Shown piece after piece: positions 1 to 64,000 of a stretch of DNA of 64,000 nt. The notes beneath the pieces are model-generated. The model searched no databases. It saw nothing but the letters and a program-made list of their open reading frames with translations, and had not been told where the DNA came from. Each line of letters starts with the position of its first letter. Position 1 is the first letter of the stretch. The position numbers were made by a program, and so were the translations under genes. The stretch comes from Actinopolymorpha sp. NPDC004070 (GTDB lineage Bacteria > Actinomycetota > Actinomycetes > Propionibacteriales > Actinopolymorphaceae). The DNA lies in NCBI RefSeq assembly GCF_040610475.1, contig NZ_JBEXMJ010000003.1:310001-374000 (forward strand), given 5' to 3'.

Positions 1-1
1 G

Positions 2-3000
2 GAGCCCTACCGCGCCTGGGCGAACGCCGAGTTCATCGGCACCGACGGGTCGGTCAACGAGATCGACCTGCTTCTCGTCACCCCACGGCGCCTCATCGTC
101 CTCGAGGTCAAGTCGTGGGCGGGCATCCTCGTCGGTGACGCCGGCACCTGGCAGCAGACGCACCGTGCGCCGGTCGACAACCCGGTGATCGGGGCGACCC
201 GCAAAGCCCGCAAGCTGAAGTCGCTGCTCGCGGCCCAGCCCGCGTTGCGCGGTAAGCGCGTTCCCTGGATCGAGGGAGCAGTCTTCCTCTCCGACGCCAG
301 TCTCGACGTACGTCTGAAGTCCGAAGGCCTTGCCCACGTGTTTGGTCGCCAAGACCACGAGGGCCTGCCCAGCGTCCTTGCCCACATCACGGAGCCCGGC
401 GACGACGTCGATGCCACGATGTCGACCGCGATCGCAAAAGCAGTAGACCAGGCGGGCATCCGCCAGTCGCAGCGCGGACGCAAGGTCGGCAGCCTCCGCT
501 TGGAGATGCCGGCAATGCAGGAAGGTCCCGGCTGGCAGGATTTCGTAGCCCACCATGAGCGCTTCAAGGACGACCGACCTCGCCGCGTCCGGATCTACCT
601 GGCCGGTGAGGCGGAGGCGGGTGACCGCCGCGCCCAGCTTGTACGAGCAGCCGAGCGCGAGTACCGCGCGCTTCGCGGCATCGACTACAGCGGCATCGCC
701 AGTCCGATCGACTTCGTCGAGCACGACCTCGGCCCGGCGCTGATCTTTCCGCACGACCCGAGCCTGGGCCGCCTGGACCACTTCCTGCAGCAGGAGGACG
801 CCAAGCTCGACCTGGACGCCCGCCTGTCCCTCCTGCGGACGCTCGCGGAGACCATCTCCTACGCGCACCGCCGAACGCTCGCCCACCGCGGCCTGAGCCC
901 CCAGTGCGTGTGGGTACGCCGCGACGGCGACGGCTTCCATCTTCAGGTGACCGACTGGCAGACCGCGACCAGGGGCTCGGAGTCGACCACGGGTGCGTCG
1001 GTGAGTTCGACGCAGACGTTCGCCGAGCTCGCCGAGGAGGGCGCGACCGCCTACTTCGCCCCTGAGTGGGCGTGGGGGAGCCAGAACGGCGTCCCGCTGG
1101 ACGTGTTCGGAGTCGGCGCGATCGCCTACTTGTTGTTCGCCGGGCACCCGCCCGCTTCGTCGTTCGGCGCGCTGGCCCGTCGGCTGTTGTCGCAGGGTTG
1201 TCTGTCCCTGCGTGCGCAGGTGGACAACGTCAGCGACCGGCTGGACACGCTGGTGGCCAGGGCGACGATGGCCGACGCGGCCAAGCGGACGCAGGACATG
1301 GCCGCCTTCCTGCTCGACCTCGACACCTTGCGAGAGCAGCTCACGGCAGAGACCGCAGAGCAGGTGGTCGCCGTCGACCCGCTCAGCGCAGAGGCCGGCG
1401 CGGAGCTTGAGGACGGCTTCAGGGTCGTACGACGGCTCGGCCGTGGTTCCACCGCTCTGGCGCTGCTGGTCGAGCGGGACGAGAAGGAAGCGGTCCTCAA
1501 GGTCTCGCTGGACCCCGAGAAGGACGCCCGGATCCGGTCCGAGGCCGCGGCGCTCGCGCTCCTCGGCGAACACCCGGGCATTGTCCAGCTGCTGGATCCC
1601 GATCCGCTGCGAGTTGGCGGCCGGCTGGCGATCCTGCTCACGTTCGCCGGCAGGGGCACCCTCACGAGGGAGCTCCGCGAGCGCGGGCGCCTGCAGCCGG
1701 AGTGGCTGCACGACTGGGGCAAGGACCTGCTCGCCACTGTCGACTACCTCGAGCGCACCGGCGTCGCGCACCGCGACATCAAGCCCGACAACCTCGGGAT
1801 TAGCGAGGTCGGCGGCAAGGGCAAGAAGCGGCGCCTGGTCCTGTTTGACTTCTCCTTGTCCCGTGAGCCGTTGGAGGCTGTCGAAGCCGGCACTCCGCCC
1901 TATCTCGATCCCTTCCTCGGCCGCGGAGACCGTCGCCGCTGGGACACCGCGGCCGAGCGGTACGCCGCTGCGGTCACGCTGTACGAGATGGCCACCGCGC
2001 GTCGCCCGACCTACGGTGCCGGTGGCGGGCACCCCGGCTACGGCGACGCGGACGTGACCATCGACTCGGAGCTGTTCGACCGTTCCTACGCGGTCGGCCT
2101 GGCGGACTTCTTCCGCCGCGCACTCCACCGCGACGCACGCAAGCGGTTCGACACCGCAGAGGACATGCAGCGCGCCTGGGACGCGGTGTTCGCCAAGCCG
2201 GCCACGGTCGTGCCGGAGCAGCCGACGGCACAGCGCGTCAGCCGCGAGACCCCGATCGGCGCCGTCGGCCTGTCGCCTCAGGTCCTCGCCGTCCTCGAAC
2301 GCCTGAACGCCGCCGACGTGGGCGCCGCGCTCGACCTGCCGCCGGCGCAGCTCACCTGGCTGCCCGGCATCGGGACGAAGACGCGCGAGCGGCTGCGCAA
2401 GGAGCTGAGCGACCTCACCGACCAGGTCGCCGCCTCGACCCAGGAACGCCCCACCGAACCCACCTTGCTGGACAAGGTGGCCGACGCGCTGGTGCCCGAC
2501 TCCGCCGACCGGGCAGTCGCGGAGGCTTTGCTTGGCCTGGGTGAAACCGGCGGCACCGCCTGGGCGAGCACCCGCGACGCGTCCAAGGCGCTCGGCCGAG
2601 ACCAGCGCACCATGCGCCAGGCCGTCCAGCGGCTCGAGGACCACTGGGTCGGCCTGGACGGCATGCGCGTCCTCCGCGACGTCCTGGTGGAGGTCATCGA
2701 GTCCGTCGGCGGTGTCGCGTCCGCCGCGCACTGCGCCGCCAGGTTGCTGGACCGGCTGGGCAGCACAGTTGAAGAGCCGCTGCGGTCGAGGCTCGCCGAA
2801 GCGTTGGTACGGGTGGCGATCGACGCCGAACTCGCCGACGAGCACCTCGACGGTGACCCGCGTCTGGTCTACAGCCGGCAGACGCACGGGATTCTGGTCG
2901 CGGCCGGTCCACTGGAGGTGGGCGAAGGCCCGTCGACCGCGGAGCGGCTGGAGTGGGCTTCCGGGCTCGGTGAGGCCGCGGACACGATGGCGGCGGCGGA

Positions 3001-4054
3001 CCCGTTGCCGGTGCCCGCGCGCGTGGTGGAGACGCTGCGCGAGGTCCCCGCTCCCGATGGCACGGACCCCAGCCTGCTGGCACCTGACCGTCTGGTCGAG
3101 GTGGCCGCGCTCGCCGCGGAGACCGCTGCCGTCACCCCGCGCCTGGAGATCTATCCGCGCGGCTTGGACGCCGGCCGCGCGGTGCGCCTCGCTGCGGGCG
3201 CGTTGTATGGGGTCAGCGAGCTGAGTCCGGGCGAGGTGGCCGAGCGGGTGATGGCGCGTTTCCCGTACGCCGCGCCGCTGCCGGGCCGACCCGAACTCGA
3301 CGCGCTGCTGGAGTCCGCAGGCGTACCGCTGGTGTGGAACGCCGAGCAGTCGAAGTACCTCGCCCGCAAACCGGAGGGTCAAGGACTCACCTCGGTTTTC
3401 CTGACGACCGGGCGCTCGACCCCCCAGCGGGCTTCGACGGGCGGCACGCTGTCCAAGGCGGACTGGCGTCGGGTCGAGAACGCCGTCGTGGCTGCCGACG
3501 ACCGGTTGGCGCGGTCGCTGGAGGACGGTGGCTGGGTCGTTCTCTCCGTACGCCCGAGCCGGTTGGCACGCGCGGAGGCTTGTCTGTCGCACCAAGAGGT
3601 GAACACCGTCGACGTCGAACGGGAGTTCCTGGCCGGTCTGCGTGCGTACTGCAAGGAACGCCGCGTGAAGTGGGACGTCGTGCTCGCCGCCGACGCGGCC
3701 GACCGCTCGTCGCGTGACTGGTCGCGGTTGTCGAGCGTGGTGCAGGGCGGCGCGCTGACCCGGGTGCGCGAGGCGATCCATGAGGCAGGGCCGTGCGTGG
3801 TGCTCACCCGCGCCGGGGTGCTGACGAGGTACGACCCGAGCCTGCGCGTCCTCGACGAACTCCGCGACGAGGTGTTCCGGGCGACGGCGGACTCCCCGGT
3901 GCGCACGGTCTGGCTGGTGGTGCCCGGGCCCGACGACTCGCCGCCGAAGTTGGACGGCGTGGCCGTGCCGGTGTTCGGGTCGCAGTGGATGCCGCTGCCG
4001 GAGGAGTGGATCAGCAAGCACGAGTCGGCACTTCGGGAGGGGGGAGCCGCATGA
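2..4054 (+). CDS. pglW: PglW-like serine/threonine kinase of type 2 BREX (5' end outside window)
   Basis: The frame is open from the first bases, so the start lies left of the window. In order the product shows: a NERD (nuclease-related) domain in the first ~400 bases, with Asn-Glu-Ile-Asp followed by a Leu-Glu-Val-Lys-Ser-Trp strand; a first kinase-like domain (about 560-1350) whose catalytic loop reads HRGLSPQCV and so lacks the catalytic Asp; a second kinase domain (about 1410-2190) with an intact HRDIKPDN loop at 1769-1792 but DFS in place of DFG; a helix-hairpin-helix-like segment near 2280-2440; and a long C-terminal region of unknown fold. NERD plus kinase domains is the known PglW architecture, and the five following genes complete a type 2 BREX order. 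Its TGA overlaps the pglX ATG. PglW is thought to phosphorylate partners in the phage growth limitation pathway; here that role is inferred from family and context. Confidence 0.92.
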   Translation, partial: EPYRAWANAEFIGTDGSVNEIDLLLVTPRRLIVLEVKSWAGILVGDAGTWQQTHRAPVDNPVIGATRKARKLKSLLAAQPALRGKRVPWIEGAVFLSDASLDVRLKSEGLAHVFGRQDHEGLPSVLAHITEPGDDVDATMSTAIAKAVDQAGIRQSQRGRKVGSLRLEMPAMQEGPGWQDFVAHHERFKDDRPRRVRIYLAGEAEAGDRRAQLVRAAEREYRALRGIDYSGIASPIDFVEHDLGPALIFPHDPSLGRLDHFLQQEDAKLDLDARLSLLRTLAETISYAHRRTLAHRGLSPQCVWVRRDGDGFHLQVTDWQTATRGSESTTGASVSSTQTFAELAEEGATAYFAPEWAWGSQNGVPLDVFGVGAIAYLLFAGHPPASSFGALARRLLSQGCLSLRAQVDNVSDRLDTLVARATMADAAKRTQDMAAFLLDLDTLREQLTAETAEQVVAVDPLSAEAGAELEDGFRVVRRLGRGSTALALLVERDEKEAVLKVSLDPEKDARIRSEAAALALLGEHPGIVQLLDPDPLRVGGRLAILLTFAGRGTLTRELRERGRLQPEWLHDWGKDLLATVDYLERTGVAHRDIKPDNLGISEVGGKGKKRRLVLFDFSLSREPLEAVEAGTPPYLDPFLGRGDRRRWDTAAERYAAAVTLYEMATARRPTYGAGGGHPGYGDADVTIDSELFDRSYAVGLADFFRRALHRDARKRFDTAEDMQRAWDAVFAKPATVVPEQPTAQRVSRETPIGAVGLSPQVLAVLERLNAADVGAALDLPPAQLTWLPGIGTKTRERLRKELSDLTDQVAASTQERPTEPTLLDKVADALVPDSADRAVAEALLGLGETGGTAWASTRDASKALGRDQRTMRQAVQRLEDHWVGLDGMRVLRDVLVEVIESVGGVASAAHCAARLLDRLGSTVEEPLRSRLAEALVRVAIDAELADEHLDGDPRLVYSRQTHGILVAAGPLEVGEGPSTAERLEWASGLGEAADTMAAADPLPVPARVVETLREVPAPDGTDPSLLAPDRLVEVAALAAETAAVTPRLEIYPRGLDAGRAVRLAAGALYGVSELSPGEVAERVMARFPYAAPLPGRPELDALLESAGVPLVWNAEQSKYLARKPEGQGLTSVFLTTGRSTPQRASTGGTLSKADWRRVENAVVAADDRLARSLEDGGWVVLSVRPSRLARAEACLSHQEVNTVDVEREFLAGLRAYCKERRVKWDVVLAADAADRSSRDWSRLSSVVQGGALTRVREAIHEAGPCVVLTRAGVLTRYDPSLRVLDELRDEVFRATADSPVRTVWLVVPGPDDSPPKLDGVAVPVFGSQWMPLPEEWISKHESALREGGAA

Positions 4055-7000
4055 TCGACGCGAGGCGACTGCTGACAGACCTGCAACGCCAGGTCCGGTC
4101 GATCGAGGCCGACCTTCTCCGGTTGGCCGAGTCCGACGGCTCGGCGGCGGACCGGCTGGCCAAGCGGTACGAGGCTGCGATCAAGGGAAAGCGGACCGGT
4201 CTGCCGTTCGAGACCTGGCGCGGGCAACAGCTCACCCAGGTGGCGGCGGGCTGGGTGCTGGCCTGTGTGTTCGCGAGGTTCTGCGAGGACAACCGCCTGC
4301 TGGAGCAGGCGATGCTGGCCGGGCCGGGTGAGCGACTGGCCGAGGCACGGGAGCGTCAGGACGCCTACTTCCGGGAGTACTCCTCGCACTCCGATCTCGA
4401 CTACCTGCGTGCGGCGATCAACCGGCTGGAGGACTCCGAGGTCACCCGGGCCCTGGTCGAGCGGCAGAACCCGTTGCACGTCATGGACCCGTCGCCGGAC
4501 ACGGCGACCGCATTGCTGGACTTCTGGCGGCGGATCGACCCCGAGACCGGCCTGCTCGTGCACGACTTCACGGACCCGTCGCTGTCGACGCGGTTCCTCG
4601 GTGATCTCTACCAGGACCTGTCCGAGCAGGCTCGCAAGGACTACGCGCTGTTGCAGACGCCGGAGTTCGTGGAGGAGTTCATCCTCGACCGGACGCTCGA
4701 CCCGGCGATCGAGGAGTTCGGGCTGGCCGACGTGCGTCTGATCGACCCGGCATGCGGGTCTGGTCACTTCCTGCTGGGTGCGTTCACTCGGTTGCTGCGT
4801 CGCTGGCAGCACCTGGAGCCTGGCGCGGACGTGCGCGTGCATGTCGAACGCGTGCTGCGTCAGGTCAACGGCGTCGACATCAACCCGTACGCGGTGGCGA
4901 TCGCGAGGTTCCGCCTGCTGGTCGCGGCGCTGACTTCCTGCGGGATCAGTCGCTTGAAGGACGCCCCGGCGTGGCGGGTACGGGTCGCAATCGGGGACTC
5001 GTTGTTGTTCGGTACGCGGAATGGTCAGGCCGCGATCGCCGGCGTCACCGAGGCAGCGATGGCCGGGCAGTCCGGCGAGGGCGAATTCGTCTACGAGTAC
5101 GAGGACGCCACTGAACTGGAAGAGATCCTCGGTGACCGCTACCACGCCGTCGTCGCGAACCCGCCCTACATCACCGTCAAGGACCCAGTCCTTAACAAGT
5201 CCTACCGTGACGCGTGGTCCTCATGTTCAGGGTCGTATGCGTTGTCGGTGCCGTTCGCGGAGCGGATATTTGATCTGGCGACGGTGACTGGGTTTACCGG
5301 ACAGATCACCTCCAATTCATTCATGAAACGTGAGTTTGGACGCAAGCTCATCGAGGCGTATTTTCCCACCGTGGACCTGTCGCTCGTAATAGATACGAGT
5401 GGAGCTTATATACCCGGGCACGGAACCCCGACGGTCCTCCTCTTTGGCCGGCACCGTCAGCCAGTATCTCAGACCATGCGCGCGGTCCTAGGTGTCCGTG
5501 GAGAACCAAGTGCGCCTACAGTGCCAGCTGAAGGTCTCGTCTGGTCATCAATCGTGGACAGCGTTGACATGGTGGGTGCCAACACGGAGTACGTCTCAGT
5601 AGTTGACGTTGACCGCTCCTTGATGAGGACCCATCCTTGGAGTCTAAGCGGCGGTGGCGCTGGGGACGTGATGCGTCACCTCGATGAGGCGAAGAGTGCC
5701 AGCTTTGCGAGCTTCGGAAAAGCGGTAACGGGTGCTGTCACGCGGGAAGATGACGTGTACCTCGTCGGGTTGGGCGCTCTACGCCGCAATGGGATCGCGG
5801 AAACCATGCGGCGCGCTCTCGTGGTGGGCGACGATGTGCGCGACTGGCGTCTGCAGAGTCCTGCGCTTGCATTATGGCCATACGGGGAAAAAACTCTTAC
5901 TGCGAAACCCGAACGGGCTGTGCTGCGCTTTCTCTGGCCGTATCGTGCGCAGCTTCAGCTGCGAGTTGCGTTCGGAAAGTCCCAGTTGCAGCGAGGCCTA
6001 AGCTGGTTCGAGTACTCGATGTTTTTTGGTAAGCGATACGAGGTGCCGTTCGGTATTGGGTTTGCGTTCGTGTCGACGCATAACCATTTCGTTCTTGATC
6101 GTGGTGGAAAGGTATTCAACCGGACGGCGCCGGTGATCAAGTTGCCGGAGGGGGCGGCCGAGGAGGAGCATCTGCGGCTGCTCGGGTTGTTGAACTCGTC
6201 GACGGCATGCTTCTGGCTCAAGCAGGTCAGCCATAACAAGGGGAACGAAGGCTACCAATCTGGAATTAAAACCGAGATGTGGGAGCGTTTCTACGAATTC
6301 ACTGGCACGAAGTTGCAGGAGTTCCCGTTGCCAGGCGGCGCCCCGCTGGCTCTGGCTACCCGACTTGACTCACTTGCTCAGGAGTTGCAGAGGGCGACTC
6401 CTGAGGCTGTTGCCGAGAAGGGGGCGCCTGACCGGGAGACCCTCAATGCCGCGCAGGCGGAGTGGTCGGGGATCCGGGCAGAGATGATCTCGGCGCAAGA
6501 GGAGTTGGACTGGGAGGTCTACGGGCTCTACGGGTTGCTCGGCGACGACAGCAAGGCGCTGGCCGGCAAGGACGTCAGCAAGCCGCCGCTGAAGCTGGGC
6601 GAGCGGGCGTTCGAGATCGCGCTGGCCCGCAAGATGGCAGTCGGCGAGGTTGAGACCCAATGGTTCGCGCGCCATGGCTCGACGTCGATCACCGAACTCC
6701 CCGACCACTGGCCGGCCGACTATCGCGCGCTGGTTGAGCGTCGGCTGGAGAAGATCGCCGACGACCCATACCTCCATCTGATCGAGCGTCCGGAGTGCAA
6801 GCGACGCTGGGCAACCCGCTCGTGGGAGGACATGGAGGCCGACGCGCTGCGTGGCTGGCTGCAGGACCGGCTGGAGGACCGGGCGCTGTGGTTCCGTCCC
6901 GAGCCGACCCTGCGGAGTGCGGCGCAGCTTGCCGACGAGTTGCGTACCGACGAGGACTTCGTGTCCGTCGCCCAGCTGTACGCCCGCGACCAGGACCTGC

Positions 7001-7587
7001 TCGACGTGGTGAGGGATCTGGTGCGCGACCAGCACGTCCCCGGAAACTCCGCCTGGCGCTACACCGACTCCGGCATGCGCGTTCGCAAGGCCTGGGAGCA
7101 GACCTGGGACCTGCAGCGCCGCGAGGACGCGGGGGAGAAGGTCGGCAAGATCGCGGTGCCGCCGAAGTACAAGCAGGGTGACTTCCGCTCCGCGACGTAC
7201 TGGCGTAACCGCGGCAAGCTCGACGTACCCAAGGAGCGGTTCACGTCGTACCCGGAGTCCTCCCGCGACGGCACGCTGCTGCTCGGCTGGGCCGGGTTCG
7301 ACCACCTGCAGCAGGCACAGGCCCTCGTCGCCTACGTCACCGAACGCCAGGAGCTGGACGCCTGGGGCGCGGAGCAACTCGTCCCGCTCCTTGCCGCACT
7401 CGCCGAACTGCTGCCGTGGATCCGTCAATGGCATCCCGACGTCGACCCGGAGTTCGGGCAGGCGCCTGCCGACGCCTACGACGGCTACCTCGACCAGGTG
7501 CTGCTCCAGCTCGGCCTGACCCGAGACGACCTCACCGCGTGGCGGCCACCGGCCCCGACCCGCGGCCGCCGACGCAAGACCACCTGA
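4051..7587 (+). CDS. pglX: PglX-like BREX DNA adenine methyltransferase
   Basis: A 1178-residue N6-adenine methyltransferase. The SAM-binding motif DPACGSGHFL starts at D232 and the catalytic NPPY is N370-Y373, the arrangement expected of the PglX/BrxX family, which is usually about 1100-1250 residues. BREX methyltransferases mark self DNA at a non-palindromic site and are needed for phage exclusion. The ATG at 4051 sits behind a GGGAGGGGGGAG ribosome-binding sequence and overlaps the pglW stop. Bases about 5200-6130, just after the catalytic motif and covering the expected target-recognition region, are clearly more AT-rich than either flank. This suggests the specificity module was exchanged by recombination. 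The C-terminal third returns to the local composition. The modified sequence cannot be read from the DNA. Confidence 0.93.
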   Translation: MIDARRLLTDLQRQVRSIEADLLRLAESDGSAADRLAKRYEAAIKGKRTGLPFETWRGQQLTQVAAGWVLACVFARFCEDNRLLEQAMLAGPGERLAEARERQDAYFREYSSHSDLDYLRAAINRLEDSEVTRALVERQNPLHVMDPSPDTATALLDFWRRIDPETGLLVHDFTDPSLSTRFLGDLYQDLSEQARKDYALLQTPEFVEEFILDRTLDPAIEEFGLADVRLIDPACGSGHFLLGAFTRLLRRWQHLEPGADVRVHVERVLRQVNGVDINPYAVAIARFRLLVAALTSCGISRLKDAPAWRVRVAIGDSLLFGTRNGQAAIAGVTEAAMAGQSGEGEFVYEYEDATELEEILGDRYHAVVANPPYITVKDPVLNKSYRDAWSSCSGSYALSVPFAERIFDLATVTGFTGQITSNSFMKREFGRKLIEAYFPTVDLSLVIDTSGAYIPGHGTPTVLLFGRHRQPVSQTMRAVLGVRGEPSAPTVPAEGLVWSSIVDSVDMVGANTEYVSVVDVDRSLMRTHPWSLSGGGAGDVMRHLDEAKSASFASFGKAVTGAVTREDDVYLVGLGALRRNGIAETMRRALVVGDDVRDWRLQSPALALWPYGEKTLTAKPERAVLRFLWPYRAQLQLRVAFGKSQLQRGLSWFEYSMFFGKRYEVPFGIGFAFVSTHNHFVLDRGGKVFNRTAPVIKLPEGAAEEEHLRLLGLLNSSTACFWLKQVSHNKGNEGYQSGIKTEMWERFYEFTGTKLQEFPLPGGAPLALATRLDSLAQELQRATPEAVAEKGAPDRETLNAAQAEWSGIRAEMISAQEELDWEVYGLYGLLGDDSKALAGKDVSKPPLKLGERAFEIALARKMAVGEVETQWFARHGSTSITELPDHWPADYRALVERRLEKIADDPYLHLIERPECKRRWATRSWEDMEADALRGWLQDRLEDRALWFRPEPTLRSAAQLADELRTDEDFVSVAQLYARDQDLLDVVRDLVRDQHVPGNSAWRYTDSGMRVRKAWEQTWDLQRREDAGEKVGKIAVPPKYKQGDFRSATYWRNRGKLDVPKERFTSYPESSRDGTLLLGWAGFDHLQQAQALVAYVTERQELDAWGAEQLVPLLAALAELLPWIRQWHPDVDPEFGQAPADAYDGYLDQVLLQLGLTRDDLTAWRPPAPTRGRRRKTT

Positions 7588-7601
7588 GGGGAACCGCCAC
7601 C

Positions 7602-10600
7602 ATGACGCTGATTTCCGAAGTCATCGAGGTCCCCGACGCTGTTCACAAGGGCGACTTCGTACTCGACCTGTCCCAGGGGGTCGGTGATGTCGACCGCACC
7701 CTGGACAACTACGTCGTCACACCGGAACTCGCCCAGCGCTTCGACGAGGCGCTGTCGCTGATCCGGTCGGCGCTCGCCGATCGCAGCAGCAAGGCGGCCT
7801 ACCTCAACGGCTCGTTCGGTTCCGGTAAGAGCCACTTCATGGCCGTTCTGCATGCCCTGTTGGACAACCATCCCAGGGCGCGCGCCATCAACGACCTCGC
7901 GCCGGTGGTGCACAAGTACGACAAGCTCATCGGCAGCAAGCGATTCCTGATGGTGCCGTACCACCTGGTCGGCAAGGAGTCGGTGGAGGATGGCGTCCTC
8001 GGCGGCTACCTCTCGTACGTGCGCACCGTGCACCCGGACGCCCCACTGCCTGCCGTGCTCATCGACACACCGCTGCTGGACAGCGCTCGGGCACTGCGCG
8101 AACGGCTCGGTGACGAAGCCTTCTTCGCCCTACTCGGGGACAAGGAGGAGGACGACGGCTGGGGTGAGGTCGCCGCCGGCTGGGACGCCGAGCGGTTCGA
8201 CGCCGCCCTGCAGAAACCGCCCAGTGACCCCGACCGGGCGGAACTTGTTACCTCACTGCAGGACGTCCTGCCCGGCTTCGCCGAACTGGCCCGCGGCGCG
8301 CGGTCGTCGTACGTCAACATCGACGACGGGCTGGCGGCGATCAGCCAGCACGCCGCCCAGCTCGGCTACGACGGGCTGGTGTTGTTCCTGGACGAGCTGA
8401 TCCTGTGGTTCGCGACCAGGATGGGTGACCACACCTGGGTTGCCCGCGAGGCGCCGAAGGTCGGCAAGCTCGTCGAGGCCGCCAACGCCAACCGCCCCGC
8501 GCCGATCGTCAGCTTCATCGCCCGCCAGCGCGACCTGCGCGAACTCGTCGGCACGAACCTACCCGGCACCGAGCACCTCGCGTTCGCCGACAGCCTCAAG
8601 TGGTGGGAGGGCCGGTTCGGGACGATCAGCCTGTCCGACAACAACCTCCCGCTGATCGCGTCCCGTCGCGTCCTCAAGCCCCGAAGCGAATCGGCTCGCA
8701 CGCAGATCGACGCCGCGTTCGCCGCGACCGAACAGGTACGCCAGGACATCCGCTCGGCCTTGATGACCGAGAACGCGGGCCGCAACGAGTTCCGGCTGAC
8801 GTACCCGTTCACCCCGGCGTTCGTGGAGACCCTCATCGCGCTGTCCGGCGCGCTGCAGCGGGAGCGGACCGCACTGCGGGTCATGCGGCAGATCCTGGTC
8901 GAGCAGCGCGACACCCTCCAGCTCGGTCAGCTCGTCCCGATCGCGGATCTCTTTGACGTGCTGGTGGCCGGCGACGATCCGCTCACTGGCGAGCTCGGCA
9001 ACCTGTGGCGAAGCGCGCAGAAGGTCTACGGCGACCTGCGACGGCTGATCCTGGAGATCAACAAGGTGAGCGAGGACGACGTGCCGGGCCTGCCGGCCAC
9101 GCACGCGTTCCGCCGCGATGACCGGATCGCGAAAACCCTGGTGCTCGCCGCGCTGATGCCCGAGGTTGACTCGCTGCGCGACCTCACCGCGCGCAAGATC
9201 GTGGCCCTCAACCACGGCTACATCCGCTCGATGGTGCCCGGTCAGGAGGCCGGGATCGTGCTGGGTGCCGTACGCCAGTGGGCCGCGCGGCTGGGCACGG
9301 TGCAGATCACCGGCGACGAGACGAACCCGCTGATCTCCGTACGCCTCGAAGGTGTCGACATCGAGGGCATCCTCGACAATGCGAAGTCCGCCGACTCCTC
9401 CGGCGCGCGGCGTCAGGTCGTACGCCTGTTGCTGTTCGACATGCTAGGCACCCGGGAGAGCCTCGGCATCGACGGTGTCACCGTCACCTCCACCATCTGG
9501 CGCGGCACCCGGCGTACCGTCGAACTTCTCTACGGGAACGTCCGCGACCCCGCCGACTTGACCGACAGCTCGTTCCAACCCAGCCACGACGGCTGGCGGG
9601 CGGTCCTGGACTACCCCTTCGACGAGGAGGGGCACTCACCGGTCGAGGACCTCGAACGCATCCGAACCCTGCGCGACCGCCGGCCCGCGCACACGGTCTG
9701 TTGGGTGCCGCGGCACCTCACCTCACAGGCGGTCAGTGACCTCGGCCGTTACGTGCGGCTGCAGTACGCCTTAGGCGCGAGCTTCGACCAGTTGGCCGGG
9801 CACCTGTCCGACAACGACCGGGCGGTCGCGCGGCAGCAGATGGTCGCCCAGCGGGACCAGCTGCGAAGCCGGCTGGAGAACGCGCTGCTGCAGGCGTACG
9901 GCGTGGGCACTCCCGACGAGACGCTGGTCGACACCGCCCACGGTGGGATCGACATGTTCGCCAGCCTCGACCCCAGCTTCGAGCCGAAGGTGCCAGCCGG
10001 GGCGACTCTGCGGCAGGCGTACGAGAACCTGCTGGACCAGATGTTCACCTCGGACTTCCCAGCGCATCCGTTGTTCGGGACGGGCGAGGTGCGGACGGCA
10101 GACCTGCGCAAGGTGCACGCCCAGGTGCGCCGGGCGATCGAGGACCCCGGCCACCGCATCATGGTCGAGACCGGCGAACGCGGTGTGATGAGCCGGATCG
10201 CGATGCCCCTGCGGCTCGGTGAACAGCACGCACAGCACTTCGTCCTCGGCCACCACTGGGTGCAGCACCTGAATCGCAAGATCTCCGATGCGGGACTGAC
10301 CGGGAAGCCGGTGAGCGTCGGGCAGTTGCGGGCCTGGTTGGACGAGCCGAAGCGGATGGGACTCCCGCAGGAGATCGCTGACCTGGTGCTGCTGGTGTTT
10401 GCCGAGCAGACCAACCGCGGCATCGCCAGCCGCAGTCGCGGACCGATCGACGTCGGATTGCTGCAGACGTTGCCGGCCGACGCCGAGTTGATCGAGCAGG
10501 AACTCCCCGGCGAGGACGCCTGGCGAGAGGCACGCGAGCGGGCACAGGCGATCTTCGGGATCGGCGACGTCACCGAACTGCTGACCGCCCGCAACGTCAA

Positions 10601-11174
10601 CGTGCTGGCCGAACGGGTGCGATCGAAGGTCGTGTCCTACCGAAGTGCGGCCGAGCAACTGGTCGACGCGCTCGCGGAGAGGGGGCCGACCGTGCTGCGC
10701 GGGGTCGACCCGACGTCGACCGAGCGGTACCAGATCGCCGACGGTGCGAGCCGGCTGTGCGAGGAGCTGGGAGCAGCCACTGGCGACGTGGCGCTGGTCG
10801 ATCGGCTCGCTGGCATCGCGTTGCCTGCTGCCGGACTGCACGTCGGGCGGAGCCTGGCGACCGCTGGGGATCTGCTCAGTGCCATCCGTCGGGTGGACTG
10901 GAACATCCTGGCCACCGTGGCGAGCTGGGGGACCGACCACCCGCTCGGGCTACGGGCCGCCGGCCTCGTCGACGACCTGGCACAGGTGTGGACGGCGAAC
11001 GAGTTCAGCAAGCATCTGCAGCCGGCACTCGGGTCGGCGGACGCCGGCGCACGCCAGCTCGTCCTGGCTGCGACGAGAAACCCGAGCCAACGCCCGACGT
11101 TCCACCGCGCCCTGGGCCTACGCCGTTTGAACCTTCGCCGCGGCCACGTGAGCCCGTATCGCGAGGGGAGCTGA
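7602..11174 (+). CDS. pglY: PglY-like BREX P-loop ATPase, probably frameshifted near its 3' end
   Basis: A 1190-residue ATPase of the BrxC/PglY family. The P-loop GSFGSGKS has its lysine at residue 76, early in the chain as is normal for this family. The start is ATG 7602 behind GAGGGGAA, 14 bases after the pglX stop. The frame closes at 11174, leaving 91 bases before pglZ, although other junctions in the operon overlap by four bases. The -1 frame across the end remains open from about 11072 to 11269. There it encodes a Pro-rich linker and then a helix-like tail ending ITWEVE, and its TGA overlaps the pglZ ATG exactly as elsewhere. I infer loss of one base near 11070 (true mutation or assembly error), so the present C-terminus is aberrant. 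In BREX the protein is thought to act as a large ATPase partner of PglX and PglZ. Confidence 0.88.
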   Translation: MTLISEVIEVPDAVHKGDFVLDLSQGVGDVDRTLDNYVVTPELAQRFDEALSLIRSALADRSSKAAYLNGSFGSGKSHFMAVLHALLDNHPRARAINDLAPVVHKYDKLIGSKRFLMVPYHLVGKESVEDGVLGGYLSYVRTVHPDAPLPAVLIDTPLLDSARALRERLGDEAFFALLGDKEEDDGWGEVAAGWDAERFDAALQKPPSDPDRAELVTSLQDVLPGFAELARGARSSYVNIDDGLAAISQHAAQLGYDGLVLFLDELILWFATRMGDHTWVAREAPKVGKLVEAANANRPAPIVSFIARQRDLRELVGTNLPGTEHLAFADSLKWWEGRFGTISLSDNNLPLIASRRVLKPRSESARTQIDAAFAATEQVRQDIRSALMTENAGRNEFRLTYPFTPAFVETLIALSGALQRERTALRVMRQILVEQRDTLQLGQLVPIADLFDVLVAGDDPLTGELGNLWRSAQKVYGDLRRLILEINKVSEDDVPGLPATHAFRRDDRIAKTLVLAALMPEVDSLRDLTARKIVALNHGYIRSMVPGQEAGIVLGAVRQWAARLGTVQITGDETNPLISVRLEGVDIEGILDNAKSADSSGARRQVVRLLLFDMLGTRESLGIDGVTVTSTIWRGTRRTVELLYGNVRDPADLTDSSFQPSHDGWRAVLDYPFDEEGHSPVEDLERIRTLRDRRPAHTVCWVPRHLTSQAVSDLGRYVRLQYALGASFDQLAGHLSDNDRAVARQQMVAQRDQLRSRLENALLQAYGVGTPDETLVDTAHGGIDMFASLDPSFEPKVPAGATLRQAYENLLDQMFTSDFPAHPLFGTGEVRTADLRKVHAQVRRAIEDPGHRIMVETGERGVMSRIAMPLRLGEQHAQHFVLGHHWVQHLNRKISDAGLTGKPVSVGQLRAWLDEPKRMGLPQEIADLVLLVFAEQTNRGIASRSRGPIDVGLLQTLPADAELIEQELPGEDAWREARERAQAIFGIGDVTELLTARNVNVLAERVRSKVVSYRSAAEQLVDALAERGPTVLRGVDPTSTERYQIADGASRLCEELGAATGDVALVDRLAGIALPAAGLHVGRSLATAGDLLSAIRRVDWNILATVASWGTDHPLGLRAAGLVDDLAQVWTANEFSKHLQPALGSADAGARQLVLAATRNPSQRPTFHRALGLRRLNLRRGHVSPYREGS

Positions 11175-11269
11175 CCGCCGATACTGCCTCGGTACGAGAC
11201 GTGGTCGCAACGATCGAGAACCTCGTACGCCAGCACCGGCGGGTGCGGATCACATGGGAGGTCGAATGA
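11072..11269 (+). other. Out-of-frame C-terminal tail of pglY
   Basis: This stretch lies in the -1 frame relative to the end of pglY. It reads as about 65 residues: DEKPEPTPDVPPRP, further Pro-rich linker, then a charged helix-like end closing in RVRITWEVE. There is no ATG and no credible ribosome-binding site inside it. Its TGA (11267-11269) overlaps the pglZ ATG at 11266 in the ATGA arrangement seen at pglX and at the later operon junctions. It is best read as the displaced 3' end of pglY. The alternative is a very short separate gene from an internal GTG, which I consider less likely. Confidence 0.7.
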
Positions 11270-13929
11270 GCCTCCTCGCCACACCGGCCCTGGTGCGCTC
11301 CAAGGTCGTCGACGTCCTCAAGGCCGACAGCACGGCCCGCGTGGTCGCGCTGCTGGCCAGCCCCTCATGGACCCACGACGAACGGGTGGAGCTGTCCGGT
11401 GGACGCGGCGCCGTCGTACGTCCGTGCGTGTCCACCCTCGCGATACGCGACGCCCTGGACCAGCTGCACGACCTGCCGGACTCCGATCTGCTCGTACTCC
11501 TCACCAACCAGGAAAGCGCCGAACTCGGTGACAGCATCCGCGCCCGGATCGCCGGGCAACGGGTGCTGCCGCTCGACCGGTGGTACCAGCTGACCAGCCT
11601 GTTCCGCTGCCGCGAGATCGCCCCGGAACTCACCCGGATGAGCTGGGCCGTGGATGCCCTGCTGAAGTACGCGCCGAGCGAGGGCTACGAGCCCGTACGC
11701 AGCGGCTACCTGGACAAGGAGACCGCCCTCTCGGAGCTGTGCCACCGTCTGGCAGGTCTGGGTCGGGCCGACCTGGACCTGGCCGCCCTGCTGCAGTGGA
11801 CGCTTGACCCGACGCACGTCGAGCGGTGGCGGGCGGTCGAGGAACCAGTGCGAGCCGGCCTGTCGGAGTGGCTGGTCGGACGCAGTCGGGACGGCCGGGT
11901 CATCGACGCGGTGGTGCGCTGCATGTCCGGCGAGCACGGCGAGGACACCGTGGCGGTGGGCCTCGTCCTGTCCGCGCTGACGCAGCCGCGTGTGCTGAAC
12001 GACGGCAAGGTGCCCCGCACGATGCTGGAGACCCGCACCGTCGGGGGCGCACTGGCCGACGAGGTGGCCCGTGAATGGGGCAAGGCAGCCGACGCGCTTG
12101 TCCAGCGCCGGTTGACAGCGGGTGGTCGCGCCGGAGTGGGCGAGGTCATCCACCGCGCCGAGGAGATCCTCACCGACCAGAACGCCACGGCTCTGGCGTA
12201 CGCGAGTGTCATCCTCGAGATCGGCCTCGGCCAGCGCATCGGCCGGCTGGGAGCCGAGATCGCCCGGCTGCTGCGCAAACGGTCCCTCTCGCCCGCGCAC
12301 CTGGGGCCGATGGAGGAGGCGCTCGGCGACGTCCTGTCCCACGCACTGGCGGGTAACCACGCCGAACGCTGCCGACGAGCCGAGATGGCCGCTCGGCTGA
12401 TGCGCTGGGTGGCTTCGCAGCGGACCCATCCGCCCAAGCCCGCACCCGATCTGGCCGAGGCCGCGCGCCGGCAACAGCGCGAGGACGCCTGGGTGGACGT
12501 AGCTCGGGTCGGGGTCTGGGAGGGCGACGTCGATCAAGCCGTCGGCGAGGCGTACGCCGCACTGTGTGAGGTCGTCGACGGAATCCGTGCCTCTCACGAG
12601 GAACGGTTCGCCCGCCTTCTCGCCGACCACGTACGAACCGGCACTACCCTGACCGATCTGCTGCCCGTCGAGGATGTCCTGAGCGAGGTCGTCCTTCCGC
12701 TGGTCGAGCAGGAGCGTGTGCTGGTGCTCGTGCTCGACGGCATGTCCACCGGTGTCGCCTGCGAGCTCGTGGAGGACCTGTCCAATCGGGGTTGGTTCGA
12801 GCACACGTTGGCGCCCGAGCGTCCGGTCATCTCGGTGTTGCCGTCCATCACCCGCGTCTCCCGGACGAGCCTGCTGACCGGCCGTCTCACCGACGGATCG
12901 GCTGCCACCGAGCGGGCCGCCTTCGGCGAGCGGGGATGGTCGCTTTTCCACAAGAGCGACCTGGCAGCGGCGAAGGCCGGCAGCGCTTTGTCGGTCGAGG
13001 TACGCGACGCCATCGGCGGGCCCGCGAAGGTGGTGGGCGCGGTCGTCAACACGGTGGACGACACGCTCGACAAGGGTGGCCGTGCGCCCTGGAGCGCTGA
13101 CTCCGTGGACCGCTTCGTGGAGCTCCTCACCGCGGCGCAGGAGGCGGACCGCGTGGTGCTGCTGGTCAGCGACCACGGCCACGTTCACGAACGCGGGTCG
13201 CGGCTGGAGTCCGACAGCAGCGGGGGAGCGCGCTTCCGTACGTCCGCGCGTCCGGTCGAGGTTGACGAGGTGGAACTGTCCGGATCGCGGGTGCTGCTCG
13301 GCGGTGGCCGGGTGGTCGCGCCGTGGAACGAGAAGCTGCGCTATGCCAAGCAGCGCAACGGCTATCACGGGGGCGCCAGCGCCCAGGAGGTCGTCATCCC
13401 GCTTGCTCTGTTGGCGCGTACGGCGCTGGACCTGGCTGGTTGGCGCGTACGGCATCATCCCCAGCCCGACTGGTGGGTGGGCACGACGAACGGGGTGGAG
13501 GCGGAGCGACCGGCGGCCGAGCGGGCGTCGGCGAAGCGGAAGAACGGCCGCCGTGGCGCCTCGGTCCCAGCTCCCGCTTCGGCAGCTGCCGAGGATGCAC
13601 TCTTCGGCGCCGAGGAACTCGGGGCCGAGAACTGGATCACGCGGGTACTCGCCAGCGAGGCGGTCACCGCGCAGCTGCAGCGGGTCCGGCGCGGCGGCAT
13701 GCCGGCCGACCGACTCGAGGTGCTGCTACGGGCACTCGACGACCACGGCGGTGCGGCGACTCGTGCCGTCGTGGCGCGGGCGCTGGACATCCCGGAGGGG
13801 CGGGTGGCCAACCAGGTCGCGGCCGCGCAGCGGGTTGTCAACTTGGACGGTTACGAGGTACTCACGATCGAGGGCGACACCGTACGACTCAATGCCGCCC
13901 TACTCAGGACGCAGGCGGGAGAGGCGTGA
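11266..13929 (+). CDS. pglZ: PglZ, alkaline-phosphatase-superfamily BREX protein
   Basis: An 887-residue protein of the PglZ family, the signature component of BREX. The metal-binding phosphatase motifs are visible: VLDGMS with D491, a PSITRVSRTSLLTG stretch after it, and SDHGH at D636-H639. ATG 11266 is chosen over the in-frame ATG twelve bases upstream because GGGAGG lies just ahead of it. Its TGA overlaps the GTG of brxD. A low-complexity charged linker (about residues 740-780) separates the phosphatase core from a C-terminal winged-helix-like segment. PglZ homologues are required for phage exclusion. Recent family knowledge suggests metal-dependent nuclease or phosphodiesterase activity; nothing here shows the substrate. 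Confidence 0.95.
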   Translation: MSLLATPALVRSKVVDVLKADSTARVVALLASPSWTHDERVELSGGRGAVVRPCVSTLAIRDALDQLHDLPDSDLLVLLTNQESAELGDSIRARIAGQRVLPLDRWYQLTSLFRCREIAPELTRMSWAVDALLKYAPSEGYEPVRSGYLDKETALSELCHRLAGLGRADLDLAALLQWTLDPTHVERWRAVEEPVRAGLSEWLVGRSRDGRVIDAVVRCMSGEHGEDTVAVGLVLSALTQPRVLNDGKVPRTMLETRTVGGALADEVAREWGKAADALVQRRLTAGGRAGVGEVIHRAEEILTDQNATALAYASVILEIGLGQRIGRLGAEIARLLRKRSLSPAHLGPMEEALGDVLSHALAGNHAERCRRAEMAARLMRWVASQRTHPPKPAPDLAEAARRQQREDAWVDVARVGVWEGDVDQAVGEAYAALCEVVDGIRASHEERFARLLADHVRTGTTLTDLLPVEDVLSEVVLPLVEQERVLVLVLDGMSTGVACELVEDLSNRGWFEHTLAPERPVISVLPSITRVSRTSLLTGRLTDGSAATERAAFGERGWSLFHKSDLAAAKAGSALSVEVRDAIGGPAKVVGAVVNTVDDTLDKGGRAPWSADSVDRFVELLTAAQEADRVVLLVSDHGHVHERGSRLESDSSGGARFRTSARPVEVDEVELSGSRVLLGGGRVVAPWNEKLRYAKQRNGYHGGASAQEVVIPLALLARTALDLAGWRVRHHPQPDWWVGTTNGVEAERPAAERASAKRKNGRRGASVPAPASAAAEDALFGAEELGAENWITRVLASEAVTAQLQRVRRGGMPADRLEVLLRALDDHGGAATRAVVARALDIPEGRVANQVAAAQRVVNLDGYEVLTIEGDTVRLNAALLRTQAGEA

Positions 13930-15254
13930 GTATCAGCGAGCAGCGTCGGCGGGAGGTGGTCGACGCGCTGCGCCGTGGGACGGTGCCGCAGCAGGGGCTG
14001 GACGTCCTGGCCGTCGGGCTGGGGCGGTTCGAGGGCGCTGTGGGTGAGGAGCTCGGGCGCATCGCTGCTGGTCGGGCGGTCTTCAAGGCGGTGCGCGGTG
14101 AGTACGGCTCGGGCAAGACGTTCTTCAGTCGCTGGCTCGCCGAACGCGCCAAGCGTGCCGGGCTCGCCACCACCGAAGTGCAGATCTCGGAAAACGAGAC
14201 GCCGCTGCACCGGCTGGAGACGGTCTACCGGCGGCTCACCGAGCATCTGGCCACCGCCGAGTTCACGCCCAGCTCTCTGCGTCCGATCGTCGACTCGTGG
14301 TTCTTCGCGCTCGAGGAGGACGTGCTCGCCGAGGGACAGGTGGACGAGGACGAGCTGGAGCGACGCGTCGGGGAACTTCTGGAGCAGCGGCTGGCCGCAG
14401 TCAGCCGGGTCGCTCCGTCGTTCGCCGCCGCGCTGCGTGCGTATCGACGGGCGAGTGTCGCGGGCGATGTGGCGGTGGCCGAGGGGCTGATGGCCTGGCT
14501 GGGCGGGCAGCCTCACGTGGGCGCGTCGGTCAAGCGGGTTGCCGGGATTCGGGGCGACCTGGACCATGACGGAGCGCTCGGGTTCCTGCAGGGGCTACTT
14601 GCTGTGCTGCGCGACAGCGGGCACGCGGGGCTGCTGGTCGTCCTGGACGAGGTGGAGACGCTGCAGCGGGTTCGTTCCGACGTACGCGACAAGGCATTGA
14701 ACGCGCTGCGGCAGCTGGTCGACGACGTCGACTCCGGGCGCTTTCCGGGGCTGATGCTGGTGATCACCGGCACGCCGGCGTTCTTCGACGGGCCGCAGGG
14801 GATGCAACGGCTCGCCCCGCTCGCCCAGCGCTTGCACGTGGACTTTTCCAGCGAGCCGACGTTCGACAATCCTCGGGCCGTGCAGATCCGGCTGCCCGGC
14901 TTTGACAAGGACTCCTTGCTCGAGCTTGGGTCGAGGGTGAGGGGTTTATACGTGCAGGGGTTGTCCCACCGGGATCGGCTCACTGATGTGGTCGATGACG
15001 CTTATGTCGCCGATCTCGCGCGAGCTGTCGCTGGTCACTTCGGCGACAAGGTGGGCGTGGCGCCGCGGACCTTCGTGAAGAAGCTGGTGGACGTGCTGGA
15101 CCGGGTTGATCAGCATGCTTCATTCGATCCCCGGCGGGACTACTCGGTGCGGGTGTCCGGCCGGGAGCTCACCGACGCCGAACGGGCGACCATGCCGTCA
15201 CCTCCGCCGCTGGCTCCGGCCGAGTCCGTTGACGAGATCGACCTGAGGCTGTGA
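13926..15254 (+). CDS. brxD: BrxD, BREX AAA-type ATPase
   Basis: A 442-residue ATPase that begins at a GTG overlapping the pglZ stop. Walker A is GEYGSGKT with the lysine at residue 64, and Walker B is VVLDE with D241-E242. Size and motif spacing match BrxD, the BREX II superfamily (DUF2791) ATPase found with PglZ and BrxHI in type 2 loci. The C-terminal tail is Pro-rich before the stop. The TGA overlaps the brxHI GTG, so the pair is translationally coupled. BrxD and BrxHI probably act together as a DNA-remodelling module; this is inferred from their conserved pairing. Confidence 0.92.
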   Translation: MSISEQRRREVVDALRRGTVPQQGLDVLAVGLGRFEGAVGEELGRIAAGRAVFKAVRGEYGSGKTFFSRWLAERAKRAGLATTEVQISENETPLHRLETVYRRLTEHLATAEFTPSSLRPIVDSWFFALEEDVLAEGQVDEDELERRVGELLEQRLAAVSRVAPSFAAALRAYRRASVAGDVAVAEGLMAWLGGQPHVGASVKRVAGIRGDLDHDGALGFLQGLLAVLRDSGHAGLLVVLDEVETLQRVRSDVRDKALNALRQLVDDVDSGRFPGLMLVITGTPAFFDGPQGMQRLAPLAQRLHVDFSSEPTFDNPRAVQIRLPGFDKDSLLELGSRVRGLYVQGLSHRDRLTDVVDDAYVADLARAVAGHFGDKVGVAPRTFVKKLVDVLDRVDQHASFDPRRDYSVRVSGRELTDAERATMPSPPPLAPAESVDEIDLRL

Positions 15255-17347
15255 GCGGCTTCGACGGCCTGCACCCGGCCGTTCAGTACCACGTGGTGAA
15301 CAGCCTGGGATGGTCGTCGCTGCGGCCGTTGCAGGAAGCAGCGGTGTCGCCGGTGCTTGGCGGCGAGGACGCGTTGCTGCTCGCCCCGACCGCGGGCGGC
15401 AAGACCGAGGCGGCGATGTTGCCGCTGCTGTCCCGGATGGCCGCGGGCGGGTGGCGAGGGCTGAGCGTTCTGTACGTGTGCCCGCTGCGGGCACTGGTCA
15501 ACAACCTCGAACCCCGTCTGTCGGCCATGACAGCCTGGCTCGGCCGCCGTGCCGCGGTGTGGCATGGGGACGTGCCGGACTCGGTTCGGCAGCGAATAGC
15601 CAAGGACCCGCCCGACGTACTACTGACCACACCCGAGTCGCTGGAAGCGATGCTGATGTCTGCCCGTGTGGACCATCAGTGGCTGTTCGGCGACCTGCGG
15701 ACGATCGTGGTCGACGAACTCCACGCCTTCGGTGGTGACGACCGCGGCTGGCACCTGCTGGGAGTCGTTTCCCGGCTCACCCGGCTTGCCGGCCGGCTCG
15801 TGCAACGGATCGGGCTTTCGGCGACCGTCGGCAACCCTGACGCTTTGTTGGACTGGTTCGCTGGGGACTCGGCCGCGGTGCGGCGGGTGGTGAACCCGCC
15901 GGTGGCTACTTCCGATGTCGCGCCAGACGTGGAGCTGGACTACGTGGGCTCGGTGCAGAACGCGGCCTACGTGATCGCGCGCCTGCACCAGGGTGAGAAG
16001 CGACTGGTGTTCTGCGACTCCAGGACTCAGGTGGAGGACCTGGCTGTCGCGCTCCGATACAACGGAGTGCAGACGTTCGTCTCGCACTCGTCTCTCTCGG
16101 CAGCAGAGCGGCGGCAGTCGGAGGCTGGGTTCGCCGCAGCGTTCAACTGCGTCATCGTCGCCACGTCTACGCTCGAACTCGGGGTGGACATCGGTGACCT
16201 CGATCGCGTGATCCAGATCGACGCGCCATCCACCGTCGCGTCATTCCTGCAGCGGATGGGGCGTACGGGGCGGCGACCGGGGACTACGCGCAACACTCTG
16301 TTCCTCACCACCCGCCAGAGCGCGTTGTGGCAGGCCGCGTCGATCCTGTTGCTCTGGGGCCGCTGCTATGTGGAACCAGTGCGACCGCCTGTCCTCCCGT
16401 TGCACATCATCGCGCAGCAGATCCTCGGGCTGATGCTGCAGGAGCGTCAGGTCGTTCACCACGACGTGTGGGACTGGCTCGACGGGCTGGCCGACGTAGC
16501 GGGTGCTGACAAGGTGCTTGCCCATCTCGTCGCCGAAGGCTTCGTCGTCGACGACGGTGGCCTGTTGTCGATCGGTCCGCGGGCGGAGCAGGAGTACGGG
16601 CGGCGGCATTTCCTGGAGCTGACGTCCGCGTTCACCAGCGAACCGTTGCTCCAGGTTCTCCTCGGCCGGCAGGCGCTGGGATCGCTGTCCGCGCTGTCCC
16701 TGGTGGCGCGGCCCGAGGGCGGACCGCGGTTGGTGTTGCTCGGCGGACGCTCGTGGCTCGTGCGGCACGTCGACTGGAGAAGGCGGCAGGTCTTCGTGGA
16801 GGCGACCGATCTGCGTGGCCGATCTCGATGGAACGGGGGAGGACGGACCATGTCATACGAACTCGCCCGGGCGCACCACGACGTCGTGGCTGGTTCCTCG
16901 CCTGGTGGAGTCCGGCTTTCCCGCCGAGCCCAGGATGCACTGGGCGAGCTACGTGAAGACCACGCCTTCGTAAGCGCCGGCGACCGGACCTACGTGGTCG
17001 GCGATTCGTCAGGGGTTGTGCAGTGGTGGACCTTCGCCGGATTCGCCGCCAACTCGGCGCTCGCTCAAGGCCTGGGCGACTTGGTGGACGACGCTGCAGC
17101 GGTAGGTGACCTGGGGCTCCGGCTGAGATCGCACGTGCGCGTTGCTGACCTTCGATCTGTTCTGGACGACCGACGTGAAGCCTTGCTCGAAGCACACCCG
17201 CATGTAGACGAAGCAGCCCTCGCCGGCCTCAAGTTTTCCGCCGCCGTCCCACTCAAACTGGCCAGAACGGCCCTCGCAAGTCGGCTTGAAGACAAAGCAG
17301 GAATCCATCAGGTATGTACACGGTTGATTGGGGAAAGCCATACATGA
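15251..17347 (+). CDS. brxHI: BrxHI, Lhr-like superfamily 2 DNA helicase
   Basis: A 698-residue SF2 helicase. Walker A APTAGGKT has its lysine at residue 51, motif II is VDELH (D155-H158), motif III is GLSAT, and motif VI is QRMGRTGR. These match Lhr-like helicases, and BrxHI is the family member fixed in type 2 BREX. The GTG start overlaps the brxD stop. The last ~200 bases drift toward lower G+C, and the gene ends 62 bases before an unrelated AT-richer defence gene. The role is presumably ATP-driven DNA unwinding or translocation in the exclusion reaction; its exact step is unknown. Confidence 0.92.
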   Translation: MSGFDGLHPAVQYHVVNSLGWSSLRPLQEAAVSPVLGGEDALLLAPTAGGKTEAAMLPLLSRMAAGGWRGLSVLYVCPLRALVNNLEPRLSAMTAWLGRRAAVWHGDVPDSVRQRIAKDPPDVLLTTPESLEAMLMSARVDHQWLFGDLRTIVVDELHAFGGDDRGWHLLGVVSRLTRLAGRLVQRIGLSATVGNPDALLDWFAGDSAAVRRVVNPPVATSDVAPDVELDYVGSVQNAAYVIARLHQGEKRLVFCDSRTQVEDLAVALRYNGVQTFVSHSSLSAAERRQSEAGFAAAFNCVIVATSTLELGVDIGDLDRVIQIDAPSTVASFLQRMGRTGRRPGTTRNTLFLTTRQSALWQAASILLLWGRCYVEPVRPPVLPLHIIAQQILGLMLQERQVVHHDVWDWLDGLADVAGADKVLAHLVAEGFVVDDGGLLSIGPRAEQEYGRRHFLELTSAFTSEPLLQVLLGRQALGSLSALSLVARPEGGPRLVLLGGRSWLVRHVDWRRRQVFVEATDLRGRSRWNGGGRTMSYELARAHHDVVAGSSPGGVRLSRRAQDALGELREDHAFVSAGDRTYVVGDSSGVVQWWTFAGFAANSALAQGLGDLVDDAAAVGDLGLRLRSHVRVADLRSVLDDRREALLEAHPHVDEAALAGLKFSAAVPLKLARTALASRLEDKAGIHQVCTRLIGESHT

Positions 17348-17409
17348 GATCGCTTGCCGCATCCTTAAGTGCAGCCTGGTAATTTCTAAAAAGATATAGG
17401 GGGTATACC

Positions 17410-20400
17410 ATGCCTGATTATCGCCTCGAAGGATTGGCTCCGCGAACCTTCGAGCACTTAGTTCAAGCGCTGGCGGTAGGCGCGATCTCTTCCACGATCA
17501 CACCATTCGGCGATGGGCCAGATGGTGGTCGTGAAGCGTCGTTCGATGGGCCAACGCACTACGGAGCCGCAGGGGCCACCTGGTCTGGCTATGGTGTGAT
17601 CCAAGCAAAATTTCGTTCTCGGACAAGGGACGTAGCAAGCGACGGCAGATGGGCGCTAGACCACCTACGAAGAGAATTAAACAGCTTTGAAAAGGAGAAT
17701 TCCTCAAGGAGGATACCAGAATATTTTATCTATGCAACAAACGTCGTCCTTACTCCAGGCGTTGATGGATCTAAGGATCAGGTGCTTGACCGATTGTCGA
17801 AATTCGCGACGCGCCACAACTTAAAAGGCTTTGATGTCTGGGATTACGACAAACTCAGGATACTAATAGATAATAATGCAGATGTACGACGCGCAAATGC
17901 CGCATGGATAACCTCCGGCGACGTCCTATCACAACTGGCAGAGCACCTAAGTAGCCAGAGACCTGACTACTATGGCTTGATAATCAAATACTTGCAGCGC
18001 GAGCTATTAGCTGACCAGTACGCAAAGTTAGAGCAAGCTGGCCATACAGCCGACGAGGCAATTCCACTCGCCCAGGTATTCGTTGACCTGCCTACCGGCC
18101 GCACGCCAGCTAGCGATATGGAAGTCCCTGACCGGCAAGAGCGGACAAGGCGATTTGTCGCTACAGTGATTCAGGAGGCGCGCTACCGCTTTGGACGGGA
18201 AGCCTTCTCGAACCCACAAGACCGCGGCTCCGAAGAGCGGCGAGAGCCAAAAGGAAGATATGTATTAATCGGTGGGCCAGGACAAGGAAAGACCACCATC
18301 GGGCAATTCGTGTGTCAAGCTTTCCGGGCGGCTATTCTTCGCGATATTCCAAGGCATATGCTCAGTACCGATGCGGCACATGCAGCAGATGGAATCTCGT
18401 CCCAGTGGGTTACGGGTGCAACGCTGCCGGAACCCAAGGCTAGACGACTACCATTTCGGATTGTGTTAAGTGAATTCGCGGCGAGTCTTGCTTCTGGTGA
18501 AGTCCAGAGTGTCCTAGGCTACATCGCCGCACGGTTTAGCGCGCGGACTGATAGGACGGTGCTCGCTGAGGACATAGAATCTATAATGAAAGAGTATCCG
18601 ACCCTTCTTGTCTTGGATGGCCTAGATGAAGTGCCACCCTCGACAAACAGAGATGGGATTATGGAAGCTATCTCGAACTTCGCGATCGAGGTTGCTGTTA
18701 GTAATATCGACATAATGCTGGTTGCCACAAGCCGGCCGCAAGGATACAACGAAGAATTCTCGGCGATGCAGTACGATCATCACTACCTGCAACCCCTTTC
18801 GGCCGACGCTGCAATAGATTATGGCTCGCGCCTCGCTGCGGTGAGGTTCGGCGAAGACCGAGATCGAAGGGAAAAGGTCTGTGGGAGATTAAGGAAAGCA
18901 GCAGGCCAACCCTCCACGGCGAGGCTGATGCGCAGCCCTCTCCAGGTTACAATCCTGACTTTGTTGGTAGACAGAATAGGACACCCGCCCGAAGAACGAT
19001 GGGCTTTGTTTCGAGAGTATTACAAGATAATTTATCAACGTGAGACAGAGCGCGAAATTCCCTCTGTCAAGGTTCTAAAGGCAAATCGCGAGGATGTCGA
19101 TGCAATCCATACTCGGGTAGGTTTACTACTTCAAGTCGAAAGCGAGCGGTCTGGTGGTACGGACGCGCGGCTAAGCGTAGAGCAGTTCGGGATGCTCGTC
19201 GAAGACTACCTACGGGAGGAGGGGTATGAAGGTGCCACTGTCGACGAACTCAAGAAGCAGATCATTGAAGCCGCCGCGAACCGACTTGTCTTTTTGGTCG
19301 GGCTGGAACAAGGAGAAGTGGGCTTTGAGATTCGTTCACTTCAGGAATTTATGGCCGCTGAAGGGTTAATGGATGGCGGAGACGAGATCATTCAAGAGAG
19401 GTTGCGGGAAGTAGCTCCGTCTTCGAACTGGCGCAACGTTTTCCTGTTTGCAGCCGGTAAGTGCTTCGCGGAGAGGCGACACTTGCGCGACACAATTGAG
19501 TCAATATGTGTCGAGATGAACGATAATGTGAACGACCGTACATGCCGGGAACTGCTCATTGGATCAGAGCTCGCACTCGACCTGCTGGAAGACGGACCAG
19601 CAAGGCGCCAACCCAGTAAGAGAAGAGCCCTGACGCGTCTTAGCTTGCGTCTTCTCGACCATCCGGCATCTGGAGTTGCTGAGCGTCTAGCGGCCGTGTA
19701 TTCGTCGGAGACGGCGGACGTCTTTATCGAGGAGTTACAGAAACGTTTGCGGACTGAAGAAGATCATGAGTCCATGTCGCAGACTCTCTCATGGGAAGTA
19801 TTTGCCCACCTTGTTGAGAAGTACGGCCAAGAACTTTCGGAATTCTCCGCAAGATATTTGCGTCACACGCCGATGAAGCCGCATGTCTTTAGCGTGTTGA
19901 TAGCGACCGCAATGGGTCGAAATTCGGAGCTTGCGACTCGCCTTCTTGAGGAAGTTCCAAAGCAGAGTGTGATGGACCTCCGATTTTCCAGGAGGCGCGT
20001 AGCGAATAGTGGCAGCTTAGTGACGCATGTGCCGTGGAAACCCTCCGACTTGCCGCCCTGGCTACGTTGGTACTTGAGACTAACCGATACACTAGACGAT
20101 CCCGGATCGCACAACTACGTTCCGGTCCGTCTGCGTGCGAGGGCCCGATCTATCGGTACGGTTCCGATTCGGAGTGTCTTTAGAAGATCGCGACGATCGG
20201 AGCTTTCCGATGAAAGTCGAGTCCCTTTCGCCGATGCTTCCCCTAGCTGGCGCTGGCTAGCATTAGTAGAAGAGTTTGGCGCAAGGCCAACTGCCGAATT
20301 GCTGGCTGATCTGATCCGGCAGTTGCAAGATTCGGATCTGTTAGAGAATGTTCTACATTGTCTATGGATGGAACATCCATGGCCCCTAGCAGAGTGCCTG

Positions 20401-21393
20401 CGGGCGGTTAGCAATGGCGTAAACCCCAGCGCGTTGGAAGCTATAATACGTTCGGGTCGGTTTGGCGACCTCGAAGATTGGGTCGTTGAGGAGCGAAAAT
20501 GGGAAGGTGATGGGCTGGATGTATCTGAATTTTCATCCCTAGAGCCGATTCTGCAAGATGAAGCTGGAAACGGCGTACTGTATAGGGTTCCATTCCGTGC
20601 ACTCAATAGGTTAGGCCAGGTCCGCGCGGCGTCTTCGCCGGTCCTGCTCGATGCCTTCCGCGCGGCGCCCAGTGGACTGGTCCGCTCGTATCTAGCGGAG
20701 CTTGTCGTCAGAACAGCTGGTCCTCGACTACCTATAGGGGTAGCGACGCGGGGTATAGGCCTACTAGATTTAGCGCTGCGGGAAGTGTGTACCAAGAGCC
20801 AATTCTTGCATCCGTATTTTTATGAGTGGTTAACCAGCCTGAATCTGGACGACGGTGAATGGGCGCGGATCTGCTCGGATCTGCCGGTGGGCTATCTTCA
20901 CAATGTCGTGAGGTACCAGCGGCTCAATGCAGCTACGAGGCATCTCCTGAAGGGTCTTGAGGCTAAGCCTGATTATGAAGGACTGCTTGTACCGCTGGTC
21001 GCCGCTGATGCTCAAACTTGCGGTCAGGTATTGAACCTTGTGTCGATGGGGGAGTCACCGTCCCTTGTGGTGGCGTCGGCAAAGTTGGTCCTCCGAATTA
21101 GGTCGGGCGAACCCATCGACGATATCGCGGACGAGTTCACACGTATTTCGAGGAATGACGTAGAGGTAGTCGACGTGATTTCGGACCAACTGCTTGCCCG
21201 GGAGTGGTCACCAGCGGCCGCATGTAATGAATTGCTAAAAGTATTCGATATGGTTGAGGAGCGAATGAGGTTCATAGTCTGGGGGTATATGCGTAGAAAT
21301 TTCAGACGCGGCCCGAGTGGATTGCGGTCTATTGAGGTCTGGAATAGGCTTGAGCTGCCTCAGCATCTATTGCCCCTAATGACCCAGGGTTAA
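17410..21393 (+). CDS. NACHT-type NTPase with N-terminal Mrr-like nuclease domain; candidate accessory defence gene
   Basis: A 1327-residue protein. The N-terminal ~170 residues look like a PD-(D/E)xK (Mrr-like) nuclease: D38 and E42 in GPDGGRE, and a strand carrying Q65-A-K67. A NACHT-like STAND NTPase core follows, with Walker A GGPGQGKTT (K294), Walker B LLVLDGLDE (D403 to E407) and a TSRPQG sensor. From about residue 640 to the end the chain is alpha-helical repeat-like, the usual place for target sensing. The ATG at 17410 follows a run of five G. Base composition is near 50% G+C in sampled lines, far below the BREX genes, and codon use is different, so the gene was probably acquired separately. 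Nuclease-NACHT proteins belong to the bacterial NLR-like (Avs/bNACHT) antiphage class. No defence activity is shown by the sequence itself. Confidence 0.8.
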   Translation: MPDYRLEGLAPRTFEHLVQALAVGAISSTITPFGDGPDGGREASFDGPTHYGAAGATWSGYGVIQAKFRSRTRDVASDGRWALDHLRRELNSFEKENSSRRIPEYFIYATNVVLTPGVDGSKDQVLDRLSKFATRHNLKGFDVWDYDKLRILIDNNADVRRANAAWITSGDVLSQLAEHLSSQRPDYYGLIIKYLQRELLADQYAKLEQAGHTADEAIPLAQVFVDLPTGRTPASDMEVPDRQERTRRFVATVIQEARYRFGREAFSNPQDRGSEERREPKGRYVLIGGPGQGKTTIGQFVCQAFRAAILRDIPRHMLSTDAAHAADGISSQWVTGATLPEPKARRLPFRIVLSEFAASLASGEVQSVLGYIAARFSARTDRTVLAEDIESIMKEYPTLLVLDGLDEVPPSTNRDGIMEAISNFAIEVAVSNIDIMLVATSRPQGYNEEFSAMQYDHHYLQPLSADAAIDYGSRLAAVRFGEDRDRREKVCGRLRKAAGQPSTARLMRSPLQVTILTLLVDRIGHPPEERWALFREYYKIIYQRETEREIPSVKVLKANREDVDAIHTRVGLLLQVESERSGGTDARLSVEQFGMLVEDYLREEGYEGATVDELKKQIIEAAANRLVFLVGLEQGEVGFEIRSLQEFMAAEGLMDGGDEIIQERLREVAPSSNWRNVFLFAAGKCFAERRHLRDTIESICVEMNDNVNDRTCRELLIGSELALDLLEDGPARRQPSKRRALTRLSLRLLDHPASGVAERLAAVYSSETADVFIEELQKRLRTEEDHESMSQTLSWEVFAHLVEKYGQELSEFSARYLRHTPMKPHVFSVLIATAMGRNSELATRLLEEVPKQSVMDLRFSRRRVANSGSLVTHVPWKPSDLPPWLRWYLRLTDTLDDPGSHNYVPVRLRARARSIGTVPIRSVFRRSRRSELSDESRVPFADASPSWRWLALVEEFGARPTAELLADLIRQLQDSDLLENVLHCLWMEHPWPLAECLRAVSNGVNPSALEAIIRSGRFGDLEDWVVEERKWEGDGLDVSEFSSLEPILQDEAGNGVLYRVPFRALNRLGQVRAASSPVLLDAFRAAPSGLVRSYLAELVVRTAGPRLPIGVATRGIGLLDLALREVCTKSQFLHPYFYEWLTSLNLDDGEWARICSDLPVGYLHNVVRYQRLNAATRHLLKGLEAKPDYEGLLVPLVAADAQTCGQVLNLVSMGESPSLVVASAKLVLRIRSGEPIDDIADEFTRISRNDVEVVDVISDQLLAREWSPAAACNELLKVFDMVEERMRFIVWGYMRRNFRRGPSGLRSIEVWNRLELPQHLLPLMTQG

Positions 21394-21765
21394 GTTCGCC
21401 CTCATTAGATAGGCTCTGATGGTTGATCTTCTACTCGTTGAGCACAGTCAGGTAGGCGGCGTACTACTGAGGAGGCGTGCGAGGAACAAATTGTAAAAGT
21501 TTGGTGGGGGGTCGCTCGCGACCAGGATCGGTCCGGTCAGCTGATGGGTGAGCTGGGCCGAGGCGACCGCTCGAGGCGTTGGTCCTACGTGACCGGCGTC
21601 GGTCTGGCTTGGCGTTGGTCCGTTCCATGAGAGAAGGCCTTCCGAATGAGGCGGTTACTCCGATGCACTTGGTGCTGAGTGTGAGCCCTGGCGTGACCGT
21701 TGCGCCGTCGAGATACGCCTCCACCGCGCGGTGGCGAGTACGACCAGGACGCTGCTCTTCACCGG
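21394..21765. other. Convergent intergenic region without recognisable gene
   Basis: These 372 bases lie between the 3' end of the NACHT gene (+) and the last gene of the injection-system operon (-). I see no convincing coding sequence on either strand. The perfect palindrome CCACCGCGCGGTGG at 21721-21734 could form a short hairpin just after the - strand operon, but it is weak as a terminator. This is the composition boundary between the AT-richer defence gene and the G+C-rich operon. Confidence 0.5.
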
Positions 21766-22218
21766 CTACTCTGGTTCGTTGTAGTCCTCGGCCAGCTTCT
21801 CCACGTGCTCGCGCAGGAAGGTGCCCGTACGCCGGTCGAGGGCGGTGGTGACCAGGGCGAGCGGGCAGTCCTCGTACCCATCGGCCATGCGGACGACTGG
21901 CAGCCGGTAGAAGGCGGTCCTCTCATCGTCCAGGTCGATGTCCCAGACCGCGTCGTCCACGTTCAGCGTGATCACCCTGCCGACGTGCCGGGCGGCAGCG
22001 TCGGCGACCCCGCGCTGGTCCAGGGCCAGGATCGCGTCCGGATCGGGATAGCGGTCCAGCAGGAAGCGTTCCAGCTCGTCCAGCGACGCCAGGTCGACGT
22101 CGAGTTCGCCGCCCATCAGCGCGTACAGCTCCTCCCTGACGTCGAGGTCCTGGGCCAGCCAGGTCTGGAACTCCTCGCGTGAGTGCATGCGCATCGGGGC
22201 CAGGTTCATGGCCGCCAT
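21766..22218 (-). CDS. Small acidic protein downstream of DUF4157 payload; candidate immunity protein
   Basis: A 150-residue acidic protein that I do not assign to a named family. It is the last gene of the injection-system operon and starts seven bases after the payload gene. ATG 22218 is preceded by AGGAAG and AGGTG. The first half is a negatively charged helix-like region and the second a mixed strand region ending LAEDYNEPE. There is no signal peptide or membrane segment. A small acidic cytoplasmic protein directly after a large gene with a toxin-like C-terminus is the classic position of a cognate immunity protein, and strong negative charge is common among nuclease inhibitors. It could instead be a loading chaperone for the payload. 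The function is inference from position only. Confidence 0.6.
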   Translation of the reverse strand: MAAMNLAPMRMHSREEFQTWLAQDLDVREELYALMGGELDVDLASLDELERFLLDRYPDPDAILALDQRGVADAAARHVGRVITLNVDDAVWDIDLDDERTAFYRLPVVRMADGYEDCPLALVTTALDRRTGTFLREHVEKLAEDYNEPE

Positions 22219-22225
22219 TGTGCAC

Positions 22226-25200
22226 CTACTTCTTCCTGGCCGGCGGGAGGATGCGTTCGGACAGGCGGGAACTGCGCTGCGACGAGGTGCGGAGTTCGAT
22301 GATGATGCCGGCGGAGAGCAGCTCCGCGCGAAGCGGGCCACTGGGCTTGCAGTCGATGAAGATCCAGGTGAGTTCCCAGTCGTGGCGGCGTACGAGCCTG
22401 CGGTCGCGCTGGACCTCCGAATCGATGTCCTTGCTCAGGTAGACCGTTCCTTCGTCGTACGCCTTGACTTCGGCACCCCTCAACTTCTCCGGGTCGGCCA
22501 GATCCAGTCGGCGTACCTCGTCGCCGCCGAGCTTGACGGTGTGCTCCTTCTCCGGCCAGCCGAGCCGGGCGCGCTCGGCCGCGACGATCTCGTTGGCCAC
22601 GTTGGCCCGCTCGACGTTGGAGCGGTAGACCCGCTCCCAGCTCGCGCGGGGCATCTCCCCGTTGTCGAGCTGGTACATCTCCCAGCGGGTCTCCATGTGC
22701 TCGGCTTCGCCGGGCGTGAGCTGGCGTAGTCGTTCCAGCAGCTGGCGGTATTTCGCCTGGTTTCGCTTCGCCACGCCGCGGGCGCTGACCCCGCTGGACG
22801 GGGTGAGCTCGCCGATCTCGATCCTGCCCAGGTGCTCGTCCAGTTGGGCGCGCAGGCTGTCGAGCTTGGCCTCGGCGTCCTCGCGGGCATTGCCCTGCAT
22901 CGACTCCATCGCGACCATGTGCTCGTTGATCAGCTTGGGCAGCTTGGCGATTTCCAGCCGGGCGTCGAACAACGGCTTGTTGCCCGGGTCCAGGGCGTTC
23001 CCGCCGAGCATGTTCGACAACCGGCCTAGTGCGCGCCGGACCTGGCCGAGGAGGCCCTGGTACTTCTGCATCGTCCGCACCGTGGCCTCGTGCAGTTGCA
23101 CCGTGCGCGGAAGGGCCTCCGCGCTGATCCGGATGGTGATCTCGCCGACCAGGCCGCTCTTGTCCGGCGTCCACTCAACTCGTACCGAGTCGCCGTGCAG
23201 GGTGTCGTCGACCACGGCCATCGACCGCAGGTCGGGCGGCAGCGCGTCGACGAGTTCCTTGGCTGTGGGACGTCGGTCGGCCCCCGCGGACTTCTCGTGC
23301 AGTTGGCCCTGCTCGCCGGCGGGCTCGTTCTCGGCCGGCCGCTTCTCGGCTGGCTGCTTCTCGGCTGGCTGCTTCTCGGCTGGCTGCTTCTCGGGTACGG
23401 GCTTGTCGGTGCCGGTCTGCTCCTCTGTACCGGCGGGCCGGTCGGGGACCCGCGTCGGCTCGGATGTCCTGGCCGCCGCGCCCTCCTCGTTCACGGCCTT
23501 CGACGCGGCCTTGGCCTCGGCCCGGTACTTCAGCATGTTCCCGGCCAGGAACAGCCCGTTGTTCTGGATCGCCGCGTTGAGTGCGTCGGCCCTGGCCCGG
23601 CGGGCGGCGGCGTGGGTCATCCCGGAGTTGGGGTCGTTCTCGGCGGCGTTGATGGCCAGGATCTGGTCGGCGAACTGGATGTCGCCCCACAGCAGCCCGG
23701 CGTACCCGATGGCCTCGTTGGCGAGTTCGGCCGCCTTCAGCAGACCCTGCGCGCCCTTGACCGCCTCGGCCGCCCGGGCGAGTTGCGCCGGGCTCGCACC
23801 GCCCTCCTCCAGGATCGTGAACGCCCGCCCCATCCGCTCCACCCGCAGGTTCGCGACCAGGCCGGCACCCGCACCCAGACCGCCGAGGATGCCGAGGATG
23901 TCGCCCACGGTCTCGGCGTTCAGCGACAGCTTGTGCGCCTTCCAGCGCTGGATCAGCCGGATGGCCGCAGCCGCCGCACCGATGAGCGCGCTCGCTGTGC
24001 CGGCCGAGGCGACGAACAGCCCCACCGCCGCGAGCGTCATCACCAGGTCGTCGATCCGCTTGAGCGCGAGTGCGGTGTCCGCGGGTGCGCTCTCCACCAG
24101 GAACTCCAGCTTCGCGCCCGCTTCCATCCCGGGAAGCCCGGCCGTGCGGGCACCGACCGTGCCGCGCCCGTACGCCGCCTTGCGTCCGAACGCCTCCAGC
24201 GCCGAGTGGAACGCCTCGCTCGGGGTGTCGCGCAGCTCGCCGACGTACTGGCCGCCGGTGTCGAGCTGGGTGACGTCGTTGATCATCCAGCGGTGTTTGC
24301 CGCCGGTGCCGCCCATCGGCCCGGCCGTCATCATCAGCGGGTAGGCCTGGGCGGAGACCTCCGAGATCAGCGTGGCGTTCACGCGGGTCATTGCCTGTGG
24401 GACGACGCCGGGTTCGAACGACGCGAGCCGGTCCTTCTCGTTCGCCTCGTAGAGCGCGATCTGCTCCTTGAGGGTGTCGACCTCGCGCTCCTTCGAGTAC
24501 GCCGACAGGGTGGGGTAGTCGGTACGGAACTTCGCGAGCTCCGCTTCCTTCTCGGCCAGCCGGCGGCTGAGCAGGGTCACCGGCGACGCTGTGTACTGCT
24601 CCTCCGCACGCTTGAGGAGGTCGCGGAGGTACTCGGCCTTGGCCTTGTTGCCGCTCTTCTCGGCCAGGGCGATGTCCGCGCGCAGGACCGCGAGCTGGGC
24701 CGCCGGATCGTCCAGGGACTCCTGGACCGCGCGCTCCATCGGCATGACCTCGACGACGTGCCCGGCGACCGACGGCGGCCGGATGATCTCCTTGCCGTCC
24801 TTGTCCTCGTGTACGGCCGGGGTGGTGATCACGCGGATGAGGAAGATCCCGTCCTTGGGGAGGTTCACCTCCTGCTGCTGGCGCGGACCTGAGAACAGGT
24901 CGGCGATGAAGTGCGCGATCGCGCCCACCGCGGTGATCAGGAAGGAGACGGGAGCGAGTTCGAGGGTGAGCACGTTTGCCTGGGCGTTCAGCAGCCGTTC
25001 TGCGGAGGTCTCGCCGTGCGGGTCGCCGGCGTCGCGCGCGGCCCGCCGGTTGTCCTTCCACCAGTCCTCGAACTCGCGCCGGAACTCCCTTCGGGCCGCT
25101 GCCGTACCGGTGACGTCGGTGCCCGCCCCGCGCTTGGCGCTGGTGAAGTCGGCGATGTTCTGGTCGAGCGTGCGCCCCTCTCCGGGTGCGCTGCCGTGCG

Positions 25201-26533
25201 GGTCCTTCGTGTGCGCGGGATCCTTCGCGATCTGCTTGCGGGCGTACGACGTGATGTCGAAGTAGTCCCACTGGTAGTGGATGCTCTCGCCCACCTGCGT
25301 GATCGCCTGCGACTGCCAGCTCCAGTTGCCGTTGGCCGACCAGTCCACCTTCGCGGAGAACGTCGGGCTGGAGTCGGTCGGCGCGAGCTTGGGGCCCTCG
25401 ATGCCGACCGGCCACGGCGGAGCGTTCGCGGGTTTGCCGTCGCCGCGCCCGGCGATCGGGCTGGCGTAGATCGTGGCCTTCTCGCCCCCGCCCTTGCCGC
25501 CGCCGACACTGACGATCTTCGGTACGAAGTAGATGACCACCGGCTTGGGTACTGACATCACCTGCGAGATCAGGGCCGCCGGGTCGGTCAGCTCCTTCAT
25601 CAGGTCCAGCGGTCCCTGGACCTGGGTCGGCTTCGCCGGCCGGCCCGCCTTCTCGGCGGCCTCCTTCTCCTTGGTCGCGGCCTCCTGCTCCTCCTTGGTC
25701 AGCGGCCGGGTGGCCACCACACTGCGGCCGTGTCCCTTGTCGTCGACGTCGAACCGCTGGCGACCGGTGTTCGCCTCGAGTTCGATCGCGGCGAGAGACC
25801 CGTCCGGCTGCATCAGATACACACCCGGCACGAAGCTCGCCCTCGGCTTGGCTTCGGTGGCCTCCTTCATCGCCACCCGCGGGCCGAGCGGGCGGCCCTG
25901 GGTGTCGTACGCCTTGGCGAACGACGCGCTCAGGCCGATGTAGACGTAGTTGGGGCCGTCGTTCGCGCCCACCTTTGCGAGCTTCTGCGCGGCGTCGTCC
26001 ATGCCGCTTGCTTCGACCTGGAGCCGGATCCACCGCTCGGCTGAGGGATCCTTCGTGGTAGGCGTGGTCGTGTTGGTCGGCGTGGTCGGAGCACGCAGCA
26101 GCCGGGCCGGCCCGGGCGGCGGGGCGAGTACGTGCCCGAGTTCGTGTTCCAGCAGCGCCTGCCCACCCGGGGTCTGCGGGCTGAACTCGCCGTGGGCGAA
26201 GAAGATGTGGCTGCCGGTGGTGAAGGCTCGCGCGCCGGCCTGCCCGGCCAGCTCGGCGGCTGCGGCGTCGGTGTGGATCCGTACGTCACGTAGGTCCGCG
26301 CCCAGCCGCTGCCCGTACTCCGCGGCCAGTCCCGGTGCCAGCGGGCGAGCGTGGCCGGCCCGAGCGGCGACCGGTGCGGGGGTGCCCGCCGGCAGCGCGG
26401 CCGCGGGAGCGACGTCCCGCGTGCCGACCGCGACCCCGAGCCCGGCCCCACTGCTCACCCGCGCGTCGGCGGCCCGCTCGGCGGCGTCCCCCGGGACGGA
26501 GAGCAGGTGCGGGGCGAACAGCGGTTCCGGCAC
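22226..26533 (-). CDS. DUF4157 (eCIS core domain) payload with C-terminal nuclease-like domain
   Basis: A protein of about 1435 residues. Residues about 66-135 match DUF4157, the domain that marks eCIS-associated effectors: an RLGADLRDVRIHTD segment, the FTTGSHIFF strand and the zincin-like HELGH at 130-134 (bases 26132-26146). The middle is long, with several hydrophobic helices typical of large polymorphic toxins, then a PAEKQ repeat linker, then helical segments. The last ~110 residues look like a PD-(D/E)xK nuclease: an Asp-rich strand followed by AEVKAY (E1355, K1357) and a WELTWIFID strand. The start is uncertain: GTG 26533 overlaps the upstream TAG, while GTG 26545 would add four residues. 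I infer a toxin loaded in or on the particle. No signal peptide is present, as expected for eCIS cargo. Confidence 0.85.
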   Translation of the reverse strand: MPEPLFAPHLLSVPGDAAERAADARVSSGAGLGVAVGTRDVAPAAALPAGTPAPVAARAGHARPLAPGLAAEYGQRLGADLRDVRIHTDAAAAELAGQAGARAFTTGSHIFFAHGEFSPQTPGGQALLEHELGHVLAPPPGPARLLRAPTTPTNTTTPTTKDPSAERWIRLQVEASGMDDAAQKLAKVGANDGPNYVYIGLSASFAKAYDTQGRPLGPRVAMKEATEAKPRASFVPGVYLMQPDGSLAAIELEANTGRQRFDVDDKGHGRSVVATRPLTKEEQEAATKEKEAAEKAGRPAKPTQVQGPLDLMKELTDPAALISQVMSVPKPVVIYFVPKIVSVGGGKGGGEKATIYASPIAGRGDGKPANAPPWPVGIEGPKLAPTDSSPTFSAKVDWSANGNWSWQSQAITQVGESIHYQWDYFDITSYARKQIAKDPAHTKDPHGSAPGEGRTLDQNIADFTSAKRGAGTDVTGTAAARREFRREFEDWWKDNRRAARDAGDPHGETSAERLLNAQANVLTLELAPVSFLITAVGAIAHFIADLFSGPRQQQEVNLPKDGIFLIRVITTPAVHEDKDGKEIIRPPSVAGHVVEVMPMERAVQESLDDPAAQLAVLRADIALAEKSGNKAKAEYLRDLLKRAEEQYTASPVTLLSRRLAEKEAELAKFRTDYPTLSAYSKEREVDTLKEQIALYEANEKDRLASFEPGVVPQAMTRVNATLISEVSAQAYPLMMTAGPMGGTGGKHRWMINDVTQLDTGGQYVGELRDTPSEAFHSALEAFGRKAAYGRGTVGARTAGLPGMEAGAKLEFLVESAPADTALALKRIDDLVMTLAAVGLFVASAGTASALIGAAAAAIRLIQRWKAHKLSLNAETVGDILGILGGLGAGAGLVANLRVERMGRAFTILEEGGASPAQLARAAEAVKGAQGLLKAAELANEAIGYAGLLWGDIQFADQILAINAAENDPNSGMTHAAARRARADALNAAIQNNGLFLAGNMLKYRAEAKAASKAVNEEGAAARTSEPTRVPDRPAGTEEQTGTDKPVPEKQPAEKQPAEKQPAEKRPAENEPAGEQGQLHEKSAGADRRPTAKELVDALPPDLRSMAVVDDTLHGDSVRVEWTPDKSGLVGEITIRISAEALPRTVQLHEATVRTMQKYQGLLGQVRRALGRLSNMLGGNALDPGNKPLFDARLEIAKLPKLINEHMVAMESMQGNAREDAEAKLDSLRAQLDEHLGRIEIGELTPSSGVSARGVAKRNQAKYRQLLERLRQLTPGEAEHMETRWEMYQLDNGEMPRASWERVYRSNVERANVANEIVAAERARLGWPEKEHTVKLGGDEVRRLDLADPEKLRGAEVKAYDEGTVYLSKDIDSEVQRDRRLVRRHDWELTWIFIDCKPSGPLRAELLSAGIIIELRTSSQRSSRLSERILPPARKK
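23330..23394 (-). repeat. Tandem 15-base repeat encoding PAEKQ units
   Basis: About four head-to-tail copies of a 15-base unit lie inside the payload gene and encode PAEKQ-PAEKQ-PAEKQ-PAEKR. A diverged extra unit (PAENE) follows. The repeat is in frame, so copy-number change would alter only the length of the linker between the central part and the C-terminal toxin-like region. It is a coding microsatellite, not a CRISPR array. Confidence 0.9.
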
Positions 26534-29133
26534 TACGGCACGCACCGATCGTGTGGGACCGATGCCGGTACCAGGGCCGGCCCGGTTCCGGCGCTGTTGA
26601 TCACGTCGCTGACGTACATCAGTCGCGGGGACCGGCCCCACTGGGAGTGGTCGGTGATCGCGAGCCCGGTGGTGAACGGCCCGGTAAGGTCCAGGCCCTG
26701 CACGCGCAGCAGGTAGCCGAGCCGGCCGTGGACGCGTACCGCCTCGACCGAGGTGGCGGCGACCGCGGCGAGCACGATGGCGCTGGCGCCGATCCGCTGC
26801 AGGGAGGCGCTGTTCTGGGTCATCGTGAGGCTGTTCACGCTGCCCACGTAGTAGGCGTGCCGCGACCGGCGCCAGAAGAACGGCACCGCGCTGGCCACGT
26901 CGTTGCCGTTGACGACCACCTGTCCGGCGTTCGCGGTGGCGCCGCCCTCGCCGCTGAGCCCGACATGTACGCCCTGGACGGCTCCGCTCACCGAGTTGCC
27001 CTCGATCCGGACCTGGCCCGCCCGCATGCCGGCCACGACGATGCCCTGGGCCATCGCCCGCGCGTTCGCTGCCGTGGCGAGGAACCGGCTGGTGTCGTTG
27101 GACAACTGCACGCTCTGCGGGGCGAGCAGAGCACGCCGGACGAACTTCTGCAGCACCTGGCGGGGGGTCCCGCGGCTGAGCGCGTTCTCGGTCACTGTCC
27201 GGCCGAACTGTGCGGCCAGCCGTTGCACCACGCTGGCGCCGGCCACCCGCATCGTCGCGCCGCCGGGCAACGTGACGACCTGGCCTGTGGTGGCGTTCTG
27301 CCCGGCGACCACGTGCGAACCGACGAACGACGCGAGTTCGTGCACCAGCAACGGGTGCAGGACGACCTGGTTGCCCTGCGGTGCCGGGCCCAGCCGGATC
27401 TCGTTCCCGGCCACGAGCACCTCGTCCGCGGAAACCACCAGTACGCCCGTCTGCGCGTTCCCGACCTCCAGGAGGTTGTCGAGCACCCGCACCCGGCCGC
27501 TGGATCGGCCCCGGGTGAACGTCCCGGCGAAGACGGCCGACTGCGCCAGGCCGGGGCTGTCCGGGCAGGCGATCTGACAGTCGCGCACGGTTGCCCCCGG
27601 ACTGTCGACGAACGTGATCGCGCCGAGCAGGTGTTCGTCGCCGGCCGGATTGTTGGGCTGTGCGGCCAGGCCCGCCTCGACCCGCAGGTCGCGTACGGTG
27701 ACGTCGCGACAGTTGAGGAACTGCAGCACGCTCTCGTGCCCGGTGCAGCTCAGCACGGTGGCCGGCCCGATCCCGGTAACCACCACCCGGATCCGGTTCT
27801 TGACCACCACCGGCTGGTCCAGCCGGTAGGTGCCGGCCGCCAGGCACAGCTCGCCGCCGCTGGTGGGTAGCGCGTCGGCGGCCGCCTGCAGGTTGTCGCC
27901 GGGGAACGCGGTGACGGTGCAGGTGGTCCCGCGCAGCGCGGTCAGTGCCGGGAAGTGCGGCCGGCAGTCGCTCAGCACCGTCCGGGTGCCGAGGTCGACC
28001 ACGGCCAGGGCCTGGACCACGTGCCGTGTGCCGTCGGCCGGTGCGTCGGCCAGCTCCTCTACGGCATCCGCGCTGGATCCGCGTACGCGTACCGCCCACC
28101 AGTCCCCGGCGAGGTACTGGCCCGAACTCGCGGTGAACGCCACCCCGACGTCCACGCCGCCGAGCAGCGCGGTGACCTGGGTGGCGGCGCCGACCGCCTG
28201 CCCGTCCCAGCGCCGCAGGCACAGTCCGGACGGGGTGCCGGTGACCGCGGCGGCTGTGGTGAGCGTGACCACGCTCCCGCCGGCACCGGGGTCGACGTGG
28301 TCCACCTGGAACAGCGGTCCGTGGTCGAGCCGGTCTGCACGGCGTACCAGCGTGCTGACCTCGACCAGGTCACCGGGGAAGAAGCTGATGTCGGGGGACG
28401 GTTTGAGGGTGGCGAGCGTTCCGGCCAGGGTCGCCGCCACCGCGGCCGAGCCGTTCTCGAACGACCAGCCGAACCTCGCGGTGGAGGCCGACCCGGAGTC
28501 GAGCACCTCGATCCGCAGCAACCCGTCCGGCAGTTTGCCGCGTGGGTCGTCCGGCGGCGCGCACGGATCCGTCGGCACAGGTGGTGAGGTACGGACGACA
28601 TCCAGCCGGCCGGTGCTCACTTCCAGCTGCGGCAGCGCGGGCGCCGCGCCCGCGCAGGACGTGGCGTTTACCGCAGCCGCCCGCACCCGCCATCCGGTGC
28701 GCGTACGGGTCATCGTGTCGGTGCCGGCCAGGGCAGGGTCCAGCAGGGCATCCGGGTCCTCGGCGGCCTGCACCTCCTCGGAGAAGACATCGAGGTAGAC
28801 GACGGCGGTCCCGGAGGCGGGCAGCGCGGGCACCGACTCCTGCGCGGCGTAGGGAAGCAAGGTCGGGTTGACAGCGCGTAACCCGCCCGCCCACATCTCA
28901 CCGGCTCCGACCTGCAGGGTGCCGTCCGCGGCGAACGTGACGCCGAACGCCGTGCTGCCCTCGGCCACCCCGGCTGGGCCGACCACCGCCGCGGCGAGCC
29001 GGTCGGTCTCCCGGCGGGCGCCGTCCATCCCGAGGTTGTAGTCGCCGTCGAGGAGCATCCGGCCCTGCTGCATGCGCGCGCTGGTCCACCGGTCGCCGGC
29101 GCGCAGGGGAACTGAGGTGTGGTCGCCGGTCAC
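26533..29133 (-). CDS. DUF6519 / right-handed beta-helix protein of the injection system
   Basis: An 866-residue protein. The N-terminus (RMQQGRMLLDGDYN, residues about 21-34) matches the DUF6519 signature found in large proteins of contractile injection loci. From about residue 400 the chain becomes an array of short strands with N/D/V-rich turns typical of a right-handed parallel beta-helix (pectate-lyase-like), including a PGDNLQAAADALP entry segment. It lies one base after the tail protein I gene and just before the payload. Position and fold suggest a baseplate-attached spike or fibre-like element, or a carrier for the payload; no enzymatic residues can be assigned. ATG 29133 is in line with operon spacing. 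Confidence 0.75.
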   Translation of the reverse strand: MTGDHTSVPLRAGDRWTSARMQQGRMLLDGDYNLGMDGARRETDRLAAAVVGPAGVAEGSTAFGVTFAADGTLQVGAGEMWAGGLRAVNPTLLPYAAQESVPALPASGTAVVYLDVFSEEVQAAEDPDALLDPALAGTDTMTRTRTGWRVRAAAVNATSCAGAAPALPQLEVSTGRLDVVRTSPPVPTDPCAPPDDPRGKLPDGLLRIEVLDSGSASTARFGWSFENGSAAVAATLAGTLATLKPSPDISFFPGDLVEVSTLVRRADRLDHGPLFQVDHVDPGAGGSVVTLTTAAAVTGTPSGLCLRRWDGQAVGAATQVTALLGGVDVGVAFTASSGQYLAGDWWAVRVRGSSADAVEELADAPADGTRHVVQALAVVDLGTRTVLSDCRPHFPALTALRGTTCTVTAFPGDNLQAAADALPTSGGELCLAAGTYRLDQPVVVKNRIRVVVTGIGPATVLSCTGHESVLQFLNCRDVTVRDLRVEAGLAAQPNNPAGDEHLLGAITFVDSPGATVRDCQIACPDSPGLAQSAVFAGTFTRGRSSGRVRVLDNLLEVGNAQTGVLVVSADEVLVAGNEIRLGPAPQGNQVVLHPLLVHELASFVGSHVVAGQNATTGQVVTLPGGATMRVAGASVVQRLAAQFGRTVTENALSRGTPRQVLQKFVRRALLAPQSVQLSNDTSRFLATAANARAMAQGIVVAGMRAGQVRIEGNSVSGAVQGVHVGLSGEGGATANAGQVVVNGNDVASAVPFFWRRSRHAYYVGSVNSLTMTQNSASLQRIGASAIVLAAVAATSVEAVRVHGRLGYLLRVQGLDLTGPFTTGLAITDHSQWGRSPRLMYVSDVINSAGTGPALVPASVPHDRCVP

Positions 29134-29134
29134 G

Positions 29135-31246
29135 TCATTCCTCCGAGCCGATGATGTCGAGGTGAGGGTGCACTGTGAGCGGGGTCATCTCCGGCAGCCG
29201 TTGGGCGAGCCGAAGTGCGAGCGGACCGCGCCGGGCGTGGTGGTAGGCGCCGATCTCGCCGCCGTCGGAGGCGCCGCTGAGCGCCGGGTCGGCGCCGCGT
29301 CCGGTAGGCGCGGTCAGTACGGGTGCGTAGTAGCCGGCCGATTCCGCACCGGTGGAGGCGAGCGCGGGCAGCGGGCCGGTCAGGCAGCAGAACGGCGAGG
29401 GGTGAGCCTGGGCGTCATCGGCGTCGCCGAGGTGGCAGAACCGCAGGCCTCCCGCTGAGGTCACCACTGCCCGAACACCGTCCAGGAACAGGCAGTCCGA
29501 CGCGGTGATGGTGTCCACCGCGACCAGGCCCGCGAACGTGCAGCCGTTGGTCCGCAGTTGTGGTGGGAACCGGTCGGTGGCGGCGACCGCGGGCACTGGA
29601 GCCGGCGCGGGTGGCGGCGCGCCACACGGGCTGAGTGTGGCCCCGGCGCCGTCCACGACACAGTCGGCCAGGTCGATGGGGAAAGCGCTGAGGTCGGCGC
29701 GTATCGGACCGAGATGGCAGTTGACCGCGCGGAGCCGAAGCGTCCACGCCCCCGGCTCCACGGTCACGGTCCGCCCGGCGGCCGGGTTCGTCGTGACCCC
29801 GGTCAGGGTCACCGACGCCATGTCGGCACCGATGGCGAGGTCGCCTTCGAGGAACATCCCAGCGAGGTCGAGGTGCAGCCCGGGCGCGCGAACCTCCCAG
29901 GTGCCGGTGACCACGGGGGTGAGCCCGGTGGGTGCGACGATCCGCCACCGGGTCAGCGCCGGAGTGGCGGTGAGCGGAGGTGGCGCGGCGAGCCGATCGC
30001 TGGTGGCCAGCCGGATCTCGACGTCGGGGTGACCGGCCGGCGCGGTACGCGAGCCGGGCAGCGCCAGGGCGGCGGTGACGGCGTCGGCCAGCGTTGTCAC
30101 CACGGTCTGGCCGGGCGCGTGCGGCCCGAGCGCGGGGTCCACCACGATCACCGTCCCGGCCCGGTCGTCGCCTTCGGCGTCACTGGCCAGCGCGCCGATC
30201 CGGCCGGGCGTGGGCCGGTACGCCATCACCCGCAGTGGGCCGGTGCGGTTGGCGCCGGGAAGGAGTACGCCGCGCGCCAGGTCGACCAGCACCTGGTCGG
30301 CCGTCGGGGTCGGACCTCCGCCGGACGGCAGGCTCGTCAGGCCGATGTCGGTCCAGGGCACCGGGTCGCCGTCGACCGTGATCGCCAGCAGCGCCGGGTC
30401 ATCCGCAGCCCCGGCGGTCAGCGGGTGGCCGGGCCCCAGTTGCCAGACCGGGCCGTATCCGACCTCGTCGGGGGCGAGTGCCTCGATCAGCCGCCAGGTC
30501 GCGCGCAGCGGCAGGTCACCGGCTGCGCGGGGCGGGCGCAGCGCGGGTGGGCTGCCCGGCGGGCGTTCGTCGTCGGCGTCTCCGCCGACCACCACCGCGT
30601 CCGGACGCAGGTAGAGCGGTGCGGGCAGGCCGAGCGGATGAACGGCGAACCGGCCGTCCGGCAGCGGGCACGCCTCGCTCAACTCGAACCGCCGTACCTG
30701 CCAGGGGAAGACGGTGGCGGTGACCGCGGCCGGGTGGTGCGGCCCGCCCGGGGTGAGGCTGCGCCGGGCAGGGTCCAGCCCGGTGCCGGCCATCAGGTGT
30801 TCGCGGCGGCGCAGCGACAGGCTGGCCGTACGGCGGATCGGGTGGCGCAGTTGCTGGGCCCAGATCGTGGTCTGCCAGCCCTCGGTGACCCGCGCCTGCC
30901 ACCCGGTGACCACGGTGGCGAAGTCCTCGATCGCGGCCGGCGTACCGCGGCGCCGGCGTAGAGCCGTGGCCGAACCGATCTCGGCCCGCCCGGCGTCGGG
31001 CGGCAGGCCCAGCACCTGGGCCAGGTAGGGCAGTGCCCAGTCGGCCGCGCTGTCGGGGAAAGCGTCATCGAGCACCCGGTCGGCGTCGGCGGCCAACTCG
31101 AGCCACTGCCCCTCCAGCGCCTCCAGCAGCGCCAGCAGCACGGGCACGCCATCGGGATCGGCCGGCGCCAGCAACGCCGGTGGCAGCATGGCCAGGAACC
31201 GCGCGGAAGGGCCAGGCCCTCGGCCTGGCGAGGTCGTTCCGCTCAT
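29135..31246 (-). CDS. Phage tail protein I-like baseplate protein with long C-terminal extension
   Basis: A 703-residue protein starting at an ATGA overlap with the upstream baseplate gene. Residues about 20-140 resemble the phage tail protein I domain: a helical start with FLAMLPPALL, then LPYLAQVLGL and an RRRRGTPAAIEDFATVVTGW segment. The rest is a strand-rich extension (about 550 residues) with a beta-helix or jelly-roll character, far longer than phage P2 gpI. In eCIS such proteins join the baseplate wedge to the periphery. The domain call rests on visible motif resemblance plus its place immediately after the two J-type proteins. Confidence 0.8.
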   Translation of the reverse strand: MSGTTSPGRGPGPSARFLAMLPPALLAPADPDGVPVLLALLEALEGQWLELAADADRVLDDAFPDSAADWALPYLAQVLGLPPDAGRAEIGSATALRRRRGTPAAIEDFATVVTGWQARVTEGWQTTIWAQQLRHPIRRTASLSLRRREHLMAGTGLDPARRSLTPGGPHHPAAVTATVFPWQVRRFELSEACPLPDGRFAVHPLGLPAPLYLRPDAVVVGGDADDERPPGSPPALRPPRAAGDLPLRATWRLIEALAPDEVGYGPVWQLGPGHPLTAGAADDPALLAITVDGDPVPWTDIGLTSLPSGGGPTPTADQVLVDLARGVLLPGANRTGPLRVMAYRPTPGRIGALASDAEGDDRAGTVIVVDPALGPHAPGQTVVTTLADAVTAALALPGSRTAPAGHPDVEIRLATSDRLAAPPPLTATPALTRWRIVAPTGLTPVVTGTWEVRAPGLHLDLAGMFLEGDLAIGADMASVTLTGVTTNPAAGRTVTVEPGAWTLRLRAVNCHLGPIRADLSAFPIDLADCVVDGAGATLSPCGAPPPAPAPVPAVAATDRFPPQLRTNGCTFAGLVAVDTITASDCLFLDGVRAVVTSAGGLRFCHLGDADDAQAHPSPFCCLTGPLPALASTGAESAGYYAPVLTAPTGRGADPALSGASDGGEIGAYHHARRGPLALRLAQRLPEMTPLTVHPHLDIIGSEE

Positions 31247-33765
31247 GCCGTACGCACCCCCAACCCGGCAGCCACGACGTGAAGGAGTTCGTAGGGTTCG
31301 GCGGGCAGCCGGCCGAGGGACAGGTCGCCCGCCGCCGGTGTGGTCAGTCCACCGGTCAGCTGCAGGCCGGAGATCCCCGAGACGCCGGGTACCGGCTGCA
31401 CCACCGCGACCACATCGCTGCCGTCCAGGGGTACCCCCAGGTCGCGGGCCCCTGCCCCGAGCACGCCGGCCGGGTCGACCAGCGCCGCCCGTACCTGCGA
31501 CTCCACCACCGCCGGGATCCGCCGCTCCCCGACGAAGACGTCGGCGGTGACAGTGACCGCGCTGGCCACCGCCGCACACACGCACAGCGGTACGGCGGTG
31601 TCTCGCCGGGCGTCCAGGTAGCCGCTCAGCGCGACGAGTTCGGCGGCGACCGGCGCACGGACCCCGTGTGACCGGCCGCGCAGGACGGCGACGTGCAGGC
31701 CCGAACCGCCGCAGGCGCACCCGGACGGACCGGACCCGCGCCAGGCCACCGCGTGTGTGGTACCCGGAACGGTCAGCGCGAGGTCGCGCAGGTCACCCAT
31801 CCCGACCGCCCGGTCGAGCGCGCGGATCCGGGCCCCGGCACCGCGGCGCATCCGCGGAGGGTCCTCCTGGTCGGCCGCGCCGGTGAGCGGACCAACCCCG
31901 GCGATCGTGCGGACGCCGTTCACGCCTGTGACCAGGGTGTCGATGTCCGCGCTTGGGATCTCCCCGGCCAGCCCGCCGCCGGTACGCCAGACCGCACGCA
32001 CCTCTCCGCGCGGCAGAGCACCGGTGACCCCGTCCCCGAACGCCAGCACCAGCCGGCCGTCGGCGGCCAGCCGGGTGGCGTAGACGAGGTCGGTCGGGCC
32101 GCGTCCGTACAGGCTCGGCACCTCGTCGAACCGCACCCCGTCCACGTATATGACCAGGCTGTTGGTGACGGTGCCGTCGGGGCCGACGTCGCCGGTGACC
32201 GGCCCGGTCACGATCGCGGTGGACCCGCCGGCGCCGGCCGCCGGGATCAGGGTCAGCGGCCCCTGTCCGGTGGCCCCGTGCCGGATCGGGGCCACGTTGC
32301 CCGTCGCGGCGCCGCGATCGACACGACCCGTCCGCGCGTCGGCGAGGCTGACCAGCCGGCCGCCGGGATCGCCGGGTGCGTCCAGTGCGCTGGCGGTGCA
32401 CCTGGTCAGCTCCCAGCCGGGGCGGCCGTCGGCGCCGACTGTGCGAACGGCCAGCCTCTCGGGCAGCCCGGGCAGGTCGGGTATCCGCGGGTGCAGCCGG
32501 GCGGTGGCCCGGTTGCCATCGAGGGCGGGGAGTTCGTAGTGCTGGGCGACGTGCCGCTCGTCGGCGAGCAGGACCGTCAGCCCGGTCGTACGCAGCACGT
32601 TGGGCAACGGGTGCGCGAGTTCCAGCCGGGCCACCCGCCGGACCGTGCCGGGCGCGACGTGCCGGTCCAGCGGGGTGATCGACGCAACCGTGGTGACCAG
32701 GCAGTTGCCTGCCTTTCCGGCGTACAGGATCAGCGTCTGCCCCACGCTGACCTGCCCGGCCTCCAGCACCAGTACCGACGTGGCGTCCCAGGGTTCGCCC
32801 TGCTCACCGGACGGGTACGGCGCGCTCACCGTCGCGGCCGTGTTGCCGCTGACGTACGCCATGGTGTCCAGTCGGTACGCGAGGGTGAGTTCGGCCCGCA
32901 GCCGGTAGGCCGCGTAGCTCGTCCCGGGCGTCTGCGGCAGCAGCGGTGCCAGCGACCGGTCGGTGTCGAACAGGGTGGCGCCGAGGTCGTCGCTCCGCTT
33001 GGTGATCCGGACGGTCCCGCGGACGGCCATTCCGGTCGAGCCGTAGTACGCCGTACCCGTCATCAGTGCGACCAGCCAGGCGATCCACTCCTCCCAGGTG
33101 CTCGGCGCCGGCGGGGTGCCGCTCTCGGAGACCAGCACCATCTGGTCCGGCGGGCGGAACCCCGGGTCGGCGAGGAAGCGGATCTGCCGACCGGCCGGCG
33201 CGGCGGGCGCCGGTACGCCCGTGACGGTGAGGCCGTGCCACTCCGGATGCAACTGAGTGTCCGCCGCCACCTCGTACGTCTGCGCGTCGTGCTCGGGAGT
33301 GCCGGGCGCCTGCACCCGCGTCCCCGCCGGGAGCAGTGGTGAACTCCCGGGCGCGATCTCGGCCCGGACGAACCCCTGCGCCGCGGTGCGCTGTGCCGGC
33401 CGGTAGCCGATCAGGTCCACCAGCCGGCGTACGTCGGTCCAGTCCTGGGCGGTGCCGAGGTAGAGCTCGCCGGCGTCCAGTTCGGCGTACGCGGAGACAC
33501 CGTCGGCCACGCGGGACCACAGGTCGGCGAGGGTGACGACGGTCGGGTCGCCGGCGACGTCGAGCAACGAGCCCAACGGCATCGGGTCGCCGCCACTGCC
33601 CCCACCGTTTGCGGGCGGGATCCGGACAGCGGCCATCCGGGCCAGCAGGTCGTCGCGCAGGGCGGTCCGGTCACCCAGCCGGCGGCGCAGGCGGGCCAGG
33701 CCGGGCGGCGGATCGGTCGGCGGTGGGAGCGGTGTACTCATCGGTGTACTCGTCGGCGTGTTCAT
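31243..33765 (-). CDS. Putative baseplate assembly protein (J-like, second copy, Afp12-type position)
   Basis: An 840-residue protein of the putative baseplate assembly family seen in eCIS (gpJ/gp47-like). It has a Pro-rich N-terminus, then an LGTAQDWTDVRRLVDLIGYR segment typical of the family, a strand-rich centre and a C-terminal region with a DxxAVVQPVPGVSGI motif like that of phage J proteins. ATG 33765 overlaps the previous stop as ATGA and the gene ends in ATGA with the next. Together with the preceding gene it should form the wedge ring that triggers sheath contraction. A longer in-frame start is excluded because it would run deep into the upstream baseplate gene. Confidence 0.85.
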   Translation of the reverse strand: MNTPTSTPMSTPLPPPTDPPPGLARLRRRLGDRTALRDDLLARMAAVRIPPANGGGSGGDPMPLGSLLDVAGDPTVVTLADLWSRVADGVSAYAELDAGELYLGTAQDWTDVRRLVDLIGYRPAQRTAAQGFVRAEIAPGSSPLLPAGTRVQAPGTPEHDAQTYEVAADTQLHPEWHGLTVTGVPAPAAPAGRQIRFLADPGFRPPDQMVLVSESGTPPAPSTWEEWIAWLVALMTGTAYYGSTGMAVRGTVRITKRSDDLGATLFDTDRSLAPLLPQTPGTSYAAYRLRAELTLAYRLDTMAYVSGNTAATVSAPYPSGEQGEPWDATSVLVLEAGQVSVGQTLILYAGKAGNCLVTTVASITPLDRHVAPGTVRRVARLELAHPLPNVLRTTGLTVLLADERHVAQHYELPALDGNRATARLHPRIPDLPGLPERLAVRTVGADGRPGWELTRCTASALDAPGDPGGRLVSLADARTGRVDRGAATGNVAPIRHGATGQGPLTLIPAAGAGGSTAIVTGPVTGDVGPDGTVTNSLVIYVDGVRFDEVPSLYGRGPTDLVYATRLAADGRLVLAFGDGVTGALPRGEVRAVWRTGGGLAGEIPSADIDTLVTGVNGVRTIAGVGPLTGAADQEDPPRMRRGAGARIRALDRAVGMGDLRDLALTVPGTTHAVAWRGSGPSGCACGGSGLHVAVLRGRSHGVRAPVAAELVALSGYLDARRDTAVPLCVCAAVASAVTVTADVFVGERRIPAVVESQVRAALVDPAGVLGAGARDLGVPLDGSDVVAVVQPVPGVSGISGLQLTGGLTTPAAGDLSLGRLPAEPYELLHVVAAGLGVRTA

Positions 33766-36293
33766 CGGCCGCCCTCCACGGTGAGCATGATCCGGCCGCG
33801 GTCGGGCGCGTCCGGGTCGTCGTCGCAGACCGCCACCTCCGCCGGGCCCATCGGCAATACCGCGGCGACGGTGCCCGGCGGGTCGGACAGCCGCCGAGCC
33901 TCGGTCACCGCCACCGCGTCCACGTGGGGAAGCGCGGCCACCGCGGCGACCACGGCGGACAGGTAGACGTCGGCGCCCATTGCGTGACTGCCGGGCGCGA
34001 ACAGTCCCGGCGCGTCGGGACTGCCCGGCCGCAGCGCCGCGAGGATCGCGGCTCGTCCGGCACCGGGATCGGAGCCGGGGAACAGGCAGACGGTGAAGGC
34101 GATCAGGATGCCGACCGGAGTGGCGGGGACGGCGACCACCTCTGTCCCGGCCATCCGTACCGCGTCCAGCGCCGCCTGCACCCGCGCCGCGAGAACCGGA
34201 GCCGGGTCGGCCCCGCCCTGCCCGGCCTGAGCCTGCTCGTACGCCACCACCCCGACCGGCCAGGAGCCCGACCAGGACCGCCGCGCGGAGGCGCGGCGTA
34301 CTCCCACGACCTGCGCGGCGAAGCCGGGAAGGTCGCCGATCAGCACGGCCCTGCGGGGCACGGCGGAGTAGGCCTGCGGCGCGTCGCGGCGTACGTCGTC
34401 CAGAGGAGTGGCGCGCGCCCCGCCGGTGCCGGGCGTGAGGTTGCGCGCGCTCACCGCGGCGGCACCGGAGTCCAGGACGTCCTGCCACACGCACGGCACC
34501 CCCGCACCGGAAGTGGTGCGCACCAGCCGGCGAGTCACGCCGGCGGCCACGTTCCCTGCCGGCCCGGCGCCGATCTGGTAGCGCGCCGAGACCTGGCTGC
34601 CCGCCGGGGGTTCCAGTCCCAGCGCGCCCGTACGGAACCGCAGGGTGGCGGGCAACTCGTCATCGGCGTCCACCACGACGCTGAACCCCGCGGTGCCGGC
34701 CGCCAGCATGGAGTGCACGCGTTCGGCCCGGACGCGGACGCCGTTGGGCAGGGTCACGGTGACGTCGAGCTGCCAGGGACGCCCGCCCGGGGCACAGGCC
34801 AGACCGGGCGCGGCTTCCGGACCGGCCGCGACCAGCAGCCAGTCAGCTACCTCCTCCACCGCCGGGTCGGCCCGGCGGCCGGTGAGCCGGTCGACCGGCG
34901 CGAGGGTGGCCGGCCCGTCGACCAGCAGCCCGTGGTGGGCACCGAACACCCCGAGCCGGGCCACTCCCACGCGAGGCCCGTCCGATCCGGCGTCGCCGAG
35001 GTCGATGCTGCACGGCACCGGCGCGACCAGGGCGTCCTCGGCGGCCCACCACACGCGGACCAGCTCCAGCCCGGGCCGCAGCGGGTCGGTGATGTCCTCG
35101 ACCGCGGTGAGGGTGACGACCTTGGCGGGGTGGCTCGCCAGCGGTTCCCGCGGCCATACGTCGGCGGCCGTCGGTACGGTCGTCGCGGCCCAGTTCCGCT
35201 GCCGGGTCACGTCGTCCACCGCGACCACTTCGAGGCCGAGCAGGTCGCCGGGCGCGAGCCAGTCCGCGTTCCCGGACGCCGCCGCTGGGCGGACCAGCAC
35301 CGCGCTGGTGGCGCCGGCGGTGAGCATTGCGTCGTCCTCGGTCCAGTCGTACAACGCCACCTCGGCGTGACTGGCCCATACGCTCGCGGGCGTGGCCGGC
35401 TCCAGCGTGAAGCAGGCGGCGGGATCGTCGATCCTGGTCGTTCCCGCAGGGGTGGCCGTGGCCAGGTCGCCGGGCCGGACCGTGACGCTCGGATCGCCCC
35501 CGCCACCTCCGCCGCCCGCTACGACGACCTGGACCGCGGTGGCGGCACTGACCGAGGGCCGTACGGGAAAGTCGACCGCCCGGGCGTGCCGGACCACGTT
35601 GGCCCGGCGGCGCGCGGTGGACAGCCAGCCCTCCGTGGTCACCCGGTCGAGCCGGTAGTGCAGCAGATCACCCAGGTGCGCCATCAGCTCCAGCGCGGTG
35701 ACGGTGAAGTCCGGCGCGCTCAGGTCGGCGGCGGGGTCGAGCGCGGTCAGGCGTTCGAGCAGCATCTCGCGAAGCGCTGGGTAGTCGCGGGCCAGCGTGT
35801 CGTAGTCCGGTGGCGTGAGCGGCCGGGGCGGCCCGGGCACGGTGACGGTGTCGGCGACGTCGGTGCACTCCGGCCGCAGCCGCACCGGCAGGTGGGCGCG
35901 CAGCGGATCGACCTCCAGGCCGGTCGGGTCGAACCGCAGTTGGTACACCCCACGACCGGGGAGTCCGCCGTCCAGGGTCAGGGTGAGGTGCGACGGGATC
36001 GGGGAGCCGTCGGCGTCCGTCCCGGCGGCGACGGCCACGGCAGCGCTCACCGTCGGGCGGGGCGCGCCGGGCGCCGGACGCAGCAGCCATCGGCCCGGGT
36101 CGGCCAGCACGGCGGGCGGATCGCCGTACATCCACACGTCGAGGAGGCGGGCACCCCCGGTCAGCCGGCAGGTTGCCGCGCGCAGCCCGACCACCCCGCC
36201 GGTGCCGGCGAACAGCGCCCTGGGCCGCTTGACCGGGGTTGCGACGGGCTGGATCGGCTGGACCGGCTCGGTGTCGGAAGGTGGCGTACTCAC
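33762..36293 (-). CDS. Putative baseplate J family protein (Afp11-type)
   Basis: An 843-residue baseplate wedge protein. A strand-rich N-terminal region precedes the typical wedge segment around residues 175-240 (LREMLLERLTALDP, then LMAHLGDLLHYRLDR), followed by a seven-Gly run near residue 260 and a long domain array. The C-terminal part (VDAVAVTEARRLSDPPGTVA) resembles the conserved end of gpJ-like proteins. The start ATG overlaps the gp25 stop and the gene is followed by a second, divergent J-like gene. A tandem pair of large J-like proteins is normal for eCIS loci (Afp11/Afp12) and helps to separate this locus from ordinary myophages. Confidence 0.88.
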   Translation of the reverse strand: MSTPPSDTEPVQPIQPVATPVKRPRALFAGTGGVVGLRAATCRLTGGARLLDVWMYGDPPAVLADPGRWLLRPAPGAPRPTVSAAVAVAAGTDADGSPIPSHLTLTLDGGLPGRGVYQLRFDPTGLEVDPLRAHLPVRLRPECTDVADTVTVPGPPRPLTPPDYDTLARDYPALREMLLERLTALDPAADLSAPDFTVTALELMAHLGDLLHYRLDRVTTEGWLSTARRRANVVRHARAVDFPVRPSVSAATAVQVVVAGGGGGGGDPSVTVRPGDLATATPAGTTRIDDPAACFTLEPATPASVWASHAEVALYDWTEDDAMLTAGATSAVLVRPAAASGNADWLAPGDLLGLEVVAVDDVTRQRNWAATTVPTAADVWPREPLASHPAKVVTLTAVEDITDPLRPGLELVRVWWAAEDALVAPVPCSIDLGDAGSDGPRVGVARLGVFGAHHGLLVDGPATLAPVDRLTGRRADPAVEEVADWLLVAAGPEAAPGLACAPGGRPWQLDVTVTLPNGVRVRAERVHSMLAAGTAGFSVVVDADDELPATLRFRTGALGLEPPAGSQVSARYQIGAGPAGNVAAGVTRRLVRTTSGAGVPCVWQDVLDSGAAAVSARNLTPGTGGARATPLDDVRRDAPQAYSAVPRRAVLIGDLPGFAAQVVGVRRASARRSWSGSWPVGVVAYEQAQAGQGGADPAPVLAARVQAALDAVRMAGTEVVAVPATPVGILIAFTVCLFPGSDPGAGRAAILAALRPGSPDAPGLFAPGSHAMGADVYLSAVVAAVAALPHVDAVAVTEARRLSDPPGTVAAVLPMGPAEVAVCDDDPDAPDRGRIMLTVEGGR

Positions 36294-36712
36294 GAAACAC
36301 CCCCGGGCAGGTCGACGCTCACGGTGCGCCCTTCGCCCGCGGGCAGCGGGCGGTACGTGACGTCGGCGCGCAGCACGCTGTCCCGCACCGAGACCGTCAC
36401 CTCCACCACCTGGATGCGGTCCCCGAGCGCGTCGGTGAGGCTGCCGTGGGCGCGCGCGGAGACGGTGGCGCCGACGGCGTCCGACAGCGGCTCGAACAGC
36501 GCCGAGGCGCCCAGCCCCGCCCCGAACCCCGGCCGGTGCAGGCGTTCGCCGGCCCCGGTCAGCAGTACGGCACGGACCAGGTCGTCCAGGTGCTCGACAG
36601 CTCCCGCGGGCGCCAGCCTCCGACCGGCGCCGACGGTCCAGGGCGCCCGGGCCGGCACTCCCGGGCGGTCGGTCGGACCGCCGGGTGCGACGGGGTTCGC
36701 GCCGGGGATCAT
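36290..36712 (-). CDS. gp25-like baseplate wedge protein (Afp9-type)
   Basis: A 140-residue protein of the GPW/gp25 family. It carries the family segment LDDLVRAVLLTGAGERLHRP followed by GFGAGLGA. It begins at an ATG overlapping the PAAR-like gene and ends in ATGA with the large J-like gene. In contractile systems gp25 proteins nucleate sheath assembly at the baseplate. The length is normal for the family, and the Pro-rich first 40 residues are a short extension. Confidence 0.9.
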   Translation of the reverse strand: MIPGANPVAPGGPTDRPGVPARAPWTVGAGRRLAPAGAVEHLDDLVRAVLLTGAGERLHRPGFGAGLGASALFEPLSDAVGATVSARAHGSLTDALGDRIQVVEVTVSVRDSVLRADVTYRPLPAGEGRTVSVDLPGGVS

Positions 36713-37038
36713 GACGCCCTCACCGCTACCTGCGCCGGACTGAGCACCACCGGGCCCTGCGGCGCCTTGGCCGCGTTCTGGCACACGCCGACGCTGCCGA
36801 TGGTGAGGAGCGCGGTGCCTCCGGCCGCCGCGGTCGAAGCCGACGTCTCCCACTCCACCGACACACACGGGCTGGGGTTCGGCCCGACGGTGAACGCGCA
36901 GCCCGCGATGGTCACCTGGTCGTCCTGGGTGCAGATCGCGGCACCCGCGCTCGCGGCTGTCTGCGACGGCGCGATCGTGCCCTGACCGCCGTGCGGGCAG
37001 GTGATGGTCGCCGAACTGGTCAGCACCGCGTCGCCCAT
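36709..37038 (-). CDS. PAAR-like tip protein
   Basis: A 109-residue protein with the pattern of PAAR-like (DUF4280-type) tip proteins. It has an N-terminal CPHGGQGTI turn, regularly spaced Thr/Gly-rich strands, and further Cys residues (CTQDD, GCAF, SPCVSVEW, GVCQNA) that could bind a structural metal. It follows the gp5-like spike gene by 11 bases and overlaps gp25 by ATGA. Its role would be to cap and sharpen the central spike. Larger in-frame starts upstream run into the spike gene; ATG 37038 gives the natural length. Confidence 0.85.
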   Translation of the reverse strand: MGDAVLTSSATITCPHGGQGTIAPSQTAASAGAAICTQDDQVTIAGCAFTVGPNPSPCVSVEWETSASTAAAGGTALLTIGSVGVCQNAAKAPQGPVVLSPAQVAVRAS

Positions 37039-37049
37039 GGCCGTCCCCC

Positions 37050-37532
37050 TCAGCCGACCGTCAGCGCGTCGCCGTTGAGGGACACGCTGGCGCCGCTGAG
37101 TTCCACGGTCGCGCCCTGCCCGTTGTCGAGCACGATGCCGTCGGAGCTCAGGGTCAGCGAGGCGCCGCCAGAGGTGGTGAGCGTGATCGAGGAGTCGTCG
37201 TCGGAGACCTCGATCCGGTGGCCGCCGGGGGTGACCAGCAGGATCGTCCCCGGCCCTGCACCCTTCACCCCGTTCCCCGAGGTCCAGGTCGCACCCGACC
37301 ACACCGGCTTCTTGGCCAGGTCGCCGCCGGGCCACTCCACCCAGACGGTCGCACCGACCGGTGGCACCGCGGCCAGGCCGACACCGTTCCCGGCGTACGG
37401 CAGGGCAGGCCTGCACCAGCCGGTGGGATGACGCAGCAGCGTCGGTACGGCGACGTCGAGGCGGCACAGCCCGGCCGGATCGTCGTTGTCGACGACGACA
37501 CCCTCGAACTTCCCCCAGTAGCGATCAGTCAT
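37050..37532 (-). CDS. gp5/VgrG-like central spike protein with OB fold
   Basis: A 160-residue protein. Its N-terminal half matches the OB-fold of phage baseplate assembly protein V and VgrG proteins (RYWGKFEGVVVDNDDP, then VGATVWVEWPGG). The C-terminal half has repeating short strands ending in GLY/Ser/Thr turns, like the beta-helical needle. It is short compared with gp5 and lacks a lysozyme domain. It lies 39 bases after the hub gene, the largest gap inside the operon apart from the one after the regulator. It forms the puncturing spike below the tube with the PAAR-like tip. Confidence 0.88.
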   Translation of the reverse strand: MTDRYWGKFEGVVVDNDDPAGLCRLDVAVPTLLRHPTGWCRPALPYAGNGVGLAAVPPVGATVWVEWPGGDLAKKPVWSGATWTSGNGVKGAGPGTILLVTPGGHRIEVSDDDSSITLTTSGGASLTLSSDGIVLDNGQGATVELSGASVSLNGDALTVG

Positions 37533-37571
37533 CTCCCGCTCTCCCTCCTCGTCCGGCGTCCCGTCCCGCGC

Positions 37572-38678
37572 TCACAGCGACACCGAAAGGCCGGCCGCCG
37601 CCGCGAGCGCCCCCAGTCCGGTCGCCGCGCCGGAACTGCCGTCGCCCAGCGCGTTCCGGGTGAGGCTGAGGGCCTGGGTGTGCCCGGCCGGGCTGATCGT
37701 GTGGCGTACGGACTTGACCAGCCACAGCCCCGACACCATCGACCCGAGCCCGCGTACGGTCACCGTCCTGCGCGCCCGCAGCAGCGGCATCGACGGGGCC
37801 GAGATGGTCACCGACAAGGTCGCCCCGAACGCCGACGACTCGGCCAGCACCTGCGCCGCTTGTTCGGGCGGCAGCCGTCCAGGCAGGTCGTGTTCGTCGC
37901 GCAGCACGGTGGTGGCCCCGCCCAGCGAGATCGGCCCCATCTTGTGTCCGGTGCCGTCGTTGCTGGCGACCTGCTGCTGGGACTGCCCCTCCGCGCTGTG
38001 GGTGACGTTGACCTTCTGCCCGGACACCAGTTGGACGCTGACGGACGCGGTGCCGCCGAGCGCGCCGTAACCCAGGTCGAGTGTCGCCTGGGGTGCGGCC
38101 AAGGGGTCGGTACGATCGAAGACCCCGACCAGCCGGCCGTGCTCGCTGGTGACGTAGACGTCGAAGTCGTTGCGTGCGGCGAGGGTCTTCAGGTACGCCC
38201 AGTCAGTCGCGCGCTGGTGCGGGGTGAAGGTGTCCGTGCCGTCCGGCTGCGGGGTGGTGCCGACGCGGGGCGTACAGATGGTGCCGAGCAGGGTGGTCGC
38301 GATGTTCGCGTCGCTGACCCCGCCCCAGGCCTTGTCGTGCTCCTCGCGGTCCAGGTCGGCGCTCGCGTCCAGGCCCGCGATGGTCAGCGAGGACAGGGCT
38401 CCCGCCTGCAGCGACCAGGCGGCACTGGTCGCCCGCGCCGGTACGACGAGTTCGTCCTGACCGCGGGTGATCGCGACCTGGAACGGCGCGAACGGACCGA
38501 CCAGCGCGTCCAGCGGACTCGTCCAGTCGCTGCGATCGCTCACCCGGGCGGTGACCACCACGCTCACCTGGGTCTGGGCGCCCATCGCCTCGCTCACGTC
38601 GACGCTCTGCACGCTGTCGAGCGCGTTCGAGGGCAGCGGCTTGCCGCCCACCGAGACGACGACCGAGGTGTCACTCAT
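37572..38678 (-). CDS. gpD / VgrG-N-like hub protein (Afp8-type)
   Basis: A 368-residue hub protein. The pattern of strands and the segment FTPHQRATDWAYLKTLAARN near the middle are typical of phage late control gene D and gp27-like hubs that join the tube to the spike. ATG 38678 is chosen because it overlaps the LysM gene stop by eight bases and gives a sequence starting with the usual MSDTSVVV strand. The longer open frame upstream lies wholly within the LysM gene. The end is a Gly/Ala-rich tail. Confidence 0.87.
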   Translation of the reverse strand: MSDTSVVVSVGGKPLPSNALDSVQSVDVSEAMGAQTQVSVVVTARVSDRSDWTSPLDALVGPFAPFQVAITRGQDELVVPARATSAAWSLQAGALSSLTIAGLDASADLDREEHDKAWGGVSDANIATTLLGTICTPRVGTTPQPDGTDTFTPHQRATDWAYLKTLAARNDFDVYVTSEHGRLVGVFDRTDPLAAPQATLDLGYGALGGTASVSVQLVSGQKVNVTHSAEGQSQQQVASNDGTGHKMGPISLGGATTVLRDEHDLPGRLPPEQAAQVLAESSAFGATLSVTISAPSMPLLRARRTVTVRGLGSMVSGLWLVKSVRHTISPAGHTQALSLTRNALGDGSSGAATGLGALAAAAGLSVSL

Positions 38679-38937
38679 CGGGGATCCCGATGGTGGTGCC
38701 CGGCTCGGAGTCGCGCAGGGCGTCGGCGTACGGGTTGGTGTCGGCGATCCGCCACCAGCCGGTGCTGTCGCCGAGCGCGGTCGCGGCCAGCAGGTCGAGC
38801 CGGTCACCTGCGCGGGCGGTGTAGACGAGGGCGGCCGGAACCGCGGCGGCGATCCGTGGCACGCCCATCGCACGGGCCGGACCCTGGTCCTGCGGCACCG
38901 TGATCGTCGTCTGGCCGGCGTAGCGGGAGGCGGTCAC
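38671..38937 (-). CDS. Small LysM-domain baseplate protein
   Basis: An 88-residue protein. The C-terminal half is a LysM domain: YTARAGDRLDLLAATALGD, then the WWRIADTNPYADAL segment. Small LysM proteins (Afp7 C-terminal part, phage tail X) join hub and tube in contractile particles. Both ends overlap neighbouring genes, four bases with the CIS-tube protein and eight with the hub. No signal peptide is present, so it is a structural protein and not a cell-wall-targeted enzyme. Confidence 0.88.
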   Translation of the reverse strand: MTASRYAGQTTITVPQDQGPARAMGVPRIAAAVPAALVYTARAGDRLDLLAATALGDSTGWWRIADTNPYADALRDSEPGTTIGIPDE

Positions 38938-39572
38938 AACATCAGCTCCACACCCTGGGCGACGCCGGCGACGGCGAGGGTGCTGCGCACCGCCTGGTAC
39001 GCCTGCGCCATGAAGCCGGCCAGCTTGAGGTTGCTGTCGAGGTCTGCGGGCCGGAGGACGGTCAGCCCGAGGTCCACCGTCGCCTGCACCGGGAGCAGAC
39101 CCGCGTTGAAGCCGGTCTCGTGAGCGGAGAACGACGTTATCCGGACCGGCACGATCCGGGTGGGGCTCCAGGCCATGACGACGAGCGGGAGGGATGGCGC
39201 GGGGATAGGGCCGCCGCCCCCACCGCCGCCGCGAAGCGCCGAGACCGCTCCGGCCAGCGCACCACCGACGGCGCCGAGGACGCCCAGCTTCCCGGCCGGC
39301 TCCATCATCGCCTCGATCGTGGCCAGCAGCGGCTGCACGCCCATCACGCCGCTGATCGGTTTGTCCACGGCGTCGACCGCGTCGAGTTCGATCTTCAAGG
39401 TGTACGCCTCGGCCGGTGGTCCCGCGACCCGCAGCGCCGGCCCGCCCTGCTGCCCGGCCGCCACGGTGAGCGTGCGGGTGATCTCGGCGGGGTTGTACTG
39501 GAACGGCGCCATCGTCGGCACCAGCCCGATGTCCGGGTCGGAAAACGACAGCAGCATCCCGCGCATCAGCAT
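38934..39572 (-). CDS. CIS tube adaptor protein (Afp7 N-terminal type)
   Basis: A 212-residue protein resembling the contractile injection system tube family. It begins with a LLSFSDPDIGLVPTMAPFQYNP-like strand region (the FQYNP motif is characteristic) and ends with a helix (FMAQAYQAVRSTLAVAG). A Gly-rich stretch lies in the middle. ATG 39572 is preferred: GGGAG lies upstream at a good distance and it overlaps the small protein's stop by seven bases. In well-studied systems this protein is fused to or paired with a LysM domain; here the LysM part is the next, separate gene. Confidence 0.85.
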   Translation of the reverse strand: MLMRGMLLSFSDPDIGLVPTMAPFQYNPAEITRTLTVAAGQQGGPALRVAGPPAEAYTLKIELDAVDAVDKPISGVMGVQPLLATIEAMMEPAGKLGVLGAVGGALAGAVSALRGGGGGGGPIPAPSLPLVVMAWSPTRIVPVRITSFSAHETGFNAGLLPVQATVDLGLTVLRPADLDSNLKLAGFMAQAYQAVRSTLAVAGVAQGVELML

Positions 39573-39751
39573 GCCGGATCTCCCTTCTGTGTAAGGGACT
39601 TCGCGGAGGTGACGGCGTCGGCGACCGCCTGTCCGAGGGCGGGCTCGGGTCCGGGCCGGCCGGCCAGCGCCGCCTCGATGCCGGGTCGGATCAGGCCCGG
39701 TACGGGCGCCGTCGGCACCGTCACGTCCAGTCGGGCGATGTGCTCGCTCAT
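39566..39751 (-). CDS. Small conserved-position protein of the eCIS operon
   Basis: A 61-residue protein tightly placed between the AAA+ ATPase (four-base overlap) and the CIS-tube adaptor (seven-base overlap). It has an amphipathic first part with strand character and an Ala/Val-rich helical centre. No family is recognised. Small proteins at this location occur in actinobacterial eCIS loci, so it is likely a real structural or assembly accessory rather than noise. Function unknown. Confidence 0.65.
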   Translation of the reverse strand: MSEHIARLDVTVPTAPVPGLIRPGIEAALAGRPGPEPALGQAVADAVTSAKSLTQKGDPAC

Positions 39752-41811
39752 CGGGCTGCTCCTCGGTACGCCTCGCGATTGGTGTCTCGGTTCGTCTCGC
39801 GGTACGCCTCCCGGTACGCCGGCCAGCCGCGGCCGCTCTTCTCCAGTTCGCGCCGCACGGCCCGGTGCAGGTCGACTTCGGTGACGGCCGCACGTCCGTC
39901 GTCGGCGGCGAACACCAACGCCGCCAGCGCGGCCGACCGGATCGAGGACGGTGACAGTTCGGCCGCTGCGACCTGGGTCAACGGCCGTGCGTCCGGGTCG
40001 GCCAGCCGTCCGTCCGGCAGCAGCCGCGCCCAGACCTGCTCCCGGGCGAGGTGGTCGGGCAACTCGAACCGGACGGTCAGCCGCAGCCGGCGACCGAACC
40101 CGTCGTCCAGCGCGGCCGGCCGGTTGCTGGTCAGGACGACCAGGCCCTCGTGGAGTTCGATCCGCTGCAGCAGGTGGTCGATCTCGAGGTTGGCGTACCG
40201 GTCGCGGGCGTCGTTGACCTCGGCCCGGCGCCCGAACAGCCCCTCGGCCTCGTCGAACAACAGCACCGCGCCGGCCCGGCCGGCCTCGGTCAGCAGCCGG
40301 TCCAGGTTGCGCGAGGTCTCACCCAGCCACTTGCTCACCACCTGGGCCAGGTCGACCAGCCACAGGTCGCGGTCCAGCTCGGCGGCGAGCGCCTCGGTCG
40401 CCGCCGTCTTGCCGGTACCACTCGGCCCGTGCAGGAGCGCCACGACGCCACGTCCGCGCACCCCACCACTCGGCAGCGCGGCCAGGGCCTCGTGGCTGTG
40501 CCGGGCATGGGCGAGTACGTCGAGCAGGCCGGCCCTGGTGGTCGGCGGCAGCACCAGGTCGTCGAGTCGGTGCGCGGGCGGTACCAGCCGGGTCAGGTCG
40601 CCGAGCCGGTGCTGGGGGTGCCGGCGTACCGCGGTGTGCAGATCCGCAACGGTCAGGTGGCGGCGCTGCACCCTGGCCGCCGCTCGGGCGGTCTCGTGCA
40701 ACTGCGCGACCGTGGCCTCGGTGAGCCTCATCCGGGCAGCCAGTTGACCGGCCGCGGAGGTGTCCAGTCCGGACTGGCCGAGAGCAAGGCGCCAGGCCCT
40801 GGTCACCCCGGCCGGGTCGATCGCGGCGACGTCAAGCACCTGCCAGCCGGGCGGGGAACCCACACCGGGCCCGGTCACGCGAAGCAGCGCCGTGTCGGCG
40901 ACCTCTCCGCCTTCCGACGCCGATGCCGCCGAGGACGTCGACTGCGACGAGTCCGACGTCCACGGGAGTACAAGCCCGAGCCGCTCCAGCAGCCTGGTCT
41001 CGGCGGCCGGTCGGGTGCGGCCGTCGTCGAGTGCGCGGCCGAGTCGGGCGGCGACCGCCCGCGCCAGCACGGGTCCGTCGTCGAGATCGGCACAGCGCAG
41101 GCCGACCCGGTGCCCGGCCCGAATCAGGGCGCAGGCCTCATCGGCTGCGGGGCGCAGCCGGCCGGGCAGAGCCGTGGAGATCTCCGGTGGAGGCCGCCAA
41201 CCGTCCATCAACAGCCCGGCCGTCGCGGTCAGGCGTGCCGGCGCGGCCGCGTCGGCCATCGGCGCGAGCAACCCGAGCGCGACCGGCCCGCTGTCGGCCG
41301 GCAGCGCCAACGGCACCTGCATGCCGTACGGCTCCAGCAGCAGCCGCAGTGCCGCCAGGGTCGGGTAGCGCCGGGCCGGGTCGTCGTGAACCCAGCCGAA
41401 GGCGGACGCCAACTGCGGATCCGCCACCGCCCACCACGCCGCCGCCAGCACCGTCTCGGCACTGCGGGACAGACCGAGTTCGCCGAACAGCGGCAGCGCC
41501 CCGTCCAGAGGATCGTCGCCCGGCCCGGTCACCCCCGCCGGTCGCAGCCCGATGCCGGCCGCGGTGGCCTGCTCGGGTCGACGCGGGTACGTCTCCGGAA
41601 CGCTGTCGGCGTCGCCGTCCCACGCCTCGCGGTACTGACCCATCAGGTGGACGAACGCCTCGCGCAGCAACCTCAGGTGGCCGACCGACCGTTGCGCGGG
41701 GGTGAGGTCACCGGCCGGTTCGGCGATCGTCGGCTCGCCGTCGTCGGCCACCTGGGCCAAGGCCCTCATGGCGCTCACCGAACTCCCGTTCGTGCCGTTG
41801 GTGGCGTTCAT
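39748..41811 (-). CDS. AAA+ ATPase of eCIS (Afp15/Pvc15-type)
   Basis: A 687-residue protein with an N-terminal helical region (about 440 residues) and one AAA+ module at the C-terminus. Walker A is GPSGTGKT at 462-469 and Walker B is LLFDEAEG near 518-525; sensor and arginine-finger-like residues follow (LTSNRPAALDDGFGRRL). This layout matches the ATPase found in all complete eCIS loci. It is thought to assist particle assembly or cargo loading, analogous to Afp15. It is absent from myophages, so it supports an eCIS rather than a prophage. Confidence 0.93.
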   Translation of the reverse strand: MNATNGTNGSSVSAMRALAQVADDGEPTIAEPAGDLTPAQRSVGHLRLLREAFVHLMGQYREAWDGDADSVPETYPRRPEQATAAGIGLRPAGVTGPGDDPLDGALPLFGELGLSRSAETVLAAAWWAVADPQLASAFGWVHDDPARRYPTLAALRLLLEPYGMQVPLALPADSGPVALGLLAPMADAAAPARLTATAGLLMDGWRPPPEISTALPGRLRPAADEACALIRAGHRVGLRCADLDDGPVLARAVAARLGRALDDGRTRPAAETRLLERLGLVLPWTSDSSQSTSSAASASEGGEVADTALLRVTGPGVGSPPGWQVLDVAAIDPAGVTRAWRLALGQSGLDTSAAGQLAARMRLTEATVAQLHETARAAARVQRRHLTVADLHTAVRRHPQHRLGDLTRLVPPAHRLDDLVLPPTTRAGLLDVLAHARHSHEALAALPSGGVRGRGVVALLHGPSGTGKTAATEALAAELDRDLWLVDLAQVVSKWLGETSRNLDRLLTEAGRAGAVLLFDEAEGLFGRRAEVNDARDRYANLEIDHLLQRIELHEGLVVLTSNRPAALDDGFGRRLRLTVRFELPDHLAREQVWARLLPDGRLADPDARPLTQVAAAELSPSSIRSAALAALVFAADDGRAAVTEVDLHRAVRRELEKSGRGWPAYREAYRETNRDTNREAYRGAAR

Positions 41812-42983
41812 GGCGCCACCGCCAGAGGACGGGGGCGGCCGGTGATCGTGCCCGACTCCACGCTGACCGCAACGGTGCCGCCGGCGAAAGCCGCCACCGC
41901 CGCCGGCACGGTGACGGTCACGGTCGCGGGATCCACGAAGGTGTACGCAACGGCGATCCCGCCGAAGGTGACCCGGCCCTCATGGCGCACGTGCGCGACC
42001 GTCAGTGTGGCCGGTTGGCCCGGCAGCAGTGGACCTGATGCGCCGAGCACCGCCGGGGCCACGGTGAGCGCGGCACCCGCAGTACCTGCCGGCAGGCCGG
42101 AGGCGACGTTGCTGACATCGAGCGCCCGTCGGCCCGGCACCAGTTCCGGGTCGGGCAGGGTGACGGTCAGGCCGGTGCTGGTAGGGAGCGCGGTCAGCGT
42201 CCAGGGTTCGCCGCTGCCGGTGGCCGACGGGTCCGGCGGGTCGTCGGCCAGCCGCGACAGCGTGACCCGTACGTCCGGGCCCGCACCGGTGACCGCGATC
42301 GACACCTGGTCGCCGAACGACGCTGTCGCCGGCGCGACGCCGATGATCCGTGGGCCGGGCGACGGGCTGACCGCGATCCGCCGCTCCTGCACAGGCGGCC
42401 CCGGCGCGAACGGCACCGGGGACGGCACGATGACCAGGCTCACCTGGTACGCCACCGACAGCCGCAATGACTTCAGGCCGCTGGCCCACAGGCCGGTGAT
42501 GGTCTCCAGCGGGACCGCGTCCATGACGATCCGCAGCGGCTCGACCAGGCCGTCCAGAGCGGTGCCGGTGACCTGGCGTACCGTCCGCACCGGGCTGGCG
42601 GTGATCTGGGTGTCCGGGCCGAGCAGCGCGCGTTCGTTCAGCAGCATCATCACCGCGGTGAGCGCGTCGTGGGCGGGCGGCACCTCGTTGCCGGTGGCGT
42701 TGAGCTCGCCCGGGTCGGCCGACAGCAGGTAGTGCAGCGTCAGCGCGAGCGGTGGCCGGCCGCGTCGGGACCGCCACCCCGTCTGCGGCGGTTCCATGTT
42801 GGCCAGCGCCGGTGCAGGCGTGATCCGGTAAAGGAACCAGTTGAGCCGGGCACTGGTGTCCTTCGGCCGGTCGAGCGGCCCGGTGCTCACCCCGATGCCA
42901 GTGCCGACGGCGTCCCGGGTCATCGCCACCAGCACGTCGTCCACGCCGGACAGGACGGGGGCCGGGGTGGGTAGCACGCTCAT
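41808..42983 (-). CDS. DUF4255 (Pvc16/Afp16-like) tail cap protein with IPT-like C-terminus
   Basis: A 391-residue protein. Residues about 10-190 match DUF4255: VLVAMTRDAVGT, LNWFLYRITP, LALTLHYLLSA and the IVMDAVPLETITGLW segment. The family includes Afp16/Pvc16, the terminator that caps tube and sheath and sets the distal end. The C-terminal ~180 residues form Ig/IPT-like strand repeats (PGPRIIGVAPATASFGDQV), a known extension in actinobacterial homologues. Both ends overlap neighbours in ATGA. Confidence 0.9.
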   Translation of the reverse strand: MSVLPTPAPVLSGVDDVLVAMTRDAVGTGIGVSTGPLDRPKDTSARLNWFLYRITPAPALANMEPPQTGWRSRRGRPPLALTLHYLLSADPGELNATGNEVPPAHDALTAVMMLLNERALLGPDTQITASPVRTVRQVTGTALDGLVEPLRIVMDAVPLETITGLWASGLKSLRLSVAYQVSLVIVPSPVPFAPGPPVQERRIAVSPSPGPRIIGVAPATASFGDQVSIAVTGAGPDVRVTLSRLADDPPDPSATGSGEPWTLTALPTSTGLTVTLPDPELVPGRRALDVSNVASGLPAGTAGAALTVAPAVLGASGPLLPGQPATLTVAHVRHEGRVTFGGIAVAYTFVDPATVTVTVPAAVAAFAGGTVAVSVESGTITGRPRPLAVAP

Positions 42984-44026
42984 CGTGCACCCGGCCCGGC
43001 CGGACGGCGGGCGGTCAGCCCGGCCGCGTAAGGAGCGAGCAGAGCGAGGGGATCGGCCGGCGCCCGCTCCGGTCCCGCCTCGTGGACATGGATCTCGCCG
43101 ATCGTCACCGGCGGCTGGACCGAACGCGCATGCGCCTGCGCGAGCTGGGCGGCGCGTTCGGCCTGGGCGGCGGCTTGTTCGGCGCGGTGCGCGGCGCTGT
43201 CCCGCGCCGCTGCCTCAGGGTCGTGGCCCCGCACTGGGACGAGCGTCCGGCCGGTCGGCCGGTGCGGGGTCTGGCCGGGCTCCTCCGTCGGGGTTGTCGA
43301 GGTTGTCGGGGTTGGCCGGTCGCGCCGGGCCCGATCCAGCAGGGCTGCCACCGCGGCGAGTTCCGTCGAGGACGCCGAGCCGGCCGGTGGGGGCCAACCG
43401 GCCGCCGACGTACGGGCGGAGTCGTCGGCGCGCGACGAGACCATGCCGGTTGTCGCGGCGGGGTCGTCCGGTGTGGACGTGACGGCCGGCGCAGGCGATC
43501 CGGGTGATGCGGACTCGCGCTGCCGCAACCGGGCCGCGAACCTGCCGCCCGGCCGGCTCGTCACCTGGTCAGCCGACGCCGGACGCGGCACCGGTCGCGG
43601 CTCGGAGCGCGGCCCGGACTCGCCGGGCCGTTCGACGCGTACGGACGTGACCGCAGCGGGCCGATCGGCTGATGCGGTCGGCGTGGTGGGGGCCGGCGCG
43701 GTCGGTCGGGTCGCCGGCGAGGAGCGGCCATCGGTACGCACGGAAGGAACCGCTTCCTGCGCGCCAGGCAGATCCGGGCCGAGCGCCCAGCCGCCTGGCG
43801 TCTCCTCTGGCCCGCTCCGATCAGGCCGCTCGGCGACGTCCGCCGTCAGCGCCGTCTCGCTCAGTGAGGCCGGCAGCGCACTCGCGGCCGGTCGCCGGGC
43901 CCGCCCGGTCAGCGCGCGCACCGCCGCCGACGCCCCCGAAGCCGACGTGCCTGCCCTCGACTGACCTGCCTCCGTCTCACCTGCCTCCGTCTCACCTGCC
44001 TCCGTCTGCTCCGGCCCGGGTTTCAC
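42980..44026 (-). CDS. Pro/Ala/Thr-rich eCIS protein of unknown function
   Basis: A 348-residue protein starting at a GTG that overlaps the previous stop (GTGA). The N-terminus has short ETEAG repeats. The body is low-complexity Pro/Ala/Thr/Ser/Arg. Near the C-terminus is a short coiled-coil-like Ala/Glu/Gln-rich helix (about residues 270-305), and the end PPVTIGEIHVHEAGPE with DPLALLAPYAAGL looks like the ordered, conserved part. No family is assigned. It sits between the gp51-like gene and the cap gene, where other eCIS loci often carry the tape measure, and no other gene in the operon fits that role. I regard this as a weak candidate at best. Confidence 0.6.
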   Translation of the reverse strand: MKPGPEQTEAGETEAGETEAGQSRAGTSASGASAAVRALTGRARRPAASALPASLSETALTADVAERPDRSGPEETPGGWALGPDLPGAQEAVPSVRTDGRSSPATRPTAPAPTTPTASADRPAAVTSVRVERPGESGPRSEPRPVPRPASADQVTSRPGGRFAARLRQRESASPGSPAPAVTSTPDDPAATTGMVSSRADDSARTSAAGWPPPAGSASSTELAAVAALLDRARRDRPTPTTSTTPTEEPGQTPHRPTGRTLVPVRGHDPEAAARDSAAHRAEQAAAQAERAAQLAQAHARSVQPPVTIGEIHVHEAGPERAPADPLALLAPYAAGLTARRPAGPGAR

Positions 44027-44766
44027 GGCGCACCTCCTCCGGCCAGGGCGGCCAGGCGCACCCGCCGCCTCTCCGGCAACGCCTCGATGGTGGCCAGGTC
44101 CCAGCCGTACCGCGACGCGATCAGGTGCACCTCGACGTCCACGTCGGCGACCGCGCGCGCCACCGCACTCACCACCAGGTGCTGTACGTCGACCACCAGT
44201 GAGACCGGTCCGGAGCACCGGACGCACGCGACCTGCACCTGCCCGCACAGGGACTGTTCGGCCACGTCGAGGGCGGTCTCGTCCCGTACGCGGTGCGCGG
44301 CCGGTCCAACCGCGCAGCGCCGCAGCAGTTCGGCACCCGCCTCGGCGGCGTCGGCGGGCAGCCCAGCCAGGTCGGTCGCGACCGGTTCCCGTACGCCGGC
44401 CCCCGGACCGCACCACGCCCAGCGCGGCTCGTATGGCGGAACGTCGTCCGCGCCGAGCGGGAGTTCGTTCAGCTCGCCGCATCCGGTGCAGCGGGCCACC
44501 ACCTCCAGGTCGTGGCCCAGCACCGCACGGTGCGCCAGCAGCAGCACGCGGTCCAGCAGGCCAACCGGCAGCGCGGCCGGGTCGGTGACGCCGCACTCGG
44601 CGAGCAGGACGAGGACCTCGTCCAGTTCGGTGCCGGCCTCACCGAACAGCCGGGCCAGGCTCATTCGCGACGGCGCGGCCAGTGCGTGTGGCAGCCCGAG
44701 TGGTAGCCCGGTCAGCAGGCCGGTCGCCGTTCCCGGCGGCTGCGGCAGGTCGTCGCGGTCGGGCAT
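44023..44766 (-). CDS. T4 gp51-like baseplate protein with zinc-binding CxxC pairs
   Basis: A 247-residue protein. Two Cys pairs, CTGC (in the ARCTGCGELNE segment) and CVRC, lie about 80 residues apart and could bind one zinc ion. The arrangement and position between tube and cap genes match T4 gp26/gp51-like baseplate hub assembly proteins annotated in eCIS loci. Six bases separate it from the tube gene and its stop overlaps the next GTG. A Leu/Ala-rich start (LLTGLPLGLPHALAA) is helix-forming and not a signal peptide. Confidence 0.78.
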   Translation of the reverse strand: MPDRDDLPQPPGTATGLLTGLPLGLPHALAAPSRMSLARLFGEAGTELDEVLVLLAECGVTDPAALPVGLLDRVLLLAHRAVLGHDLEVVARCTGCGELNELPLGADDVPPYEPRWAWCGPGAGVREPVATDLAGLPADAAEAGAELLRRCAVGPAAHRVRDETALDVAEQSLCGQVQVACVRCSGPVSLVVDVQHLVVSAVARAVADVDVEVHLIASRYGWDLATIEALPERRRVRLAALAGGGAP

Positions 44767-44772
44767 GTCGAC

Positions 44773-45276
44773 CTAGACCACGAGTTCCTTGGGCTCGGTC
44801 ACCGACGTGTCGCGCTCCCAACCCTCCAACTCGATCTTGATCGACTGGATGGCGACCGCTGCGGTGGCGGCGTCCAGCGCGGGCAGTGCGGTGTACTCCG
44901 AGACCCAGCAGCGGTAGAGGTGGTAACTCAGCACCAACTGGTTGGCCTCGTTGAAGACGTCGACGGTGACGTCCTTGCGGAAGTCCGGCAGGGAGATGCC
45001 CGGGGCCGTGTAGCTCGCGACCTTGTTCGCCCAGGCCTCGAACGCCGGGTCGTGCGTCACCCCCCGGTCGAACTGCACCGACGTGTACGTGGTCAGCCCG
45101 GGGCTACGCCGGTCGTGCGAGGGGTCCCCGCCGACCCGATGGCTCACCGGAGCAGTGGTGCGGGTCAGCGGCCCCATCTTCGACAGCCCCGCGACGTACT
45201 CCTTGTCCCACTTGATTCTGAACATGTGGGTCTTGTACGGGTCGTAGCGCGTGGGGTTGACGGTGAACTCGGCCAT
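44773..45276 (-). CDS. Inner tube protein (Hcp/gp19-like)
   Basis: A 167-residue phage tail tube-like protein. The segment PYKTHMFRIKWDKEYVAGLSK is the usual N-terminal strand of gp19-family tube proteins, and a YTSVQFDRGVTHDPAFEAW segment follows. It forms the rigid inner tube through which payload is delivered. The start is six bases after the sheath stop. Length is normal for eCIS tube proteins. Only one dedicated tube gene is seen; several Afp-type loci carry two or three. Confidence 0.92.
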   Translation of the reverse strand: MAEFTVNPTRYDPYKTHMFRIKWDKEYVAGLSKMGPLTRTTAPVSHRVGGDPSHDRRSPGLTTYTSVQFDRGVTHDPAFEAWANKVASYTAPGISLPDFRKDVTVDVFNEANQLVLSYHLYRCWVSEYTALPALDAATAAVAIQSIKIELEGWERDTSVTEPKELVV

Positions 45277-45282
45277 CGGACC

Positions 45283-47178
45283 TCAGCCCTCTCCGTTGAC
45301 GAGGTGGGTGATCGTGAGGACGACGAACTCGGCCGGCTTGAGCGGCGCGAACCCGACGACGACGTTGACCCGGCCGAGGTCGATCTCGTTCTGCGGGTTC
45401 ACCGTGCTGTCGCAGAGGACGAAGAAGCTGTCGGACTCGGCGCCGCTCTCCGACTGCTGGAACGCACCCTGCCGGAACAACCCGCGCATGAAGCCACCCA
45501 CGGCGAGGCGCAGTTGACCCCACAGGACCGGATCGTTGGGTTCGAACACCGCGAACTGCGTGCCGAGGTAGAGGCTGGCCTCGATGTAGTCGGTCAGCCG
45601 TCGTACCGGCACGTACTTGAACGGGTCCTGGCGCACGTCCGAACCAGCGAGCGTCCGCGTGCCCCACACGACCAGGCCCGCGCCGGGGAAGCTGCGCAGG
45701 ACGTTGACGCCGAAGGGGTTGAGGGCGCCCGATACCGGATCGCTGGTGGGGTACGTGACGCCGATCGCGCCGGCCACTCCGGCGGTCAGGCCCGCGGGCG
45801 CCTTCCAGATGCCGCGGGCCGCGTCGGTCCTGGCCATCACACCGGCCACCGCACCACACGGTGGCAGCCCGCCGTCCCCCGACCCGGTGGTGACCAGCCG
45901 GGGCCAGTACAGCGCGCCGTGTGCCCCCTCGGCGGCGAACAGCCCGGCCGTCGCGACCGCGTTGTCCCGGGTGACGCTCGGGGCGGGATCGACCAGCAGG
46001 AAGGCGTTCTGGTCCCGGCAGTACGCCAGGGCGGCACTCACCTGGTCGACGTTGGCCGTTGTGACGCCCGGCAGGCACAGCAGGTTGAAGCGCGGGAAGT
46101 TCAGCACCTCCAGCGCGTTCATCCCCTGCCCGGCGGCGGGGCTGACGATGGCGTCGGCGGTCACCGCCGAACCGTCGTCGCCCCCGGTCAGCCCGGCGGC
46201 CGCGGCGACGGCGGGACGGTCGGCGGCGCTGCCGGAGACCTCGGTGCCGCCGTGCGCGACGCCGAGGCCGAGGGGAATGCCGGCGTCGCCGGTGCCGCTG
46301 AGCCCGACCACCACGGCGCTGTCCGGGCCGGTGGTCGGGCTGGTCAGCACGAGACGGCCGGAGTCGTCGGACGCAGTGACCCCGAAGCCGTTGGCGGCGT
46401 CGTTGACGAACGCCACCAGATCCGCGGTGTCGTGGGAGTCACCAGGGTCGCCGCCGGGCCAGAGCACGTGGTCGGTGGGGGCGCCTTGGTCGACGGAGAT
46501 GCGCAGAGTACGCCCGGGCAGGCCGATGATCCCCGCGGAGATGTCGGCCGCTCCCGCCGAGCGCCCGGCCGAAGCCGTGGTCTGCGTACCGGTGACGGTG
46601 GCGCTGACCAGGGCGCTGCCGGCCAGCACATCGGCGACGAACTGCGGGTTGCCCGGCGACATGGACAGCTCCGGCCAGGTCTCCTGGGCGAGCAGAGCCG
46701 CCGACCCGGCCCCGGCCGCCCACTCGGTCACCACCAAGGTGAACCGGTCGTCGGGGTTGCGGGTCGAGGCGACGACCTCGACGAAGACGCCGTTGCGGGC
46801 GGCGCCGGTGCCGGTGCCCGTGGCCCACTCGCCGCGACTGCGGGCGGTCAGGGTGACGGTGATCCCGTTGGCCGCGGGTAGCGCGCGCTTCGCGTAGTCC
46901 GCGTCGGCGGCGAGCGCGCGGACGACGATCGCCTGGCTGCCCCCGTTGGCGAAGAAGTGCGCCACCGCGTAGCCCATAGGGTTGTCACCGGTGTCGACCG
47001 GGTCCCCGAACTCACGGACGAACTCGGTGAAGCTCCCGACCGGAGTCGGGGTGTCGGGAGTGCCCTTGCGGGCCGACCCGACGAACGCGGTGACCGAGGT
47101 CGAGACCCCGGCGATCGCGTGCGAACTGGTCATCTTCTCGACGACGTACACGCCGGGATAGGTGGTCTGCACCGACAT
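45283..47178 (-). CDS. Contractile sheath protein
   Basis: A 631-residue tail sheath protein. It opens with the characteristic TTYPGVYVVEK and STSVTAFVG segments and ends with the sheath C-terminal domain (WGQLRLAVGGFMRGLFRQGAF, ending in VVVGFAPLKPAEFVVLTI). The central ~300 residues are a variable insertion of Ig-like strands that would face outward. ATG 47178 follows a strong GGAGGGG. A longer in-frame start upstream is less likely because it has no comparable ribosome-binding site. One sheath gene is normal in actinobacterial systems, whereas Afp has three. Confidence 0.96.
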   Translation of the reverse strand: MSVQTTYPGVYVVEKMTSSHAIAGVSTSVTAFVGSARKGTPDTPTPVGSFTEFVREFGDPVDTGDNPMGYAVAHFFANGGSQAIVVRALAADADYAKRALPAANGITVTLTARSRGEWATGTGTGAARNGVFVEVVASTRNPDDRFTLVVTEWAAGAGSAALLAQETWPELSMSPGNPQFVADVLAGSALVSATVTGTQTTASAGRSAGAADISAGIIGLPGRTLRISVDQGAPTDHVLWPGGDPGDSHDTADLVAFVNDAANGFGVTASDDSGRLVLTSPTTGPDSAVVVGLSGTGDAGIPLGLGVAHGGTEVSGSAADRPAVAAAAGLTGGDDGSAVTADAIVSPAAGQGMNALEVLNFPRFNLLCLPGVTTANVDQVSAALAYCRDQNAFLLVDPAPSVTRDNAVATAGLFAAEGAHGALYWPRLVTTGSGDGGLPPCGAVAGVMARTDAARGIWKAPAGLTAGVAGAIGVTYPTSDPVSGALNPFGVNVLRSFPGAGLVVWGTRTLAGSDVRQDPFKYVPVRRLTDYIEASLYLGTQFAVFEPNDPVLWGQLRLAVGGFMRGLFRQGAFQQSESGAESDSFFVLCDSTVNPQNEIDLGRVNVVVGFAPLKPAEFVVLTITHLVNGEG

Positions 47179-47303
47179 CGCAACGCCCCTCCACGTCGAT
47201 GGATGCGGTGATGTTCGCAGGGCGGCGACGAGCGGACGTACGTTCCGCATGACGCGAACGTGACGCTGGCGTGATTGCGCCGTGCAGACCGCCGCTCGCG
47301 TGA

Positions 47304-47357
47304 TGGCGTACGTGAAGGAGGCAGGGTCCGCGTGAGGTGGCGTACGAAAGGAGGCTG
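47304..47357. promoter_or_regulatory. Imperfect direct repeat upstream of the sheath gene; candidate SARP operator
   Basis: Two copies of TGGCGTACG followed by an (A)AGGAGGC box occur at 47304-47322 and 47338-47355, 34 bases apart, in the 181-base gap between the regulator stop and the sheath start. SARP regulators are known to bind direct heptamer repeats near -35 regions, and the regulator gene is adjacent. Spacing differs from the usual 11 or 22 bases, so this is only a candidate. Confidence 0.3.
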
Positions 47358-47359
47358 CG

Positions 47360-48154
47360 TCAGCGCGAGGTGAGCGGAACGCCCGCGCGGCTCGGGCGGG
47401 TCCGCCTGGCGGCCTCGCGTACCAGCGGCTCGGCGAGCGCCTGCAGGTCGGGGCTCGGCAGCAGGCGCAGGTCGTCCCAGAGCAGCCCGCGGTAGCGCAG
47501 GTACTGCTGCGCTGCCTGGGCCTGGTTGCCCTGAGCCAGGTGGGCCTGGATCACCAGCCGGTGCGCACTTTCCCGCAGCGGTTCCTCCCGGGCCACGAGC
47601 AGCGCGGCATTCAGTCCGGCCGCGTGGCGGCAGGCGGCGACGTGCGCGGCAGCGACCGCCTCCAGGCTGAGCAGTCGCAGCAGCCGCAGCTCTTCCCGCG
47701 CGGCCGCCAGCCAGTACTCGTCCCAGTCCGGCAGCAGGTCGCCGCCGAGCAGTCGCAGTTCCACGCCGTCGGCGCTGTCACGCTGGCCGGTGGTGATGGC
47801 GTCGATCAGGTGCCGCTGCGCCTGGGCATCGACGCTCACCCAGGATTGCAGGGACAGCCGGTTCGCCTCCCGCCGGATGAGGTCCGGAGCCAGCCGGCGG
47901 ACGATGGACAGGGCTCGGCGCAGGCTGGCCGCGGCCTGGTACTGCGCGGCCTCAGGCCACAGCGCGCCGGCCACCTGGTTGCGGGTGCGGGTGTGGTCCT
48001 CGAGCGCGAGGTAGGCCACCAGTCGTTCACCGGCGTGGCCGACCTCGACTACCGAGCCGTTCGAGACGATCCGGAAGTGCCGCAGCACCTGGACCTGCAA
48101 CGTAGTGGTTCCGGTACCTGGCCGCTCCGGCGCGGTTTGGACGATGACGCTCAC
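47360..48154 (-). CDS. SARP-like regulator with BTAD domain, first gene of the eCIS operon
   Basis: A 264-residue regulator of the SARP/AfsR type. The N-terminal ~95 residues form an OmpR-like winged-helix DNA-binding region (LQVQVLRHFRI, then VAGALWPEAAQYQAAASLRRAL). The rest is a bacterial transcriptional activation domain, an all-helical TPR-like fold (LLSLEAVAAAHVAACRH, HRLVIQAHLAQGNQAQAAQQYLRYRG). There is no NB-ARC or TPR extension. The GTG at 48154 has GGGGGG directly upstream and is preferred; ATG 48193 would add 13 residues. SARPs activate secondary metabolism and developmental genes. Its location 181 bases ahead of the sheath suggests it controls the particle. Confidence 0.85.
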   Translation of the reverse strand: MSVIVQTAPERPGTGTTTLQVQVLRHFRIVSNGSVVEVGHAGERLVAYLALEDHTRTRNQVAGALWPEAAQYQAAASLRRALSIVRRLAPDLIRREANRLSLQSWVSVDAQAQRHLIDAITTGQRDSADGVELRLLGGDLLPDWDEYWLAAAREELRLLRLLSLEAVAAAHVAACRHAAGLNAALLVAREEPLRESAHRLVIQAHLAQGNQAQAAQQYLRYRGLLWDDLRLLPSPDLQALAEPLVREAARRTRPSRAGVPLTSR

Positions 48155-48288
48155 GTGCCCCCCGCGACGTCGCAACTCAGCAGAGACGATCATAGTACGT
48201 CCGGGGCAGCGCGAGAGGGGGGAGTTGCCGATCTTCGCCGTCGGCCGTACGGGCAACTCGACAGCGCGCTCCAACACCCGCTCCACAA

Positions 48289-48330
48289 CGACGAACGCCC
48301 CCGTCGGCCGGAGCCGGGGAGCGTTCGTCG
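48289..48330. terminator. Strong hairpin next to a tRNA 3'-end fragment
   Basis: CGACGAACGC (48289-48298) pairs perfectly with GCGTTCGTCG (48321-48330). Inside, CCCC (48299-48302) pairs with GGGG (48316-48319), leaving one unpaired A. It lacks a U tract, as many actinobacterial terminators do. It lies 20 bases after a tRNA-like 3' end read on the - strand and before the regulator, so it is probably the native terminator of a lost tRNA gene. Confidence 0.7.
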
Positions 48331-48349
48331 AACGACGTGGTGTTGCGTG

Positions 48350-48370
48350 AATGCGCCGGGATTCGAACCC
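48350..48370 (-). other. tRNA 3'-end fragment, possible attachment-site scar
   Basis: Read on the - strand this is GGGTTCGAATCCCGGCGCATT: a T-loop with part of its stem followed by an acceptor-like 3' strand. The outer T-stem pairs and everything 5' of the loop are missing: the flanking bases do not fold as a tRNA. A terminator-like hairpin follows 20 bases downstream. Integrases commonly recombine at tRNA 3' ends, so this may be one side of an old integration site. The tRNA identity cannot be determined. Confidence 0.4.
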
Positions 48371-48917
48371 TTCAACAAAGAACACTACGAAAGCACTGAA
48401 GCACCCGAGAGCACTGAGCACAACCGGAGCGAACCAAGCCACTGCGACCATGCAGAATGACGAATTCGTTGTGAGTGTGACACGCGGCACGATCGTACGC
48501 AACGCCTGTGCCCAAACCGCCGTACGCAACGGTCTCGGCAATCTGCCAGGGTGGGCGACTACAGCCGTTCGACGCGGACGCCGCGACGTGAGTCCCGGTG
48601 CCGGGAACTCCTCGGCCGACGACCTCCTGGGCAGTCGCATCGGGGATGCTGGTCGTGTTGCGGTGAACGGCGAACCGTCGGGCCCTCGGACCCGGGTCGT
48701 CATGCCGCAGCCCATGCCGCTCGCGAGGTACCGCGCGGAAGTCTGAGTTCTGGGTGCCGGTCTTGAACTCGACCAGCACGACGCCACAGCATCGTGAAGC
48801 CGTCAGTCTCCGCTGGCTGGGGTCGCCGGTTCGAGGGGACGCCACAATCTCGTGCTGGCCGAGTTTCACGGCGACATGGCCCGGATGGCCGCCGCTTGTC
48901 GGTTGCTGTCGCTTAGC
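48371..48917. other. Gene-free stretch of mixed composition
   Basis: No credible coding sequence is visible on either strand. The first ~110 bases are AT-richer than anything nearby (runs such as CAACAAAGAACAC), consistent with foreign DNA starting at the tRNA scar. The remainder returns to high G+C without codon-position bias I can recognise. Confidence 0.45.
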
Positions 48918-49117
48918 CGAATCCACCGATGATCTGTGGTTGATCGTCTCCGGTGTGGCTTGGCGGTGTGGTTGTTGTGGGGCAGGGGCTGGTGCCTGGC
49001 CTGGTTGCCAGGGTGTCCACGTTCGAGGTTCCCGGGTTGCGCCGTTGCGGCTGGGTGGTCACGGAGGACGCCAGGCGTGCGGGGACGGCGATCAGTTCGC
49101 GGCGGACGGTGGCGGGC
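48918..49117 (-). mobile_element. IS1380-family 3' remnant (left copy)
   Basis: On the - strand this encodes part of the transposase C-terminus (ATVRRELIAVPARLAS) and the 3' non-coding end of the insertion sequence. It is a diverged copy of bases about 55999-56292 in opposite orientation. About 100 bases that are present in the right copy (56046-56148) are missing here. Its outer end at 48918 corresponds to the right copy's end near 56292. The copy is non-functional. Confidence 0.75.
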
Positions 49118-49406
49118 GCCTGAAATCCGCCCCGCCGGCCAAACCACTGCGCCTTCGAGGGCCTACCGCCGGATGGAGGAATGAGAAGGTCCTGGTCCGC
49201 GGCATGAATGTCGGCGTCAAGCAGTCTTCGGCCGGGGAGTGCCGCAGGTACTTCCTTGACATTGTGACCCGTTTTGTCGATTTGCCCCGTTCCGGCTGTG
49301 TGCAGCGAACATCAGCGGATGTCCCCCTTTGGGAGGTGTCGCCGGTTCGCCGGTTGGGTACGTCGCATAAGCGTATGAAATGCCGTACGGCCAGGTGGAG
49401 ATCAGT

Positions 49407-49916
49407 GTGGATGCCCAGATCACTGTGCGGGTCGATGGCGAGTCCCGATCGCTGATTGTGGATACGCGGACGACGTTGTTGGATGCCCTCCGGGAACGGC
49501 TTGGTGTGACCTCGCCGAAGAAGGGTTGTGACCACGGTCAGTGTGGTGCGTGCACGGTCCTGGTGAACGGGCGTCGGGCACTCACGTGTCTTGCGCTCGC
49601 GGTGGCTCATGATGGCGCGGAGATCATGACCGCGGCTGGACTCGCCGACGGTGCCGCGTTGCACGAGATGCAGCAGGCGTTCGTCGACCACGACGGGTTC
49701 CAGTGCGGGTACTGCACGCCAGGTCAGATCTGCTCGGCTGTCGGGATGCTGGACGAGGTTGAAGCCGGCCATCCGAGCCACGTCACGCGGTATCTCAACG
49801 CCGGCAACGTGGGCCTGGACGCCGAGGAGATCCGGGAACGAATGAGCGGAAACCTGTGCCGGTGCGGTGCGTACGTCAACATCGTCGCCGCCATCCGGGA
49901 GGTGGCTGAGCGTTGA
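49407..49916 (+). CDS. 2Fe-2S subunit of a molybdenum hydroxylase (xanthine dehydrogenase/aldehyde oxidoreductase family)
   Basis: A 169-residue iron-sulfur subunit. The plant-type ferredoxin cluster motif is GCDHGQCGACTVL plus a later TC, and the second 2Fe-2S cluster domain has QCGYCTPGQ and NLCRCGAY. The GTG at 49407 is preferred: AGGTGGAG lies six bases upstream, whereas ATG 49380 has no ribosome-binding site. The stop overlaps the TTG start of the next gene. It passes electrons from the Mo subunit to FAD. There is no Tat signal, so the enzyme is probably cytoplasmic. Confidence 0.93.
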   Translation: MDAQITVRVDGESRSLIVDTRTTLLDALRERLGVTSPKKGCDHGQCGACTVLVNGRRALTCLALAVAHDGAEIMTAAGLADGAALHEMQQAFVDHDGFQCGYCTPGQICSAVGMLDEVEAGHPSHVTRYLNAGNVGLDAEEIRERMSGNLCRCGAYVNIVAAIREVAER

Positions 49917-50905
49917 GGCCGTTCGAGTACACGCGGGCGCTCGACGCGGCGACGGCGGTCGCCATCGTGTCGGAGCGACCCGGTGCCGCATTCCTGGGTG
50001 CTGGTACGAACCTCGTCGATCACATGAAGCTGGGTGTCGCGAACCCCAATCTTCTTGTCGACGTGAGGGGGCTCCCATACGACCGGATCGTGTCGCTGCC
50101 GGACGGCGGGATCAGGGTGGGTGCCGCTGTGTCGAACACTGATCTGGCGGTGGCCCCTGTCGTCCGGTCCCGCTATCCGATGCTGTCGCGGGCATTGCTC
50201 GCCGGCGCGTCGGCTCAGCTGCGGAACGTGGCGACAACTGCGGGGAATGTGATGCAGCGCACCCGGTGCGTCTACTTCCAGGACGTGAGCACCCCGTGCA
50301 ACAAGCGCGAGCCCGGTGCCGGCTGTTCGGCGGTCGACGGCTTCAACCGCGACCTCGCCATTCTCGGTGCGTCCGAGCACTGTGTGGCGACTCATCCGTC
50401 GGACATGGCGGTTGCCCTGGCTGCGCTGGACGCCGCTGTCGTCGTTCTCGGTGTGGACGGTGAGCGGAGCGTTCCGGTGGCCGACTTTCATCGGCTCCCC
50501 GGCGATGAGCCACACCGGGACACGGTGCTCGCGCACGGCGAGTTGATCACGGCGATCGACCTGCCGGATGTTCCGATGGCGGCCCGTTCGACCTACCGCA
50601 AGGTGCGCGACCGTGCGTCGTACGCTTTCGCTCTGGTGTCTGTCGCGGCGGCTCTCGAGATCACCGACGGCACAGTTTCCGACGTCCGAATCGCCCTCGG
50701 GGGTGTGGCGCACAAGCCGTGGCGTGCGGCTCGAGCGGAGCAGACGCTGCGGGGCGCCCCAGCCACCGAGGACAGTTTCCGGCGGGCGGCCGACGCCGAA
50801 CTCTCCGCTGCGCGGCCGCTCACTGGCAACGGGTTCAAGGTTCCGCTGGCCCGCAACACGATTGTCGCGGCGCTGCGCGACCTCGCGCGTGAGGACTCAG
50901 CATGA
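49913..50905 (+). CDS. FAD subunit of the molybdenum hydroxylase, with PaoB-like extra Fe-S cluster motif
   Basis: A 330-residue FAD-binding subunit (CoxM/PaoB family). The FAD-binding segment FLGAGTNLVDHMKLG and the TTAGNVMQRTRC segment are clear. Four Cys after it (C119 onward: RCVYFQD, PCNKR, GCSA, HCV) match the insertion that binds an additional 4Fe-4S cluster in PaoB-type aldehyde oxidoreductases. The start is a TTG overlapping the TGA of the small subunit, an unusual but coupled start. The enzyme is therefore closer to PaoABC than to classical xanthine dehydrogenase. Confidence 0.92.
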   Translation: MRPFEYTRALDAATAVAIVSERPGAAFLGAGTNLVDHMKLGVANPNLLVDVRGLPYDRIVSLPDGGIRVGAAVSNTDLAVAPVVRSRYPMLSRALLAGASAQLRNVATTAGNVMQRTRCVYFQDVSTPCNKREPGAGCSAVDGFNRDLAILGASEHCVATHPSDMAVALAALDAAVVVLGVDGERSVPVADFHRLPGDEPHRDTVLAHGELITAIDLPDVPMAARSTYRKVRDRASYAFALVSVAAALEITDGTVSDVRIALGGVAHKPWRAARAEQTLRGAPATEDSFRRAADAELSAARPLTGNGFKVPLARNTIVAALRDLAREDSA

Positions 50906-50957
50906 ACCCCTGCACCCGACGGCGGCCGCCGATCAACAGTCCGCGCAGGGAGGCCCC

Positions 50958-53072
50958 ATGACCGACATGCTCCCGCCGCGCGAGATGGGCCGGCCACTCA
51001 CCAGGGTCGATGGCCTGGCCAAGGTGACCGGCACGGCGCCCTATGCGTATGAGCAGAAGGTGGACAACCCGCTCTACCTGTATCCGGTCCAGGCGACGAT
51101 CGCCCGCGGGCGGATCACCGCGATCGACACGGCGGCCGCTGAGGCCTGTGATGGTGTCGCCTTCGTCCTCACGCACGAGAACGCGCCACCGCTCGCGTCC
51201 GACGCCGACCTGGAGTATTGGGTGCTCCAGTCTGATGACGTTGCCTATCGGGGCCAGTTCATAGGCGCGGTCGTCGCAGAGAGCCTCGAGATCGCTCGCG
51301 ATGCGGCGACCCTGGTCCACGTGACCTATGCCGTGGAGCCGCACGACGTCGTCCTGCGAGCGGACCGCGACGACATCTACGCGCCCGACCATGTGAACCC
51401 GGGGTATCCCACGGACAGCGCGGACGGTGACGCCGATGCGGCGTTTGCCGACGCCGCGACCACGGTCGACCAGACGTACACCACGCCCACCGAGCACCAC
51501 AACCCGATGGAGCCGCACACGACCGTCGCGATATGGAACCACGACGGGCTGACCATGTACGACTCGTCCCAGGGTGTGCACTCGGCCAAGGCCGCGCTGC
51601 TGCCAGTGTTCGGCCTCGACGCCGATGCGTTCCGGATCATCTCGCCATACGTGGGCGGCGGATTCGGGTCCAAGGGCATGCCCCACGCCCACAACGTGCT
51701 CGCCGGCCTGGCCGCCCGAATGGCCGGCGGCCGTCCTGTCAAGCTCACGCTGACCCGGCAGCAGATGTTCGGTCCCGCCGGGCACCGCACGCCGACCATC
51801 CAGCACATCCGGCTCGGCGCCGACGCCGATGGGCGCCTCACCGCACTCGCCCACGACGTGGTCGAGCAGACGGCGAGGTTCAAGGAGTTCGCAGAGCAGA
51901 CCGCCACCCCGACCCGGATGATGTACGCGGCGCTGAACCGGCGGACCAGCCACCGGCTAGCGCGCCTCGACATTCCGGTACCCACCTGGATGCGGGCGCC
52001 GGGCGAGACGCCCGGGATGTTCGCACTCGAGGTTGCGATGGACGAGCTCGCGGTCGTCTGCGGCCTCGACCCCATCGAGCTGCGGATCCGCAACGAGCCC
52101 GAGCGCGACCCGGAGACGGGTCTGCCCTGGTCGAGCAGGAACCTCGTCGCCTGCCTTCGTGAGGGCGCCCGACGTTTCGGATGGGACTCGCGCGATCCCA
52201 CACCAGGTGCGCGCCGGCGCGACGGCTGGCTGGTCGGCACAGGCGTCGCCAGCTCCACCTACCCCGCCAAACGGCTGCAGGGCTCCGTCGCCTCGATCCG
52301 AGCCGGTGGCGAAGGCCGGTACGAGGTGTCGATCGGCGCCGCGGACATCGGCACCGGCACCTGGACCACCTTGGCGCAGATCGCCGCGGACGCGCTCGAG
52401 GTACCTGTCGACGCGATCGACCTGCGCATCGGTGACACAGCGCTTCCCGCCGCCTCGGTGGCGGGTGGGTCGAGCGGCATGGCCAGCTGGGGTTCGGCGG
52501 TTGTCGCGGCTGCCCGCACTCTCCGGGATCGCAATGGGGCGAACCCGCCCGCCGGAGCCGAGGCCCGCGCCGACATGCCGGACAACCCGAATGAGAGCAA
52601 GTTCGCGATGCATGCGTTCGGTGCGCAGTTCGCTGAGGTGCGGGTGCACGCCGACACCGGCGAGATCCGGGTCCCACGAATGCTCGGGGTCTTCGCCGCC
52701 GGCCGTATCATCAACCCGGCCACCGCCCGGTCGCAGTTCATCGGCGCCATGACGATGGGCCTGTCCATGGCGCTCCACGAGGCAAGCGTGTTGGATCCAC
52801 GCTTCGGCCACGTGGTCAACCATGACTTCGCCAGCTACCACATCGCCGCCCACGCCGACGTGGCAGATATCGATGCTACCTGGATCGACGAGGACGACCC
52901 CTACGTCAACCCGATGGGCTCCAAAGGCATCGGCGAGATCGGCATCGTCGGAGCCGCCGCCGCCATCGCCAACGCCGCCTACCATGCCACCGGCACGCGC
53001 TTCCGCGACCTGCCGATAACCCCGGACGCGATGGTGCCAGTAGTCGAGAACCTGGTTGACCGAACGCAGTGA
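50958..53072 (+). CDS. Molybdopterin-binding catalytic subunit of the molybdenum hydroxylase
   Basis: A 704-residue Mo subunit (CoxL/PaoC family). It shows the cofactor-binding GGGFGSKG near residue 230 and the catalytic glutamate E660 in GIGEIG, with the usual a/b hammerhead domain at the N-terminus (GLAKVTGTAPYAYE). ATG 50958 has GGGAGG upstream and lies 52 bases after the FAD subunit. Length is at the shorter end typical of PaoC-type enzymes. Likely substrates are aldehydes or N-heterocycles; none can be assigned. No maturation (XdhC/MocA-like) gene is next to it. Confidence 0.92.
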   Translation: MTDMLPPREMGRPLTRVDGLAKVTGTAPYAYEQKVDNPLYLYPVQATIARGRITAIDTAAAEACDGVAFVLTHENAPPLASDADLEYWVLQSDDVAYRGQFIGAVVAESLEIARDAATLVHVTYAVEPHDVVLRADRDDIYAPDHVNPGYPTDSADGDADAAFADAATTVDQTYTTPTEHHNPMEPHTTVAIWNHDGLTMYDSSQGVHSAKAALLPVFGLDADAFRIISPYVGGGFGSKGMPHAHNVLAGLAARMAGGRPVKLTLTRQQMFGPAGHRTPTIQHIRLGADADGRLTALAHDVVEQTARFKEFAEQTATPTRMMYAALNRRTSHRLARLDIPVPTWMRAPGETPGMFALEVAMDELAVVCGLDPIELRIRNEPERDPETGLPWSSRNLVACLREGARRFGWDSRDPTPGARRRDGWLVGTGVASSTYPAKRLQGSVASIRAGGEGRYEVSIGAADIGTGTWTTLAQIAADALEVPVDAIDLRIGDTALPAASVAGGSSGMASWGSAVVAAARTLRDRNGANPPAGAEARADMPDNPNESKFAMHAFGAQFAEVRVHADTGEIRVPRMLGVFAAGRIINPATARSQFIGAMTMGLSMALHEASVLDPRFGHVVNHDFASYHIAAHADVADIDATWIDEDDPYVNPMGSKGIGEIGIVGAAAAIANAAYHATGTRFRDLPITPDAMVPVVENLVDRTQ

Positions 53073-53105
53073 GGCCATGCATCAGCACGACGTCCTGTGT
53101 CGGGA

Positions 53106-53150
53106 GTGCGCCCGGGAGGGTTCGAACCTCCGACGAGCCGGATTAGAAGG
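53106..53150 (-). tRNA. tRNA-Arg(UCU)-like 3' half; likely attachment-site remnant
   Basis: Read on the - strand the fragment starts in an anticodon loop (CTTCTAA, anticodon UCU) and continues with the anticodon-stem 3' strand TCCGG, a variable loop, a perfect T-arm (GGAGG, TTCGAAC, CCTCC), and the acceptor 3' strand CGGGCGC with discriminator A. Nothing 5' of the anticodon loop can be found: bases 53151-53190 do not form a D-arm or acceptor strand. A tRNA cut exactly at the anticodon loop is the usual footprint of integrase-mediated integration. The intact tRNA should lie elsewhere. Confidence 0.75.
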
Positions 53151-53439
53151 ATCGCACGCAACGTCCAAACGCCTCACCTGCAGTTGCCGCCACGATCACC
53201 CGCACCAGCCTGTTGGCGAGCACTGGCGTTCGGCGTATCGCACCCCGCCGGGCGACGGAACGAGGGCACTGCGTTAGCGATTTCTGGCGCAGCAGCCAGC
53301 CGGTGCGGCGCTCGCCGACCCACAGCGCGTACATGTTGGCCCCGTCGACGCAGTCGATCTCCTCGACGGTGACGGCCGTGGTCTGCGCGGTGTCGAGACA
53401 GCGTCTGGCGGCCTCGTCCAACACGAAGGTCTGCACCAT
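53143..53439 (-). CDS. Small hypothetical protein running into the tRNA fragment
   Basis: A 98-residue reading frame. The first ~55 residues have natural composition (TFVLDEAARRCLDTAQ, then VEEIDCVDGANMYALWVG) and could be a real gene start; the Arg-rich remainder looks like non-coding sequence and ends inside the tRNA fragment. No ribosome-binding site precedes the ATG. It may be a gene truncated by integration at the tRNA. Low confidence. Confidence 0.3.
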   Translation of the reverse strand: MVQTFVLDEAARRCLDTAQTTAVTVEEIDCVDGANMYALWVGERRTGWLLRQKSLTQCPRSVARRGAIRRTPVLANRLVRVIVAATAGEAFGRCVRSF

Positions 53440-53596
53440 ATGTCTTCAATGCCCGCAGGTTTGCATGCGTGGGTATGGGAGAACACGTCGTTTACAGACG
53501 GTTGGACGGGTTGGCCTTGACTGTCCATTCATGTCAACGCCAGGTTTCGCCGGCTACCGGGGTGAGGCCCCGCACGTCCTACGGAGGTCGTTCACG

Positions 53597-55198
53597 GTGA
53601 CTCGGCGGTGCGGGAGGTGGTTGCTTGCCGCGGGGCTCCTCGCAGTGCTGGTCGGGCTCGGTAGGCCGCCGGCGCCGGCCGGGGGAGTTGATTCCGTACG
53701 AGTGAGCGCCGCGAGTGCGGATCGCGACAGGGACTTGGGGCTTCTCGGTGACTTGGGCCCTTGGGATGTGAAGCTCTCAGCGATGCGGGGCGGGCGAGGC
53801 CGCGGGACGCGGCTTGACCGTGACGTGGCGGGAGAGCCCGGCGCGGCGCCCCAGCCGGCTCGGAACGAGGCGCCCGGCGCTGAGGGTATCGACAAGGTGC
53901 GACTTGCGGCCGCGCTGAGGAAGGCGGTCGCGGAGGAGCGGTTCGCCGTCGGTCTGGTCGACCACGGCGTTCGCAACAGGCGTACGCCGGTTGTTGACGT
54001 GGCGGTGATCGAGCTTGGTCCGGATGGGCGGCCCACCGCCGTGGCGGATGTCGTACTCAGCAAGGACTACCCGCGCGGTTCCGTGGTGCCTGTGGACGAC
54101 CACCTCGAGACGAGCGAGATGCGTTGGCGGCGGTGGAACACAGAGGAGTGGGAGGCCGGCTCGCCGGGATCGGTCGACGTGGTGCCTGGTCGCGAGAATG
54201 CTTCGATGGAGGCGATGTCACCGTATCCGGCCTCGGTGCTCAAGTTGATGGTGGCGTTTGGGATTCTCCGCCTGGTCGACCGCGGGGTTCTCGAGTTGGA
54301 CGAGACGGTGAGATACCGACCGGCCTACAGCACCAGTGGGTGCGGAGGTCCCGGCCAGGCACAGCTGCACACGTGGCTGGATCGAATGATCACGGTCTCG
54401 GACAACCGCGCGACCTGTGTGCTGGTGAAGAAGCTGCACGACTTGGGAGAGGTGAAGCGGCTCAACGCGACGTTCCAGGATCTCGGTCTGCACACGTTGC
54501 AGATCCGCGGTACCAACCCGGCGACCGGTGGCGAATGGGTGGGGATGAGCATGACGGCGCTGGACACCGCTCGGCTGCTGCTGATCGTCGCCGACAGCGC
54601 GGGACGTGGCGGGTTGCGTTCCAGTGCACCGAGGACCGGCGCGGCAGAGGCCAGTGGCAACGCTCCCAGCGGGCCGGGGATTTTGTGGCGTACGTCGTCA
54701 GGAAGAGGGGTCACCACGAGCGTGCTGAAGCAGTCGTCTCGCGCGTACTTCGCCCGTCTGCTGGCCGCCCAGGGGCTCAACCAGGCCTTGTCGACATCCA
54801 ACTGGTGCGGACGCGACTATCCTGCCCGCGGGATACCGCAGCGCGTCCCGAAGCGATGGATCGATCCGGTCGACGGCACTGTCACGGTCGGCTATCGGGT
54901 GTACGGGCAGGACGTGCGGCCTTGCAACCGGCGCGCCGAGGTCGAGTTCGCGCACAAGACCGGCCGGACCAGCCAGGCCGGCGCGGACGCCGGGATCGTG
55001 ACGTCGCTACCCAGTGCGCCCGTGCGAAGGTATGTCGTCGCCGTCTTCACCAACCTCGGACTACGGTTCGCCGACGCGCACAAGCCGCCCAACCCGCCGG
55101 GAGTCTTCGCTGTCCCCTTCACGGAGAAGCTCGCCAAGCTCGGTCTGCGAATCGACCAGATCATGACAGCGCGGGCCGCTAGGAGCGTGGGTCAGTAG
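53597..55198 (+). CDS. Secreted class A beta-lactamase-fold serine hydrolase
   Basis: A 533-residue protein with a signal peptide (TRRCGRWLLAAGLLAVLVGLG). The GTG at 53597 is chosen because GGAGG lies nine bases upstream and the signal peptide begins there. The penicilloyl-serine transferase motifs are present: SVLK (S213, K216), SDN (268-270) and KTG (454-456). A Ser/Ala-rich spacer of about 100 residues precedes the catalytic part. It could be a beta-lactamase, a penicillin-interacting enzyme or a peptidoglycan D,D-peptidase relative. The extended N-terminal region is unlike compact class A enzymes, so I do not call it an antibiotic-resistance gene. Confidence 0.8.
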   Translation: MTRRCGRWLLAAGLLAVLVGLGRPPAPAGGVDSVRVSAASADRDRDLGLLGDLGPWDVKLSAMRGGRGRGTRLDRDVAGEPGAAPQPARNEAPGAEGIDKVRLAAALRKAVAEERFAVGLVDHGVRNRRTPVVDVAVIELGPDGRPTAVADVVLSKDYPRGSVVPVDDHLETSEMRWRRWNTEEWEAGSPGSVDVVPGRENASMEAMSPYPASVLKLMVAFGILRLVDRGVLELDETVRYRPAYSTSGCGGPGQAQLHTWLDRMITVSDNRATCVLVKKLHDLGEVKRLNATFQDLGLHTLQIRGTNPATGGEWVGMSMTALDTARLLLIVADSAGRGGLRSSAPRTGAAEASGNAPSGPGILWRTSSGRGVTTSVLKQSSRAYFARLLAAQGLNQALSTSNWCGRDYPARGIPQRVPKRWIDPVDGTVTVGYRVYGQDVRPCNRRAEVEFAHKTGRTSQAGADAGIVTSLPSAPVRRYVVAVFTNLGLRFADAHKPPNPPGVFAVPFTEKLAKLGLRIDQIMTARAARSVGQ

Positions 55199-55319
55199 CA
55201 CGCCAGCGGGTCCGTGATACGGACGTCGGGGGCGCGACTGAAACGTACGAGCCTGCTCGTGATCGGGGCCGATCCCAAGGCAGGTCTGCCATCCGACGCC
55301 ACCGTCCGGACCTTCCTTC

Positions 55320-56292
55320 CGCATCCTTCGGCCACGTCCGCCAACTCGACGCGGTCGCCTCCCGGCTGCTGACCGTCCTGGCCGCGGTCACGCCGCTGGT
55401 GGCCGGGATCAACGACATTGACGACTACGCGATCGTCGACAACGACGACACGATCGTCGAGGTGCATGGTTATGCCAAGCAGGGTGCGGGGTTCGGCTAC
55501 TCGGGAGTGCGCGGCCTGAATGCGCTGCTGGCCACCGTCTCGACCTCGACGGTGGCGCCGGTGATCGTGGCGCAGCGGCTGCGCAAAGGCTGGCACACGA
55601 TCGCCTACCCGCATGCCGTCTACGAGGAGTCCACCGGCAAGTGGATCTCCCTGGCGCAGGTCGCCGAAGTACCGTTCCCCGCCTTCAGCGGCAAGAAAAG
55701 GAAGGGCGACCGGGAGCCTGGCCGGCTGGTGGTCCGCCGCATCCCCGACATCAACTCCACACCCGCACCCGGGCAGGACGGCCTGTTCGACATCTGGCGG
55801 TTCCACGCCTTCTTCACCACCGTGCCCGACGACATGATGAACACCGTAACTGTTGAAGGACTCAGCACTCGCGCACCTATCCCTCAGCCAGGTTCGCTGT
55901 GAACGCGGCCTGGCTCGTCCTGGCCGTGATGGCGTTCAACCTGACCCGCGCCGCGGCCACGCTCACGGGACCAGCGTTGGCCCTGGCGACCACCGCCACC
56001 ATCCGCCGCAAGCCTGATTGCTGTCCCCGCACGCCTGGCATCCTCCGCCCGACGGATCGCCCTGCACCTGCCGACCACCTGCCCTGGGAAACCGCATGGA
56101 GCCGCCTGTTCACCAACACGTGCGGGCCGCCAACCCCGGCAACGACCTGACCACCCAGCCGCAACGGCGCAACCCGGGAACCTCGGACGTGGACACCCTG
56201 GCAACCACGCAAGGCGCCAGCCCCTGCCCCACAACGACCACACCGCCAACCCACACCGGAAACGATCAACCACAGATCGTCGGTGGATTCGG
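55320..56292 (+). mobile_element. Degenerate IS1380-family insertion sequence (right copy)
   Basis: A decayed transposase. From base 55327 it reads FGHVRQLDAVASRLL, then DIDDTI-like and GYAKQGAGFGYSG segments typical of IS1380-family transposases. After LRKG (near 55590) about 60-70 residues carrying catalytic residues are deleted. The frame shifts near 55870, continues NAAWLVLAVMAFNLTRAAATL, and shifts again near 56012. The 3' end at 56292 matches the left remnant in inverted orientation. The N-terminal region is largely missing. It is immobile. Confidence 0.82.
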
Positions 56293-56436
56293 GCTCAGTC
56301 ACCGAGGCGTCGAGAACCGCGCTCGCAGAGTCCAACGCGAAACGCCTGGAGAGGAGGTTGCACGGCGTCGTGCACCTCGGGCATGAAAGGTACATCAGGA
56401 CGCGGCCGGCAACGCTCGCCGACGCGGTAGGCCAGG

Positions 56437-56618
56437 CATGTACAAGTCGCTGACGTGCCGGGCATCACGAGCCCGGAACAGGGACGCTGGACTGGGCGAA
56501 GCTGCTCAACGACCTCCAGGCGTCCGGCTACAGCGGTCCGCTCGGCCTCGTATACCAGCCAGCCGTGGAGTCCGTCGCATCGACGGCGGCGCTTCGCCGC
56601 ATGATGGCGCAGGGTTAG
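56437..56618 (+). pseudogene. C-terminal fragment of a hydroxypyruvate isomerase-like TIM barrel protein
   Basis: Two adjoining frames give HVQVADVPGI and then HEPGTGTLDWAKLLNDLQ followed by SGYSGPLGLVYQP, ending at TAG 56616. This is the familiar C-terminal signature of hydroxypyruvate isomerase and related sugar-phosphate epimerase/isomerases. A one-base frameshift sits at 56466, and a stop codon lies directly upstream. The rest of the gene is absent. Confidence 0.7.
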
Positions 56619-56765
56619 AGACTGTGCTTCGACCGTGGCCGATGGCTGCGGGCTGGCCGGCCCGGTCAAGGGGGGCTTCCCGCGCAGGCATGATCTGGAT
56701 GCCCACGCGGTCGAGATGCCAGCGACACATTCGCCGGTCAGAGCGGGTGCGCCTGGGACAAGTAG

Positions 56766-56792
56766 CCCAGGCCGGAGAACATCCGGCCTGGG
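56766..56792. terminator. Perfect 11-base-pair hairpin
   Basis: CCCAGGCCGGA pairs completely with TCCGGCCTGGG around the loop GAACA. There is no U tract. It lies in a gene-free stretch between the isomerase fragment and the convergent secreted-protein gene, so it may act as a terminator for either direction. Confidence 0.55.
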
Positions 56793-56854
56793 ATTCGTTC
56801 GCGACGGAACGTCAGTTGCCAACACCTTTGCGAACACGAACTCTGGCACGCGGT

Positions 56855-56896
56855 GGCGGGGAAGGGCCCACCGCTGGGATGAATCCTTTCCCCGCC
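56855..56896 (-). terminator. Terminator hairpin downstream of the secreted beta-helix gene
   Basis: GGCGGGGAAGGG (56855-56866) pairs with CCTTTCCCCGCC (56885-56896) with one G-U pair. It lies 56 bases downstream of the stop of the - strand gene ending at 56952, where a terminator is expected. Confidence 0.6.
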
Positions 56897-56951
56897 ACCC
56901 AGGCGCCGTCAGGTCACGTGAGGCCTGCGTGCACCAGGCTGAGCTTCGTTA

Positions 56952-57782
56952 CTACATGCACTGTCCTCGAACCTTCGCGGCGGTATTGGGTGCGCCGACG
57001 AAGGGATTCTGGTTTCCGAAGCAGGACAGTTTCCCGCCGGCAACGTTGTTCTGTACCGTCTTGGAGCCTTCGCCGGCGTTGTCGCGGATCCGGATGTTCC
57101 CGCCGACGAGGTTGTTGAGGACATCGAGCATGTCCCCGTCGTTGGTGTAGCTGTGGGTCACCGAGAGGTTCCCCCCGACGACGGTTCCCGCGCACCCGAC
57201 ACTGGGGTCTCCGATCGCGATGAAGCCGGTGTTGCGCCGCAGCGAGGTGTTCCCCCCGACTCGGTTGCCGCAAAGGGCGTCCTCGATGAGGGCGTCTGGT
57301 GCAGGGCGGCCCTTCTTCATCCACACGCTGCCCCCGATCTGGTTGTCTTCTGCCTGCAGCACCGCGTGGGCGTAACTGAGCAGGTCGCCCCCGATTCTGT
57401 TGTCGGCGGCGCCCAGAATCGCGTTCTTCTTGACGATGACGTTTGCGGCCACGGCCGAGTTGGTCAGGATGCACATCTTGCCTGGCGGCACCGTGATGCT
57501 GTCGACATTCACACCGTCCAGAACCTGGTTCTTGCACTTCACATGGCCGGAGTAGCTCGACGCGTTCAGTTGCGACCGCCACTCCTGTCCGTGGGTTCGG
57601 GCCGCGATCATCGTCCGCAGGAGGCGGAGTTGTCCGTCCACACTGTGCGAGTGGTCGTGAGCCTGGACGGCGCCTTGTTGGCTGGCGAAGCCCGGCGAGG
57701 CCGACACCGCCACCGTGATCAGCGAGCTCGCGACCAGCGCGAGCGCCCTGGTCGTACGCGTGCTGCGTTTGGTTTTCCGCAT
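56952..57782 (-). CDS. Secreted protein with beta-helix-like repeats
   Basis: A 276-residue protein with a signal peptide (RKTKRSTRTTRALALVASSL and an ALA-type cleavage region before SPGFASQ). The mature part consists of irregular repeats built on N(K/R)IGG or VGGN elements (NRIGGDL, NQIGGSV, NRVGGNT, VVGGNLSV, LVGGNIRI), each about 20-30 residues, typical of a right-handed parallel beta-helix with Asn ladders. Cys residues occur near the start, middle and end. ATG 57782 follows GAGAGGGG. No catalytic residues are recognised. A cell-surface or extracellular polymer-binding role is possible; function unknown. Confidence 0.75.
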   Translation of the reverse strand: MRKTKRSTRTTRALALVASSLITVAVSASPGFASQQGAVQAHDHSHSVDGQLRLLRTMIAARTHGQEWRSQLNASSYSGHVKCKNQVLDGVNVDSITVPPGKMCILTNSAVAANVIVKKNAILGAADNRIGGDLLSYAHAVLQAEDNQIGGSVWMKKGRPAPDALIEDALCGNRVGGNTSLRRNTGFIAIGDPSVGCAGTVVGGNLSVTHSYTNDGDMLDVLNNLVGGNIRIRDNAGEGSKTVQNNVAGGKLSCFGNQNPFVGAPNTAAKVRGQCM

Positions 57783-57944
57783 GAGTATTGCCCCTCTCAA
57801 CCCCAGCGGGCTCCAATGCGGAATCCTGCCCGCCGTGTGGAGCGCCTTGCCCCCATGAGCATCCCGCCCGACGACGCCCGCGGAACGCCATCGACCGAAA
57901 CATCGTTGACCGAACCACCGACATCACGGCGAACCGTCAGGCAC

Positions 57945-58667
57945 CTACTGACACACCACCGTCAGGCACCTACCGGGACAGCCCAGGACGAGCGTCTTCC
58001 TGTCGTGCGCCACTCTCATGTCCGTGCTCGTGTCATCCGTCGACGGAGGAGGAGGTGGGGGCGGTGCTCGCATGAATCGCAGAGGACCCTGCGGGTGGCT
58101 CTCGCCTCGCGTCTCGGCGAGGGCGTGTGCCAGCCAGCCGCGGGCCTCAGCCGCCGATAGCGGTGCCGTCGCTGCGAAGTCCGCCTCATCCTTGGGGCGA
58201 GCATTGATGCCCTTGTACAGAAGGACCAGCTCCGGACGCAGGTACGGGATACCGTCCGCGGTGTGTGCGATCGCCTCGGCATAGGGGCGGCGGACGTTCC
58301 TGTCTGAGGAGCAGTGCCAGTTCGCGCCGTCGTCGGGAAGCGCATCACTGTCCGTGCCTACGGATGGATGGGTCGACCGCTTCCTGCCGCCGGGGCGCAG
58401 AGTGGTGCTGTTCCCACCTGTCGCCATGCCCGAGCGGCGCAGCCAGGATGCGTAGCCCAACCGCTGATGGCTGCGCATCACGACAGCGACCTGGAAGGTC
58501 GGGTCGATGTCGATGCCCTTTGGGCCACGCCTTTGACTGCTACGTCGGCCACGTACTCCTCCCGTAGCCCCGGGGCTCGACGGATGCGCCTCGGCGAGGC
58601 TGATCCGGTCGAGCGCGCCGCGCTCGATGAGGGCATCGATCCAATGACTCTCCGACCCTCGTACCAC
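57945..58667 (-). pseudogene. Degraded nucleotidyltransferase-domain gene
   Basis: Open for 240 codons, but only the part around NWHCSSDRNVRRPYAEAI to GIPYLRPELVLLYKGINARP and KDEADF looks like a real protein. That pattern is typical of the C-terminal half of small nucleotidyltransferase-like (aminoglycoside adenylyltransferase-related) proteins. The preceding half has Ser/Arg-rich shadow composition and lacks the GS-D-x-D nucleotidyltransferase signature, and the last 40 residues contain a Pro run. I read it as a frameshifted remnant. Confidence 0.55.
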
Positions 58668-58705
58668 CCAGAGCGTCTGGGGGACTCAGCCAACCGTCGG
58701 TGTCG

Positions 58706-59200
58706 TCAGGACCTGTGTGGCGCCGACCGCGTGACGTTGAAGCGGCGCAGGGCCGATCCGCTGAGCGACGCGATCTTCTCCAGGACCGCGAGGCAATGTG
58801 CGTTTGGAACACCCGACTGCGGCCAGTATGCACCGAGCGCTCCCACCGGCTCGCCATCGATGATTGGGCACATCATCATGCTGTGGACCGGCGTTGGTAG
58901 GTGCGCCACCTTCGCGGCCCGGCTGTCTTTGTGAATGTCAGGCGCCACAGCTGTTGTCGCATGAAGTATTGCCCAGCCGCTAAGGCATCCGTCTATCGGG
59001 AAACTCTGGCCAAGCCACAATGGGATGTCCGAGTCCACCGCTACGTGGCGGCATTGGTCCTCGTCTTTGAGGACGAAGCATACGCCTGCGGCACCGGTGA
59101 GTTCCCGAGTGGAGCGACACACTTCAGCTTGTAGATCCTCATAGGATATACACCTCTCGAAGCGTGCTTCGAGGTGACGGAATGGGTTCGCGCGATCCAT
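58706..59200 (-). CDS. Stand-alone GAF-domain protein
   Basis: A 164-residue protein consisting of one GAF domain: LTGAAGVCFVLKDEDQCRHV, a central SFPIDGCLSGWAI segment, and a strand with VHSMMMCPIIDGEPVGALG. It starts at ATG 59200 behind GGGAGG. GAF domains bind small ligands or tetrapyrroles and usually regulate a fused kinase, cyclase or phosphatase. No such partner follows, so this is either a short sensor protein or the surviving N-terminus of a larger signalling gene. Confidence 0.75.
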   Translation of the reverse strand: MDRANPFRHLEARFERCISYEDLQAEVCRSTRELTGAAGVCFVLKDEDQCRHVAVDSDIPLWLGQSFPIDGCLSGWAILHATTAVAPDIHKDSRAAKVAHLPTPVHSMMMCPIIDGEPVGALGAYWPQSGVPNAHCLAVLEKIASLSGSALRRFNVTRSAPHRS

Positions 59201-60443
59201 GACAACCTCCCGTTCCTACTCGGAGTGTGGATTGGACGAGCCACTGTGCCGGAGGTTCAGATCCGGCCGAACGTCCATGCGGACATGCTTGGCGGGGCTC
59301 GCGCCGAGGGCGCGGTCTTCATCGGCGTCGTAGACAGCCCCGCGACACGGTCGTCTCGTCGTGGCCTAACAGCCGATTCTGGCTCGCATGTGGGAACCAC
59401 TCCCATCAGACGGCCGGGCCATCAACCTGATGCAGTTCGGCAGATCCTGAACCGGCAGGTCCCGGACGCGATGTTCCGCAGTCGGATAGCGACCGTCAAT
59501 TGGCATCCATGAACCCCAGCTAAGCCCGTGGGAAGCGGCCGGGCATCGCGGCTCCCACGTATTGCACCAATCTTGAGCGCCCCCACGAGGACTCCCCGGA
59601 AACCGGTATGTCCAATCACGACTGGTTCGCTCATGAGGTTATTGACGGTACTTTGACCGTCGTTTGATTCAAAAACCTTTCTTAGCCCTCGATAGTCGCC
59701 CGCATATGTCGGCTCTGCCCGGCATGGCGCCGGTGCGAGGTATGCCCGGCCGCCCTGAAGCGTCTGGCAACAAACCCGTCACCTCGCGAAGGCGATCGGT
59801 TGTAGCGACATCCAGCCCGACGAGATCAACGGAGACAATGGCGGGTGACCGAGCCGTCCGGCTCGGCGGCCACCACGACCGCCGCACGGGCCGAAAGACG
59901 ATCGTGGATCTCCGACCGAAAACGGGACGCCGACGACCTTCTGCGACTGGGCTGGTTGGTGCGAAAGCTCAGGCCCGGCCACGCCGTGTCGAACACCCGA
60001 CGCCGACCACATCGAGGTGCTCACTTTTCCAGTCTTCGGATGGCGTCCGCGCACCGCGGGTGCGGGTCCCGGCCGTCAGCGGCAGACGATCCCCAAATGG
60101 GAGTGCACCCGGGCGGTCCACTCACTGGACGTCCGTCTCTTGCGCCGTCAGTAGTATCAGCGTATGCGCGGGAGAATGTAGAGTCGGTTTCGGAAATGTC
60201 GCGGCCTCGCTAATGCCCCCAACGCGGCACGGTCGTGGCGCGCCCCCGAGTGGCTCCAGCGGATCGTTGAACGTCGCAGTATTCGGCGTTCGAGGCCCTG
60301 CCCTGATGATAGGGAGGCTCCGCAATGCAACACCCGCGATGCGGAGATCGTGGCCTGACTGACCAACGACCGCTCACAACGTGACTGGGGGCATGGTTTC
60401 GGCGGTAGTGAACGACGTAGGCTGCCAGCGTGGGAGGTATACC
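59201..60443. other. 1.2 kb without a supportable gene
   Basis: Several frames are open for 100-230 codons on both strands, but none shows a ribosome-binding site, coherent composition or a recognisable motif. An inverted repeat GACGGT-ACTTTG-ACCGTC lies at about 59645-59662. A short AT-richer stretch follows it (59660-59690). The region is probably decayed sequence plus the promoter of the GYD gene. Confidence 0.45.
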
Positions 60444-60764
60444 ATGCCGAAATTCCTGGTGCAGGGTAGTTATACGGAGTCTGGTGCGAAAGGCTTGCTC
60501 GACAAGGGCGGCAGCGCGCGAAAGTTGGCTGTCGAGGATATTTCGAGACAACTGGGCTGCACCCTCGAGGCCATGTATTTCGCTTTCGGATCAGATGATG
60601 TTTACAGCATTATCGAGGCTCCGGACAACGCCTCGATCGCAGCCCTGAGTCTGGCAGTCGCGGCCAGTGGCACTGTCACGACCAAGACGGTCGTCCTGTT
60701 GACGCCTGAGGAGGTCGATGCGGCCGCGGGGAAGCCCGTCACATTCCGGCCGCCAGGTGTCTGA
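60444..60764 (+). CDS. GYD-domain protein
   Basis: A 106-residue protein of the GYD family: KFLVQGSYTESGAKGLL at the start, then SRQLGCTLEAMYFAFGSDDVYSI and a final LLTPEEVDAA. The family folds as a ferredoxin-like dimer and has no firmly established function. ATG 60444 is preceded by GGGAGGT. Length is normal for the family. It stands alone between a gene-free stretch and a reductase fragment. Confidence 0.85.
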   Translation: MPKFLVQGSYTESGAKGLLDKGGSARKLAVEDISRQLGCTLEAMYFAFGSDDVYSIIEAPDNASIAALSLAVAASGTVTTKTVVLLTPEEVDAAAGKPVTFRPPGV

Positions 60765-61090
60765 TCCTTAAGTTTTGGCTGGCAGTCCAACGGATTAGAC
60801 GGTAGGCAGATGACCGGGTGACAACAACCTGAGACACGTGCGCCGGCGGGACCGCGGAAGGCGCGGTCGCGAAGCTCGTACGGCGTGGTGGGTTCGACGG
60901 CCTGGGTGGCCTTCTCCGTACGTGCGCTCGAGTTGGGGATTCGCGCGACGCTGGTATTGCCGCCGGCGCTCGGCGACACCAGCATTGGCACCGCTTCCGT
61001 CCTCGCGGTGAGGCGGACAGCTTCACTGATGGCAACATCCAACTTGCCCAAGCAATCGTCGTTGCAAAGCCCCCGTTCTGCACCGCGGCG

Positions 61091-61249
61091 ACGCCCATTC
61101 CCGGTTCCCGGCAGATCGAACGGATCCAGGAGAACCTCGCCGCCGTCGACGCTCGTCTCAGCTCAGGCGAGATCGACGAGATCGACCGGCGGACCGCGGC
61201 CCTGACCGTTAGTGGCGCCCGCGGCAGCGGCCACGAAAGCTACTGCTGA
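61091..61249 (+). pseudogene. C-terminal fragment of an aldo/keto reductase
   Basis: The frame reads TPIPGSRQIERIQENL, then AAVDARLSSGEIDEIDRRT, and stops at TGA 61247. This is the conserved cofactor-binding end of aldo/keto reductases (PIPG-x-R/K-x2-x2-E-N). Nothing upstream in any frame provides the barrel, although the segment LAQAIVVAKPPFCTAA just before may belong to it in part. It is a remnant. Confidence 0.65.
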
Positions 61250-61294
61250 TCCACCCGGTGTGCTCATCCGCCGTCACCAGGGAAGGAAACCAAC

Positions 61295-61519
61295 GTGTCT
61301 GACGACAACCCGACAGCCACCCAACGTCTGGGCGGGGACTTCGCCCCGAAGCTGGCCGAGCTCACCGACGACATCTTGTTCGGCCACGTGTGGGAACGCG
61401 CCGAACTGTCGAAGCGGGACCGCCGTCTGGTCATGGTGGCCAGCCTGGTCACTTCCGGCAGCACCGATCAGCTCGTCGGACTCGCCACCTCCAAGCAGAA
61501 AGGAACCTCTCATGGTTGA
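61295..61519 (+). pseudogene. Truncated carboxymuconolactone decarboxylase-family gene
   Basis: A 74-residue frame from GTG 61295 behind GGAAGG. The first ~60 residues (LTDDILFGHVWERAELSKRD, then RRLVMVASLVTSGSTDQL) match the N-terminal part of the carboxymuconolactone decarboxylase/AhpD family, normally about 120-140 residues. The part carrying the catalytic Cys region is missing and replaced by a short unrelated tail. Its stop overlaps the start of the SDR gene (ATGGTTGA), so it may still be translated as a leader that couples to that gene. Confidence 0.65.
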
Positions 61520-62258
61520 CGACCACGCCGCCGGCCCAGGCACCGGCCAGGTCGCCGTGATCACCGGTGCGTCTTCCGGGATCGGCGCCGCGACGGCTCG
61601 TGCCCTCGCCGCTCAGGGCTACCGGCTGGCGCTGCTGGCCCGTCGCGTCGACCGCCTCGAGCGGCTGGCGACCGAACTCGGCAGCGGAAGCCTGGCGATC
61701 GCCGCCGACGTCACCGACCGCGATGCCCTGCTAGCGGCAGCAGACCGTGTCCAGCGGGAACTGGGCGGGGCCGACATGCTGGTCAACAACGCGGGCGTGA
61801 TGTTGCTCGGCCCCTTCGGGTCCGAGCAACACGAAGAGGCACGGCGGATGGTCGAGGTCAACCTGCTCGGCGCGATGACCGCCACCGAGGTGTTCCTGCC
61901 GCAGCTGCGCCAGGGCGGTGGAGACCTGGTGAACATCTCCTCCGTCGCCGGCCGGACCGCCCGCGCCGGCAACGCTGTCTACTCCGCCACCAAGTGGGGT
62001 ATGAACGGCTGGTCGGAGGCACTGCGGCAAGAGCTGCAGCCGGACATCCGCGTCATCGTGATCGAGCCCGGCGCGGTCGCTACCGAACTCACCGATCACA
62101 TCACCGATCCCTCCACCAAGCAGAACACCGAGCAGTTCTACGCCCAGCTGGCCATTACCGCCGAGGACGTCGCCGATGTGATCGCGTTCGCGGTCACCCG
62201 CCCCCGCCGGATGACACTCAACGAGATCCTGATCCGGCCGACCGCTCAACTCCTCTGA
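61512..62258 (+). CDS. Short-chain dehydrogenase/reductase
   Basis: A 248-residue classical SDR. The Rossmann motif TGASSGIG lies at the N-terminus, NNAG follows, and the catalytic Ser and Tyr-x3-Lys appear as ISSVAG and YSATK. The end has a PG-V-T-like segment (EPGAVATELTDH). ATG 61512 has AAAGGAA upstream and overlaps the end of the truncated decarboxylase gene. It reduces or oxidises a small carbonyl substrate with NAD(P)(H); the substrate is unknown. Confidence 0.88.
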   Translation: MVDDHAAGPGTGQVAVITGASSGIGAATARALAAQGYRLALLARRVDRLERLATELGSGSLAIAADVTDRDALLAAADRVQRELGGADMLVNNAGVMLLGPFGSEQHEEARRMVEVNLLGAMTATEVFLPQLRQGGGDLVNISSVAGRTARAGNAVYSATKWGMNGWSEALRQELQPDIRVIVIEPGAVATELTDHITDPSTKQNTEQFYAQLAITAEDVADVIAFAVTRPRRMTLNEILIRPTAQLL

Positions 62259-62556
62259 CGAGCGACGCCCAAGCCGACCCGAAGGACCCGTCTGAGACGT
62301 CTGCTAGTGCTATCGGCTCTGTTGGGGACTGCAGGTCGCGTTCCTCAGCCCCGCCCTGACGCTGAACCTGGTCACCCTTCTACGGCGCCACCCACCGTTG
62401 AGTCGGCTGGGTGCTCGCGATCTGGAACGCCAGCGGCCCGGCGACTCCGCCGACGCGGGATGAACCGCTCGTCGGCCGCGCAGGTCGTGCTGATCACTAC
62501 CGCCTTCGTGCTGCTGCAGGCCACCAACGCCACCGGCATGACGCTCCTCATGTCTG

Positions 62557-62655
62557 CCGGCTGACGGTGTGGCGTTCCTGGTACTCGCTCATGTCGATCC
62601 GGACCATGTTGTCCTCGGTGTCGAACAACGCGGCCGCGAGCGACCTGGCGAGCTC
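62557..62655 (-). pseudogene. Antisense fragment of clpB
   Basis: Read on the - strand, 33 codons give [16 protein letters not shown] followed by [17 protein letters not shown]. This is the stretch just after the Walker A motif of the second AAA+ domain of ClpB. Both ends are abrupt. One end falls at the palindrome GAGCTC (62650-62655), exactly where a + strand oxidoreductase fragment begins. It is a piece of a housekeeping chaperone gene, not a functional gene. Confidence 0.7.
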
Positions 62656-62924
62656 TTCGATGGCAAGCACTACCGGCTCGCGCATCCGGTCGACAGCCCG
62701 CGTCCGATCAACCGGCCGCCGATCCTGGTCGGCGGCACGGGTGAACGGAAGACCTTGCGGTTGTCGCGCAGTACGCCGAGGCGTGCAACGTCTTCGACAT
62801 TCCCGACAGCCGCAGGACGGTCCGACCCAAGCTGTGCGTGCTGGCCGACCACTGCGCGAACGTCGGTCGCCCCTACGACGACATGGAGAAGACGATCGGC
62901 ACCCGGCTCGCGCCGGCGCAGTAG
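62653..62924 (+). pseudogene. Fragment of an LLM-class F420-dependent oxidoreductase
   Basis: The frame reads [18 protein letters not shown], then [16 protein letters not shown]. After a one-base loss near 62760 it continues [16 protein letters not shown], ending [20 protein letters not shown] and a TAG at 62922. These are typical of the C-terminal half of luciferase-like, F420-dependent oxidoreductases. The N-terminal half is missing and a clpB fragment in opposite orientation abuts it. Confidence 0.75.
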
Positions 62925-62952
62925 TTTGCGGAACGCCGTGCGGGCTCTACGC

Positions 62953-64000
62953 TCAGGCTCCTGGCTGGAACACCGCCCGCACACACCCGTCCATCTTCTC
63001 CTTGAACATCTCGTATCCCCGCGGCGCCTCACTCAACGGCATGACGTGAGTGGCGAGGTGGGAAGGGTCGAGTTCGCCTTTGGACATCCGCTCCAACAGC
63101 ATTGGGATGTAGCGGTGCCCATGCTGTTGGGCGGACCGTATCGTCAGGCCCTTGTTCATCACGGCACCGAGCGGAAACTTGTCCACCACGCCGGCGAACA
63201 CGCCGAGGATGAAGATGCTCCCGCCCTTGCGGCAGGCGCGGATCGCCTCCCGGACCGCGATCGGCCGATCGGTCTGCAGCCGCAACTGCTGCTTGATCTG
63301 GTCGTACACGTACGCCGCGCCAGGGCTGTGCGCCTCGAGCCCGACCGCCTCGATACACACGTCGGGTCCACGACCACCGCTACGCTCGCGGAGTTCGGCC
63401 TCGACATCGGTCTCGGTGTAGTCGAGCGTGTCCGCACCGATGTGTGACTCGACCTGACGCAGGCGTTCTGGGAGCCGATCGATGACGATCACACGTTCCG
63501 CGCCCAGCAACATCGCCGCTCGCGCGGCCATCTGGCCCACTCCGCCGGCACCCCAGACCGCAACGACGTCCCCGGCCCGCACACCGCCGAGGTCCGCGCC
63601 CATCCACCCGGTGGGCACCGCGTCGGAGGCGAACAACGCCGTCCGGTCGTGCACTCCGTCCGGGACCGTGAAGGCGCCGCGGTCGGCAAAAGGCACCCGG
63701 ACGTATTCGGCGTGACTCCCGGCGAAGCCGCCCATGGCATGGGAGTACCCGTAGCACCCGCCGATGCCGGCGCCCCACAGCGCCTCCCCGAACTCCGGCT
63801 TCGGGTTTCCGTTGTCACACAGCGACCACATGTCGTGCTTGCAGTACCAGCACTCTCCGCAGCTGATGAACGAGCAGACCACCACCCGGTCACCCACGCG
63901 GTGCTTGCTGACCGACGAGCCCACCTCGACGACCTCGCCCAGGAACTCGTGGCCGAGCACATCTCCTGATCGCATCGCCGGAATGTAGCCGCCTAACAGA
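62953..64000 (-). CDS. Zinc-dependent alcohol/formaldehyde dehydrogenase (5' end outside window)
   Basis: The gene enters from the right edge; 349 codons are visible. Upstream of the first Met the frame continues as GGYIPAM, so the start lies beyond the window. It shows the catalytic zinc region GHEFLGEVVEVG, the structural-zinc Cys set CGECWYCKHDMWSLC, and the Rossmann motif WGAGGVGQMA. A C-terminal region with SGGRGPDVCIEAVG follows. The pattern resembles glutathione-independent formaldehyde dehydrogenase-like members of the medium-chain family. The end VRAVFQPGA is intact. Confidence 0.9.
   Translation of the reverse strand, partial: LLGGYIPAMRSGDVLGHEFLGEVVEVGSSVSKHRVGDRVVVCSFISCGECWYCKHDMWSLCDNGNPKPEFGEALWGAGIGGCYGYSHAMGGFAGSHAEYVRVPFADRGAFTVPDGVHDRTALFASDAVPTGWMGADLGGVRAGDVVAVWGAGGVGQMAARAAMLLGAERVIVIDRLPERLRQVESHIGADTLDYTETDVEAELRERSGGRGPDVCIEAVGLEAHSPGAAYVYDQIKQQLRLQTDRPIAVREAIRACRKGGSIFILGVFAGVVDKFPLGAVMNKGLTIRSAQQHGHRYIPMLLERMSKGELDPSHLATHVMPLSEAPRGYEMFKEKMDGCVRAVFQPGA

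What the first reader, a model, noticed from the sequence alone, without database searches (positions are those of the whole stretch)
22226..26533. DUF4157 eCIS payload ending in a predicted PD-(D/E)xK nuclease
The protein has the eCIS-associated DUF4157 domain with HELGH, hydrophobic helices in the middle, a repetitive PAEKQ linker and a C-terminal domain with AEVKAY (E1355, K1357) in a strand pattern like restriction-endonuclease toxins. The modular layout (loading domain, translocation-like middle, toxin) suggests a particle-borne DNase. This combination may be undescribed.
Basis: partly seen in the sequence, partly recalled or inferred. Interest (0 to 1): 0.7.

Follow-up and report, generated by a model that had tools for sequence, protein, structure and literature searches.

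The report
Phage-tail-particle nuclease toxin with immunity gene
A bacterium's phage-tail-like injection cluster encodes a cargo protein ending in a predicted nucleic-acid-cutting toxin, and the small gene next to it is very probably the antidote, because the same toxin-plus-antidote pair also occurs in unrelated bacterial warfare proteins.

Summary

The pair recurs in eCIS payloads (Streptomyces, Micromonospora, Stenotrophomonas), in the same payload of a Gemmatimonadaceae MAG, in a CdiA-like protein (Rhizobium) and on two short carriers. The immunity family has the toxin directly upstream in 7 of 13 loci; in 6 it does not. Divergence of 9 pairs correlates (r=0.94).

Most likely an eCIS-delivered nuclease toxin with cognate immunity protein, aimed at bacteria (rivals or own kin). 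DNA versus RNA, and toxicity, are untested. DUF4157-nuclease fusions and eCIS toxin-immunity pairs are in print; this toxin and immunity family matched no Pfam or NCBIfam model over its cut-off.

The parts
22226..26533 (-). eCIS payload protein, 1435 aa
26126..26344 (-). DUF4157 / eCIS_core domain (res. 64-136), HELGH at 130-134
   Evidence: PF13699 E 8e-24; genome hit C3:336126-336344
24884..24979 (-). hydrophobic segment, res. 519-550
   Evidence: Kyte-Doolittle
23840..24058 (-). hydrophobic segments, res. 826-861 and 875-898
   Evidence: Kyte-Doolittle
23294..23473 (-). variable linker with PAEKQ repeats (res. 1021-1080)
   Evidence: 12-39% identity in 10 homologues
22718..23284 (-). conserved block before the toxin (res. 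1084-1272) of the DUF4157 chassis; outside the L011 match, only part of a weak match in L012
22226..22717 (-). C-terminal PD-(D/E)xK nuclease toxin domain (res. 1273-1435)
   Evidence: AlphaFold2 pLDDT 93.4, pTM 0.82; structure matches; homologues on other carriers
22502..22504 (-). D1344, predicted catalytic/metal ligand
   Evidence: 23 of 23 aligned domains
22463..22471 (-). E1355-V-K1357, the ExK motif
   Evidence: E 23 of 23; K 22 of 23 by column, the remaining one with a shifted E-x-K
22415..22417 (-). E1373 on the helix after the ExK strand, invariant
   Evidence: 23 of 23
21766..22218 (-). downstream gene, 150 aa, calculated pI 4.3: putative immunity protein of the toxin domain (alternative ATG at 22209)
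26533..29133 (-). upstream eCIS-cluster gene, weak beta-helix match, 866 aa
   Evidence: homologue directly before the payload in L022 and L003
29135..36293 (-). baseplate genes: Tail_P2_I-like and two Baseplate_J-like
37050..39751 (-). Phage_base_V spike protein, VgrG-related protein and small genes
39748..42983 (-). AAA ATPase and Pvc16_N protein
42980..47178 (-). two unassigned genes, tube (gp19) and sheath

Best explanation
The gene encodes a payload of the eCIS particle made by the same cluster. The N-terminal DUF4157 domain loads or docks it (inferred from published eCIS work). The C-terminal ~160 residues are a metal-dependent PD-(D/E)xK nuclease toxin using D1344, E1355 and K1357 (shown: predicted fold and conservation; inferred: catalysis). 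The next gene makes an acidic, mostly helical protein that neutralises this toxin domain in the producer and its kin (inferred from linkage across unrelated carriers). The pair is a polymorphic toxin-immunity cassette used also by a CdiA-like protein and other carriers and taken up by this eCIS, so the target is bacterial: competitors, or the producer's own cells in a regulated way.
Confidence: 0.77

Rival explanations
1. Self-directed effector: the particle stays in or fires inside the producer's own colony and the nuclease drives regulated cell death or development, as reported for Streptomyces CISs; the downstream protein is a timing antitoxin.
For: Named hosts of close payloads include Streptomyces and Micromonospora; the S. 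davawensis Tme effector is a DUF4157-nuclease tied to phenotypes of its own mycelium (PMC11126660, passages).
Against: The same toxin/immunity pair sits at a CdiA-like protein and in a Stenotrophomonas eCIS, which fits inter-bacterial conflict better; the word immunity does not occur in the main text on Tme.
Confidence: 0.25
2. The nuclease targets RNA (for example tRNA) rather than DNA.
For: Both DNA- and RNA-cutting PD-(D/E)xK toxins exist (recalled); nothing in the sequence decides the substrate.
Against: The structural matches at the top are mostly DNA enzymes (recalled; titles in the list name DNA for several); PoNe, a PD-(D/E)xK toxin, was shown to be a DNase (PMC6688995, passages).
Confidence: 0.35
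3. The downstream gene is a chaperone or adaptor needed to load the payload, not an immunity protein.
For: Small acidic protein encoded next to a cargo, as adaptors often are (recalled).
Against: It follows the toxin domain onto carriers with no DUF4157 chassis (L011, L012, L023), is found in tandem copies, and occurs in a stretch with SMI1/KNR4 and Imm63 family genes.
Confidence: 0.08
4. Anti-eukaryotic toxin, as in Afp/PVC particles.
For: Four eCISs were shown earlier to mediate interactions with invertebrate hosts (abstract of PMC8213781).
Against: A conserved linked immunity gene would be unnecessary; the toxin domain is shared with a hemagglutinin-repeat protein and RHS proteins.
Confidence: 0.08

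Closest known systems
Tme (BN159_7576), Streptomyces davawensis CIS effector (PMC11126660, passages)
   Same: DUF4157 at the N-terminus, long middle with hydrophobic regions, C-terminal nuclease, CIS cluster
   Different: Tme's nuclease is EndA-like (DRGH, H-N-N motifs); here it is PD-(D/E)xK with a linked immunity gene. Sequences not compared
eCIS-associated toxins (EATs) and EAT-immunity pairs (PMC8213781, PMC11297309, passages)
   Same: DUF4157-toxin layout, 3' end of the operon, toxin-immunity pairing known for some (EAT5); EAT9 is called a restriction endonuclease, and a DNase domain fused to DUF4157 is cited there (Jana et al. 2020)
   Different: EAT5 is RES-like with a different antitoxin; immunity genes were not identified next to most verified EATs. 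EAT9 and the cited DNase domain were not compared in sequence, so kinship to them is open
Sle1-type RS14790/RS14785 of Micromonospora eburnea (PMC13277306, passages and section 10)
   Same: actinobacterial CIS effector with an immunity gene just downstream, presumed activity on nucleic acids
   Different: RS14790 is an Sle1-type effector, a class said to lack DUF4157; sequence not compared here
PoNe/PoNi (PMC6688995, passages)
   Same: PD-(D/E)xK toxin domain shared by several secretion systems, immunity gene immediately downstream
   Different: PoNi carries DUF1911/DUF1910; none of 31 members of the family here matched those models. The PoNe domain itself was not compared
Tox-REase families 1-10 of polymorphic toxins (PMC3482391, passages and section 13)
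   Same: restriction-endonuclease-fold C-terminal toxins on RHS/FilH/other carriers
   Different: no Pfam model at all matched the window domain at E <= 3; only a distant protein (L020) gave a sub-threshold Tox-REase-9 hit

Membership tests
eCIS DUF4157 payload | PF13699 domain near the N-terminus | tested here: met
   E 8e-24, res. 64-136
eCIS DUF4157 payload | encoded at the 3' end of an eCIS operon | tested here: met
   sheath, tube, Pvc16_N, AAA, spike and baseplate genes upstream on the same strand; several cluster genes have no family match
eCIS DUF4157 payload | found in purified particles | not testable with these tools
   needs proteomics
PVC-metallopeptidase (active) | HExxHxxQ-E signature (PMC3482391) | tested here: not met
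   HELGHVLAP: HExxH present, Q absent; no third ligand identified
PD-(D/E)xK superfamily | core fold with the D and ExK on adjacent strands | tested here: met
   AF2 model and VIA-align list; Foldseek itself has no match at E <= 0.001
PD-(D/E)xK superfamily | invariant D, E, K | tested here: met
   D and E 23/23, K 22/23 by column plus one shifted E-x-K
PD-(D/E)xK superfamily | nuclease activity | not testable with these tools
   needs enzyme assay
Polymorphic toxin-immunity system | same C-terminal toxin on different delivery chassis | tested here: met
   DUF4157, hemagglutinin-repeat, RHS and other short carriers
Polymorphic toxin-immunity system | cognate immunity gene immediately downstream | tested here: met
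   3 of 3 toxin-first loci; 7 of 13 immunity-first loci; that the gene confers immunity is inferred
Polymorphic toxin-immunity system | toxicity and rescue | not testable with these tools
   needs co-expression
PoNe/PoNi | partner with DUF1911/DUF1910 | tested here: not met
   none of 31 members matched at E <= 0.5
Tox-REase-9 (PF15650) | match to the Pfam model | tested here: not met
   no match of the window domain at E <= 3; not among the families matched by the 15 members of A5 at E <= 0.5
Tme-type effector | EndA-like C-terminal nuclease | tested here: not met
   C-terminal domain models as PD-(D/E)xK
Tme-type effector | tape-measure-like region | not tested
   no Tme sequence was compared

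The most novel reading that the evidence does not exclude
A lineage of eCIS particles is an antibacterial kin-discrimination weapon that exchanges whole toxin-immunity cassettes with contact-dependent (CDI), RHS and other polymorphic-toxin systems across phyla, with a so far unnamed nuclease family and its unnamed immunity family as the travelling cassette.
Probability: 0.5. Interest if true: 0.65.

Novelty: new member of a known kind. Interest (0 to 1): 0.52.

Why it matters
What eCISs aim at is open, and published work notes that a notable proportion of such toxins (PMC3482391), or most of the verified ones (PMC8213781), lack an identified immunity gene. Here a linked immunity gene found from Actinobacteria to Stenotrophomonas, and shared with a CdiA-like protein, gives a concrete, testable case that some eCISs act on bacteria. 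It also supplies two protein families without a Pfam or NCBIfam match over cut-off, with candidate active-site residues, to assay directly.

Tried and rejected
Pfam and NCBIfam on the window C-terminal domain or the downstream protein: no family over cut-off (DUF6278 matched 12 of 31 immunity-family members below cut-off, best E 0.0026). PDB by sequence: nothing below E 0.2 for the payload, the toxin profile or the immunity profile. Viral contigs with the toxin alignment: no relative. Phage records, tblastn with the Roseiflexaceae domain: no match. The toxin profile in 396 phylum genomes gave the window plus weak hits in 3 genomes (L014-L018); three of these five loci were run through Pfam: two (L014, L016) show DUF559/MTES_1575-like nuclease matches and one (L015) RCC1 repeats with an RHS core, not the same family. 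In 343 genomes of one class-mate genus one weak hit (L020) with a sub-threshold Tox-REase-9 match; in 293 genomes of the order and 8 of the family only the window's own genome. Chassis residues 150-1000 were not found in 246 genomes and, of 296 phylum genomes, only in the window's own; one search had no positive control.

Full report
OBSERVATION. The ORF at 22226-26533(-) is real and begins at a GTG overlapping the upstream stop codon by one base. It lies in one strand-consistent block with sheath, gp19 tube, Pvc16_N, AAA ATPase, VgrG-related and Phage_base_V spike proteins, two Baseplate_J-like, a Tail_P2_I-like and a weak beta-helix protein, i.e. an eCIS cluster with this payload as the last large gene. 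Residues 64-136 match PF13699 (E 8e-24). The only other Pfam hit at E <= 1 is a sub-threshold extensin-like match at residues 1042-1073 (E 0.096), and NCBIfam gives none at E <= 0.1.

ANATOMY. Seven other full-length relatives (49-68% identical overall) share the whole layout. Region-wise identity of 10 homologues to the window protein is 39-71% over the DUF4157 region, 50-85% over 521-1020, only 12-39% in the linker (1021-1080), 40-71% in a block at 1084-1279 and 49-71% over 1280-1420. The block before the toxin is outside the match in L011 and only partly and weakly matched in L012, which puts the module boundary at about residue 1273.

OTHER CARRIERS. A search from a Roseiflexaceae homologue found 9 proteins, itself included; NCBIfam identifies an RHS core in P0084 and P0085. 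In plasmid records the domain occurs in 2 of 72,556: Streptomyces sp. NBC_01643 (with baseplate-V and other homologues of the window cluster upstream, on a 712,785-base plasmid; the contig length and name fit P0003) and Rhizobium leguminosarum NZ_CP071628.1, at the C-terminus of an ORF with hemagglutinin repeats.

THE DOWNSTREAM GENE. window:21766-22218(-) starts 7 nt after the payload stop. The protein search lists 67 proteins, itself included. It has no Pfam family over cut-off, an AF2 model of pLDDT 93 that is mostly helical and a calculated pI of 4.3. In 5 of 10 the toxin domain is directly upstream: Micromonospora, a Gemmatimonadaceae MAG and Stenotrophomonas as full-length payloads, Roseiflexaceae and Catenulispora on short unrelated carriers. 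In the other 5 (four Nannocystis, one Pseudonocardia) it is not found in the flanks fetched. In plasmids 2 of 3 immunity-family records have the toxin beside it; the third lies in a Rhizobium stretch with SMI1/KNR4 and Imm63 family genes (each 2-3 kb away) downstream of a hemagglutinin-repeat protein. Starting from the toxin, 3 of 3 close hits with DNA at hand have the gene downstream. Six distant hits (L014-L018, L020) do not have it next to them on the same strand within the stretches of about 3.2 kb held; L020 has a weak divergent similarity. In Stenotrophomonas the pair sits between the AAA ATPase and spike/baseplate genes, unlike the 3'-end position here; in the Gemmatimonadaceae locus no other eCIS gene was recognised within the flanks. 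Nine pairs diverge in parallel (r=0.94), with the caveat of shared ancestry and of one inferred pair.

MECHANISM. Shown by computation: domain layout, fold prediction, motif conservation, linkage. Inferred: DUF4157-mediated loading (a DUF4157 effector co-eluted with the tagged spike tip in PMC11126660; a DUF4157 protein is proposed to link an effector to the baseplate in PMC13277306), delivery, nucleic-acid cleavage, neutralisation by the downstream protein, bacterial target. DNA versus RNA is open. The published HExxHxxQ-E peptidase signature (PMC3482391, section 13) is incomplete here, so self-cleavage is not assumed.

LITERATURE. Seen as passages or named sections: PMC8213781, PMC13277306 (section 10), PMC11297309, PMC11126660, PMC6688995, PMC3482391 (section 13). 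Others named here only from search listings (PMC10020575). Searches. DUF4157-nuclease fusions, toxin repertoires shared between PVC-type and other systems, and some eCIS toxin-immunity pairs are in print. I saw no mention of this toxin/immunity family in the passages read, but no whole paper was read and supplements and subscription papers were not searched, so I do not claim it is unpublished.

VERDICT. Observation confirmed; interpretation partly supported and extended by the immunity gene. A new member of a known kind, with interest in the cross-system sharing of the cassette and in what it says about eCIS targets.

Noticed in passing
window 185-17347 (+): BREX/Pgl-type defence cluster: PglW, PglX, BrxC/PglY, PglZ, BrxD and BrxHI models matched strongly, beside the eCIS payload end of the cluster.
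   Followed up: partly
window 17410-21393 (+): 1327-aa protein with weak AAA/NPHP3_N matches between the BREX cluster and the eCIS cluster; possibly a further defence ATPase.
   Followed up: no
L001 (own genome contig C22:2766-2996): Second DUF4157 protein in the same genome on another contig, with HEAAHVVQQ.
   Followed up: partly
L012:7373-8825: Three immunity-family copies in tandem (one ORF holds two) downstream of a short toxin-domain protein in a Catenulispora MAG.
   Followed up: partly
L024:6013-6447: Immunity-family gene without its toxin in a Rhizobium plasmid stretch that also holds SMI1/KNR4 and Imm63 family genes, downstream of a hemagglutinin-repeat protein.
   Followed up: partly
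L022: Streptomyces sp. NBC_01643 carries a homologous stretch of the eCIS cluster and the toxin-immunity pair on a 712,785-base linear plasmid with transposase genes nearby, suggesting mobility.
   Followed up: partly
L023:97-8432: The CdiA-like region lies in two overlapping ORFs, so it may be frameshifted or split; left as it is.
   Followed up: no
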